Below, piece by piece: positions 1 through 64,000 of a stretch of DNA of 64,000 nt. The stretch lies in assembly GCF_035083965.1 (NCBI RefSeq), contig NC_089726.1, positions 6,267,501 to 6,331,500 of the forward strand. Direction: 5' to 3'. The notes under the pieces are model-generated. The model saw only the letters and a program-made list of their open reading frames with translations. It was not told the DNA's origin and made no database searches. The DNA is from Branchiostoma lanceolatum. Taxonomy: Eukaryota; Chordata; Leptocardii; Amphioxiformes; Branchiostomatidae. Position 1 is the stretch's first letter. The number at the start of each line of letters is the position of its first letter. A program made the translations under genes and the position numbers.

Positions 1-370
1 AGTGAGAGTTTGTGTTTCATAGACTACACAGGGGGTATTTCAGGGCCTTATATCTAATCAGGGCTAACCTGAAAAAAAAACACGCTCCTAGCAGCCCTCC
101 CTGGTTATGCCCTACGTGGAGGGGTTCCATCCAGCCCTGGACAGTGAGAGTCTGCGTCCCACAGAGAGGGAAGGGGCTCCTTGGATCCTTAGAGAGGAGT
201 GTTTGTGTTTCATAGACTACACAGAGGTGTTTTGGGGCCTTTTTACCAGGGCTAGCCTGACTACAAAGCCCTTAAACACGCTCCTAGCAGCCCTCCCACT
301 GATCATGCCCCTGCAGGCTCAATAGAGGCCTGGTCAGTGAAAGTAGTGTTTTACACAGACTAGGCCTTGG
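1..370. repeat. Two-copy diverged tandem repeat, period about 195 bp
   Basis: The phrase TTTGTGTTTCATAGACTACA occurs near positions 9 and 202. Both copies continue into a shared stretch with CACGCTCCTAGCAGCCCTCC. The first copy begins at or before the window edge, so the array may be longer. No coding sense was seen. Positions 371-555 hold nothing I recognise. Confidence 0.6.
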
Positions 371-555
371 GGTTATTACACATTTTGACAAAAGAACTGC
401 TGGTGACCTAAATGCGAGAATCTATAGACCTTCAATACCCCGGTCATACTTTTACTGTACCATCTGGACTGTCTCAAAAACAATTCGGACATGTAGTAAT
501 GCTGTGAACAGGTACCAATGAGTAATGCATGGTTTTGAGGTTTGTCGAGAAATCT

Positions 556-561
556 TTTATT
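556..561 (-). terminator. Candidate polyadenylation signal for EgtD-like paralogue 1
   Basis: The minus strand reads AATAAA here, about 356 nt past the stop codon at 917. It is the first canonical hexamer I saw downstream. No GU-rich element was assessed. Confidence 0.35.
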
Positions 562-644
562 GCTCCAGATTTTGTTATTTCAAATATTGACCCAGCATAA
601 GTTTACATGAATCTTTCGAGCTATAAAGCCCTACAACGTTCAAA

Positions 645-747
645 ATCTCCAAGCAGAGGTACCGGTGCCATGCCAGTACCTGATGTCCGGCTGGTATTGT
701 TTTCGCCCATGGATAATGTCTTGCCACCAGTAGATCTGCTTGGAGAT
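645..747. mobile_element. MITE family A copy 1 (TCTCCAAGCAGA termini)
   Basis: A short element bounded by ATCTCCAAGCAG and its reverse complement CTGCTTGGAGAT, with internal complementarity. It lies in the 3' flank of EgtD-like paralogue 1. The same termini recur at nine other places in the window. Confidence 0.7.
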
Positions 748-916
748 TACAACATCCACACAGTAACATGCATGGTTACGATGGTAATTGCGAGACGGAT
801 TTTTGACAAACGGCAGCAAAAGAAATAACATAATGGCAGACGTTAAAGTAATGAACTTGCACAGTGAGCCATTCACCAGTATATAAAACATATAAAATTG
901 ACGCAGATCTTTAAAT

Positions 917-3900
917 TCATTTTGGGGCCAGGCACACAAGACAGAATTTGGCCTCTTGGTTGGCGAAGAGACCTTCCACTGCAAAGTTGCTTTTCTCCGC
1001 CAGGCGGCGCGCCTGATGCTCGCTGAATTTGCAGCTGTAGTTCGGTCCGTCGGACAGATAGAGCCTCTCGCCAGCCGGGAAGTCAATGTCGAGGCCAAGT
1101 TTTCCTGTAATCAAGAATCTGGTTACATAAAAAGGAAGGTATGCCGACACCTAAAGCATCCATCCAAAGAACTCGATGTGGCATCAGATCAGTATGTGGC
1201 ACAATGAATGGGGGCTATACTGGTATAATTGTTACAGACCACAATACTCGCGATGCTTTCAAAACTTTCAGAACCAAACGGATAACAAAGTTGTTTGTAC
1301 ACAACCCGAGAGTTAATACCTAGGTGGCGTTTTGATGACCGTCTGTCAGCCCCCCTCTCAGTGGACCCGCGACACGTTGGCGACCTTGCTGCGACGGAGC
1401 GATTTGACACCGCGCTAAACGAATTTCATCGATAAGGAAACGAATCTTTTTACCCTTTGTGTAATTTGTTGTCTTTTAAGTCATACTTGTACGTTTTGCA
1501 TGGTATTCCCATTGTTAAGTCAGGGCTAACTCAAATTCAATCTAGGACGCAGCGAGGTCACCAACGCGTAGCGGGTCCAGTGAGAAGGGGGCATACAGAC
1601 TGGTTCTACTTCGCACTGCAGCTAGGTGTCGCTGCTGCAGTGTGAATAATCTGCTCAAGTAATGAACCTTAATGAGGGGAAAATAAAGTAAGTTACGTTT
1701 GGGACTGCATTCTTCACATTGCAGCAGCGACACCTAGTTGCAGTGCGAAGTAGAACCAACCCGTCAGTATTGCACTGAAGAGAGTGACAGACGGTGACGT
1801 CACCGAAACATCGGCTAAGTTTTAACACTTGCTATCCAGTGATTTACCAACCTGATGAAACTATTCGCAGATATTTTGAAAGCCGTCTCTACCAAAAACA
1901 TATACGGATTCCCCCTAGCTTTGATCCGCAGTAAGGTTGGAGATCTGCTTGGAGATTAGCTGGTGTGTTACGCCGAAGGGTGGCTATAACGGCTATAAAG
2001 ATACATATACAGAAGGTTATGAACACTTAATCTCCAAGCAGATCTGCCGTTGTCAAGACAGTATCCAAAGACCTAAAAGGCCAAAACAGTATCGGGTAGC
2101 CAACGGATCCTGTTTTGGCCCTTTGGATACTATCCGGTGGCCAATGTATATTGTTTGTCTCTTTGGATACTGTTTTGCCCCCGGTAGATCTGCTTGGAGA
2201 TTGAGGAACACCTACTGAGGTGCACACGCTGCATGGCGGTGTTCTTGAGGTACCGCTCCACGTAGCTGGGCGTGTCTCCCTCGGCAGGGTTCTGCACGAA
2301 GTCCGTGGTGGGCTCGAACTTCATCTTGTCTATGTTCCCATCGAAGTCCTGCGATGGGAAGGAAGGGAATGATTGGATGAATGTTTGGACGAATGAATGA
2401 ATGAATGAGTGAGTGAGTGAGTGAGTGAATGAATGAATGACTCAATGGATGAATCGATGATATTTATCTTAGTATTATCCCCTAGCTGCTAACCGCATTT
2501 TGTAGGAAATAAGAAAACAACAACTTAAACAGGATATAGAAGATTCTTTTTACACAACCAGGTAATCTCACCTGCTAACATTTCAATATCTATCAGACAC
2601 CTTCTTCAGAGCTTCTGACTGGAGTACTGCTTCTCACCGCTAAAAGTAGCCGATGTAGGTGGCGCTTTTGCGGTGAAAACACTGTCCCAAACGTGGCCAA
2701 GCTTGCACCCCCCTCGTTTGTATCCCCCACCTACATCGGCTGCTTATAGCGGTGATCATGAGAAGCAGTACTCCAATCAGAAGCTCTGAAGAAGGTGTCT
2801 GATAGACATCGAAACGTTAGCAGGTGAGATTACCTGGTTGTCTAAAAAGAATCTCCTATATCCTATATTCTACCAACCTGATGAAATTATTTTCGGAAAC
2901 AACTTAAACATATGAAAAGTATTCCACTCAAAAATACAAGAATTATTCAAATCACTGAAGTGATGGATATGTAAGACAAGAGAAATGTGAGAACAGATTT
3001 AGTTTGTAACAGCTTGCCTGTCTGTTTCGATGTGTAGTTTGTAAGAGCTAATCTCTTGTGACGGTAGTACTGTTTAATACATTTGTACATAGTAGATTGT
3101 AAAATTTCAATAAATAGAATAAAGAATCGTAGAAATTTTCACTGGCCAGTTTGAACGTTTCGGATCATAATAATCGAAAATGCAAGAAAATTTTTTCGAA
3201 AAACAAAACAAAACAAAACAACAACATTGTATTACCCTGTTGAGTCTGTCTATGATGTTCTCCAGCCACGGCCGGCGATCCCCGGTGTGGTAAACCTTCA
3301 TCACAGACTCCCGGTCAGTGTTCAGGTCCAGTCCCAGTACGAACCGGTCCTGGGCTGGGAGGGCAAACGCAAACTGTCAGTAACAAGCACTAACAACCAA
3401 AGGGACCAAGTTCTCTACGTCTGCTAATGACATGGTGAAAGACAAAATGTGTGTTTAACGCAAAAGTACCAGTGTTTTGACGATGGCGGTTTCTTTCTCT
3501 CTCATGAACAGACCAAGTGAAGAAAACAGGCAATTGTTTGAACAAGCATACACTTCTTCTTTTACCAGGCTCCTAGCAAATGTAGAGCATTGGACCGTTT
3601 TATATTTTGCTGTAAAAACATGTTCATTGCAAAGCATACAAACACATAAATGCAACATACAGGTTTACCGTTGGCACAAGCATTAAGAACCATGTCAATA
3701 ATGACCACCTGTCCACATGAACCAGATTTTGTCGCTCTCCCGAGTGGTCTTCTTTGGCAGTATTGACTGTATGATAAGCATATAATAGAGATGTTTCCTC
3801 GCCATCACCCGCTCCCAAGAAATCTTCCAGTTAAAAAATACATTACCTGCCATCAAATTTACCATCAAACAAATGGATCACCTGGATAAATTCACCTTCT

Positions 3901-6900
3901 GGATCGTTATGTATCCCCCCTTTCCACCGAGGAACCATCGAGAAATCAAAGCTCTCATTATTAGTTCACACGAATGTCATTGATAGAGAAGTGTAGGTTT
4001 TGTGTGTTTTGTTGCCTTTTAAAATCATACTTTTGAGGTATTACAAATCCCATTTGGTCATCCAGCGGTCTCCATCCAATGCAAGTGTACAATGGACATC
4101 ACAGTTTCGTCACATTCGTCTTAGGTCAAAGTACGATTTTGATGTCGTGGGATTTTCAAGCAGGCTGTGGACAGCCTTTTTCGGTTTCAAGACAGCTGCA
4201 TTTTGTGCGGCACATGCACGACTATCCCAAGAAAGTTCTCAGTTTGAAATCGTACGACGATCGTACGACGAATGTGCCCGGGCCCTTTACACATGTGCAG
4301 ATCACTTGAATGTAGCTTTGGGTAGTCTCCAAGCAGATCTATAGGTTGCATAAAGACCGTATCAAACTGGCAGAGGAAGTACGTTTTGCTCCAAGCAGAT
4401 CTATAGGTTGCATCAAGACCGTATCAAACTGGCAGAGGAAGTACGTTTTGCAACCCAATCCTTGGATTGCTATACAAGCACTTCTTCCAGTTGGATACGG
4501 TCTTTGCAATCCATTGGGCCTGGTTGGAGGCTAGCTTTGGGTAGAGAGGACTAATTACTACTTACCTTTGAGATACGTCCTGATCTCCTTCATCATGTCG
4601 ACCTGCTCATCGATGGGCACGTTGCCGATGCTGTTGCCGAGGAACAGGAGCAGCTTGGGCTCCGGGCGACCGGCGACGTGACGTAATCCGTCCATGAACA
4701 GCCCGCCGAAGGGTTCCACCTTCAGGGCGCTGTACTCTCGCTCCAGTTCTCGCGAGACTTCCTCGATGTAGTCTGTGGAAAAATCGTTGCTTTTGAACCT
4801 TCTCTCTGCTGCCTAACCCTCTAACCGATACATATTTGCTGCCAAAAGGCTACTGCAGCAGGCAGAGGGTTTAACTCCGATTTTGATCATTACAGTAAAG
4901 ATAGAGGACAAATTAAGTAAACACAGTAAGTTTCTTGGCAACTACTAAATACTTAAGAGCTTCTCATGCACTGTACTTTTTAAAAATGAACGAATGACGA
5001 CTCAAGCCGTGGTCCACTGCTCGTTGTACTCGTCGAAAAGAGCTAGTAAAATGGACCTGTGCATACTGTACATAACGTCTGTCACGACCAGTGGAAGAGT
5101 AGTTCAACTGTTTCCGAGCTGTACTGGAGATCACTTTTACATTTTTACTAATCTCCAAGCAGATCTATCGGTGGCAATGGCAGTATCCAACTGGGAAAAG
5201 CAGCATTATTGGCCACCGGGATCTGCAAGCACTCAAGCAGGGAGGAGCATTTCTTTTTAAAAAAATGGTGTCATCAAGTTGAGCGCTTGCAGATCTCGCT
5301 GGCCAATAATACTGCTTTTCCCAGTTGGATACTGACATTGCCACCGATAGATCTGCTTGGAGATAATATTCTTACATGGTCTTTTCACCTTTTGCTATGT
5401 CCACCGGCACGTACGTTAGCGCCCCCTGACGCTCGATCATGGCTTCTATGACGGGGCGGGTTTTGGAGGATGCGCCGCTGCCGAGCTCCACCAGCGTGGC
5501 CGGAGAGGACATGGCGCTCATGATGTCCTTCATGTGAGTCTGCAGCAGGGTGTACTCGTGCTGCCAGAGGTTGTAGGTGGAGGACTTGCGAGCTATTCTA
5601 CAAAGGAAGGTAAATGTAAAGGTAAAGCCGCCCTCTCACTGGACCAGCACGCTGGCGGCGTCTCTGTGTCCTAAACTGGATTTGTGTTACCCTTGACTTT
5701 ATTATGGGAATATCATAACAAAACACATAAAGCTTTAAAAGATTCGTTTTCTGTCGATGAAATTCGTTGAGTGCTTTGTCAATTCGATCGGCTGCAGCGA
5801 CGCCGCCAGCGTGCCGCGGGTCCAGTGAGAGGGGGGCTTAAAGCAGTCATTCTCAATGGAGGTGAAGCATATTGTTTTTCAAGTAGCTAGTAGTAGTGCA
5901 ATGCGGCTTCACTGTTGCTCGAGTCAAGCACACCGGGACACCCTTACTTTTCTTGATAAGTGTTCTTTTACGTGTAGAGGTTTGACGCTTGAGGTGAATG
6001 CCTGAAGCTCCCTCATACACGGGCCATCGGCTTGACATCACCATCCGAAATGTCGAATGTAATCCCTTACAACATGTCCGAGCTGGGGTTGACCCTAGGA
6101 TCGAACTCAGGCCCACGGATCCACGGAATTTAAATCAGATGGCCAAGCAGTGGGGTTGTGTTACCGCGGGGTTTTTTATTTATTTATTTATTTATTAAGC
6201 TTCACAGAATAAAATTCTGAGAGGTGTTGGCAACAGGATCAATGAATCCTTTACAAGGCCAACACCTCCAGAGTACATTTAAAAACAAATAAAGAATCAT
6301 CACTAATATCACAAGACATACAAGAAATGACAATAATAACAATAATAACAATAAAATGACAATAATGGTGGTATATGTAATAACAAAGATATTGAAAAAG
6401 GACGGTTTGTCTATCTTGTGCAGCATTAACAGGAGGTAGTCCATGTACATATGTTGTTGATGTCAAAGTGTGTTGTCAGAAGAGATGTGTAATGTTCTAA
6501 AATGGATTGCTTAAAGCGTTTGGTAGAAGAGTTCGGAATTAGCCTGAGGTGTCTAATCTCTGTTGGGAGGGCATTCCATATTCGGACAATTCTTGAGAAA
6601 AAAGAGTGCTTGAAGGTCTCTGTGTGACATTTTCTTGGGGTCAATTTGGCCAGAGAGAATGCCCTTAGGAAAGGGTGCGGAAAGGATAAGTAATCGTTCA
6701 CGTCTATTTCGTAATAGCCTAAGAAGCATTTAAAAATGAAGACTAAATCTAGCATTTCACGTCTATATGACAATGGTAAAAATGTACACTTAAGCAATCT
6801 TTCTTTATACGTGAAGTCAGCGGAATAGCTATTGAGGATGAACTTGGATCCTCGCCTTTGTACACTCTCCAGCCTTTCTATTAGTTCTCGAGTGTGGGGA

Positions 6901-7472
6901 GACCACACCGTCGAACAGTATTCTAGTTTACTTCGGACTAGGGACACATAGAGAGCTTTTTTGACAAGCAATGGGGCATGGAAGCCCAAAGACCGTTTGA
7001 TGAAACCCAATGTTGAATTGGCTTTGGAGATGATGTTTTGAACATGAAATTTCCAGGATAACTGACCAGTTGCCGAAACTCCTAGGTCGTTGTATTCAGA
7101 GACTACCTCTAAAAAAGTGTCATTCATTTTGTATTGAAACTGAATTAGATTATTTCCCCTACCTATTGCGGTCCATGCTTAAAAGAAGAAAACGACCGAA
7201 AATGTCTTAGACACAGCTCAAGAGACAAAGGGTTTGACTGTATATCATTTGTTATTTACACTACAGTATCTAGAAATATCATGGTGAAAGCCCACTCACT
7301 CTTCAAACAGCTCGGATCCCCTGGTGTCGTACATGTACCAATGCGGCACACGTTTCCGCTCGGACGTGAGGCTGGACACCACGTACCTCAAGTCGCCAGA
7401 CACGTCACTGTACCGCCGGGCCAGCCTCACCACGTGACGTGTGAGTGACGTCATTCCAATTCGCACCGCCAT
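917..7472 (-). CDS. EgtD-like SAM-dependent methyltransferase, paralogue 1 (6 exons, 342 aa)
   Basis: Predicted exons, in coding order: 7472-7300, 5597-5389, 4772-4566, 3354-3236, 2348-2216, 1104-917 (stop TGA). All junctions are GT..AG, phases agree and the total is 1,029 nt. The protein matches the histidine-specific methyltransferase family (EgtD/Methyltransf_33), about the usual 320-350 aa. The N-terminal YDTRGSELF motif is at about residues 48-56, the SAM-binding GSGASSKT loop at 97-104, PVD at 122-124, and GNSIGN near 173-178. The C-terminal NYSCKF is at 302-307. EgtD trimethylates histidine in ergothioneine synthesis. Here the Glu that grips the histidine amino group in EgtD appears to be Asn302, so the substrate is uncertain. 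The start is the ATG at 7472; the frame is open further upstream but only with GTG. The introns hold MITEs, a Penelope-derived foldback and a LINE. A tandem paralogue lies at 23.1-27.3 kb. The family is well supported; the exact start is less sure. Confidence 0.85.
1349..1592. mobile_element. MITE family B copy 1 (CCCTCTCACTGGACCCGC termini)
   Basis: The terminal inverted repeats read roughly GCCCCCCTCTCAGTGGACCC at the left and the reverse complement at the right. The interior carries CGAATTTCATCGATAAGG and GTCATACTTGTACGTTTTG, shared with the copy at 55,946. It lies in the last intron of EgtD-like paralogue 1. Confidence 0.75.
1605..1872 (+). mobile_element. Penelope-like element 3'-end fragment
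   Basis: It contains GGTGACGTCACCGAAACATC and, further on, ACCAACCTGATGAAACTATT. The same phrases end the Penelope-like fragments at 28.7 and 51 kb. An inverted pair of about 40 bp (around 1609-1650 and 1716-1758, core CAGCGACACCTAG) lies inside it. There is no open reading frame. Confidence 0.55.
1937..2201. mobile_element. MITE family A copy 2 plus a solo terminus
   Basis: The complete element is 2030-2201, from ATCTCCAAGCAGATCT to AGATCTGCTTGGAGAT, with long internal complementarity around GGATAC and GGCCAAAACAG. A lone terminus lies at 1937-1957. The sequence between them starts with TGTGTGTTACGCCGAAG-like text that recurs near 21,884. The element ends 14 bp inside intron 5 of EgtD-like paralogue 1, next to the donor at 2215. 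Confidence 0.7.
2386..2452. repeat. (GAAT/GAGT)n simple repeat
   Basis: An imperfect run of ATGAATGA and GAGTGAGT units in intron 4 of EgtD-like paralogue 1, near the exon 5 acceptor. Confidence 0.8.
2532..2897. mobile_element. Foldback element made of two opposed Penelope-like 3' ends, with 13-bp TSD
   Basis: A 366-bp insertion. Its left half reads AGATTCTTTTTACACAACC onward and its right half is the reverse complement; both carry the TCAGACACCTTCTTCAGAGC phrase of the Penelope-like copy at 28.7 kb. The exact 13-mer AACAACTTAAACA flanks it at 2519-2531 and 2898-2910, which I read as a target-site duplication. It lies in intron 4 of EgtD-like paralogue 1. Confidence 0.8.
4110..4300. repeat. 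Dispersed repeat, second copy at about 31,195-31,385
   Basis: Both stretches share the ordered phrases GTACGA, TTTTC(A/T)AGCAGGCTGTG, ACGACTATCCCAAG, and TACGAC(A/G)AATGTG followed by GGCCCT. Each lies in an intron (paralogue 1 intron 3 and polycystin-like intron 2). I see no ORF or clear termini. Confidence 0.5.
4326..4529. mobile_element. MITE family A copy 3 with internal 62-bp duplication
   Basis: The left terminus and first 62 bp are repeated in tandem (CTCCAAGCAGATCTATAGG starts at 4327 and again at 4389). The complementary right half appears once and ends in GGTTGGAGG. It lies in intron 3 of EgtD-like paralogue 1. Confidence 0.7.
5151..5364. mobile_element. MITE family A copy 4
   Basis: A 214-bp palindromic element from ATCTCCAAGCAGATCTATCG to the reverse complement. 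The arms share CCAACTGGGAAAAGCAG and the AT-rich loop includes TTTTTAAAAAAATGG. It ends 25 bp from the end of exon 2 of EgtD-like paralogue 1. Confidence 0.8.
5625..5840. mobile_element. MITE family B copy 2
   Basis: Termini GCCCTCTCACTGGACC and GGTCCAGTGAGAGGGGGGC. The interior is in the opposite orientation to copies 1 and 4 (GATGAAATTCGTTGAG). It begins 28 bp upstream of exon 2 of EgtD-like paralogue 1 in intron 1. Confidence 0.75.
6169..7165 (-). mobile_element. 5'-truncated non-LTR retrotransposon (LINE), reverse transcriptase C-terminal part
   Basis: The minus strand encodes about 233 aa (7127-6426) typical of the region after the RT catalytic core in Jockey/CR1-type ORF2 proteins. It includes YNDLGVSATGQLSWKFHV, a conserved LVRSKLEYCSTVWSPH motif, RLESVQRRGSKFIL, and RIVRIWNALPTEIR. 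No YxDD active site or endonuclease is present, so the copy is 5'-truncated. About 230 nt of A-rich 3' UTR leads to an (AAAT)n tail at 6171-6196. It lies in intron 1 of EgtD-like paralogue 1, in the gene's own orientation. Confidence 0.85.
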
Positions 7473-7559
7473 ATTGAAAGTCTTGATGAAAGAAAACAGA
7501 GGACGAGGGTGAAGTTTGTCCGTTCGACACCTTATGGTGCCTAGCGACACATAGGGCGT

Positions 7560-8400
7560 CAGTTGCAGGGCATATTTCTACAGGGAAGGGTTGCTAGCCC
7601 TTCCTCTTTAACGTGCTTGAGGCCCCCATTTTATGTCCTTTCAGAAATTAGGGTGCAGCGCCCAATGCTTAGGTCCCAATTGGAAAATGGGGATTTTTTT
7701 TCACTTTCGGGCGTGAACCCTACGTGGTGGCCCCCTGGGACACCCTGCGACTGCCGGGCTATTTGTTAGGCCCGACCGGGACCCCGAATCATTTTAACTC
7801 GGACTTAAAATCACCGCAGGACCCGGTAACAAATAGACACCGTTAGCTAATCATGCCCCCGCACATACCCAGCAGCCCACTGGGATAGATTTGTGGCTTC
7901 GGGGCCCGGCCGGGACTACACCCCCTAAGGGCACCGGCGCAATTGTGACCTAAGCATGACCCAAGATAGAACCGGGACCTCCCAGTTAACTAACTGGAGC
8001 CAGGAGGTCAATTGTGAAGCTGCTACCAGTTTAGGATAGACATCCCTGGAGGATTAGGATACCATAGTCTAGTTAATGAATGAATTAAGACCTTTATTGA
8101 ACATTTTTGTCCAACTATGTTAAATACAAGTTTAGAAACATAAACATGTTGGTACCAGTATCGTAGTCTATCGTATTGGTTCGGCTGCTTCTCGCTTCTT
8201 CGTAATGGTGATATTGTAGGATTGTATGGTTTGGCTAGCCTGTGTTTACACAAGCTCTCGGCCGGAGGTTAATGACCCCCACCCCAAGACATACACAAGT
8301 TCTCGGCCGGAGGTTGATGACCTCCACCCAAAAAACTAGGGGGATGGCGGTTACAGGACCGGCCGGCCGCTATTAGCGCGATTTGTCAGGCCAGAGTTTG
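7560..8400. other. Upstream flank of paralogue 1: unassigned GC-rich repeat-like sequence
   Basis: No gene seen. Two near-identical stretches near 8243 and 8290, each with CTCTCGGCCGGAGGTT or TTCTCGGCCGGAGGTT, form a roughly 45-bp tandem pair. From 8078 the text AAGACCTTTATTGAACATTTT resembles the 3' end of a minus-strand LINE, but no coding remnant supports it. Confidence 0.4.
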
Positions 8401-8908
8401 GCTAAAGTCGGTTTATCAAAACGCATGAAGAGTATGACATTTTTTAGTGCTACTCATAAGTCTTGGTCATACCTGACACTCGAAATTGTTGTGTGGTGCT
8501 CGGATGAAAATGTATACATTCACAAACTAGTAGCAAATTATCCGGTCATAAATAATGAAAGCATGTTAAAGTAGGTCACTCCTTCACAATTGATAAGGAA
8601 CAATGAAGCCATTGATTGGCAAACGATACCCAGAAATGCGTTATTGTTACGTGTAGAACATCCTGACTGTGGCCGATATGAATTCAGTTCCAAAGAGCCT
8701 GTATAATGTCCTTGCAAAGAGCTACTTCTCCTTCACTGACTTGTATAAGGCCTGTTATCCCATACTGTGCTTTGGGGCGGAGCTTAGTGTTTTGAGGGGG
8801 AGGTGTCTGCCCAACGTGTTTTTTTTCCTGCAGCCCGCCATTTCGGGGCGCTGGGATGAGAAAGAATCAGCGTAATTCTCGCTTATTGAAGATCATTGGA
8901 ATACATTT
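8401..8908. other. Stretch without recognised features
   Basis: Only short ORFs (up to about 68 codons) with no recognisable domain. I see no repeat termini, RNA gene or splice-consistent exon. Confidence 0.4.
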
Positions 8909-9143
8909 CCATTCCACTAGACGGTGGTCGCGCTGCGCTCTCGCTGCGACCTAAGTAGAATTTGTCTAATCGATTAATCCTTGATTTCATAATTGGAATA
9001 TCATGCAAAATATAAAAGCATGGCTGAAAAGACAACAAAAACGCAAAGCGTAAAAAGATTCGTGTTTTTATCTATGAAATTCGTTGAGCGCAGCTGTGTT
9101 AAATTTTTTGGTCACAGAGAGCGCCGTCCTAGTGGAATGGGGG
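8909..9143. mobile_element. MITE family B copy 3 (diverged)
   Basis: Termini ATTCCACTAGACGG and CCGTCCTAGTGGAAT are the most altered of the four copies. The interior retains AAAAGATTCGTG and ATGAAATTCGTTGAGCGC in the same order as the copy at 5625. Confidence 0.65.
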
Positions 9144-9787
9144 TATAACTCGAACATCTAAATGTATATTTTCCCTGACTTCTAACATAGTACAAGCTTA
9201 TATCATTACCATACGTGGATTTGCTCTCTTCATTGTATAGCCTGGCAGACGTTCATACAATATGAGCTATGGACTAGAACACATTTCGGTGTCATGAGAT
9301 ACAAGTAATTATCTGGCACCACGTTCGAGATCATCGGCTGTAGTAATTCACAGAAATTCGGGAGACGAATGCTTAATGTAGACGCCTATCTACAGCTAAC
9401 ACCCGCTGAGAAAGGTGACAGATGTTCACAGTAACGTCAGCAGGTGATTCTATATTACTGGTTGTGTATACACTTTTTCATCCCGTGGTCCTTCATTATT
9501 TACGTCACATGGAGTGACAAAGTGAAACTTTTCATTCCTTGGGTTGGAGTTTTACTATATTTCGCGGCTCTGAAACACCCTGTATATCTCACATTCACCT
9601 GAACCAAATAGTCGTGACTTTGACAATATGAAAAAAAATTGCATAAGGCCACAGCAAGTAATTTTTATGGATGACATCAGCGCGCTCATTAATTTTCGCC
9701 TGATTTCGAAATAAAAAACAAGAAATTTCATTGCCCTCCGACGGTGATCAACATGCCAAAAATTGGCAGGTATGTCGTAAACGTTGA

Positions 9788-10200
9788 CAGTGTTTCATTG
9801 CATATGAATACCCAGCGTAGTTCCTGCCCACGATGGTATGGCAAGCTGTTTTCTGCGTTTGTCCTAGCAAGGACATTATATAAATAATTGGGGGGGGGGG
9901 GGTCTAGTTAATTGAGCTGTATACACATCTTCAAGAACAGTTTCATGTTGACAGTCTAAGGTGTTTCATCGCATATGAATACCCAGTGTAGTTCCTGCCA
10001 ATGATGGTATAATAACAATCTGTTTTCTGCATTTGTCCTAGCAAGGGCATTATATAAATAATGGGAGGGGGGGTCTAGTTAATTGAGCTGTATTCACAAG
10101 GTGTTTCATCGCATATGAATTCCCAGTGTAGTTGCTTCGGATGGTACAAGAAGCTCTTTTCTGCATTTGTTGTAGTTAGTCTATTGAGATGTATACACAT
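9788..10200. repeat. Three-copy tandem repeat (about 140-170 bp)
   Basis: Each copy begins GTGTTTCAT(T/C)GCATATGAAT (near 9789, 9960, 10,100) and continues through GATGGTA, CTGTTTTCTGC, TTGTCCTAGCAAGG, ATTATATAAATAAT, a G-run and TCTAGTTAATTGAGCTGTAT. The third copy is shortened. Noncoding. Confidence 0.75.
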
Positions 10201-10603
10201 CTACAAGGACATGTTTACATTAAATCAATGAGGTTTTATATTATTATGTATATATCATGTATGAAACCTCATTGGTTGAATACAGGAACAAAAGACCTGT
10301 TGGTCATGATATCATATTTCGTTGCCTCAACTCTTGTTTAACAAGACGTTTGATCTCACAATTCGAAAATATAGTAATCTTGTTATTTTTGGCTCGTCTT
10401 GTTTTTTTTTCGCCCTATCTCATTAATTTTGGAGTCTGCGGAGGATGTCATCCATAAAATTTACTTGCTGTGGCCTAACCTAGAAATACTGCTACGGTGC
10501 CCAAAATCAACATGTATCATCTCGCGCATTCTAGTAGACGATATGCCAAAATACTTTCAAATGCATCAAATGGATCGTGATTTACAGCTATAGCTGCTAC
10601 CAT

Positions 10604-10700
10604 ATCATAATGATAACTTTATTGCAAGTTCATGCCCGAAGGCTAATTGCAGACAAACAAGTTTACATGGGAATCGACATAGTTATCTAGTCTACTGTGA
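10604..10700 (-). mobile_element. Probable LINE 3'-end remnant
   Basis: It reads TAATGATAACTTTATTGCAAG then TTCATGCCCGAAGGCTAATT. On the minus strand this resembles a LINE 3' UTR ending in an A-rich tail. No ORF remnant is attached. The rest of 10,201-11,065 holds nothing recognised. Confidence 0.35.
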
Positions 10701-11065
10701 AGGTTCTATGTTAACTAAAGTTGACTATGGTTGGGTTTGACTTCTTTTTTGAAGGCAGTGGACAATGAAGAGACCCAAGTTTTGTATCGTAAGTGGGTTG
10801 GTTGGGTTGGTTTTCTTTTTGTAGTGGATGTGCGCTAATTCGAATCTTACACACAGCTGACCGTTGGTCAAAAACATAATCAAGCGCAATACCCTTCACG
10901 GAGGTAACAAAGACGGCCTGCATCTGAGTACCTAACGGAAGGATACAGCTACCTTGCTTGAAACAGTTCAAAAATTAAACCACTGAAACTTATTCGTTCA
11001 AACTACGAGTTTTCAGGCAGTCTATTGTCACGCCGCTATAGATATGCGCCATGTGGTCAAACAGC

Positions 11066-11291
11066 GGAATTTTCCATAGCCTTGAGCGAAAACCATGGCA
11101 ACGTATATATGTCAAACAATGTATGTCACTGTAACACCCTGACATACAGAGGTTTTACACAAAATAACCTATTTTGATGTACAGACAAATGGGAAATCTT
11201 TATTTATCATTATCACCACGTACATGAGCAGGGGAAAAAGTATCATGAGTTTGCTTACATTTTTTTGAATTGAACAAATAATGAATATACA
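11066..11291. repeat. Left 226-bp direct repeat flanking the foldback element
   Basis: The bases from GGAATTTTCCATAGCC to ATGAATATACA match 19,977-20,202 without a difference that I could find. The next bases differ on both sides. The copy ends where the element's inverted terminus starts. Confidence 0.9.
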
Positions 11292-11391
11292 AGCTCTAGC
11301 TATTTAGCACATTTATTTAGTTCAGAAAAGTATTTCAGTCAATTCACGTGTTAACCGCATTTACCTGTGTTAACAATTGGCAGCGCATCCC

Positions 11392-12200
11392 AACTCATTA
11401 AATTACTAGAAAGAATATTAAAACCCTTACTAGTGATTTAATGAGCTAGCATGCCTCTAACTCATTAAATCACTATAACAGTATCTTTAAAACCCTTACT
11501 AGTGATTTAATGAGCTAGCATGCCTCTAACTCATTAAATCACTATAACAGAATCTTTAAAACCCTTACTAGTGATTTAATGAGCTAGCATGCCTCTAACT
11601 CATTAAATCACTATAACAGAATCTTTAAATCCCTTACTAGTGATTTAATGAGCTAGCATGCCTCTAACTCATTAAATCACTATAACAGAATCTTTAAATC
11701 CCTTACTAGTGATTTAATGAGCTAGCATGCCTCTAACTCATTAAATCACTATAACAGAATCTTTAAATCCCTTACTAGTGATTTAATGAGCTAGCATGCC
11801 TCTAACTCATTAAATCACTATAGCAGAATCTTTAAATCCCTTACTAGTGATTTAATGAGCTAGCATGCCTCTAACTCATTAAATCACTATAACAGAATCT
11901 TTAAATCCCTTACTAGTGATTTAATGAGCTAGCATGCCTCTAACTCATTAAATCACTATAACAGAATCTTTAAATCCCTTACTAGTGATTTAATGAGCTA
12001 GCATGCCTCTAACTCATTAAATCACTATAACGGAATCTTTAAAACACTTACTAGTGATTTAATGAGCTAGCATGCCTCTAACTCATTAAATCACTATAAC
12101 AGAATCTTTAAAACACTTACTAGTGATTTAATGAGCTAGCATGCCTCTAACTCATTAAATCACTATAACAGAATCTTTACATCCACTTATTTTTCAATTC
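11392..12200. repeat. Palindromic tandem array L1, 69-bp period, 12 units
   Basis: Units start with CTCATTAAATCACTA and end with TAGTGATTTAATGAG, so each can fold into a hairpin. A GCTAGCATGCCTCTAA linker joins them. The start recurs every 69 bp from 11,461 to 12,151. Units are nearly identical, which suggests recent expansion or homogenisation. Confidence 0.9.
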
Positions 12201-12600
12201 TCTTATAGTGATTTAATGTGCTAAACCCTGTACGGCTGGGCCAGCTGAAAGTATTAAACGGTCGTCGTCACTACGGACCAGATTCAATTACACCTCACAG
12301 CCCTGAGCTGCCGGCCATATGGGCCTCATGTGTTACCATTGGTACGCACGAGAAGAGGCCCAAACGTGTCCATCACGTAAGTCTGGGAATGTACTAACGA
12401 TATGGTTATCTATTACCAAGGAGCCATATCGCTGCTAGTCAAAGCATAATCTGAACAAGTTACTCGTTTCTCTCTTTTTCCACTGGTAAGTAACAGAAAG
12501 AGGACGTTTTGAGGCGGTTTACTTAAGGATATATAAATGTCCTTGGTTTACCTGGGTTTCTGAACATTTTTTTTCTTTCATGTCTCCCGACATCTGCTTC
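12189..12600 (+). repeat. Foldback module copy 1
   Basis: It begins in a diverged half-palindrome (TTATAGTGATTTAATGTGC) and continues through GGCTGGGCCAGCTGAAAG, CTGCCGGCCATATGGGCC and ACGAGAAGAGGCCCAAACG. It ends in a remnant MITE terminus (ACATCTGCTTCGAGAG) where copies 2 and 3 hold a whole MITE. It has an extra AAGGATATATAAATGTCC insertion. Confidence 0.75.
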
Positions 12601-12790
12601 GAGAGGCTCATAAATTCACTAGTAAGAAATCATTTAAATCTTTTACTAGTGATTTAATGAGCTAGCAAGCTTCTAACTCATAAAATCACTAGTAAGAGAT
12701 TATTTGAATCCCCTACTAGTGATTTAATGAGCTAGCATGCTTCTGACTCATAAAATCACTAGTAAGAGATTTTTCAATTCTCTTATAGTG
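12600..12790. repeat. Palindromic array L2 (2-3 units)
   Basis: The same palindrome as L1 but with ACTAGTAAGAGATTATTTGAATC centres and GCTAGCATGCTTCT linkers, that is, the sub-variant shared with arrays L3, L4 and the right arm. Confidence 0.75.
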
Positions 12791-13188
12791 ATTTAATGTG
12801 CTAAACCCTGTGCGGCTGGGCCAGCTGAAAGTATTAAACGGTCGTCGTCACTACGGACCAGATTCAATTACACCTCACAGCCCTGAGCTGCCGGCCATAT
12901 GGGCCTCATGTGTGACCATTGGTACGCACGAGAAGAGGCCCAAACGTGTCCATCACGTAAGTCTGGGAATGTACTAACGATACGGTTATCTATTACCAAG
13001 GAGCCATATCGCTGCTAGTCAAAGTATAATCTGAACAAGTGCAACTACACTCTTTACATTACCGTTTCTCTCTTTTCCCACTGGTAAGTAACAGAAAGAG
13101 GACGTTTTGAGGCGGTTTACCTGGGTTTTTGAACTTCTTTTCTTTCTTATTATGTCTCCCGATCGAGAGCGCCTCGCCCCCGTTACCT
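12779..13188 (+). repeat. Foldback module copy 2
   Basis: Near-identical to copy 1 through the CATCACGTAAGTCTGGG and ACTGGTAAGTAACAG stretches. It ends TTATTATGTCTCCCGATCG just before the family A MITE. A short open frame over this part is repeated at the next copy, 972 bp on, but I see no sign that it is a protein. Confidence 0.75.
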
Positions 13189-13352
13189 ACTCTCCAAGCA
13201 GAGGTTGGTGGGAAGATTGTGACCCCTTTATCTTATGCCCCGTCTCTTCAATTCTTGTCCGCTCTCCCCACCAGCGGGTAGCGGACAAAAAACGGGGTCG
13301 GGCATTCGATAAAATGGTCATAATTTCCCCCACCAATATCTGCTTGGAGAGT
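13189..13352. mobile_element. MITE family A copy 5, inside the foldback arm
   Basis: Termini ACTCTCCAAGCAGAGGTTGG and the reverse complement. The hairpin arms carry GGGGTCGGGCAT and ATCTTATGCCCCG-type sequence. The equivalent copies at 14,167 and (inverted) 18,151 show that it was amplified with the module. Confidence 0.8.
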
Positions 13353-13365
13353 ACTGGCTAAATAA

Positions 13366-13755
13366 ACATGCCTCTAACTTATTAAATCACTAGTAAGAAA
13401 TTATTTAAAAGTGATTTAATGAGCTAGCATGCTTCTAACTCATAAAATCACTAGTTAGAGTTTATTTGAATCTCTTCCTAGTGATTTAATGAGCTAGCAT
13501 GCTTCTAACTCATAAAATTAGTAGCAAAACGTTAATTGAATCCCTTACTAGTGATTTAATGAGCTAGCATGCTTCTAACTCATAAAATCACTAGTAAGAG
13601 ATTATTTGAATCCCCTACTAGTGATTTAATGAGCTAGCGTGCTTTTAACTCATAAAATCACTAGTAAGAGATTATTTGAATCTCCTACTAGTGATTTAAT
13701 GAGCTAGCATGCTTTTAACTAATAAAATCACTAGTAAGAGTTTTTTCAATTCTCT
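13366..13755. repeat. Palindromic array L3 (about 6 units)
   Basis: CTCATAAAATCACTAGTAAG / CTACTAGTGATTTAATGAGC units with a roughly 70-bp period. Substitutions are slightly more frequent than in L1. Confidence 0.8.
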
Positions 13756-14166
13756 TATAGTGATTTAATGTGCTACACCCTGTACGGCTGGGCCAGCTGA
13801 AAGTATTACACGGTCGTCGTCGCAACGGACCAGATTCAATTACACCTCACAGCCCTGAGCTGCCGGCCATATGGGCCTCATGTGTTACCATTGGTACGCA
13901 CGAGAAGAGGCCCAAACGTGTCCATCACGTAAGTCTGGGAATGTACTAACGATACGGTTATCTATTACCAAGGAGCCATATCGCTGCTAGTCAAAGTATA
14001 ATCTGAACAAGTGCAACTACACTCTTTACATTACCGTTTCTCTCTTTTCCCACTGGTAAGTAACAGAAAGAGGACGTTTTGAGGCGCTTTACCTGCCATT
14101 GGGTTTTTGAACTTCTTTTCTTTCTTATCATGTCTCCCGATCGAGAGCGCCTCGCCCCCGTTACCT
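13743..14166 (+). repeat. Foldback module copy 3
   Basis: Matches copy 2 over its length apart from scattered changes and a 6-bp insertion (CCTGCCATTGGG against CCTGGG). With the MITE and array it forms a higher-order unit of about 0.97 kb. Confidence 0.75.
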
Positions 14167-14330
14167 ACTCTCCAAGCAGAGGTTGGTGGGAAGATTGTGA
14201 CCCCTTTATCTTATGCCCCGTCTCTTCAATTCTTGTCCGCTCTCCCCACCAGCAGGTAGCGGACAAAAAAAGGGGTCGGGCATATGATAAAATGGTCACA
14301 ATTTCCCCCACCAATATCTGCTTGGAGAGT
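14167..14330. mobile_element. MITE family A copy 6
   Basis: Near-identical to the copy at 13,189 and in the same place relative to the module, so duplicated with it. Confidence 0.8.
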
Positions 14331-14342
14331 ACTGGCTAAATA

Positions 14343-14515
14343 AACATGCCTCTAACTTATTAAATCACTAGTAAGAAATTATTTAAATTCCCTACAAGTA
14401 ATTTAATGAGCTAGCATGCTTCTAACTCATAAAATCACTAGTAAGAGATTATTTGAATCCCCTACTAGTGATTTAATGAGCTAGTATGCTTCTAACTCAT
14501 AAAATCACTAGTAGT
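14343..14515. repeat. Palindromic array L4 (2-3 units)
   Basis: The last left-arm array. It breaks off inside a palindrome after ATCACTAGTAG, where the middle begins (TCCGAGCGAGCTCG). Confidence 0.75.
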
Positions 14516-15494
14516 CCGAGCGAGCTCGACGGGGAGAGAGGGAGAGAGAAATAACAATCGGTTTACCCTGTGCCTTGTGCCTACATGCCTCAGTACTTAT
14601 GACCCATAAGATATCTAATAGTACCGTCATGATAAGTCTAATAAGGATTTTTCCCCCGTGAATTCGACAAGTCGGGAAATCACATCTATATAAATCTAAG
14701 CCTGACATGTTAGCTTTATGTACGGCTGAATTGTCGGGTGGCATATTCAAGACATCGGGAAAAGCCTTTCTAAAAGAGCCTCCTTTGCTAAAATGAGACT
14801 AGTCTTGTTTGTTTGTTTGTTTGTTTTTTTCTGAATACTTCTTTCATTACGGGTTGCGGGCTTTGCAGTGGTAAGGGATTGAGTTTGAATTCCTGACATG
14901 ATACAGAGACAGTACTATTTCAGCATGTGGTTTGTGTTTTAAGTTGATCGCCCTCTACTTGCACCGTGAAAATCAGTGATGAATTGATGGTCACCAAAGT
15001 GGCATGTCAGTTCCGCCATTCCCACAATATCCTGACCGATAACATATGTGGAACATCATGAATTAGTCTTGACATGTCTAACTCTAAGTCATCGCGCGAA
15101 ACGCAGATTGAAAGAGAACACATGATTAGTTAGACGTTCATGTCTGTCATAGTCCATAAAATGAAAGCGACTTTCACCTTGAAGTGAGTCATGATCATGT
15201 GGCGACCGGGCGGCTCCACTTCCGTGCCCGGTACTAATCAGAGGTACAGACCATAATATTGATGATTTAAATATTTTGTTGTCCACCTATTCAAGAATAC
15301 TTAACTCCCGAGGCGAAGCTGCAGTCTCTTGTCTAAAACACTGAAACAGACACGCATACATAAGCTTGATTGAATTTAACGCTAAATCTAATCGAATTAG
15401 GTGGAAAAACATGGTGCGGGCTTGTTCCCGCCGCGGCACGACACATGATCACCACAGCGTTACCACGCCCCAAACCGGAGCAGTCAGTCAGTGT
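14516..15494. other. Middle of the foldback element, unassigned part
   Basis: No ORF with recognisable content and no repeat termini. A (TTTG)n run lies at about 14,806-14,826. I could not find a transposase or a captured gene. Confidence 0.4.
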
Positions 15495-15632
15495 ACTCTC
15501 CAAGCAGAGGTTGAATGGGCAGATCGTCACCGTTTTATCATATGCCGTTTTAATTTTGATTTAAGCGAAAAAATTAAAACGGCATGTGATAAAACGGTGA
15601 CGATCTGCCCATTCAACCTCTGCTTGCAGAGT
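15495..15632. mobile_element. MITE family A copy 7
   Basis: An almost perfect palindrome of 138 bp. The ACTCTCCAAGCAGAGG terminus and CATATGCCGTTTTAATTTTG are mirrored on the right. The loop is only a few bases (ATTTAAGCG). Confidence 0.85.
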
Positions 15633-15932
15633 ACGTCAGTGGAGGCCGGTTTCGCTGTCCTTTTAGTGGCTCATTGATGACAAAAAATGTCCTGATCTGA
15701 ACGAAAAGAAAGTGTTGGACTCGAGGTCCCATGTTTTGAACGCAACTTGCAACGTAGGAAACCCATGACAAATAATAACTGTCTTTAAGCAAAAACGTCA
15801 CGTATTTTGAAAAAAACGTCACGTATTTTGTCTCCGTATTTTTGAAACAGATATATTGTCATATATCATCCATCATCAGGTATAACGCAAACTCCAGCTG
15901 TCAGGGGGTTTATGTCAGTCATGTTGTTTCCT

Positions 15933-16026
15933 ACTCTCCAAGCAGAGGTTGGGAAAGATCGTGACAAAAAACGGGGCATATTGATAAAACGGTCACGATT
16001 TTTCCCACCAACCTCTGCTTGGAGAT
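15933..16026. mobile_element. MITE family A copy 8 (short)
   Basis: 94 bp, ACTCTCCAAGCAGAGGTTGG to the mirrored terminus. The arms carry TCGTGACAAAAAACGGGGC and the matching ACGGTCACGATTTTT. Confidence 0.8.
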
Positions 16027-16136
16027 CTAGACTGTTTCCGACGTAGAAAGCCCTGATCTTACCCAAAAGAATCTACTTTGGCTTTGATCGTATTATTTTA
16101 TCCAGAAACAAACTACGCGACCTGTGTCATATGATC

Positions 16137-16551
16137 TTGTAAGGAAGGCGGGGATGTTAGCGTTCCTTTTGTAATGGATCTTGCTGGTGGGGTGACGAAG
16201 AAGATGACGAGACGACGGAAGACGAGACACAACATAGGTGTAAGAATGTGTGACGCAAAGAATGTGTGACGCAATGGTAGCCGTTGCCGCAATGGAACGT
16301 AAAATGCTAATTGTTGTTTATTTGTTTCTATTTCTTTCGTACGTTCGCCGAACGTGAACGTTTTAACGAGCGCGTTCGCAGAACGCCCTCACTTGAATAA
16401 AGACAGTTGATTTCAAGGATTGAACGTGTCAAGACGTCTTTTATTTAGCTGCGTGTTGTGTCTCGTCTTCCGTCGTCTCGTCATCTTCTTCGTCACCCCA
16501 CCAGCAAGATCCATTACAGAAGGAACGCTAACATCCCCGCCTTCCTTACAA
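16137..16551. mobile_element. Long-hairpin element, 98-bp inverted arms
   Basis: The left arm (16,137-16,234) begins TTGTAAGGAAGGCGGGGATG. The right arm (16,454-16,551) is its near-perfect reverse complement. The 219-bp interior contains the GTTCGCCGAACGTGAACG palindrome and GAATAAAGACAG. No ORF spans it. Confidence 0.75.
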
Positions 16552-17236
16552 TCCCATATGCTGTTTTTATAAGTAATTTGCCGTACACAAATACTCGTCA
16601 GGGTACAGTCCACAATATGGGTGAAAATAGGCTTAAATTTGCCGGTGTTCTCAATATGATATGACACACAGGGGATGTCGTCATACTAGTGCGGGCGACA
16701 CAGATGAAGGACATCATCCGATCGCAAAAGTGAGCAAAACACATGTCTGCCGTGTCTCCTCCACAAGCGACATGATTAACGGTTCGATTTAACGCAACAT
16801 GAGATGAGATGGCAAACCATGATAAGAAGTCAGTACACCATTGTCTAGGAACAGATGTTGGAACGTAATCCTGTTAACAAGAAAGCCAACATTTTTCAAC
16901 TAGTCTAGAGCAGTAAGGAAAGAATATCAATGTCATTTGGGTATGCTGAAGTCTTGGTTGATTAGAACTTAACTCCGAATATATCAGCTGTAAACTTTAT
17001 TTCAACCACATTGAACGTAATCCACTGGAAAATTGTCCCGTGTGTAATGGATTTAACGTTGACTGAAGTGATAGTGTATGTAAATCTCAAGTTAACAGTT
17101 ACTATTCATCTATTTGTTTTACATGCAGTAGTGTATTTTCGTTTTCTTGTCGAGTGAGGTCATAACTGGTCAACGATATGAGCCGATCGCAGAAGTACGT
17201 AGCGGGGGTCGGGGCGAGGGCGGCCACGTTCGTGGA
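16552..17236. other. Middle of the foldback element, right part
   Basis: Mostly unassigned. An ATG at 17,178 opens 29 codons (MSRSQKYVAGVG...) that end at a possible splice donor (CTCAG then GTAAAC) where the inverted module begins. No second exon could be joined, so I do not call a gene. Confidence 0.3.
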
Positions 17237-17605
17237 CATGAAAGAAAAGAAGTTCAAAAACTCAGGTAAACCGCCTCAAAACGTCCTCTTTCTGTTACTT
17301 ACCAGTGGGAAAAGAGAGAAACGGTAATGTAAAGAGTGCAGTTGCACTTGTTCAAATTATACTTTGACTAATAGCGATATGGCTCCTTGGTAATAGATAA
17401 CCGTATCGGTAGTACATTCCCAGACTTACGTGATGGACACGTTTGGGCCTCTTCTCGTGCGTACCGATGGTAACACATAAGGCCCATATGGCCGGCAGCT
17501 CAGGCTAGGGCTGTGAGGTGTAATTGAATCTGGTCCGTAGTGACGACGACCGTTTAATACTTTCAGCTGGCCCAGCCGCACAGGGTTTAGCACATTAAAT
17601 CACTA
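17237..17605 (-). repeat. Foldback module copy 4 (inverted)
   Basis: Reverse complement of the left-arm module, from GAAGTTCAAAAACTCAGG through CAAACGTGTCC-type sequence to GGCCCAGCCGCACAGGG. No MITE follows its inner end, unlike copies 2, 3 and 5. Confidence 0.75.
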
Positions 17606-18145
17606 TAAGAGAATCGAAAAATCTCTTACTAGTGATTTTATGAGTTAGAAGCATGCTAGCTCATTAAATCACTAGTAGGGGATTCAAATAATCTCTTACT
17701 AGTGATTTTATGAGTTAGAAGCATGCTAGCTCATTAAATCACTAGTAGGGGATTCAAATAATCTCTTACTACTGATTTTATGAGTTAGAAGCATGCTAGC
17801 TCATTAAATCACTAGTAGGAGATTCAAATAATCTCTTACTAGTGATTTTATGAGTTAAAAGCACGCTAGCTCATTGAATCACTAGTAGGGGATTCAAATA
17901 ATCTCTTACTAGTGATTTTATGAGTTAGAAGCATGCTAGCTCATTAAATCACTAGTAAGGGATTCAATTAACGTTTTGCTACTGATTTTATGAGTTAGAA
18001 GCATGCTAGCTCATTAAATCACTAGGAAGAGATTCAAATAAACTCTAACTAGTGATTTTATGAGTTAGAAGCATGCTAGCTCATTAAATCACTTTTAAAT
18101 AATTTCTTACTAGTGATTTAATAAGTTAGAGGCATGTTTATTTAG
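17600..18145. repeat. Palindromic array R1 (about 8 units)
   Basis: Period about 70 bp: GCTCATTAAATCACTAGTAG / CTTACTAGTGATTTTATGAG units joined by TTAGAAGCATGCTA, which is the reverse complement of the left linker. Confidence 0.85.
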
Positions 18146-18150
18146 CCAGT

Positions 18151-18314
18151 ACTCTCCAAGCAGATATTGGTGGGGGAAATTGTGACCATTTTATCGAATG
18201 CCCGACCCCGTTTTTTGTCCGCTACCCGCTGGTGGGGAGAGCGGACAAGAATTGAAGAGACGGGGCATAAGATAAAGGGGTCACAATCTTCCCACCAACC
18301 TCTGCTTGGAGAGT
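18151..18314. mobile_element. MITE family A copy 9 (inverted relative to copies 5 and 6)
   Basis: 164 bp, reverse complement of the 13,189 copy with few differences, between array R1 and module copy 5. Confidence 0.8.
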
Positions 18315-18727
18315 AGGTAACGGGGGCGAGGCGCTCTCGATCGGGAGACATAATAAGAAAGAAAAGAAGTTCAAAAACCCAGGTAAACCGCCTCAAAACG
18401 TCCTCTTTCTGTTACTTACCAGTGGGAAAAGCGAGAAACGGTAATGTAAAGAGTGTAGTTGCACTTGTTCAGATTATACTTTGACTAGCAGCGATATGGC
18501 TCCTTGGTAATAGATAACCGTATCGTTAGTACATTCCCAGACTTACGTGATGGACACGTTTGGGCCTCTTCTCGTGCGTACCAATGGTAACACATGAGGC
18601 CCATATGGCCGGCAGCTCAGGGCTGTGTGGTGTAATTGAATCTGGTCCGTAGTGACGACGACCGTTTAATACTTTCAGCTGGCCCAGCCGCACAGGGTTT
18701 AGCACATTAAATCACTATAAGAGAATT
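18315..18727 (-). repeat. Foldback module copy 5 (inverted)
   Basis: Reverse complement of module copy 2, including the CGATCGGGAGACATAATAAG end that abuts the MITE. Confidence 0.75.
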
Positions 18728-19885
18728 GAAAAATCTCTTACTAGTGATTTTATGAGTTAGAAGCATGCTAGCTCATTAAATCACTAGTAGGGGATTCAAA
18801 TAATCTCTTACTAGTGATTTTATGAGTTAGAAGCTTGCTAGCTCATTAAATCACTAGTAAAAGATTTAAATGATTTCGTACTAGTGAATTTATGAGTTAG
18901 AGGCATGCTAGCTCATTAAATCACTAGTAAGGGATTTAAATGATTCCTTACTAGTGATTCTATGAGTTAGAGGCATGCTAGCTCATTAAATCACTAGTAA
19001 GGGATTTAAATTATTCCTTACTAGTGATTTTATGAGTTAGAGGCATGCTAGCTCATTAAATCACTAGTAAGGGATTTAAATGATTCCTTACTAGTGATTC
19101 TATGAGTTAGAGGCATGCTAGCTCATTAAATCACTAGTAAGGGATTTAAATTATTCCTTACTAGTGATTTTATGAGTTAGAAGCATGCTAGCTCATTAAA
19201 TCACTAGTAAGGGAATTAAATAATTCCTTACTAGTGACTTTATGAGTTAGAGGCATGCTAGCTCATTAAATCACTAGTAAGAGGTTTAATTATGCCTTTA
19301 CTAGTGATTTTATGAGTTAGAGGCATGCTAGCTCATTAAATCACTAAAAGGGATTTAAATAACTCCTTACTAGTGATTTTATGAGTTAGAGGCATGGTAG
19401 CTCATTTAATCACTAGTAAGAGATTTAAATGATTCCTTACTAGTGATTTAATGAGTTAGAGACATGCTAGCTCATTAAATCACTAGTAAGTGATATAAAT
19501 AACCTCTTACTAGTGATTTAATGAGTTAGAGGCAAGCTAGCTCATTTAATCACTAGTAAGAGATTTAAATGATTCCTTACTAGTGATTTAATGAGTTAGA
19601 GACATGCTAGCTCATTAAATCACTAGTAAGTGATATAAATAACCTCTTACTAGTGATTTAATGAGTTAGAGGCATGCTAGCTCATTTAATCACTAGAAAG
19701 AGATTTAAATGATTCCTTACTAGTGATTTTATGAGTTAGAGACATGCTAGCTCATTAAATCACTAGTAGGTGATTTTAATAACCTCTTACTAGTGATTTA
19801 ATGAGTTAGAGGCATGCTAACTCATTAAATCACTAGTAAGAGATTTGAAAATTTCTTACTAGTGATTACTGAGAGTTACTCTTAC
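18708..19885. repeat. Palindromic array R2, 70-bp period, about 17 units
   Basis: GCTCATTAAATCACTAGTAAG and mirrored halves repeat every 70 bp. Within the array a two-unit block (GACATGCTAG.. / GGCAAGCTAG..) is itself repeated near 19,400-19,800, so some amplification was in 140-bp steps. Confidence 0.85.
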
Positions 19886-19976
19886 AAAAAATCACTAGCA
19901 CAACTTTTTTTCTTACTTCGTGTTTTGGCATGTTTTACTAATACTAACTAAATAAATGTGTTAAATAATCAAGTCT

Positions 19977-20202
19977 GGAATTTTCCATAGCCTTGAGCGA
20001 AAACCATGGCAACGTATATATGTCAAACAATGTATGTCACTGTAACACCCTGACATACAGAGGTTTTACACAAAATAACCTATTTTGATGTACAGACAAA
20101 TGGGAAATCTTTATTTATCATTATCACCACGTACATGAGCAGGGGAAAAAGTATCATGAGTTTGCTTACATTTTTTTGAATTGAACAAATAATGAATATA
20201 CA
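19977..20202. repeat. Right 226-bp direct repeat flanking the foldback element
   Basis: Identical, as far as I can read, to 11,066-11,291 and in the same orientation. It contains ATCTTTATTTATCATTATC and runs directly into the LINE-like sequence to its right. Confidence 0.9.
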
Positions 20203-20577
20203 CATCACGCACCGAACATTTGATATCAAGAGTATAATACTTATTGAGGCGAGGAAACCACACACGTGGTTTAGTGACAGTCAACATAGTAAGTAAACAG
20301 TTCCCTATTATGACAGTTCCTTGTTGTGCAGGCTAATAGCCCTGTGTAGAATCGACTGTTTCAGCCGTTTCGTCCTTTCGTTTAGAGAGGGCAGAACCGA
20401 TACATCACGTCTGCCCCCGCACGAAATGGTACGTTCAATACTGTCCGCCTGCACCTCATGATCACTACAACCAAGTAGTAATTTTTTTACCAACGGTAAT
20501 TTTGGAGATATATCGCTTTTGTGGTGGCTTACTCCGTACGCGTACGATATCCACACGACTATCCCGCGGATTTCCAA
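20203..20577 (-). mobile_element. LINE ORF2 C-terminal remnant
   Basis: The minus strand (20,577-20,308) encodes about 89 aa ending LNERTKRLKQSILHRAISLH, resembling the tail TKRFKQSILEHY of the LINE at 6.4 kb and RPKRLQDSFLHKAIRLYN at 54 kb. The sequence from here back through the 226-bp repeat could be its 3' UTR. Confidence 0.5.
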
Positions 20578-21640
20578 TACCCTAGCTTATGGCACACCGA
20601 GTTAGACAAAGGCTTATGTCCATGTCCCCTCCCGCACGTGCTTAAGAAACGTTTGTCTTAGACCTCGTCATTGAAACTCTCAGTTTTCATAGCACCACAA
20701 GCTAATTTTCCTGAATATCATTATATTCGAGGGTTTTCGTTTACGATTAGAAAGAATCACGGTCTTCATTTTTTCCGCTGTTGCCAGGTAGACTAGTATA
20801 AACTTATGATTAGATACAGTGCGCGAACGAGACTCGTTCATAATACCGGTAGCGCACAAACCTCGAAACGAGCTATTGTATGAAAATTACAGTGGATTAG
20901 AATGCCAGGTACGGTGATATTAGATACTAACAACTATGTAGACAAATACCTTTAGGAAAGCGGTTGCAGAGGGATGTCCTGAAGAATCCGGCCAGGTAGT
21001 GTCTCCCTGACGACTGATTGTTCGCCAACTGTGACAGCCTGTATGGAGATCTGTAAAGACTTGCGTGAAACTAGAACAGCGGGACACGCATGCGCCTCAA
21101 AACTGGAACAGTAGGACACGCATGGGCCTCACATGGCGGAATTTTCCATCCTGCGTTGAAGCTCATGATTTATTACCAAGTGCTAAGACGTTAAGTGCTT
21201 CTTTATGTAAAAGCGATCTTTCCTGCATCTTTTCTGAACTTGTTAACTCCGATGGTTTACCATTTTCTAAACACAAAGTCTCGGATTTTCATCCTGTTAA
21301 AGCCGTGTGTTTTTGTTTTGGCTATAAAGGTGAATCAGGTCAAAACCATTGAAGCGCAGATGATGGCCTAGTGATCTAGAAGCAGCCAAACAACCACCTT
21401 TGGACACCTTTCCCCTCCCCGTTCAACCGGTATTATCATATAGCCAGATGACGTCCAGTAATCAGAAGTGCCCATTTCTTATCATTTATGACGCCGTAGC
21501 GTCATAGAATTACCACAAACGGGGAATGATAAATATCAAGGACGAATTATTACAATAAATGACCCGTTCGCCTGTTCAAATATGTAGAAATCCCTATAAA
21601 AATACTGTGTTCTTCTACCGTCGAGGTTATTGACCCCGCA
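20578..21640. other. Stretch without a recognised gene
   Basis: An ORF of 95 codons at 21,065-21,352 has no recognisable domain. At 21,068-21,130 a phrase of about 38 bp (GGGACACGCATGCGCCTCA / AGGACACGCATGGGCCTCA) is repeated. Nothing else seen. Confidence 0.4.
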
Positions 21641-21682
21641 TGGTTATAGGGTTCTATGGTTCTAAGGGGTTGCCTTCTCCTT

Positions 21683-21699
21683 CTTCCCTTTGTGTGCGT

Positions 21700-21735
<36 letters not shown>

Positions 21736-21777
21736 GTGTGTGCGTGTGTGTGTGTGTGTGTATGTGTGTGTGTGTTT
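21683..21777. repeat. (TG)n microsatellite
   Basis: About 95 bp of TG/CG-interrupted dinucleotide repeat. Confidence 0.95.
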
Positions 21778-22304
21778 GCATTTACAGTATTCGCTTTAGG
21801 TGTGACAGGTTGTTCAGGGTAACAGGGTGATAAAACCAGCTGCTGTCGCGCCGAGTAATTAGCGCCGCGGGCCTGCGAGGCTTGTGTGTTACGCCGAAGA
21901 GTGGTCTTACCATTTATACCGATACAGATATCCCTATAATTATCACGTTATGTGCTAGTAGACGATGCCTTCGTTGTGACCAATGCTTACGATGTATGCC
22001 TTCATGTCTTCGAGGCTTTACTCATTATTGTAGTTAGCACTAATTTTGTAGCTTGTTTCTCTTGATTGTCACCATTAGAAAACATAGTTACAGACTGAAT
22101 GGTCTATATGGAACCTATACATGTATATTTCTGCTATTACTCTTCGTAAAAAAAGTGAAAGTGATTTGCTAATACGTCACGTTTTGGCACTGATATTACA
22201 GTATGTGATTTTCTTACTTTCCATTTTTGTGACTATCTGTTCCAGTCCTGTCAGTGATGAAATTGCAAAATGGCCTGATCACCATGTATTCATACTGAGC
22301 TGGA

Positions 22305-22600
22305 CATCCAGGAACATTACAACAGTTAATACATTATAGCTGGATAAGGTTTCTGGCAAAGTCAAACGTTTCAGCCAGCATCCAGGAACATTACAGCAGT
22401 TACTATATTATAGCTGGATAAGGTTTCTGGCAAAGTCAAACGTTTCAGCCAGCATCCAGGAACATTACAGCAGTTACTATATTATAGCTGGATAAGGTCT
22501 CTGGCAAAGTCAAACGTCTCAGCCAGCATCCAGGAACATTACAGCAGTTACTATATTATAGCTGGATAAGGTCTCTGGCAAAGTCAAACGTCTCAGCCTA
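22305..22600. repeat. Four-copy tandem repeat, 74-bp period
   Basis: CATCCAGGAACATTACA starts at 22,305, 22,379, 22,453 and 22,527. The copies differ by a few substitutions (TTTCTGG against TCTCTGG). It has no ORF across the array. Confidence 0.95.
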
Positions 22601-23093
22601 CACCCGTTACCTTTTTATCGGTGACTCTGGACAGGAATGCCTAAGGATTCATACAAATTTTACGGAATTCATATGCATACGATCCACTACTGAAAAACAT
22701 ACGAATTTTACGGAATCATTACGAGCATTACAGAGTACATGCGATCCTTACTACTAGTCATTTATTGGACCAGCGAATGGGTCACCTGACAATCCTAACG
22801 ATACCATCGCAGTAGCACCAATTTTCAGTCTTGCCCTGCTAGTTGGTCTAAATCACACCGATATGTCGCCTACGAAGCACGCATACATTAGTGCAGGTTG
22901 AGTTTTTTTGGTGTCAAGCAGGATCGGAGAAGTTCTTTAAGGCCATGATATCGTAGAAAGAAATACAAAAGTCACAAGTCCGCCAGCTTGAATTTGCCGA
23001 TCATTTCATGGCATTTCAGTTTTCATTTTTTCAGCGGATGCTGTCCGAAACGTCTATTAGAGAACTTATTGATTTGTTTGACTTATCTTTCTT

Positions 23094-26000
23094 TTAATGA
23101 GCTATTTCGTTATTCGGTGCCAGACACACCACACAGAATTTGGCCTCTTGGTTGGTCCAGAAACCTGTCACTGCAAAGTTGCTCTTTTCCGCCAGACGGC
23201 GCACCTGATGCTCGCTGAATTTGCAGCTGTAGTTCGGGCCTGCAGACAGGTAGAGCTTCTCGCCAGCCGCGAAGTTAACGGTGACGCCAAGTTTTCCTGG
23301 AGAAAAAAATGTGTTCATTGGAATTACGTAAGACGTAATGAGGGCTGGAGACTGAATATAGATCTTTTATAAATTTAAAGTTATCTGTAAGTGTTTCGTC
23401 TACGTTGAAGATTCCAGGAAAAAATCGTTTGGATGTAACGTTATAGAACTGGTTATCACACATTCTAACTGATATCAGGGAAAGCGATGTTTCGTTGTGC
23501 TTCCATAGTTCTCATGGGATATTCTTTACATGTATAAGGTAAGATATTCGTGCACGGATGTTGTCATCTATAACTATAACTATAACACTTTCCGGGTTTC
23601 AAGAGCCGCCAGAAAGAAAGCAGTCGTATCTTTAGAATAATTTTAATCTAAAGTAAACACAAAAATACTCACTTAGGTGCACACGTTGCAGTTCCGAACT
23701 TTTCAGGTATTTTCGGATGTAACTGGGCGTGTCCCCTTCAATGGGGTTCTGCACAAAGTCGACGATGTCTTCAAACTTCGTCTTGTCCATGTCTCCATCA
23801 AAGTCCTTAGATTTTAAGTGGAAAGGAAAAATTGGAAATGAGAGAAATCTATATTCTGAAGATGTGTGGTTCTGGCTTAGCCTGGAATCTAAACATATTA
23901 TAGCTCGGAGACTCGGGAGCTATAATAGGTTTGGTTCGGATTCCAGGCTAGTTCTGGCTTGCTTAGGACACCTTTTTGCATCGCTTGCTATGTTTATCTA
24001 GCGGTGTGCACGCCAGTACTACTAGAGGGGCATAGAAACGCTACAAAAATGCGAACAACAGAAGCCAGACCACACCTCTCCTTCGAGTTTGAAAAACACA
24101 CAACACATCTGCTTGGAGTTTAAGAATCATACCACGCCACATATCTGATTGGAGCTTAAAAACACACCACGCCATACATCTGCTTCGGGCACATTACACC
24201 ACATATCTGCTTGGATGTTAAGAAACACTCCACACAACACATCTGCTTGAAGCTTAAGAAATACACCACACATCTGCTTAGAGCTTAAGACACGCGCCAA
24301 ACGTCTGCTCCGAGCCTATAAAAAACACCACTCCACACATCTGCTGATTAAAAAACCATATGAAAGAGATTTGCTGGACAACCAACAATAGAATAATGCG
24401 ATCAAATTTGCTAACAAATTTAAGATATATATGACTGGAGGGGCCACCCAAATGTTTGAAGATTAAATAGATAAATAAATAAATAAATAAATGAATAAAT
24501 AAATAGATAAACGCTACCTTGTTCAGGCGGTCGATGAAGTTGTTCAAGAACGGAGACAGCCCTCGCGAGTTCAGAGCTCGGTATCCCTTCAGCAGGGCCT
24601 TCCGCTCAGCGTTCATGTCCACTCCCAACACGAGCCTGTCGTTGGCTAAAAATGTCAACCACAAAAAACAGTCAACATCTACTGCAAAAATGGCATACGA
24701 ACAAGGAACCTTGTGGTCCTGTCTTCGGTGTCTTGAAAGACCCCTACTTTGCCCCGAATGGGCTATTTGGGGGTTAATAAATGTAGATGTAGATGTAGAT
24801 GAAAATGAACACCAGAACAAGCAGTAGCAGTAGCACGATTCAGAGGATCTCGTTCCTCAATTAGGTTGAAATCGAGTTAAGATCGTCCAACACTTTTAGA
24901 ATAATTTTAGTGTATATGGGCGGACCCCTCTTCGTTTCAAATTTCATTACAGTATGGTCATGTGCAGAGTATTCAATTCCTATGCTCTTTCTCCTAAGTG
25001 CTGAGCGGAAAGAGCCATATGTACCATTTTTTCGAGTGTTTTTTTTTATAACGGGGAATCAATCCACCGACCTCCCGAATACATCTACCCCCTATAAGAA
25101 CTATCTCCCCCCTACAGGGCATTACACCGTCCTGTCAAACAGGTTTAAATTTGCTTGTCATCCCCCCCCCCCGGACTTGGGGAGCTATCTGATCACCGAC
25201 TGAAAGCGTATGTATAACGTATTTCTAAAGCTGTCTTTGATGGGTCGCTGAGTCATGACTACTTACCGTTGAGATACGTCCTGATCTCCTTCATCATGTC
25301 GACCTGCTCATCGATGGGCACGTTGCCGATGCTGTTGCCGAGGAACAGGAGCAGCTTGGGCTCCGGGCGATCGGCGACATGACGTAATCCGTCCAAGAAC
25401 AGCCCGCCGAAGGGTTCCACTTTCAGGGCGCTGTAATCTCGCTCCAGTTCTCGCGAGACTTCCTCGATAAAATCTACGGAAAGGACAGACGATCAGAATG
25501 CTATTCAACTTGACTGAAGCAAACAGCTATTATGAATTCGAAGAATCGGAAAATCTACCCTATTGATGAACCTGGACGAGGGTGGTGGGATACAGACTAG
25601 GTCACATTTTGGACCACATGTCTCATCAAAGCAACATCTGGCGGCGAGAAGAAGCACCTGTGTCGGTAGCAAATGTACTTTAGAACTAGACAATCTACCC
25701 TATTGATGGACCTGGACGCGGGGGGAAACAGACTCGGTCACATTTCGGACCAGATTCTCTCCAAAGCGTCATTTGGCGGCGAGAAGTCGCACCTGTAGCA
25801 ACTTCAGTTTAAAACCAAACAACCTATATGTACTCTATTCATGAACCTGGACGAGGGGGGGGGGGGGGGGGGGATACACACTCGGTCACGTTTCGAACCA
25901 CATTATTGACACCCTGGCGCATGGTGGCCAGAAGCGGCATTAGTTATTACAGTCTATTGGAAGGTAACACATACAGGTTACTGAAACGTCGGCAGGTAAA

Positions 26001-27271
26001 AATGTTTTGAGCTACGTAAATGAAGTAGGACCTGAATTCTAATGACACTTCTACTTAATGGAGCTATTGACGGATTCAACCAATGCCAAGGCAATAAGCC
26101 GTCTGGAAATGAAATATACGGTGTTCCCATCATTATTTCACGGTTTTGAGTAGCTTTCAACTGAAGTCTTTATGTGCTTGAAATCTGCTGTCATCTTACA
26201 ACATTGCAGACATGACAAGTTTAATTGAATTGAATTGGTATTCACACCCAGTATGACTTTGCTGCAAATTTGTATTCAAACCTTGACAAACTTCACCATT
26301 AAAAACTGCGTTAGCTTTTCTTCACCGACTTAATAAATCTTACGTTGATGAAGATTAGACATTCGGGTAATAAGATACGCCAAAAATAGGCACTCAATCA
26401 ACTAGATAGAATTTTGAAACAGTCAGATTCAGTCAAGTAAATGAATCTTAACCTTGTGATTCCTTTCACCTTTTGCTATGTCCACCGGCACGTACGTTAG
26501 CGCCCCCTGGCGCTCGATCATGGCTCCTATGACGGGGCGGGTTTTGGAGGAGGCGCCGCTGCCGAGCTCCACCAGCATGGCCGGAGAGGGTGTCTGGCTG
26601 ACGATCTCAGCCACGTGCCTCTGTAGCAAGGCGTGCTCGTGCTTCCAGACGGTGTAGGATGAAGACGTGCGAACTGTCCTGAAGCGACATGAATATTTGT
26701 AATTCGGCGGAACAGATAGTGAAATATGCACACAGATGCCTAGTTCATAAACGTTACTATTGCATTCGGCCACTTGTGATGGAATAAATTAAAGCAAGGC
26801 CGTAGAGAGGGTTAATATGGAAGGTCGACCTATGCCCATACCTTACCTTACCTTAGTAGACCTTTTGCCCAATGCAGTTTAAAAAAGCAAGCGAGGAATA
26901 GCAAGCCAAGCAAACTTGAAAATGCACAAGTGATTGTCTGAAAAAATATTGAATTTGATCATGCTAGAAGAGGAGTCTGGATACAGTAGATGAAACTTTG
27001 CCAGAGCTACGTCTAGATGCTGCTAATGACTGTTTATGGGAGAAAACTCGGGAAAAACAACAGTGAAAAGAAAAATTCTGGCTTGACGAGGTGAGGAAGA
27101 CGAAAAAAGAGGAAATAGCGGCACATGAAAGAAATCTCCTTACTCTTCGAACACTTCCGATCCCCTGGTGTCATACAGGTACCAGTGCGGCACATGTTTC
27201 CGGTCGGAGGTCAGGCTGGACACCACAGGCATCAGCTCGGCAGAAATGACGTCATTACGGCTACTTCCCAT
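23094..27271 (-). CDS. EgtD-like SAM-dependent methyltransferase, paralogue 2 (6 exons, 335 aa)
   Basis: Predicted exons: 27271-27144, 26678-26470, 25473-25267, 24645-24518, 23805-23673, 23296-23094. Intron phases are identical to paralogue 1; exons 2, 3 and 5 have the same lengths and exon 4 is three codons longer. The total is 1,008 nt. The start ATG at 27,271 has a good context (ACCATGG). Motifs match the EgtD family: YDTRGSEVF, GSGASSKT, PVDIA, GNSIGN, and SAGPNYSCKF near residues 286-295, again with Asn (about 290) where EgtD has the substrate-binding Glu. The exon 1 N-terminus differs from paralogue 1 except for VVSSLTS..R...PHWY. Same-strand tandem duplication is the simplest origin. 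A candidate AATAAA lies at 22,766-22,761. The real substrate is unknown to me. Confidence 0.85.
23879..23950. mobile_element. 72-bp MITE-like hairpin with 10-bp direct repeats
   Basis: Arms AGCCTGGAATC...ATTATAGCTC and GAGCTATAAT...GATTCCAGGCT face each other over a short loop. GTTCTGGCTT flanks it at 23,869-23,878 and 23,951-23,960, consistent with a target-site duplication. It lies in intron 4 of EgtD-like paralogue 2. Confidence 0.65.
24085..24350. repeat. Degenerate minisatellite built on a CATCTGCTTGGAG motif
   Basis: About seven units of roughly 30-45 bp: CACACCAC, then CATCTGCTTGGAGC or a variant, then TTAAGAA. The core CTGCTTGGAG equals the terminus of MITE family A. It lies in intron 4 of EgtD-like paralogue 2. 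Confidence 0.7.
24461..24511. repeat. (AAAT)n microsatellite
   Basis: AAATAAAT run with GATA interruptions, ending one base from the exon 4 donor of EgtD-like paralogue 2. Confidence 0.9.
24690..24800 (+). mobile_element. LINE 3' tail with (TGTAGA)n
   Basis: TTGGGGGTTAATAAATGTAG followed by repeated ATGTAG hexamers is the form of a non-LTR 3' end with a short tandem tail. The preceding CTTTGCCCCGAATGGGC is probably its 3' UTR. It lies in intron 3 of EgtD-like paralogue 2. Confidence 0.5.
25545..25945 (+). mobile_element. Penelope-like 3' region repeated three times in tandem
   Basis: Three diverged copies of about 140 bp. Each starts near TGATGAACCTGGACG (25,563; 25,705; 25,840) and continues to a TACA.ACT.GGTCAC phrase. 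That phrase corresponds to the MNRDEGGYKLSHVW coding stretch in the copy at 28.9 kb. A poly-G run (25,855-25,873) interrupts the third. It lies in intron 2 of EgtD-like paralogue 2. Confidence 0.55.
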
Positions 27272-27414
27272 GGTGGATGACGTCACTTGAAAAGACAAAT
27301 GAAACATGTTGCAAATCAGAGATACGAAGACGGGGTAAGCTGAGTATTGCATTAGTCCTAACGACGGGGACGTCACAGATCTGCAGCGTAAATCTAGTCG
27401 AAACATGTTAAGCC

Positions 27415-27647
27415 TCTGTCACACTTGTGCGTATATACAAGCCCGCGTGAGTTGCGTATTTACATGATTTGATCAAGATTAAGTTTTCAGCCCAAGAAGT
27501 CATTTCCTTGGTTTGATAACTAGGCTGCACAACGGTGGGTCAACGCAGAAAACAACTTCTTCCCCGCAAACTTTACTTAAAGTTAAACCTAAAAATGTTA
27601 ATGCGCAACTCATATGCACTTGAATATACGCACACGTGTGACATGGC
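27415..27647. mobile_element. MITE-like element with GTCACAC..GTGCGTATAT termini
   Basis: Left end TGTCACACTTGTGCGTATAT and right end ATATACGCACACGTGTGACA are inverted repeats. GCGTGAGTTGCG and GCGCAACTCATATGC extend the match. It lies about 150 bp upstream of the EgtD-like paralogue 2 start. Confidence 0.65.
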
Positions 27648-28672
27648 CCTTATAAAAGCGTACCATTAGGCTTTCACACTGGACGGGCTTGGTGACTACC
27701 CTCCACCAGCCTTTCCTGCGGGGGTATGGATAGTAGAATTCGGCAAAAAAAGGAATAATTGGCCAGTAGAGTCATGGATGATAATTCCCCAGCGGAGGCC
27801 TGTCTTATGTCGGTAGGTTCTTTGAAGTCCACTAGTCGCTATCTAATAGGTGCCAAGTAGCTAAATGATCCTTGTATTGCTTTGCGAGCAGACCGTGACT
27901 ACGCCTGCGAATGAAACCCTCTTGTGGCCAAACGTTCCTGGAAAATATTCTCCCTATAGCCGGCGTAGTTAGTCTGGTAGAGACTACTTGGTGACCATGT
28001 TGTGATCGAAAGGCCATTGACCGTTTGTTTCCAAACATGTTCCTTTAGAGCTCACCGACTCGTCGGGCGAGCTGTTTTACTGCTGTGTGACAGTCCCTTC
28101 AGGCATACAGTTTCAATTTGTAGCTCTCTGTGAACCCCTCACTTAAAGAAACCTGCTCCTTTGTGTCAGGTACTTTGAAATCTGACTAGGTATGCCGTCA
28201 ATAAGAGCGCTAAACGGATGCGAGTGTGAAAAAAACCTTGATTACATTTTGAAATGTAAGTGTTTACTACCTAACCAACCCTGGCCCAATTACCCTAACG
28301 ACTGCACACCAGTCAATGCCACTTTGCTTTTGTCGCATATATTTGCCTGTAGCTGGCACAATTTCATTTCTCCTTTAAACGGTACATTCTAAGTAACGTA
28401 ACAAACCAACAAAAGACCAACAGAAGATATCCTCCTTAAGATCTAGGTAGAATTTGTACTGTGAATATGTTCCTACCTGCGTAACAGAATGAACGGGAGG
28501 TGAGTGCAGTGCTGATCCGTTTCAGCGCCCTTGTGCCTGAGATGTTGCACAACCTGTGTGTTAACCTATTGCACAACCTGTTTGTTTACCTATTGCCTGA
28601 TGCAGACTACTGTTCACTTCACACACCTGTTCACCTGTGTGATTTGCCATTTAAAAACCGGTTTTTCTAGTT
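27648..28672. other. Intergenic stretch without recognised features
   Basis: Only short ORFs of about 66-68 codons on either strand, none with a recognisable motif or supporting splice sites. Confidence 0.4.
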
Positions 28673-29020
28673 TCCGAAAATAATTTCATCAGGTTGGTAG
28701 AACATTGGATATTTGGAGTTTCTTTTAATACAACCAGGTAGTCTCACCTGCTGACGTTTCGATGTCTGTCAGACACCTTCTTCAGAGCTTCTGACTGAAG
28801 TACTGCTTCTCACCGCTATAAGTAGCCGATGTAGGTGGCGCTGTTGCGGCGAGAACGTAATCCCAAACGTGGCTGAGCTTGTATCCCCCCTCGTCTCGGT
28901 TCATCACTGGTGATGACTTCCTGATCCATACTGCCTCCTTAATCCAACGAATGCGTCTGTTGTCCTCTCTGTCTATTACTTTGGCCCCCTCCCAGTCAAT
29001 GACGCAGCTGTTTCTAGCAA
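28673..29020 (-). mobile_element. 5'-truncated Penelope-like element with 11-bp TSD
   Basis: The minus strand encodes the conserved end of a Penelope ORF: NSCVIDWEGAKVIDRED, then RRIRWIKEAVWIRKSS and PVMNRDEGGYKLSHVWDY. The 3' region has AGACACCTTCTTCAGAGC and ends CCAACCTGATGAAATTATTT (read on minus). TTTTTCTAGTT flanks it exactly at 28,662-28,672 and 29,021-29,031. RT and most of the endonuclease region are missing. Confidence 0.85.
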
Positions 29021-29031
29021 TTTTTCTAGTT

Positions 29032-30457
29032 ATTGTATATAAGTACTGGTTAGTTCTGCTAGTTCACTTTAGTCTTAGGGGTAGACGGTGACATTACGTA
29101 TACGTATACCATACTATACATGTCACAATCTATTCGAGTGCTGGGCTCGTCATAGCTTCTAGAAATGTCATTGTCAGAAAGTTTCCCCGGCAAGTTGATT
29201 CCTGGCGATACGGAGGTAAGTCTACATTGTAGGGCAATATGTTAACATGACCTGCATTGTACATCCCCAGCTCTACTGGCATGGCAAACATCTAGTGTCT
29301 CCGCAGTTAGGTCGTACAGCCTATTGTAGCGTTTCCTTATAAGTTATGCTAATGATGCCCTGATTTGCATGATTAATGTCTAGTAATGTTCACCGTTACG
29401 TAGCTTCCAAATGCCGCAAGGATGAAATTCCCATCATTTATCACTATTTATCATCATTTATCATTTGTTGTTATAGGAAGGGCTATTATGATTTCTAACC
29501 CGTGGGGAACATTGCCACCACGGTTGCCATGACTCTACACCATGTTTCACTTGATCTGAACAATAGTCAGAAGGACGCCCATCTGATGACGTCAGCGCTG
29601 TAGCCATAGAATGAAGGCCACCATACCATAATGGTTATTGCTCCCTATCTTCAATGTTCAAATACAATTCTGCAAAATGAAGGCCTTTGTGATAAAGGAA
29701 TTAAGAAGTCTTGCGAATAACTCGCACGTTTGGACCTTAAAGGTTCAAAGAAAGAAACAAACGTTCACATTTTTTTCTTTTCGCTATACCTTGTACCATG
29801 CAATCTGGTGATGGATGATTTGGCATGGAATATTCATCCTAGCTCATCAGGCTAAAAGCAACATGGAGAAAGGAGGCCACACCCACACATATGCTATGAA
29901 AACCTTCGACAGAAGGGAAAGTGAAGCAACGAAAGAAAATGCAAATATCTTAGGTGAGGTACAAAATCAACAATCCAAGCGGCAAAATGTGGAAAAGTCT
30001 CTTTCCATGTTGCAAATCGACACGAAAAAGGAGAACTGGATGATTTTACCACTTTCCCGACATGATTATTGTTCCCTGATGAACAACATGATAAAATCAT
30101 TCTGACATTACAGTGACCTTTGCTGTCACATCAAATTAACATCCGTATATACATATGGATGCATGTTGTTGTTTGCAACTGTACATTCTTATTCTTTTTA
30201 AGACAAGAATTTTTTAATCAGTCTTTCTCAGATTTCCATGGTTGCTGACAAAGTTCTTTTGCAATCTCTTTCGTTTCCATGAATAATCATTTAAGCATAA
30301 TTTCCCACACCCTTCATTCGATTCGTTGTGGTCTGTTGTACTTTAAAGCATGTGACGTGCAGCATGCAGCGCTACCATGGTATTTTGGTTCGTCACAATT
30401 AAACTGTCGATTTGAGCTGAGCAACTGTTTTCGTGTCTGAATAACCTCAACAAGAAG
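29032..30457. other. Intergenic region upstream of the polycystin-like gene
   Basis: No gene called. An ORF at 29,815-30,105 (96 codons) has no recognised domain. A TACGTATACGTATA palindrome lies near 29,096. I could not identify a TATA box that convincingly serves the gene starting at 30,458. Confidence 0.4.
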
Positions 30458-33400
30458 ATGGCACATCTACTGCAGCTGATAAAAGGTTAGGATACACGCT
30501 TTCACCGTGCACTGAACAAAATTCACCAAATGTTTTAAAAGATAAGTCGTAATGTTCTAGGGTCTGTTAACTGTAGCTGAACAGCTGCAAATGTCAGTTC
30601 TAGCCCTTAATGAGGCTTATCCTGTTTCGCAGTCGATAGACTATACATGGCATATAATTCAAACATCCTAAACTGACCATACTAATATAGCGAAGATCTA
30701 AAATCACAAATAGTTACTAGTTTTTCGACAGAGATCGTATCGACGATTTTCAGCGTTCAGGCTTGTTGAAAAGGTAAACTACTGTGCAAGTTTGACTCAT
30801 TGCACATGTACGTTTGAAAGTACTGTTCCTGGTGGCTGGAGTGTCCATGTTGCGGGCGGTGGCATCCCCCTGTCGTCCGGAGACGTCGGTGTCGTGCAGA
30901 GACGGTTCCACACCTGAAGGTGAGACCTGCCGGGTGTGTGAACGGACGGTAGGTGGCAACCCTGGAGACGAACAGAGTAAGTGTATTCGTCCTACCTTAG
31001 TAAGGACATATAGTTCTGTGTCATTTCAAGGTTGCGAGCTATGCATTCGTTAATTCATATTTCTGTAACGGCTACCTTTTGTTGTCAAAATAATGCTTGA
31101 AAACTTCAGTCATAACATTAACACAACTGTAAAAGGCTGCTCATTGCATTTGTATTATATTTGTTGATCATTGATGGTGATATATTTTCACTTTCGTAGC
31201 AAGGTACGAGTTCGATGTAGAATTTTCTAGCAGGCTGTGACAAAAGCAACAACCGATAAGGATCTGAGATGATTGTTTTTATTTTCTCAACAATACACCT
31301 TAATATTGCACGATAAATGTACGACTATCCCAAGTATACACCCAGGTTGTGATCTACCGTATGACAAATGTGACCTGGCCCTAAACTACATATTCTCCGT
31401 CATGTCGACTAAACATTGCCATCTACAATAAGTAATAATAACTGGTATTGCATTTGTTTCATTTGCTACTTCTATTGCATGGCATGGTAAAGCGACCATT
31501 ACAGTTACTAAGCAATTACCAAGGTTCGGCGTGAGCGTGACTTCCTTTGGACAAAGCGCACTAGATGCTTGGATAGGCTGGTGTACACTGTATGACCTTG
31601 GTGCCAAATGCTATGCATGATCTGTTCTGTGTATGGAAAACTTCAGAAAAAATGCAGTTAAGCCTTTGTCTGGCAAACATTCAATTCGATCGGCTGATGA
31701 GCTGAAGGGTGTCCCATTTCATTTCTTCAGTTCACTAGCATTTATTTTCAGGCTTACCTAACAGAAGTCTTTTTGGTTTTTTATTTGGATAATGTCAAGC
31801 ACTGAGTAATGCTTGCCGACGACATATTTTGATCGTCTGTACAGGTTTTGATACTGGCTGCATACTGACTGAAGGAGATTCAGTATATGATGGATCATGT
31901 TCTGCCACAGTAGACATCCATGAGGGTATCAGGGGGTATGTTTTCCCGTGTACCACCATTTCATATCGCCCTGGCCTTGGTTTGCCTTGCGAGCATTTAT
32001 CGTCTTTGAAACGTTGGCTTTGAAAAATCAAAGAGCAAGGTCACGCTCCGTTTACCAATTTTCGATGTTTTTCTTCTTAGAATGGATGATCCTCTTCAAT
32101 TCCTTCGTAGCGGCAACGTCACCTTACATTCCTTGGTGGCATTTGCATGTGAAAACATCGTCGATGTAAGTGTACTTTACTACTAATTCATACTTATATA
32201 GATACTTCACATTTTTTTCGGATAAACATCTGAAATCCGTAGTGAATTTTAGTGAACCTGATGATTGAATTGGTCACATAAAATGGATTTGGTATTTTGG
32301 AAAGTATTTCTAATAGCAAAGTATCAAATATTGGCACAAAATTTCATCGGGCACTAATTTACTCGCTGCATGCTTAATTTACATATTCCTTAGTTATTCC
32401 TCAACGTAGGGACCGTTTAACCGTGACCATTATTTAATTGATGTTAGTGTTACATAAAACCAGCAGAATGATTTAGACGGTTTTTCAGGCTTCGCTGTCG
32501 TGGATCATCACGGAAAACGGCTCGACCATCTATGTAAATGTCATCAAGTTTTGGTCCAACGGCGAGGCTGTACCGGTGGACGGTTTGGATCTATACCTTC
32601 CCGAGAAAACCATGCCACTGGGATTGTTTCTTCTACAGGTAAAATTGATAAATGAGTTACTGTAGATGGATGAATAAATGAATGGATGAATGATTAAATG
32701 AATGAATGGTTAAAAGAATGAATGGATGAATGAATGACTGAAGTATGAGTGGACAATTAATTTATATATACAATGAAATGACACATGTCTCGCCAAAACA
32801 ACTCTCCAAGCAGAGGTTGTTGGGGAAAATTGTGACCTTCCTATCATATGCCTCATTTTTTGTCAGCTCTTTCTAATAACAAAAAGCGGGGGATATGATA
32901 TGAAGGCTACAATTTCCCCTAACCACCTCTGCTTGGAGAGTAGCCAAAACATTAAAACACAAAATATAACACACCCAATTTCATGGCACTGAAAAGTCAC
33001 GTTCACAGTACCAAGAGTCTCACTAGGGTGCTTGTTTGTTGTGTACATATGTGATTGTGACTAAAAAGGAGTAAAATATACAGCTGCAGTTAACTCAATA
33101 GTACACTTAAAAACTGTACACATAAATCTGACTAGAAGTCGTTTTCAACATTGTGGTATTATGGTATTATGGTATGGCATTGAAAAAGATTGGATATGAC
33201 ACTCACGTTTAAGTACAGGGTAACCTCTCGCTAACATCCGTTTACAGTTTTCTGTTTCGTTCCCAAAAGCGAGTGTGAATGACATCATTGATATAGATTC
33301 ATCATCTGATCATATTTTACAGCTGAGCGTTAATATGACTACGACTACAGTGCCGCATGCAGTCACCGGAGTGCTTCAGACCTGGCTCCAATTTCGTCCG

Positions 33401-36400
33401 CTTCCAATCGTTGCTCTTATCGGGCTCGGTGCGCCTTCTCGACCTCTACACTCGATAACAGCAATCCGATACTTTTATTTTGTTTATGCCTGGGGATCCT
33501 GGGATCGGGAAGGACTGGTCCCTTCCAGTGATTTCAGCTACAGCTGGACGTGTGAGCCTGTTAGACTGCCAGATCCAGGTATAAGCCAGTTGTCTGCAGC
33601 TGTTTTTTTCACCAACCTACTAACCGTTCAACATTATATCAGTTGTAGGTATAATTGATGAGAAAATACTATATTTCCATAGTGGTAAATGATAAGAATT
33701 TTTTATTCTTGTGGCTTTTGGAAATCAAGTAAATGCTGACAGTATTACACATAAGTCATGCAAATATGGGCGTCATTTACATAATTTATGAGGAAATACT
33801 ATAGCCTTCTCTGATAACAACTTGTGTTGTTTTGGTAGAGAAGATGATCAACTGATACAATTTATGTACATGAGGACCTTATTTGAATGATCAATGAGAA
33901 ACATTCCTGATCTGTTACTCGAAAATGTTATAATCATTTGATAGAGGTTTGTGGTCGTTGAACACCGCTCTTCTTTCAAGCCCTCTTCAGCACAACGTCA
34001 GCCTGCGCCTCTCTTTTTGGCCGTATCTCGGAGTTGGCACCTGGACATATTCGTCTGCGTAGCACCAATGGGCGCATTCTAAACGCCACCTTCGTAGTCA
34101 CTTTTGAGGTCACAGCGATCGGCCGTGAGCCTGCGTATGCCTCCATGTATATCCACACCCCGGAAGTATTATGGACACGATGGAGTTTCACGATCAAGTG
34201 AGAAATTACGTTGCTAACATTCGTAAAGTCTTTGTCATTTCTAACGGCGTCAAACGTTTTTAACATAAGAATATTGGAATATTACTTTTACAGAACAGAA
34301 CAAATGTTCGATTTTGTTATTGCTCTAAATTAGCATCGGGGATTTTTATACTTCTAGTTTCCTATCTTACCACATCGAAGATTAATACTGCGTGTATATT
34401 ACTTAAACTTAAAAGCATGATTAGTGGCGCAGGATACACTAAAGCTTAAATGGTTAAAAGCGCAAGCCGGTGTGTATTGTTGCAATTGATGAGCAGGGTA
34501 ATGGCTCACCAGCTAGGATCTATAAAAAGATATGGCTGTTTATATTTCACCTCAGATGTTACCAAAACTGCATCCCAGAAATGTTCAACGTACAGGAGAT
34601 GTTACACCTTGAAGCACGATACAGTACTAGACGTCGACAGGAGTGGAGCATAGTTGAGGCACCAATTGAATTCCCAGGCCTTGACTGGACTAACAACGTC
34701 ACCGAACTGTCGGAGAGAGTGTTAAAAGTACGAGGAGGCGTCTTTCAGGTAAATAAATTAAGGGCCTTTGTTTGGTAGTATGGCTAGGGGTCATCATTGA
34801 TTCATATCCATCTATTCGATCGCATCTATCATCTGTTATGGAAAAAGTAATGAATCACAATACATCGAACGTCATTTTACAGATTTGTCATCCACCTGGT
34901 AGTCTTGCTTCGAGCTATTGGATGAAGGGGCTGTCATAAAATACGCATGCGTTTGTTTTGCCATCTGTCGAGCGCGTTCATGTTATTTTGCAGGAGTATG
35001 GGTACCTTTCTATGAACACAGCTCTATTGCATCTTTAACTTCAGCTCGTCTATTGGGTCAGTTTTCTTTAAGACAATCAAATGCAGTTCATTACGTGGCG
35101 TAGCTTGAATTGCCCTTAATGCTTAGCGATTTTTCTTATACGTAATCATTCCACCATAGGTACGCGGATACTACACAGTCAGGGCTACTAGCTTCGAGAA
35201 CCCCACCGACCCAGTTGTGACTGAGTATAGATTCAGGGTTCCTAGTCCTCCGACTCTGAAATCCGGTCGATACACCATCTACGAACTTCCTCCGCATGTT
35301 TGCTACATCAGCCCCACTGATGGAAGGTCTTTGGCCAGTAAATTCTGCATCATATGCGAAGGTAAGATCCGCCTTCGAATCGAAAGCACTCAACTTATAT
35401 CCTTCCTGGTGCAGGGCGAACCAAGATGTAGTGGGAAGTAGAACCAGTCTGCATTACCCCAGGAAGTTGAAAACTTTAACTACGTTCAATTTATAGCTTT
35501 GGGCATTTGTTGTTCTTTCAGAGTTTCTGGACGAAAACAGACCAGTTTACTATGAGATGAAGTACCGCTTTGTACCAAATGGAGTGGACATCGCGTCATC
35601 TTATCCTCCGTCCAAGAGTGGTATCGAAATGGAGGTCTTTCGTGGTTGGGTAAGTATTACATATAGAGAGTGAGCAAAATAGACATGCTGTTTATGATGC
35701 CGTTCTGTAACACATCTTAATCAATGTGATCCTATTATCAATAAAAAGTACTGATTGGCACTTCCAATGTTCTGTCTTTCCCGTGAATGGTTAGGTTGCA
35801 CAAAGTCTAATGATTGACCTGCCTGTTGGAAACATCACCATAGAGATCCGAGTCTTTACCTTTGATGGTCTGCAAACTGACTGGGCTTCCCCGCCACTGC
35901 AGGTCAGTAGAATCTGCAAAGAATCGGAGTAACAATTAGAGACTACAGAAACAAACTATGTCCACTCCGATATGAATATGTGAATAGTAGGACAAATTTA
36001 CTCTTGGAAACACCTATAGTGAAGAATACATTATACCTTCATCAGTAATTATCACGAAGGTGATCTTCCAGCGATGTGGTATCGTGGAATGTTGAATCCA
36101 TCGCTATAAATGATTAAATCGTGCTCTCATCATGTACTTTCGTGCTCTTGTGCAAAAACTGAAAGCTATACTTTGTGTTAATGTGAGACACGATGTACCA
36201 TATTTTTCTGCAGATATTGCCTGCAACAATGGATGACGTGAGTGAATATGCGTCGATGTTCTTCGACTATCCAAAGGGACCGTTCTTCTACCAGCTTTCC
36301 TTGGGACAAAAGACAAACGCCTTTTTGACTTCTGTCGCTGTGGCTGCGAATATTGCCAACCTGGCAAACAACGGAGAGGATGTCATTGGGGTATTGATAC

Positions 36401-39400
36401 TTTCGACTACGTTAAACTTGAGATATGCAGATCTAGCTGCATCAATAAAGAAAGTAGAAAATCTAGTGGAATGTGAGTCGTAGACCACCAGTGTACATGC
36501 ATTATCCTTATGCGATATCATGTATCGTTTACAGCTTGTAGACCTGGTTATGGACGCAATGGAAAAAGTTGACATAAATGATTTTGACATGGTCAAAGGA
36601 GTATCAACTACCATTTTATTGCTCTCCGCCGTACCACATTACGTGTCAGCAACATCTCAGGTTGGTATTTTTCATGTATGCATCAAATATTCGCTAAAGA
36701 AAGTGTGGACATAACAAGCTTGATACAATTGAAATGATTTTACTAAGTTTGGTATAATGTCAGCCTAACCTGTCCTTTTTGAACGTATTGGTATTTAGGT
36801 GAACCTGGCTTCTACAGTCAATTTATCTCTATTAACCCAGTTTAATATTCTTGATGATTTGTATCCTTTTGAAAGGTACAAGGGGCATCATCTCTCAAAG
36901 TGGCCTTTGAGACGACAAGAAAGCTGTCAGGAAACTGGCAAGGGAATAGGTCCGTGCTTTCCGTGGATGACGTGGACAACGCCGTGGTGCTCATGTTTAC
37001 TGGTACCGCCATAAAAAAACCTGCAAAGGAAGCTTCATGATTTTTTGGTTCAAACATCATCATCATGTTTGTTACTCGTTTAACAATTTACTATCGTCGT
37101 TTAAGCAAAGGGGCTCCATATTTTTACAATGTCATTCTGTTTAATCTGAGTACCATACAGCCCTAAGTAACGGAGATTCTAAAAAGCTGAAACAATGCGT
37201 TTCATTGTATCTAACAAGTGCCTGTATTCTTCAGGATCAGCCAAGCTGCTCGAAGCTTCAGAAACTATGGCTCGTTCCGAATTCAGTGATGGAAACAGCT
37301 ACTCCAGCAATTTAGAAGCGGTATTTCAACTTACATTCTATTAAAAATTTTAACGTTGTTAGTCTGATAGATAATCTGGTCATTTCGAAAACCATGTTTC
37401 CAAGAGTGATATTTGATAGACACTGCCCTCAGTACCCGGTGCCTACTTTGCAATATTCAGCTTAGTGGAATGTGAGAAACGACATTCTACCCCTGATCAT
37501 TTGTATAATCAAAAGTCATTCACCAACTAATCGTGCATTGCTTTCTAGAACAAGAGAAGTACAAGCATCCTCTTTGAGGCGCTGGATGTGCTTGATGACA
37601 TCTATTTGAATCCGGTTAAGAAAGACGTCATGGGGAACAAAAACTTTACGCACTTGTCCATGCCTAAGGTATGAACAGATCATTGTATTGGAGTAAATAT
37701 TATCGACTCAAAATTTTATCTTGCCTTTGATGGAACCGAACTATAGGTTGACAACTTTTTAAAGTACGGACTTTGTTTGGAACGTAGAATGATGAACTGC
37801 AATGTGAAAACTTTCCAGGAACACAATTGGTATGATACATCCAAAATAACTTTTGTGACATTATCACAGGTGCACCTTACCGTGCAGCCTGAGATTGCCG
37901 ATGACTCCTCAGAGAAGCTGTATATAGCTCCAGGTGGGAGCGACTCACTCATCAGGGTTCCCTCCTTCTCATCACTGATGGAGGCGGGGTGCCCGGAGGG
38001 ACAGAATGTAGGGATACAGGTAGGCATTTAACAGGCATTAGTGGATCATTTTAGGTGTTGGAGGAGCAAGACAGCCTTTTCAAAAATTATCAATAGCTAT
38101 AACCTTGATGATATACAATGACAAATCTTTGCTTCGAAACAACATAGTGGTACATGCATGGCCATCTGATGAGCTTTCTTCACGTCATGAACGCATGCAA
38201 TATGAATACGGTTCAATTCACATAGGTCAGGTGAAGACTTACTGAATCCTCTAAGCAACAAACATTACAAGTAGGCACTCTTGTCGAAAAAAAACACTAC
38301 ACTATAACGTAAAGTAAAAATATAGATACAATTTTTTATTTCTTGACTGTAGTTCCTGGAATCCGACTTCAACCCGTTCGAGTACTCCAACAATTCCCGG
38401 AACATCCAGGCCGACGTCATGGGTCTTGCTGTAAAATGTGGCAACACCACCCTTCCTGTGTCCGGTTTGACGGATCCCATCGACATTTTGTCGCGGAGAG
38501 AAGATCACAGCCTGAACGGGTCCATGTACACGTTTGCTGGGTCTGCAGCCTTAGTAAAAGCACAGGTTTGTTAATTTATGTTGATATAGAAACAGCATTT
38601 ACATCAATGTTTGTTGAATAACCGATGAGGTAAAAGCTGACGAAATATATGAACTAATTGCAGGTGTTCGCGTTTCACGTCAAGAAGACAACGTCGTCTC
38701 TGTCCTTCGTGGTAGACGTCAACACCACCGCGTTTCCACATCCAGTCACCTTGTTGCTCCGGAAAGGGGCGCCCCCAACCACCGCTGCATATAACTGGAC
38801 CACCACCCTGCCACTTTCCGAAGACCAATTGTTCTCCATACCATGGAGAGACAACACCTCACTAAACTCCGACCCTTATCAGTGGATGCTGCCGACAGAA
38901 GACATCAATTTCTCTCCTTTTGATGTGGGAAACATGACAGATTATTACATCGGTACAATTCAAAAATTAGTATCTATTTTGATTATTACTAATCTGAGAA
39001 GTGATTTGATACAAAGCCGGGGCGGTAGTGTTGAATATCATTGTATCTTCTTACACTAAACAGTGTGAAATTTCATACATTTTTGTTTGTATTACAGGGA
39101 TAGAATTTGCTTCTACTGCCAACGGGTACAGCAATGACAACATCACCTTTACTTTACACGTTTTCGAGACCTCATGTGTCTATTTTGCCGAAGGCGACGC
39201 ACATCTGTGGCATAGTGAAGGTTGCAAAGTAAGTCAACTATCGCTGCCAATTCGTCCTGTGCGTTTATAATGAAATATTATGTTCAATTATGAAAGCTGT
39301 ACTGTACTGTCAAAGCTAGTACAGTCTTATTGTGCACCATAATCAGTAAAATAGTTACTAGTGAGTCTAACATTAAATGACGAGAACATAATCCAAAAGG

Positions 39401-42400
39401 ATATCCGGACACCACACCAAAGACAACAATTCCACACAAGTCACAAAAGAGGTCCTATATATGACATCATATAAGCGAAGAAATGGACAAGATAATTTAA
39501 AGACATGCATTGCTTTCCATGTGTTGATCTATTACTTAAGATTGTTCTTAGATACAGCATCATTGAGACTGAATATGACGTTTTATATTCATATCTTAAA
39601 TCCCAATGAACTACAGGTCGGTTTGCTGTCAAATCTGACTCATATCCACTGCCAGTGCGACCACCTGACCAAGTTCTCCGGTTTTGTGGCGCCAAACCCC
39701 CTCAATATCCAGGAGGCACTGTCGGCCAATGTTCTGGAAAACCCGGCAGGTCTCATTCTGGTACTCGTTGTGTTCTCGTCCTACTTACTAGGCGTACTCT
39801 GGGCAAGGAAAGCAGATAGGAAAGACCTGACTAAGGTACAAATATGTTGCATCATTCAAGGAACGTTTACACTGCAAATACACCATCCAATGCCGTTGGG
39901 AAGATAGTTATACCGATGATGACTGTGTTAAAACGTTCAGAATTCATATTTTCGAGGATCTTTAGTTAATATGTATTTTTGTATTTTCTTGTCTTGTAAG
40001 GCCGGAGTGGGACTCCTTCCTGGCCACAAGCTCAACCCTTGTCGGGACTGTCAGTATCTCATCACTGTTTACACCGGTTTCCGGGGCAACGCGGGAACAA
40101 CTGCCGAGGTACGTTTTTTTCTAGCGTGTTGCAGCCGCGATGTTGGTCGCACTTCTTCGCATCTGTAGTCCGATTAAGTAGGATCAAAGTCATTTTAAGC
40201 ATATAACAAAAGAATAGCAAAACAGGTGTTTGCAAGGTCTCTACCATTTCTCTACGTAAGAAAAGAAAGGGGGAGAGAGAGAGAGACATATAATTGGAAG
40301 TTCCCCCCCCAGCCTTGACTTCTCCAAGGAAATGTAACAATTTCCCTGTGGAACTTTTGCCTAAAGTCAATTGTCATTATTCTCATTTGCGCGATGCAGG
40401 TTTCCCTGATCCTCCACGGGTTTCACGGAGAAAGCCTTCCCATCACGCTGAGGGACCCAGGCCGGTTTCTGTTCGAGAAGGGGAGTGTGGACTCCTTCCT
40501 GGTGTCAACAGATCAGCCGCTAGGTGGCCTGACTCATCTTCAGGTCTGGCACAACAACGCAGGCTATAGTCCTTCCTGGTAAGTAAGAAATTCTAGCATT
40601 CTTACAATTATTAACAATTAGCCTGTTTTGACTAACCCTTAGCCTACCACCCTTCATAAGACACCAAAATGAGGTATGCAATAAGCAATGCCAAAAATTA
40701 TATGTCTTTCTCATATTCCTCCGATATCCGAAAATCCTGCATAAACAAAGGCCAGGGTAAATGTCCTCTGGCTTTTTTCGTACAGGTTCCTCAGCCAAGT
40801 TGTTGTTGTCAACAAAGCAACAAACGTCACCACGTACTTCCTCTGTAACAGGTGAGCTGTGGCCATGCCTTTGTCGACATGTCGTTTTCTGTATCGTTTA
40901 TTCTTTAAACGCCAGAAGAAGGTGGATCGATGTTGATGTTTTTGTTACATGTTGGCTACCAGATGGTTGGCCATCGACGAGGAAGACGGTAAGATCGAGC
41001 GTGCCGTCCCCTCTGCGGGCCCGGACGAAATGACCAAATTCCGTAATATTTTTCTGGCAAAAAGTGCCAGGTAAGTGATTGGTCTTTATTCATTAAATTC
41101 TTTCTGTAATACTACATAGTTATTAGATCATAGAAGAAAGTTAATTTTCTCTATTGGTCAACTGCCCTCACTGAATGCACTGGATGCACGTAGAGAACAT
41201 GGAAGGCTTCCTTTGTAAGAATTACCAAGGCTCTTTAATTTGAATATTTAAACAGTTATTGTATGCATCACACCAAATTTGATGCACATTCATATTCGGC
41301 TGCATCGCATTAAATTTGTTCCCTTCAGGGACATGAACGATGGCCACCTGTGGTTCTCTGTTGCCGGCCGCCCGGCACGGAGCCCCTTCACCCGAGTCCA
41401 GCGCCTGTCCTGCTGCCTGACGCTGCTCTACAGCACCATGCTCACCAACATCATGTTCTTCGGCCGCGGGGACGACTTCGATCCTCCTGAGCCGCTCAGG
41501 ATAGCAGGGCTGGAAATCAAGCCGCCGATTTCTCTCCCTCAGGTAAAAACTACAGCAAGACGTACTGATACACTAGATCATGGCATTCAGCCAAAATATG
41601 TTTCTCTTTTGATTTGCTCTATGAGTAGTTTTATTTCTATTAAGTCATAGGTAGTCATCTAAACATACGCATTTTCTCATAGGGAATGGTAATTCAAAGA
41701 GCATAATTGAATTGTTGTAGCAACTATTCCTAGGTAATGCCTTTTGTTTTCTTAACGTTAGTTGATGATCGGGATACAAAGTGCGGTCATCATCATGCCA
41801 GCCAATCTGCTCATCGTCTTCTTGTTCCGTCAGTCAGACAAAAAGGGTCAGAAGTGTGAATCTAAAGATGCGAATAAACGGCCATTAACAGAAGGTCAGG
41901 GAACTAACAAAGACGGTTTTCAACAAAATACAAATAAAATTAAGACCGGGCCAGGGAGTCATGAGTTGTATCTGAAAATTAAAAGCGCTTATAAGGTTCA
42001 AACTTCTCGGCGTGCCGTGGTTGACAACAAACTCCGAGCCGTAAAGCTGGTATCAGAACAGAGCCACCGTCCTCTCAGCGATGACTATGTTCATCACGAA
42101 GAGGATTCTTCAGATCGAAAATGCCATGTGTCTCGGTGGGCTGCCTTGGCTGGTGAGCTACCTATCTTTTCAACAATAGTCTACATGTAGCAACTTAGAT
42201 TGACTGATAATTGTTAGGTAAACATCGGATGACACAGAATTTGATGCTGAGTTATGTATTCCATTTCCAGGTTGGTGTCTTGTGTTCAGCGGGAGTTTTG
42301 TGGCCGCCTTCTTTACGGTCCTTTACACGTTAAGCTTTGGACGGCAGAAAGCTGAGGCCTGGGTCTTCACCTTCGTGACATCATTTTTCACCGACCTGTT

Positions 42401-45400
42401 TCTTGTGCAACCCATCAAGTTGATCATGGTGGCAATTCTGTTTGCCCTTCTTGCTAAGGTATGTTTTCGGAGGGAGGAGTCACTGGCATCAAACATATTT
42501 GAGACTACACACTATACAAAGGTAAGAAATAATGCTGAAAAGCAGACAGATTTTCATATCCCCCTTCTCTGTATTACCCAAAACCCAGAAACCAGTGGAA
42601 GATGAGGACCCTCCCCCATCCTCACCAGCAGATGACGAGGAATACATACACAGCGGTGTTAAGGTAACCTCGTTATTACTTTAGCCTCCAAATGTACTGG
42701 CCAGAAAGTCACTTAGATCTGTTGGTTGATGTGGTTTACATTTTAAGAATCGCCTAGAATGTAACTTAAATTCCGTATCTATTAATTTGCTGACGCGTTC
42801 CGAAAACGTCTTCATAAACGCCAGCAAATGTCTATTTGTGTGAATTTCTGTTGGTTTAAGAAAGATTCTTACACATGCTAGGAGGATGAAAGGACTTCCC
42901 AAAAGAGTTTGGGAACAGCAACTGGTTGGCTGCGATACGTTGGTGGAGGAGGAACCAGTCATCGTCGATATGCAAGTAGCCTCTGTTTCTTTTTAAATAT
43001 GGTTATATGGTTATAATGACAATTTACATGAAATTGTGATGTAAGTTAGCCAGTGCATCACACTAGCTGATGTTGAACTGTCACACAAAGTGTGTCATTC
43101 TTTCATATACGATGTAGTCTGTCGACACCCAAACTTCATCAGCACCTCCAGACCCATCCATGCTCGCAGAACAAAGAGCCAAGAGTGAAAAGAAACGTAG
43201 AAGACGGAACGCAGTGATGGAAGTTGTCGGCATAGGTTTGTTCGTTGCGGTCATCATGCTGACAGCGTATGGAGAGAGAAGTCCTATCGCGTTCCACATG
43301 ACACAGAATGTGCAAGGACTGACCCAGGGGGCCACAGGCGTAAGTCGTGCGAATGCATTTCTATTGTGATATTAATACATGACCTGACTTTCAAGCGCAA
43401 GAGAAGTATTAGGCATATCTCATTTGTTTTGTTTTTAGGTCAATGATATCCCGTCATTCTGGACATGGATCACAGACGGTTTGGTTCCGGCCACCCACAC
43501 TGCACTGCGGTATAACGGAAGAGCCAGCCCCGTTGAGCTGGTGTTGGACGATATGTTGACTCATCCGGTGGGTGCAGTAAGGCTGAGACAAGTCCGACTC
43601 AAACCAGGTCTGTTATGTGTTTTTGTTGTTGTGTTGCTTTGTTTTGCTTCGACAGATCATCTCTACATTCCTGACACCAACCAAAAAACGCCAAAAGCAA
43701 TTGAAACATTATGCCAAAACTGATTTTGAAGAGATTTGAAGATACAAACTATCCCCACTTGAACCAACTCAGGAGAGCGCTGTGAGGTGCCAGAGAAAAT
43801 GAGACCGCTCACATCGCGCTGTCAGGCAGACTTCACATTCCTCCTGGCTGACTCAGAGAATTACACCAAGGTAAGCTGTATTCTGCACAATACATGGCAC
43901 GTGTGTGATCAAGGATTAACGTCTTTAGTTGTCGAATAAATATGTGCCCAGGGTTTTCAACTCCCTGGCCATTTGAAACGTGAACGCATGTTGATAATTC
44001 AACAGTTGGACTAAACGATATTAGCAGCATGAGTAGACCGTTATTCCTAAGCAGAATGGCGATTAAACCAGAAGCAAATAGAATTATTTCACGTCTAGTT
44101 GTTTTTCACGCTGCATCTTTTGCTATCTAATAAATGTAGGCATGGGTTCCCATCAACGACACCATGCAGGACATGAACGTCTTCATTAATACGTCAACTC
44201 CGTCGTCATATACGGTCACCAGTGACATTGTCGCCTCAGGGATGGGTCATCCTTGGAATTATACATTTGCATCCCTGTCCAATGGTATACAGTAATGTTC
44301 ATGTTATCAAGATTTCAAGTACGCTGGCTTTGAAGTTCCTTTCAGTGCAATGTGATTATCTAAACAAGAGTCTGAAAGGTGCACAAAGTCCAACAAAATA
44401 AACTAGATACTAAAGATTATATTGTTGTCTGTTTGCATGTGATTTATAGTCTGTGACATCTGCATGCATTTTAGGTAATAAAGTGAGGCCGTTCCGGTCT
44501 GAGTTATGCACTTTCTCAGACCAGATGTTCGATGCTTAAAAATCCCAGTTTAAGGGATTTTAGTATGATATTATCTACTGTGCATTAGATTTTCCATACT
44601 TCGGAGAACATAGCACGTACTTGAGCGGTGGTTACCAAACAACTTTGGGGACCTCCAGTGAAGCAAGTCTGACTACGGCTACCTACCTTCAACACCATCA
44701 ATGGCTGGACCAACAGACCCGTGCAGTCTTTGTGGAGTTAATTCTCTACAATCCACACGCAAACCTGTTTTCCGTTGTTACTGTGGTTGTAGAATTTACT
44801 ACTTCAGGAGCTGCCGACACAAGTTCGGAGGTTGTAACCTTGACACTGGTTCAACATGAAGCCATCTTGCTTCTCACACTTCGAGTGACATTGGCGCTGT
44901 TTCTTCTGTTTTTCCTGCTAAGAGAAGGTAAGAATCAATACAAATTCGCATATATGCATATTCAGATTGATGGGTTTGAACAATATCATTCAAGCAAAGT
45001 ATGCTTTTAAATTCTACGAGCACACTTTAACAGTATAGTAACTTCTCATATATTTTCGCCACCAGGTAAGAGTCTATTGTCACGGCCAGTTGAGTATCTG
45101 AGCGAGTTCTGGAGCTGGGTGGAAGTTTTGATCATCACCATTGGCTTCTCCACCTTGGGCGTCTACTTTAAGGCACAAGGCATCATTGACGAGGTGACAG
45201 AGAAACGGCAATCAGGCAGCACTTCTTTCGAAGAGTACAAAAGTGCAGCCGGTTGGTTCCAAGTCTACACCTACCTACTTGGAATTCTCATCTGCTGTAC
45301 TACACTCAAGTTCATCCACCTGCTGCGGTTCAACTCACATGTCCAAGCCCTCTCTGTGACGATGAAGAAATCAGCCAAGCCAGTTCTACAGTTCCTCTTC

Positions 45401-45850
45401 GTGGCCAGCATCTTCATGATGGCGTACACTCAAGCGGGAAACCTCGTCTTTGGTGTTAAACTCCAGGGTTATAAGAACATCCAGACCAGCCTACAGAGTC
45501 TCTGCATGATGATGTTGGGAAGTTTTGACTTTGATGAACTGTCAGGAGCTAAGAGTGTTTTAGGTCCTCTGATGTTCTTTTCGTACCAGGCTATGATGCA
45601 GTTTATCCTGCTGAGTATGTTTATGACCATCATCATGGATGTGTACGCAGAAGAGCAACAACCTTCCACTGAGGAAGGTCTACAATTAAGTAAATTTGTG
45701 AAAGAAACCTCGATAGGGATTGTAGATAAATTAAAGGTCGCATCGAAGACCAAACGCCGAGATGCGAAGCAAAATGAAGACAATGTGATAGAACCCGACA
45801 ATGCAAGCAGGTTTTATGGTCTTATAGACGATTTTGGCAAGATGTGGTGA
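30458..45850 (+). CDS. Polycystin-1 family protein (REJ-GAIN/GPS-PLAT-channel, PKDREJ-like; 37 exons, 2,187 aa)
   Basis: Predicted exons: 30458-30485, 30821-30976, 31845-31935, 32081-32165, 32489-32638, 33248-33578, 33981-34197, 34556-34748, 35160-35361, 35522-35649, 35795-35902, 36214-36453, 36535-36660, 36799-36816, 36876-37002, 37235-37320, 37549-37668, 37870-38019, 38353-38565, 38664-38952, 39098-39228, 39617-39835, 40001-40108, 40400-40578, 40786-40851, 40963-41070, 41329-41542, 41762-42152, 42271-42458, 42589-42663, 42882-42975, 43143-43339, 43439-43607, 43773-43870, 44140-44284, 44589-44927, 45066-45850. The total is 6,564 nt and all phases agree. A signal peptide (about residues 1-24) is joined across intron 1. 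REJ region about 120-800, then GAIN; GPS with CQCDHLT, expected cleavage before Thr1081. The first helix follows, then PLAT (about 1137-1255), ten more predicted helices, the polycystin extracellular domain, and a pore-like LGSFDF (about 2077-2082). No LRR, WSC or lectin domain was seen; order and length resemble PKDREJ/sea urchin REJ proteins. Family role: surface receptor-channel. The 12/13, 14/15 and 31/32 junctions are the least sure. Confidence 0.9.
32656..32745. repeat. (GAAT)n simple repeat
   Basis: Imperfect ATGAATGA units in intron 5 of the polycystin-like gene, just upstream of a family A MITE. Confidence 0.85.
32801..32941. mobile_element. MITE family A copy 10
   Basis: 141 bp, ACTCTCCAAGCAGAGGTTG to the mirrored terminus. 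The arms carry GGGGAAAATTGTGACC and the matching GGCTACAATTTCCCC. It lies in intron 5 of the polycystin-like gene. Confidence 0.8.
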
Positions 45851-46001
45851 ATGAATTGAAGATTCGATTCCGGTAAATCTTAGGATTATAAGTGCTAACA
45901 ATCATAATTGACATGTGTTGCGAATGGTACTCGATTTTACGTCTTCATATCATAAAACGAAAGAGTTTCGTTATTTTGGTCTTGTCCTGTATAAAGTTGA
46001 T

Positions 46002-46007
46002 AATAAA
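46002..46007 (+). terminator. Candidate polyadenylation signal of the polycystin-like gene
   Basis: AATAAA 152 nt after the stop codon. A second AATAAA follows near 46,361. Confidence 0.5.
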
Positions 46008-47527
<1,520 letters not shown>

Positions 47528-47818
47528 TCAACAGCCACAGTAAAAGGTTTTCGTGTTTCTGGCCACGCTGTATGGTTGCCTCATGATCGTACACGTGAGT
47601 GTTGAATAATCATGCCTTTTCATGATGTACCCGCTCTGTATAATGAATTCCCAATAATTGTCTATGGAAACGATTGAAGAAACCATTTCTGCACTTTCAT
47701 TAAGAGTAGAAAATAAATTGAAAACTTGATCATGATATTTCCTTTGCGGCTTGTGGTTGGTTGAAAGTATGTGTTGATGTTTTTCTTTTAAATGTAAAGC
47801 ACATTCCCGGCACATCAC
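47528..47818 (-). pseudogene. Open fragment of unknown protein, paired with a broken copy at 58.7 kb
   Basis: The minus strand is open for 96 codons starting MMCRECALHLKEKHQHILST. The start has the CxxC..H..H look of a zinc-binding loop, but I cannot name a family. A second copy on the opposite strand (58,690-58,935) matches over about 240 bp but has lost the frame. Shared text includes STNHKPQ and TLTCTIM-type codons. It could be a captured exon in a repeat or a lone exon of a gene I cannot join. Confidence 0.35.
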
Positions 47819-47829
47819 CTGTTTCCTTT

Positions 47830-49345
47830 GTTCTTTGGTTCACAATAGAATGTCTAAGATGATTGAACTGACTGCATGGATAAGGCAGTCGATTAAAAAT
47901 CAATACCGTTTCTAGACGCAGAAAAGATAGGGTATTGAAGTAGTAGATATTCTTAGCCTTCCCTTTTATTTAGTTGTTTCCTCTGTGACGATTTAAACAT
48001 TTGTGAAAGTATAGCAAAGTAGACACTTGTTCTCTTGGCTGTTTTTGTCGTCGTTGACGACAACAGCGATACGAGGCAGTATGGCATTCGGTAAGATGTA
48101 ATGTTGTTGGCCAGCAGCATTTGGTAGAGTCATGATTTTTTTAAAGCCTCCTCCCACGATTTAGCATGAGCCACATTGCTGACTCACCCACACTCCAAAT
48201 ATTAAATACACATGGAAATAAAGACGTTGGGTCACGTTGCAATTTCGTTGCAAAAAAAAGAGTGATTGAAATTGTCTGGCACTTGATTGGGGGAAGCAAC
48301 AAGATAGAAATTGAATTCTCTCCTGCCAAGAAAGTGACTCTGCAATTTCTTCCTGGTGTGATCATGATTTCGAGAGAGAAATGATTAATTCATGAGTCGA
48401 CTCATGACTGTGTAAACAGAAATTTAGGGTACTCATGAACCCTTTTCCCGACTCGAATTGAGTATCCTCGAAACCATGTCTCAGTCGCTTAGGGGGTGGG
48501 GGGGGGGGGGGTTGGGTCAAGTCGCGTTTTCTTGTGTGTACATTCACGGAGTCGACTCCGAGTGTACTCCCAGTGAGTAGGTCATGATTCAAACTGAGAC
48601 AATGCTGCGGTCGTCACACCACCGGCGCAGCTGGGCGTTCCAAGTCACTTCGCGGCCCCGTGTGTAAACAGACCGCAGTTGAGTCTGACTTCGGCTGAGT
48701 GTGCTCCGAGTGTACGTGGAAACGCGTGTGTTTCGCAGCTGCTCCAACCAGAACAGTGTTCCTGGTTCTGGTCGGAGCAGCTGCTGGCCTCGTGCTGTTG
48801 CCTGAGAAACTGTCTGTGGTGTCTCCTGGTACCACGCCTGAGGGGATGGCCTCAGCCATGCTTGTTAATGATCTCTTCTAGACACCGTGTTAGGTGCTGA
48901 TTACAGGAAGTGTTCGGTACTTGGTGGTTAGGATGTCACGATGTGATCACTCCAGAAGCACAGTGGCGTTAACCTGCAACATACAACATACATCGCTAGT
49001 TCAGCTTGCTGTATCTAGCTGATGATTCATTCATGGCAAGTCTAGTGTGCGTTTGCTTGTGCTCATTAGGAAACATTATTTTTCTGTTGAAGTTGACAAT
49101 TATGATCAGACCCGGAGGAAATGGACGAATCACTTTCTTGGTAAAAAAAACAACTTAATATCTAGGTAATTGTTTCTTTGCATCAAGTGCCAGACAATTT
49201 CAATCACTATTGCATTTTGGGTAATTTCAATATGAACCATCACGGTGACTTTAATGTATGTATGTATTCCTAATGTGTAGTGTGTGGATGAGTCAGCACT
49301 GCTGAACACGCTGCTTCATGGGGGTGGTGTTTTGATTATGACTTA
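47830..49345. other. Gene-poor stretch with dispersed repeat fragments
   Basis: The phrase AAGTGCCAGACAATTTCAAT occurs near 49,185, inverted near 48,268-48,290, and diverged near 58,108. GAGTCGACTC palindromes lie at about 48,395 and 48,550, and a G-run at 48,491-48,512. A 60-codon frame ending at 48,881 has a hydrophobic segment (TVFLVLVGAAAGLVLL) but could not be joined to other exons. Confidence 0.4.
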
Positions 49346-49447
49346 ACACACACACGCGCGCACGCACACAAACACACACACACGCACATTCACAAAGAGG
49401 CACACAGACACACACAGACATGCACACACACAAACACACACACGCAC
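49346..49447. repeat. (CA)n-rich microsatellite
   Basis: Interrupted CACACGCACA-type repeat of about 100 bp. Confidence 0.9.
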
Positions 49448-49794
49448 ACACAAATCATGATGAGAAGCAAGACGTCTGTGCGAATTGTCTTTATTTGGGA
49501 CAGTTGAAGATCTACAACTTTGACACAGACAACATCCCGGTAAAATCAGGCCATCAGCCATTGATAACTTCGCTTATTGACCATAAATCTTACAACTATC
49601 AACTACAACATCTTTAGTAATATCAGTTCTTGATTAGACTTAAAATGCATGGCAACATCTTGACATCGAGAACACGACTTGGGCAATCCTAACAAAGCTT
49701 AAGCAGAGGCTGCCGTTAGCCATTGATTATGTCTATCTCAAATACAAGACTACGACAAGTCTCCACAACATCGATCAGCTCTACGCCATTTCAC

Positions 49795-50590
49795 TACTGA
49801 TTAACGGCTGAACTTGAACTAGAGTTGTCAACAACGTTTCCTACCATCTCACGTACATTTGTCATTCAACGCATCATTAAACAATCTTACTTATGTAGTG
49901 ACAGGATAAAACAATGGTCCCCTTGATCTATCATTTTCATTTGTACTCCATTTTCTTTATTGATTCGCGGCTGATCTTGAACCAACACGTCAACCAACAT
50001 GTCAACAACGATTCCTACCATCTCACGTATACGTAACGTTCAACACACCGAAGAGAGTTAGATTTTACTTTATAATGACAGGTGGAAACAATGGTCCACT
50101 TAAGTTACAAACCGTACATGGTAAACACATACACCTATGTAGCACTTACTGCAGTGCGAAGATAAAAACTAAAACTGCCGCTAGGACACTGGCTTGCTCA
50201 CGCCAATGAAGGATAGACCATGTATGACAGAATCTAACAATAGTCTCCTTAAATTATAAACCATCCAAGGCAAACACATACAAATCTACCAATACCATTT
50301 TTGCAAAAACGGAATTAAGCAAATAGGTTTGCTTACTGATTAGCGGCTGAACTTGAACCAAAGTTGTCAACAACAATCTCACATGTACTTGACGTCAACA
50401 CATTGTCAAACATCATACAGAATCTCATTAAATTCTACATAATATATAGTGACAGGATCAAACAATGGTTTCCTTCAGGTACAAACCATCCATGGCAAAC
50501 ATAAACAGATCTACAAACGCAGTACTGACCTTATTGCGGAAATGAGAACTAAAACTTTCCCTAGGACATAGGTTTGCTCATTTCTTATCA
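49795..50590. repeat. Long-period degenerate tandem repeat, about three copies
   Basis: The ordered phrases CGGCTGA.CTTGAACCAA, GTCAACAAC, CATCTCAC, AGTGACAGG and AAACAATGGT recur from about 49,800, 49,970 and 50,340. The later parts add AAACCATCCATGGCAAACAT and GAGAACTAAAACT. Copies are of unequal length and diverged. Confidence 0.65.
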
Positions 50591-50935
50591 TAGTTCAATC
50601 TGTTCGCTTACGTTCGGGAGAGGCATACACATATATTCAAGCTATAGACTAGGAGTTTCTTGTTGAATGTGCAGATCAGGTACTGCTACAAAATATATTA
50701 CAACAAAAGAAAGTAGGCTCCACCTCTGAGCATCGCCAAAAAACATCTGCAGACTTGACTCATTACAGAAATGCTTCATAATTGTAAAGCTAAACTCAAG
50801 TGCTTGATGTATGTGATAACTGCACCGATGTGTGTAACCCTATAAATGCATGAACCCAAATTACGACACACACTTACTGCGTGATAACAAAGTTATCAAC
50901 TACACAACAAGTACTATGACCTAGCTAACGTTTTG

Positions 50936-51822
50936 GTGACCGTCTGTCACGTTCCTCGGGGCAATGATTACTGGATCTACTTTGCACTGCAGCTAGGGGT
51001 CGCTGCTATATCATGCCAGTTGATGGTTTCTTTGTACCTGTCAGTAGTGTTATAGGCGGTGAAGTTCTTTTTAAAATCAGTCAGTATCGATTGTTACTTT
51101 TTATCATAGCAACACATCGTCTGATGTTGTTAGAATTTTAAAACCGTTTGTAATCAAGTATCAATGTTCATGAATTAGGAACCATGTATCATTGTTTAAG
51201 CAATTTTATGTAACTGTTAAGTCAATGGCAAAGCATGTAAGTATTGGCGTAATCCATGTGGATATTTTTGTTTGATATCAATGTCACATGTAATGCCAAT
51301 CAGAAGAAAGCTGAGTCTGAATCTGAATCTTGTCTTGTATCATGAACCGTGATGAGAGGGATATAAACTCAGTCACGCTTAGGACCACATTCTTCACATT
51401 GCATCCGCGACACCTAGCTGCAGTAAGAGGTAGATTCATTGCCCTGACGGTCACCGAAACGTCGGCTAGGTAAAACACTTGGTTGTATGCAATGAACTTA
51501 CAACCTTATCCTGTTATCCTGTTGGGTCGTGTGGCGTAACGGCAGGGTGTTCGGCCCAGAACCAAGAGGTCCTGAGTTCGAATCCCCCTGACGCCACCGA
51601 TGTTGTGCCCTTGGGAAAGGGACTTTACACGACTTTCCTCACTTCGCCCAGGTGTATAAAAAAATGAGTATGTTGTTATCTGTACGCGGCACTGTTGATA
51701 TAAGTTATAAAAACTTGAGTGCAGTGCCACGTCGTCCTTGTCTGTCAAAAAAAACCGAAGTAGAAGAAAAACAAACTTTGTTATCCAGCGAGTTACCAAC
51801 ATGGTGAACCTATTCACGGACT
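50936..51822 (+). mobile_element. Penelope-like element remnant, split by a SINE
   Basis: The plus strand at about 51,342 reads ATGAACCGTGATGAGAGGG, the MNRDE end of a Penelope ORF. Then come CGACACCTAGCTGCAGT, GACGGTCACCGAAACGTCGG and, after the SINE, TTACCAACATGGTGAACC. The left part (50,936-51,010) is an inverted copy of the tail (GGTGACCGTCTGTCAC). Confidence 0.65.
51520..51778 (+). mobile_element. tRNA-derived SINE inserted in the Penelope remnant
   Basis: The head has pol III box A-like TGGCGTAACGG and box B-like GGTCCTGAGTTCGAATCC. It is followed by a SINE body with TGCCCTTGGGAAAGGGAC and TTTCCTCACTTCGCCCAGG, and an A-rich end. TGTTATCC flanks it at 51,512-51,519 and 51,779-51,786. 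Removing it rejoins the Penelope tail. The cloverleaf is degenerate, so it is not a functional tRNA gene. Confidence 0.8.
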
Positions 51823-51824
51823 CA

Positions 51825-57597
<5,773 letters not shown>

Positions 57598-57839
57598 GTC
57601 AGCTGTCAGTCCGTTTTCAGCTGCAGCAAAACATCTTAAAACATTTTTATCAACATCGTCGTATTCTAGCCTTTCTGCAACTTGGAGGCTGTCTGTGATC
57701 AAAACCCACGGCACTTGTTCCGAAAATCAGCATCGGAAAGATATGGAACCTGACTTTGAAACATCTATTATAAGTGTATCTATGAATAAGCATGTACACT
57801 GCGTTTTTTTTATTTCTAGATAGAGCAGTTGGGACCAGA

Positions 57840-58689
57840 CCAGTGATTATGGAGGGGGTAACAGGCGAAAAAAAATGCTAAAAAAAATTTTGATGATGTT
57901 AAAATTGCCTACACGTCATGTTTAAACTAATCAACATCGAGTTTGTATCGTTTGTAACCTAGTTGATTTTTTATATCACAGTATTTTGTTGTTGTTCACC
58001 CGTACTCTCTCACCCCAACAAATCAACTTTCTACCTTGACCACCCCCACTAGCAACATTACCGAGTCCAATTTCTAATTGTGGATCCATTCAGTTTCACT
58101 CACTCATCACCGAGTACCAGACAATTTCAATTACTGCTTTTACGGTTGCACGTGGCTGCTACAATTGCCACCTCCGGCGTGGGTGTGAAATGTGAATGAA
58201 AACATTAAAATGAATGATAAACATTTAGTATATGGTCACAGTAGGAAATACAATCATCAATGGCAGAAACTTCCTGACTCCTGAATCATCATTGTGTCAA
58301 TCATTTCTTCACGAGAACTTCGCTATTCTTTCACCCATTTTCAAATCAAACAGCACATGTTGGTTAAGTAGCTATAGATAAAAGTCACAACACTTACTTT
58401 AGTATAGTAGTTAATTACGGTGGGTGATGTTGGATGTCGCACTATCTTGTTATACTATGTTATCATTGTTATTGTTTATTCATAAGTTTATTTCGTTCTT
58501 TGCATGTGGTGCTGTCAGAATGAGTTCTCACCTCAAGTGAAGCGCCACGTTGTCTTTTTCTTTGGTCAAGTGCAATGAAACAAAAACTCACACAGCACTG
58601 TGACGCCTGAATAAAGGAAGCCAGTTACAATTGCAATCGAGTTCCTTTTTGAGATGATATTTAGCCAAATATCTAAAACATTTACTGCA
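57840..58689. other. Upstream flank of the NHL-repeat gene
   Basis: No gene seen. A short phrase GAAGCGCCACGTTGTCTTT near 58,541 resembles the GTGCCACGTCGTCCTTG end of the SINE at 51.7 kb and may be a SINE tail. Confidence 0.35.
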
Positions 58690-58935
58690 AATAAAGCAAT
58701 AAAAACAGGCAACCTGATGTGCACCTACCTTACATAAAAAAAGGTCCAAATATACTTTCAACCAACCACAAGCCGCAAAGCAAATATCTTGTTCGAGTGT
58801 TCAATTTCTACTCTTAATGAAAGTGCGGAAATGGCGTTCCCAATTATTTTCATAGACAATTGATGGAGTTTATTATAAAAAAGGCATAATTACTCTACAC
58901 TCACGTGTACAATCATATGACAACCATAGGATATG
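58690..58935 (+). pseudogene. Broken copy of the 47.5-47.8 kb fragment
   Basis: The plus strand matches the minus strand of 47,818-47,570 (ATACTTTCAACCAACCACAAG, CATAGACAATT, ACACTCACGTGTAC). A 5-bp deletion and in-frame stops (TTCTACTCTTAATGA) destroy the reading frame. Confidence 0.55.
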
Positions 58936-59852
58936 GCAAGAGATACATTCAGTGCAAAAACTTTTATTGTGATTATTTAAAAAATACAAATCAATCAAGA
59001 CCGAAGATATATATTTCATTACTCATGAAGGCAGGAGCTGACGTCATGGGGAAGGTTTCATCTTCACAACTAGAAGATTTTCTTAACGAGGCCATTTTTA
59101 TCTGCGCTTAATTTGTTTTATTTGCATTTATTTGAAAATCGCTACTTCGTCATGCAATTTTGCGTAATATTCTTTTATAAATAAGAGGCATCTCTCTCTC
59201 TTGTACACACAATAGTACATGTGCCTTAGGTCCTTGTTTCTCATTCAACACATAAAAAGCTGAAATCCCCTTGGATAGCCTCCCATTCTCTGTCACTTAA
59301 CAAAGCTGCAATCCCCCCTGCAGACCCGCGTGTTGCTGTCACGGTGGTAAAAGAGCGCTGGTCCTGCGCCTCCCACAATGACGACGTCTAAAACGGCTTT
59401 AGCAAAGAAATCAATATAATATTTCTAAGCGCTGGCAATTAACGAAAGTCTGGTCTAAAACCAAGCCCAAGGCAAACCTATAACTTCACATACATTTTGC
59501 AGTTGGAGATCATATATTTATCCTATGGGAAAGGATATTCTCGGCCACTGCTGTATGATACAATAGAAGTACATGTATACTTGAAGTGTGTTTCCTGTAT
59601 TAATAAACGTTCATTAACGCTACGAGGAGACAACAAATACGCCCCTTGTATTTTCTATGTCCATAAAGTTCTCTCAAATTTGAAATGTCAAATTTCCGAT
59701 ACGCTTATGTCATCTTCGGTGAAGGGTTTACACATATCAGAAAAACCAAGTAAAGACCCAAACTTATCGTACCCGCCCAAACGCGCATCAAAGTATGGTG
59801 AATGGAAGATAAGGGAATATGTATGAATAGTTTCATCGTGTTGGTGAGTCAC
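58936..59852. other. Stretch without a recognised gene
   Basis: An ORF of 109 codons at 59,497-59,826 has no recognisable domain or splice context. Nothing else noted. Confidence 0.4.
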
Positions 59853-61243
59853 TTAAATTCTTTTTACACAACCAAGTGTCTTTTTACCTATAGCTGACGT
59901 TTCTGTGACCGCCGCTTCGTGCTGGTTTTACCGCTATACGAAGTTGAACCGGTCAGGATTGCCCTGAGGAATTTGAAAGACTGTCACCAAAAAGTTGGCT
60001 AGGTGAAAAAACACTTGGCTGTGTACAAAAAGTATATGTCATCCAGATGTGAATATACGCATGGAAAATACAAGACGTTACAGGCACTAAATTGTACTCG
60101 AGATCTTTCATAAACTTTTTGTAATGGTCCATGTCTGTAGAATACACTCATACCTTTTGATTAATGATCACTTTGATCGGCCGAACACAAAATGAGAAAT
60201 AGGTTTTTTGGTAAAGCCATGTCCTCGAGCCTCAAAATGTCTTTTTTTAATTAAAAGCTGTAAGGAGACAACATACAACCACGTTTCTAATATTCAGTAC
60301 GTTTATTCAACTGGAAAGGTTCGACATGCAGGTATTCGGAATGAAGACGACAGAGTTTACCGAGCACTTCAGCGGAGTGCAGCTTTTCTGGAACAACACG
60401 GGCAAGCAAGTGGCACCATCTGTCCTTGTAGACTCAATATCCACACGTTACGTGCACGTTAAAGATACATACTTTGAGAATGACGTTGCTGATATGAATA
60501 AAAATGCCACGCCTGGTCTTCTCCCTACAATTGTACATAATAGCACGTACTGTTTTTTATTGCAAGATAGACTTTTAGTCCATGAGGACCTGAACACTCG
60601 CCTTTTGATACTTGTTGTCTTACTAGCAACATGTGGTGATGCATTCGTAAGATGCAGTTTGATGTGATAACAATTGATGAGAGGCACCGGTCACCGAAAC
60701 ATCACCGAAACGTTGGTTGTGCATGAAAATACTTTGTCATCCACAAGTGACTATGGATGAAAATACAAGACGTTGCAGATATACTAACTTGTACTCGGAA
60801 CCTTTGATAGATACACTTTATGTGATGATCAAGGTTGGTAGAATACACTCAAAACTTTTGATTAATCATCACGAACATAAATTGAAGAAATGTTTTTCTG
60901 GTAAATCCATTTCCTCAACATTATTAAAAGTTGTAAGGAGATAACATACAGCAACGTTTCTAATAATATTCAGGTTGTTTTTCAACTGGAAAGGTTCGAC
61001 GTGCAGGTATTCTAAATGAAGACGACAGAGTTTACCGAACACTTCGGTGGAGTGCAGTTTTTCTGGAAAAAGAACGGGCAAGCAAGTCTCACCATCTGTC
61101 CTTGTAGAAAAGATAAATACCTCAAAATAGAATGACGTTGCTGACATGAATAAAATGCTACGTCTGGTCTTCACCCAACAGTTGTAGATAAGAGCATGTA
61201 CCGCTTTAAGACAAGATAGACTGTTGTTTTTAGTCCAGTGGCC
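59853..61243. repeat. Tandem duplication (two units of about 0.6-0.7 kb) joined to Penelope-like ends
   Basis: Unit 1 (about 59,940-60,680) and unit 2 (60,681-61,243) share, in order: CACC(A/G)AAA.(A/C)GTTGG, AAATACAAGACGTT, AGAATACACTCA, GTAAGGAGA, CAACTGGAAAGGTTCGAC, GAAGACGACAGAGTTTACCG and ACGGGCAAGCAAGT. Unit 1 keeps a 113-codon frame (60,326-60,667) but unit 2 has stops and indels. The left edge has the ACACAACCAAGTG / CTGACGTTTCTGTGACCG text of a Penelope tail. Confidence 0.65.
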
Positions 61244-61251
61244 GGGACCAG

Positions 61252-61395
<144 letters not shown>

Positions 61396-61646
61396 GAAGA
61401 TGCAGTTCTGTATGGCACGCCGCTGCATGTTCAGAAACATTTTAGCTGACATACCAAAACGTGAACAGAAGCTGTCTGCAAGATGCTTCAACGGAAACTC
61501 TTAGTCGATCAATGGCGTAAGTCAGGAAATGAAATAAAGCTGCATACGCGGTTAGAACACCTTTTTTTAAAGTGGTAAGCAATCATAATATGCTCGCTAT
61601 GAAAATAGCACTGACATTTTGCACATGGTTTGACACTTGAGATTGC

Positions 61647-61654
61647 TATATAAG
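61647..61654 (+). promoter_or_regulatory. TATA box of the signal-peptide gene
   Basis: TATATAAG lies about 30 bp upstream of a pyrimidine-rich stretch (TTTCCCCCAACAG) that could be the start site. It is followed at 61,728 by a strong donor (GGCGAG then GTAAGA). This defines an untranslated first exon of about 50 bp. Confidence 0.45.
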
Positions 61655-62146
61655 ATTGCTATTTCCCCCAACAGCAGGAGGTTCGGTGAGAGCCAGGCGT
61701 CGGTGTGATCAGTGTTCGAGCCGGCGAGGTAAGACACGTTGTTCATACTTTTTGAGTTTGCAACTGCTTCAACTGTTAAAACCTGTCCAAATACTGTTGA
61801 AAACAGTGCCTTGTTGCAATAATTTAATCGTTCACAGGACCACAGAAACCTGTTTTTACGGCGTTTGTATTCTTGCTGCATTGTATCTTGAAAATAAAGT
61901 CCTGCGTATAGTAGGCGTTCTAGGAGTAAACGATCCTTTATCAGACATGAAATAAAATGTGCTGGAGTAGCTTGTACATATTTGTGAACTGCGAACATAT
62001 TTGCTCTTTTCCTCAATTCAAAGGGGTCGTGAACAGCAGATACTATTTTTTTAACGCAAAGACGCGTGTCATAACGTTACTTGGATGTGTAATTTTCATC
62101 GACGATTCATTGATATCTTTTGTTTGTTCTTTTGTGACTTCTTCAG

Positions 62147-62243
62147 GTGGATATGACAGCATTCAAGCTCCTTGTGCTGCTGGTGCCCCTGTTCCTCGTG
62201 GGTACAGGTTTGGCCTCAGCTGACGACTTGGAGAAAACTCCAG
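62147..62243 (+). CDS. First coding exon of a secreted or membrane protein (partial)
   Basis: After an acceptor (CTTCTTCAG, ending 62,146), the ATG at 62,153 opens MTAFKLLVLLVPLFLVG, a clear hydrophobic signal peptide. LASADDLEKTP follows, then a donor (CCAG then GTAAGA) at 62,244, phase 1. With the TATA box and 5' UTR exon upstream (about 61,675-61,728) this looks like the start of a real gene. No later exon could be joined before the window ends, so the product is unknown. Confidence 0.6.
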
Positions 62244-64000
62244 GTAAGAAATTTGAATATCGTTCAATCAGTTGGATTATTGCATGATAGCTAGGTCAGT
62301 TAAGCAGTAGCACAGAAAGGTAATTCCAACATGCAGGGCCGTGGCATTATAGGTCAATACAAATAGTCCTCATGAACATAATGCATACTATCGAGGGTCA
62401 TGAATTAACAACAAGGGGGACATTGACAAAAGCTGTTTTGCAGTATTCGCTTCAAGCCTGATAGTTTAGTATAACGTTAGTTCACCGGGGTTTTACGAAT
62501 AAGCGTTAATTGAAATCAATCTGGCAGAACAATAAACCATCTTTTTTTCCTGCTATTTCGTCGATATGATAGAATACCTTTGTCACTTGTGCTATTTTAT
62601 TTTTTTCAACCTCTATTTAACCTTGAAAGTATACAATATACGCTCATTCGGCCGGGGCCGTTTTTCAAGAGTTCAAAGGAGGAGGTCAGGGGTCCTTTTA
62701 ACATATCATCGGAAAATATAACAAAAGTCGTTTTACAAAGATAACGTTACAATCAGTATTCCATAAAAATAAGTCTACGATATAACATCATTTCCATATT
62801 CGGTATTCATAGTCAGTCCATAGTTACTCGTCGCAACATATTTTGTCTCTAGTCGTGCTGATACCATACTATGGACATTTGAAACTACCGTCCGTCGCAC
62901 TCAGAATGAACGTGCACTCGGACGAGGGCTAACATTTTTCTGGGAGAGAAGATTCGCCATGATTATCTTGCCGTTGATTACCTATCATACAACAGCTACT
63001 GTTCCTTCCTTTGCTTGAAGAGAGTGCTAAGGATATAAACGTGTCCAAACGCGTTTTTGATGATTGATCACACTTCGAGTCCATTTGCAGGTTAGCAAAA
63101 GAGATTCTCATAAGTTGGCTTGTAAATAATTGTGTTTAGCTGGAAGCGGATGTGACATTTGTCTTATAAACCAGCGAACAACCATGTAGTACAATTCTCC
63201 CATGACGCCCTCGAACTGTTTCAATAATGGACCGAGAGTTTTTGGCGTCGTCATCTTCGACTCTATGGTTATCAAAGCTTTTCTGAATACTTAAGTCTGC
63301 CAAGTTTGCATTCCTGGTGGTATTACTGATGTTACATCTAGCACATATCCCTTAACACCCCGTTTTTTTAAATCCCTGTTTTATATTACCCTGCGGTTTT
63401 TGATATGTGAAATAACATTAAGTCCGATTGGCAAAAATACTAGGAATTTTACAGTAGTGGTTGCAGTTTCGTGCTCGGTCCATCTCCTGAGTCCTATCTT
63501 GGCCATTTTTTGTCATTCAGTGTAGGAGTCAAGGTCTGATTTTGTGTCCTCCGGTTTGCTAGATTTTCCAAGATTAGTTTGCCCGGGTCGACTATGCGTT
63601 CTGATTTAGTCGAGTTACGTCACAGTTTTTGTGCGCACCGTAACCTATTACGAGCTCGCTACAGCAAACGTCTGCTCGGCCGCCCGTTAAACGGTCATGA
63701 CACACTACGGTCGGAGTTTGACAGCGATATCCTTCAAGTAACTTGAAAGGAGAACCGCTTCCTTCCGTGTTGAAGTACTGCTGGTTTGAGCAAATTGTGA
63801 AGTTGGTGAAGTTGGTTGTGTGACTGTGCTTATATATTGATTGTTTACTGCGTATATTGCTTGTTTGTATTGGACAGTCCAGATGCTGTTACTTATTATG
63901 TTTAGCCATACCTAGTATGGCTCAACATATTGTTTTTACTCATGTTTCTTCTTCTCCTTCTTCTTCTTCTTCTTCTCCTGTCAAATCTTCAAATCGATTC
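62244..64000. other. Presumed first coding intron and unassigned sequence
   Basis: No further exon, domain or mobile element recognised. A (TTC)n run lies at about 63,946-63,980. Confidence 0.4.

Follow-up and report, generated by a model that had tools for sequence, protein, structure and literature searches.

How did a foldback transposon come to lie between two direct repeats of 226 bp that are identical throughout? The element shows the long inverted arms of tandem sub-repeats round a variable middle that mark the foldback structural class, but it lacks the short target-site duplication, about 8-10 bp in length, that also belongs to the class. The features that bear on this question are listed below in the coordinates of the window, by which we mean the whole 64-kb stretch of DNA that was analysed.

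11066-11291, plus strand: left 226-bp direct repeat, identical to 19977-20202, maximal
11066-11075, plus strand: 10-mer GGAATTTTCC, proposed target site X, at the 5′ edge of the repeat; 4/5 palindromic pairs
11282-11291, plus strand: 10-mer TGAATATACA, proposed target site Y, at the 3′ edge of the repeat, adjoining the left end of the element; 4/5 palindromic pairs
11292-19976, no strand: 8,685-bp foldback element (arrays, repeat modules, complementary arms)
11301-11320, plus strand: left terminal inverted box (pattern scan and edge comparison)
11392-12189, plus strand: left outer array, 69-bp units, 11.6 copies, 97% matches
12607-12803, plus strand: left inner array, 70-bp units, 2.8 copies
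13410-13775, plus strand: left inner array, 70-bp units, 5.2 copies
14345-14513, plus strand: left innermost array, 70-bp units, 2.4 copies
14514-17210, no strand: middle domain without Pfam-recognisable coding sequence; nested palindromes at 15493-15634 and 16128-16560
17588-18093, minus strand: right inner array, 70-bp units, 7.2 copies
18700-19867, minus strand: right outer array, 70-bp units, 16.7 copies
19948-19967, minus strand: right terminal inverted box (pattern scan and edge comparison)
19977-20202, plus strand: right 226-bp direct repeat, identical to 11066-11291, maximal

A preliminary description of this DNA had claimed that identical 226-bp direct repeats bound an 8.7-kb foldback element, and the repeats are real: direct comparison of 11066-11291 with 19977-20202 gave 0 differences in 226 positions. 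The match is maximal, in that the adjoining bases differ on either side and do not allow even a one-base extension. Chance is far too weak to account for an exact match of such length, and no third copy of the sequence is found within the 64-kb window. The further claim that exact identity implies a recent event holds only loosely, because with 0 differences in 226 bp the divergence could still be as high as about 1.3% (95% bound).

The window also holds a larger repeated organization, in which 921-7400 and 23113-27244 share five collinear block pairs in direct orientation, 70-95% identical. Judged from these blocks, this may be an older tandem duplication of genes, its copies lying on either side of the foldback element. 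The 226-bp repeat was rejected as a part of it, since the blocks are offset by 19.8-22.2 kb, not 8.9 kb.

The right flank had been described as LINE-like, and the target as a LINE 3′ UTR. This finds no support in a six-frame Pfam search of 20203-24202 at E 0.1, which detected no reverse transcriptase; the search sees proteins and is blind to a UTR, which encodes none, and a LINE 3′ UTR was set aside as an unsupported target on that footing. The single match there not judged to be noise is a Methyltransf_33 stretch (E 0.0011, below its cut-off), a Toxin_8 match, likewise below cut-off, being put down to noise. Its relative is at 26429-26788; this stretch and another near 23120-23285, both Methyltransf_33-like and both on the minus strand, accompany the tandem blocks described above. 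To the left of the element, five of the six frames of 6000-11065 contain no Pfam family. A 250-aa frame on the minus strand (6426-7178) has by eye the look of the C-terminal end of a LINE protein, and Pfam assigns it to no family. Farther to the right, open frames with a Polycystin domain and a PKD channel are present at 44564-45850, downstream of a GPS motif (below its cut-off) near 39.4-39.9 kb; NHL repeats lie in an open frame on the minus strand at 51825-52736; and a 66/132-bp minisatellite, both periods being multiples of three, falls at 57046-57416 in a minus-strand open frame of 491 aa. The Polycystin-channel and NHL-repeat frames suggest that the DNA comes from an animal.

At both ends of the foldback element is a 20-bp inverted box, TATTTARCACATTTATTTAG, at 11301-11320 (plus strand) and 19948-19967 (minus strand). 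These are the two matches in the 64-kb window at up to 3 mismatches, against a mean of 0.02 in shuffled sequence, and 0 of 100 shuffles reached two. The preliminary description had the inner edges of the repeats coincide with an inverted terminus; the terminus exists, but the box lies inside each edge without touching it, separated from the inner edge of the 226-bp repeat by exactly 9 nt, symmetrically at the two element ends. Because this spacing is equal, both junctions look like transposase joins rather than random breaks. The outer 9-mers themselves, AGCTCTAGC on the left and AGACTTGAT on the right (read inward), agree at 3 of 9 positions. In the first ~100 bp inside the ends, outside the arrays, no further exact match of at least 9 bases occurs at corresponding places besides the box.

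The location of the box also bears on whether the 226-bp repeats belong to a larger element, 9.1 kb in length, as its long terminal direct repeats. Such a structure would have an internal region bounded by identical direct repeats, as is seen here; however, the box, sitting inside the repeats at equal spacing, marks the element ends there. LTR retrotransposons have TG...CA terminal repeats flanked by a duplication of 4-6 bp, a combination not found at this locus: the 226-bp repeat runs GG...CA, and no duplication of 3-8 bp links the outer flanks (AGC against CAT next to the edges). We rejected this explanation for want of an outer duplication and consider it very unlikely.

Over 1,170 columns the inner arms (12607-13775 and 17727-18896) show 98.4% complementarity; the outer arm portions reach 84.8% in an alignment of 1,216 columns, and divergence is likewise much higher in the terminal ~100 bp than in the inner arms. 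Between the arrays are spacer modules that are themselves repeated, e.g., 13122-13409 and 14100-14387 (98%). The 69/70-bp units are palindromic and would form hairpins: in each of the three units tried, of some 46, the fold beat all 200 shuffles (z -3.5 to -8.2).

No transposase family, including those of MULEs, was recognized in the six frames of the foldback element by Pfam at E 0.1. Because of this the element looks non-autonomous, its transposase presumably being provided in trans by a partner. A non-autonomous MULE member need not encode a transposase, and MuTAnT is reportedly a Mutator-like family. Matches to ARMH5 in the arrays (best E 0.0017) and to SecG (E 0.069) were below cut-off and judged to be noise; Rfam gave 0 matches, and each of three patterns scanned against viral contigs gave 0. 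Palindromic MITE-like sequence is nested in the core and arms of the element (15493-15634, 15932-16025, 13190-13360 and 18149-18330) and carries the motif CTCTCCAAGCAGAGGTTG or, by eye, near variants of it; a similar sequence stands alone at 32801-32943. A scan of genome contigs with the embedded MITE-like motif gave two matches in prokaryote records, about the chance level for 19 bases in that collection. The middle domain further includes an inverted repeat of 107 bp (16128-16234 and 16454-16560, 96% complementary), perhaps another nested element.

The 10-mer X recurs in the right copy at 19977-19986, where it adjoins the right end of the element, just as Y adjoins the left end. Palindromy of 4/5 pairs is reached by 2.0% of 10-mers, and by both members of a pair in 0.0004 of random position pairs. 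Allowing the best palindrome length between 4 and 12, the empirical p is 0.0044 in 1,000,000 random pairs, a test that was not blind, the edges having been inspected beforehand. The signal is present at length 10 only, the edges having 3 and 0 of 4 pairs at 9 bp. Around the left copy, 7 of 280 10-mer starts reach 4/5, including 11292, which is the element's own left end. We read X and Y, from their sequence, as a candidate pair of docking sites, 226 bp from each other, for a transposase, which as a dimer would be expected to prefer symmetric targets. In register the two share 6 of 10 bases, as do 2.3% of random 10-mer pairs and 8.5% of such palindrome pairs, and a common target preference would fit this likeness. 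It could instead reflect a single decayed 10-bp duplication, although decay next to two identical 226-bp copies would be odd.

What the sequence shows is the arrangement itself, with precise edges and palindromic 10-mers; the two docking events, the exchange and the trans-acting transposase are our inference from it. The reading that we favour, at a probability of roughly 0.45, is that the ends of a non-autonomous foldback transposon, its transposase supplied in trans, were joined at two ~10-bp sites 226 bp apart, the flanking repeats being a pseudo-target-site duplication. The unoccupied ancestral DNA would be A-X-B-Y-C, with X and Y bounding one 226-bp stretch. A copy of the element (E) inserted at Y would give A-X-B-Y-E-Y-C, and a copy inserted at X would give A-X-E-X-B-Y-C. 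Crossing-over within the element between the X and Y copies would then produce exactly A-XBY-E-XBY-C with no extra bases, the left end being joined at Y (11282-11291) and the right end at X (the first 10 bp of the right repeat). The 226-bp repeat does end exactly with X and Y, with nothing outside, as exchange predicts. A possible route would be a local hop followed by unequal sister exchange; alternatively, sister-chromatid or hybrid-element (hybrid-end) transposition could yield the identical structure in one step. Either form of one-step transposition would be expected to leave an excision footprint where the right copy ends on its right side (20202/20203), and there at most a shared CA might be one. 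A chimera of two element copies would allow the outer arms and termini to diverge far more than the inner arms; the arm differences can instead stem from independent homogenisation of the arrays.

An ordinary short target duplication was sought and rejected. No clean duplication of 6-11 bp abuts the element, the direct matches being 1, 1, 2, 3, 6 and 5 at lengths 6 to 11; comparison of flanks gave at best 4/7 at the box edges and 6/10 at the repeat edges. With offsets of up to 12 nt the best match is 7/8 (at -6/-12), a value reached by 17% of 2,000 random edge pairs. We also asked whether the outer nine bases could be relics of earlier target duplications, 9 bp long, belonging to an element that stops at the box. 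Under the exchange model these 9-mers should in that case lie beyond the far edges of the repeats, where they are absent, and this variant was discarded.

The preliminary description had offered a wide staggered break and unequal exchange as alternatives. Both are possible, but we lean towards exchange or two-site joining, because a palindromic 10-mer stands at each end of the repeat, within the 8-10-bp range of Tetris and Tm1, and because comparison of the flanks at the repeat edges reveals no clean short duplication. Weighing against two-site joining, it needs two insertions of the same family within 226 bp, and no second copy of the foldback arrays or ends is found elsewhere in the 64-kb window. 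The palindrome signal, moreover, is moderate, confined to length 10 and was noticed before testing, and the lack of a clear consensus in Tm1 duplications means that palindromic targets are no family rule.

A true target-site duplication of 226 bp is possible but doubtful. The two ends would be joined to opposite strands 226 bp apart, by uncoupled end joining or at a long staggered break, and the gap filled in one event. This explanation requires the fewest events and agrees with the exact edges at both element ends. A single wide stagger leaves the palindromic edge 10-mers unexpected, however; uncoupled joins by separate transposase dimers could, we suppose, even give palindromic edges. Known Foldback elements, as far as described in the sources cited below, produce duplications of 8-10 bp. 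It is quite unlikely, but conceivable, that separate transposase assemblies handle each end and dock hundreds of bases apart, such that the foldback family would make long, variable duplications in one step; the array-rich arms would provide many binding sites, and the ends would not need to pair.

HERV-K elements use a DDE integrase. A precedent for a long duplication comes from these elements (HML-2), whose flanking direct repeats range from 13 to 450 bp in eight table rows, the preintegration allele having been determined for two of them, at 250 and 111 bp (PMC5488345). The 250-bp repeats at 7p21.2 are confirmed by the empty allele, and the range of a few to about 20 bp that the preliminary description gives for known target duplications is to this extent too narrow. 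The same paper weighs recombination giving a 'pseudo-TSD', the debate between true and pseudo-duplication thus being shared with the present locus, although HERV-K is a retroviral LTR element and the element here a foldback DNA transposon.

The exchange product could also be written by an assembler. If one haplotype carried the element at X and another at Y, a phase switch inside the 8.7-kb element would generate an identical sequence, and the element is highly repetitive and longer than short reads. Two insertions 226 bp apart would still be required, however, and the window contains no Ns. If the host is a lancelet, for which heterozygosity is reported at 3.2-4.2% (PMC12500494), 0 differences between haplotypes over 226 positions would have a computed probability of 6.4e-4 to 6.1e-5. 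We consider a phase switch unlikely. The identity of the copies, set against this heterozygosity, would point to sister chromatids or to a single event.

Direct repeats flanking transposed Arabidopsis genes have been explained by their authors through a DNA circle (PMC2869330), and here a circle comprising the element and one 226-bp copy might have integrated at the empty site, the two 226-bp sequences serving as partners in homologous recombination. This presupposes an element already adjoining the 226-bp sequence on both sides, a donor site for which there is no known example, and we regard it as most improbable.

The Tm1 Mutator/Foldback elements of root-knot nematodes are similar in having composite inverted repeats built from tandem units, asymmetric short motifs that lie outermost, beyond the inverted repeat, and members described without coding sequence (PMC3169594). 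The likeness is one of described structure, the Tm1 units being ~14 bp as against palindromic units of 69/70 bp here, and Tm1 target duplications are 8-10 bp (45/53 elements; 9 bp commonest, no clear consensus), in contrast to the 226-bp flanking repeats. Tetris, a foldback of Drosophila virilis, is again modular, with tandem repeats in its arms and, in the description given, no transposase found; it differs in its unit and its 8-10-bp duplications, the likeness again being one of described structure (PMC4079207). In Galileo (P superfamily), ectopic exchange with swapped duplications is documented, and recombination between copies leaves non-matching flanks at the element ends, but the outcome is inversions, with exchanged duplications at the breakpoints, rather than a direct duplication of 226 bp (PMC2775673). 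Alternative transposition of maize Ac/Ds makes direct duplications with breakpoints at transposon ends; it involves two nearby elements, whereas a single element is seen here (PMC3744419). Judged by titles and the beginnings of abstracts, none of the papers that literature searches listed reports a foldback element with flanking repeats of hundreds of bp, and the searches found nothing on foldback transposable elements in amphioxus or on local transposition with sister exchange. On that basis a foldback with exact 226-bp flanking repeats is unmatched, although the kinds of event involved are already known.

Finally, we note what either outcome would mean. Should the repeats be a true 226-bp duplication, they would represent uncoupled end joining by a DNA transposon; for some HERV-K insertions, long duplications of about this size have been argued (PMC5488345). 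If they are instead a pseudo-duplication, as we tentatively prefer, this one locus would record the way in which local hops and recombination let a hairpin-armed transposon duplicate short segments of host DNA.
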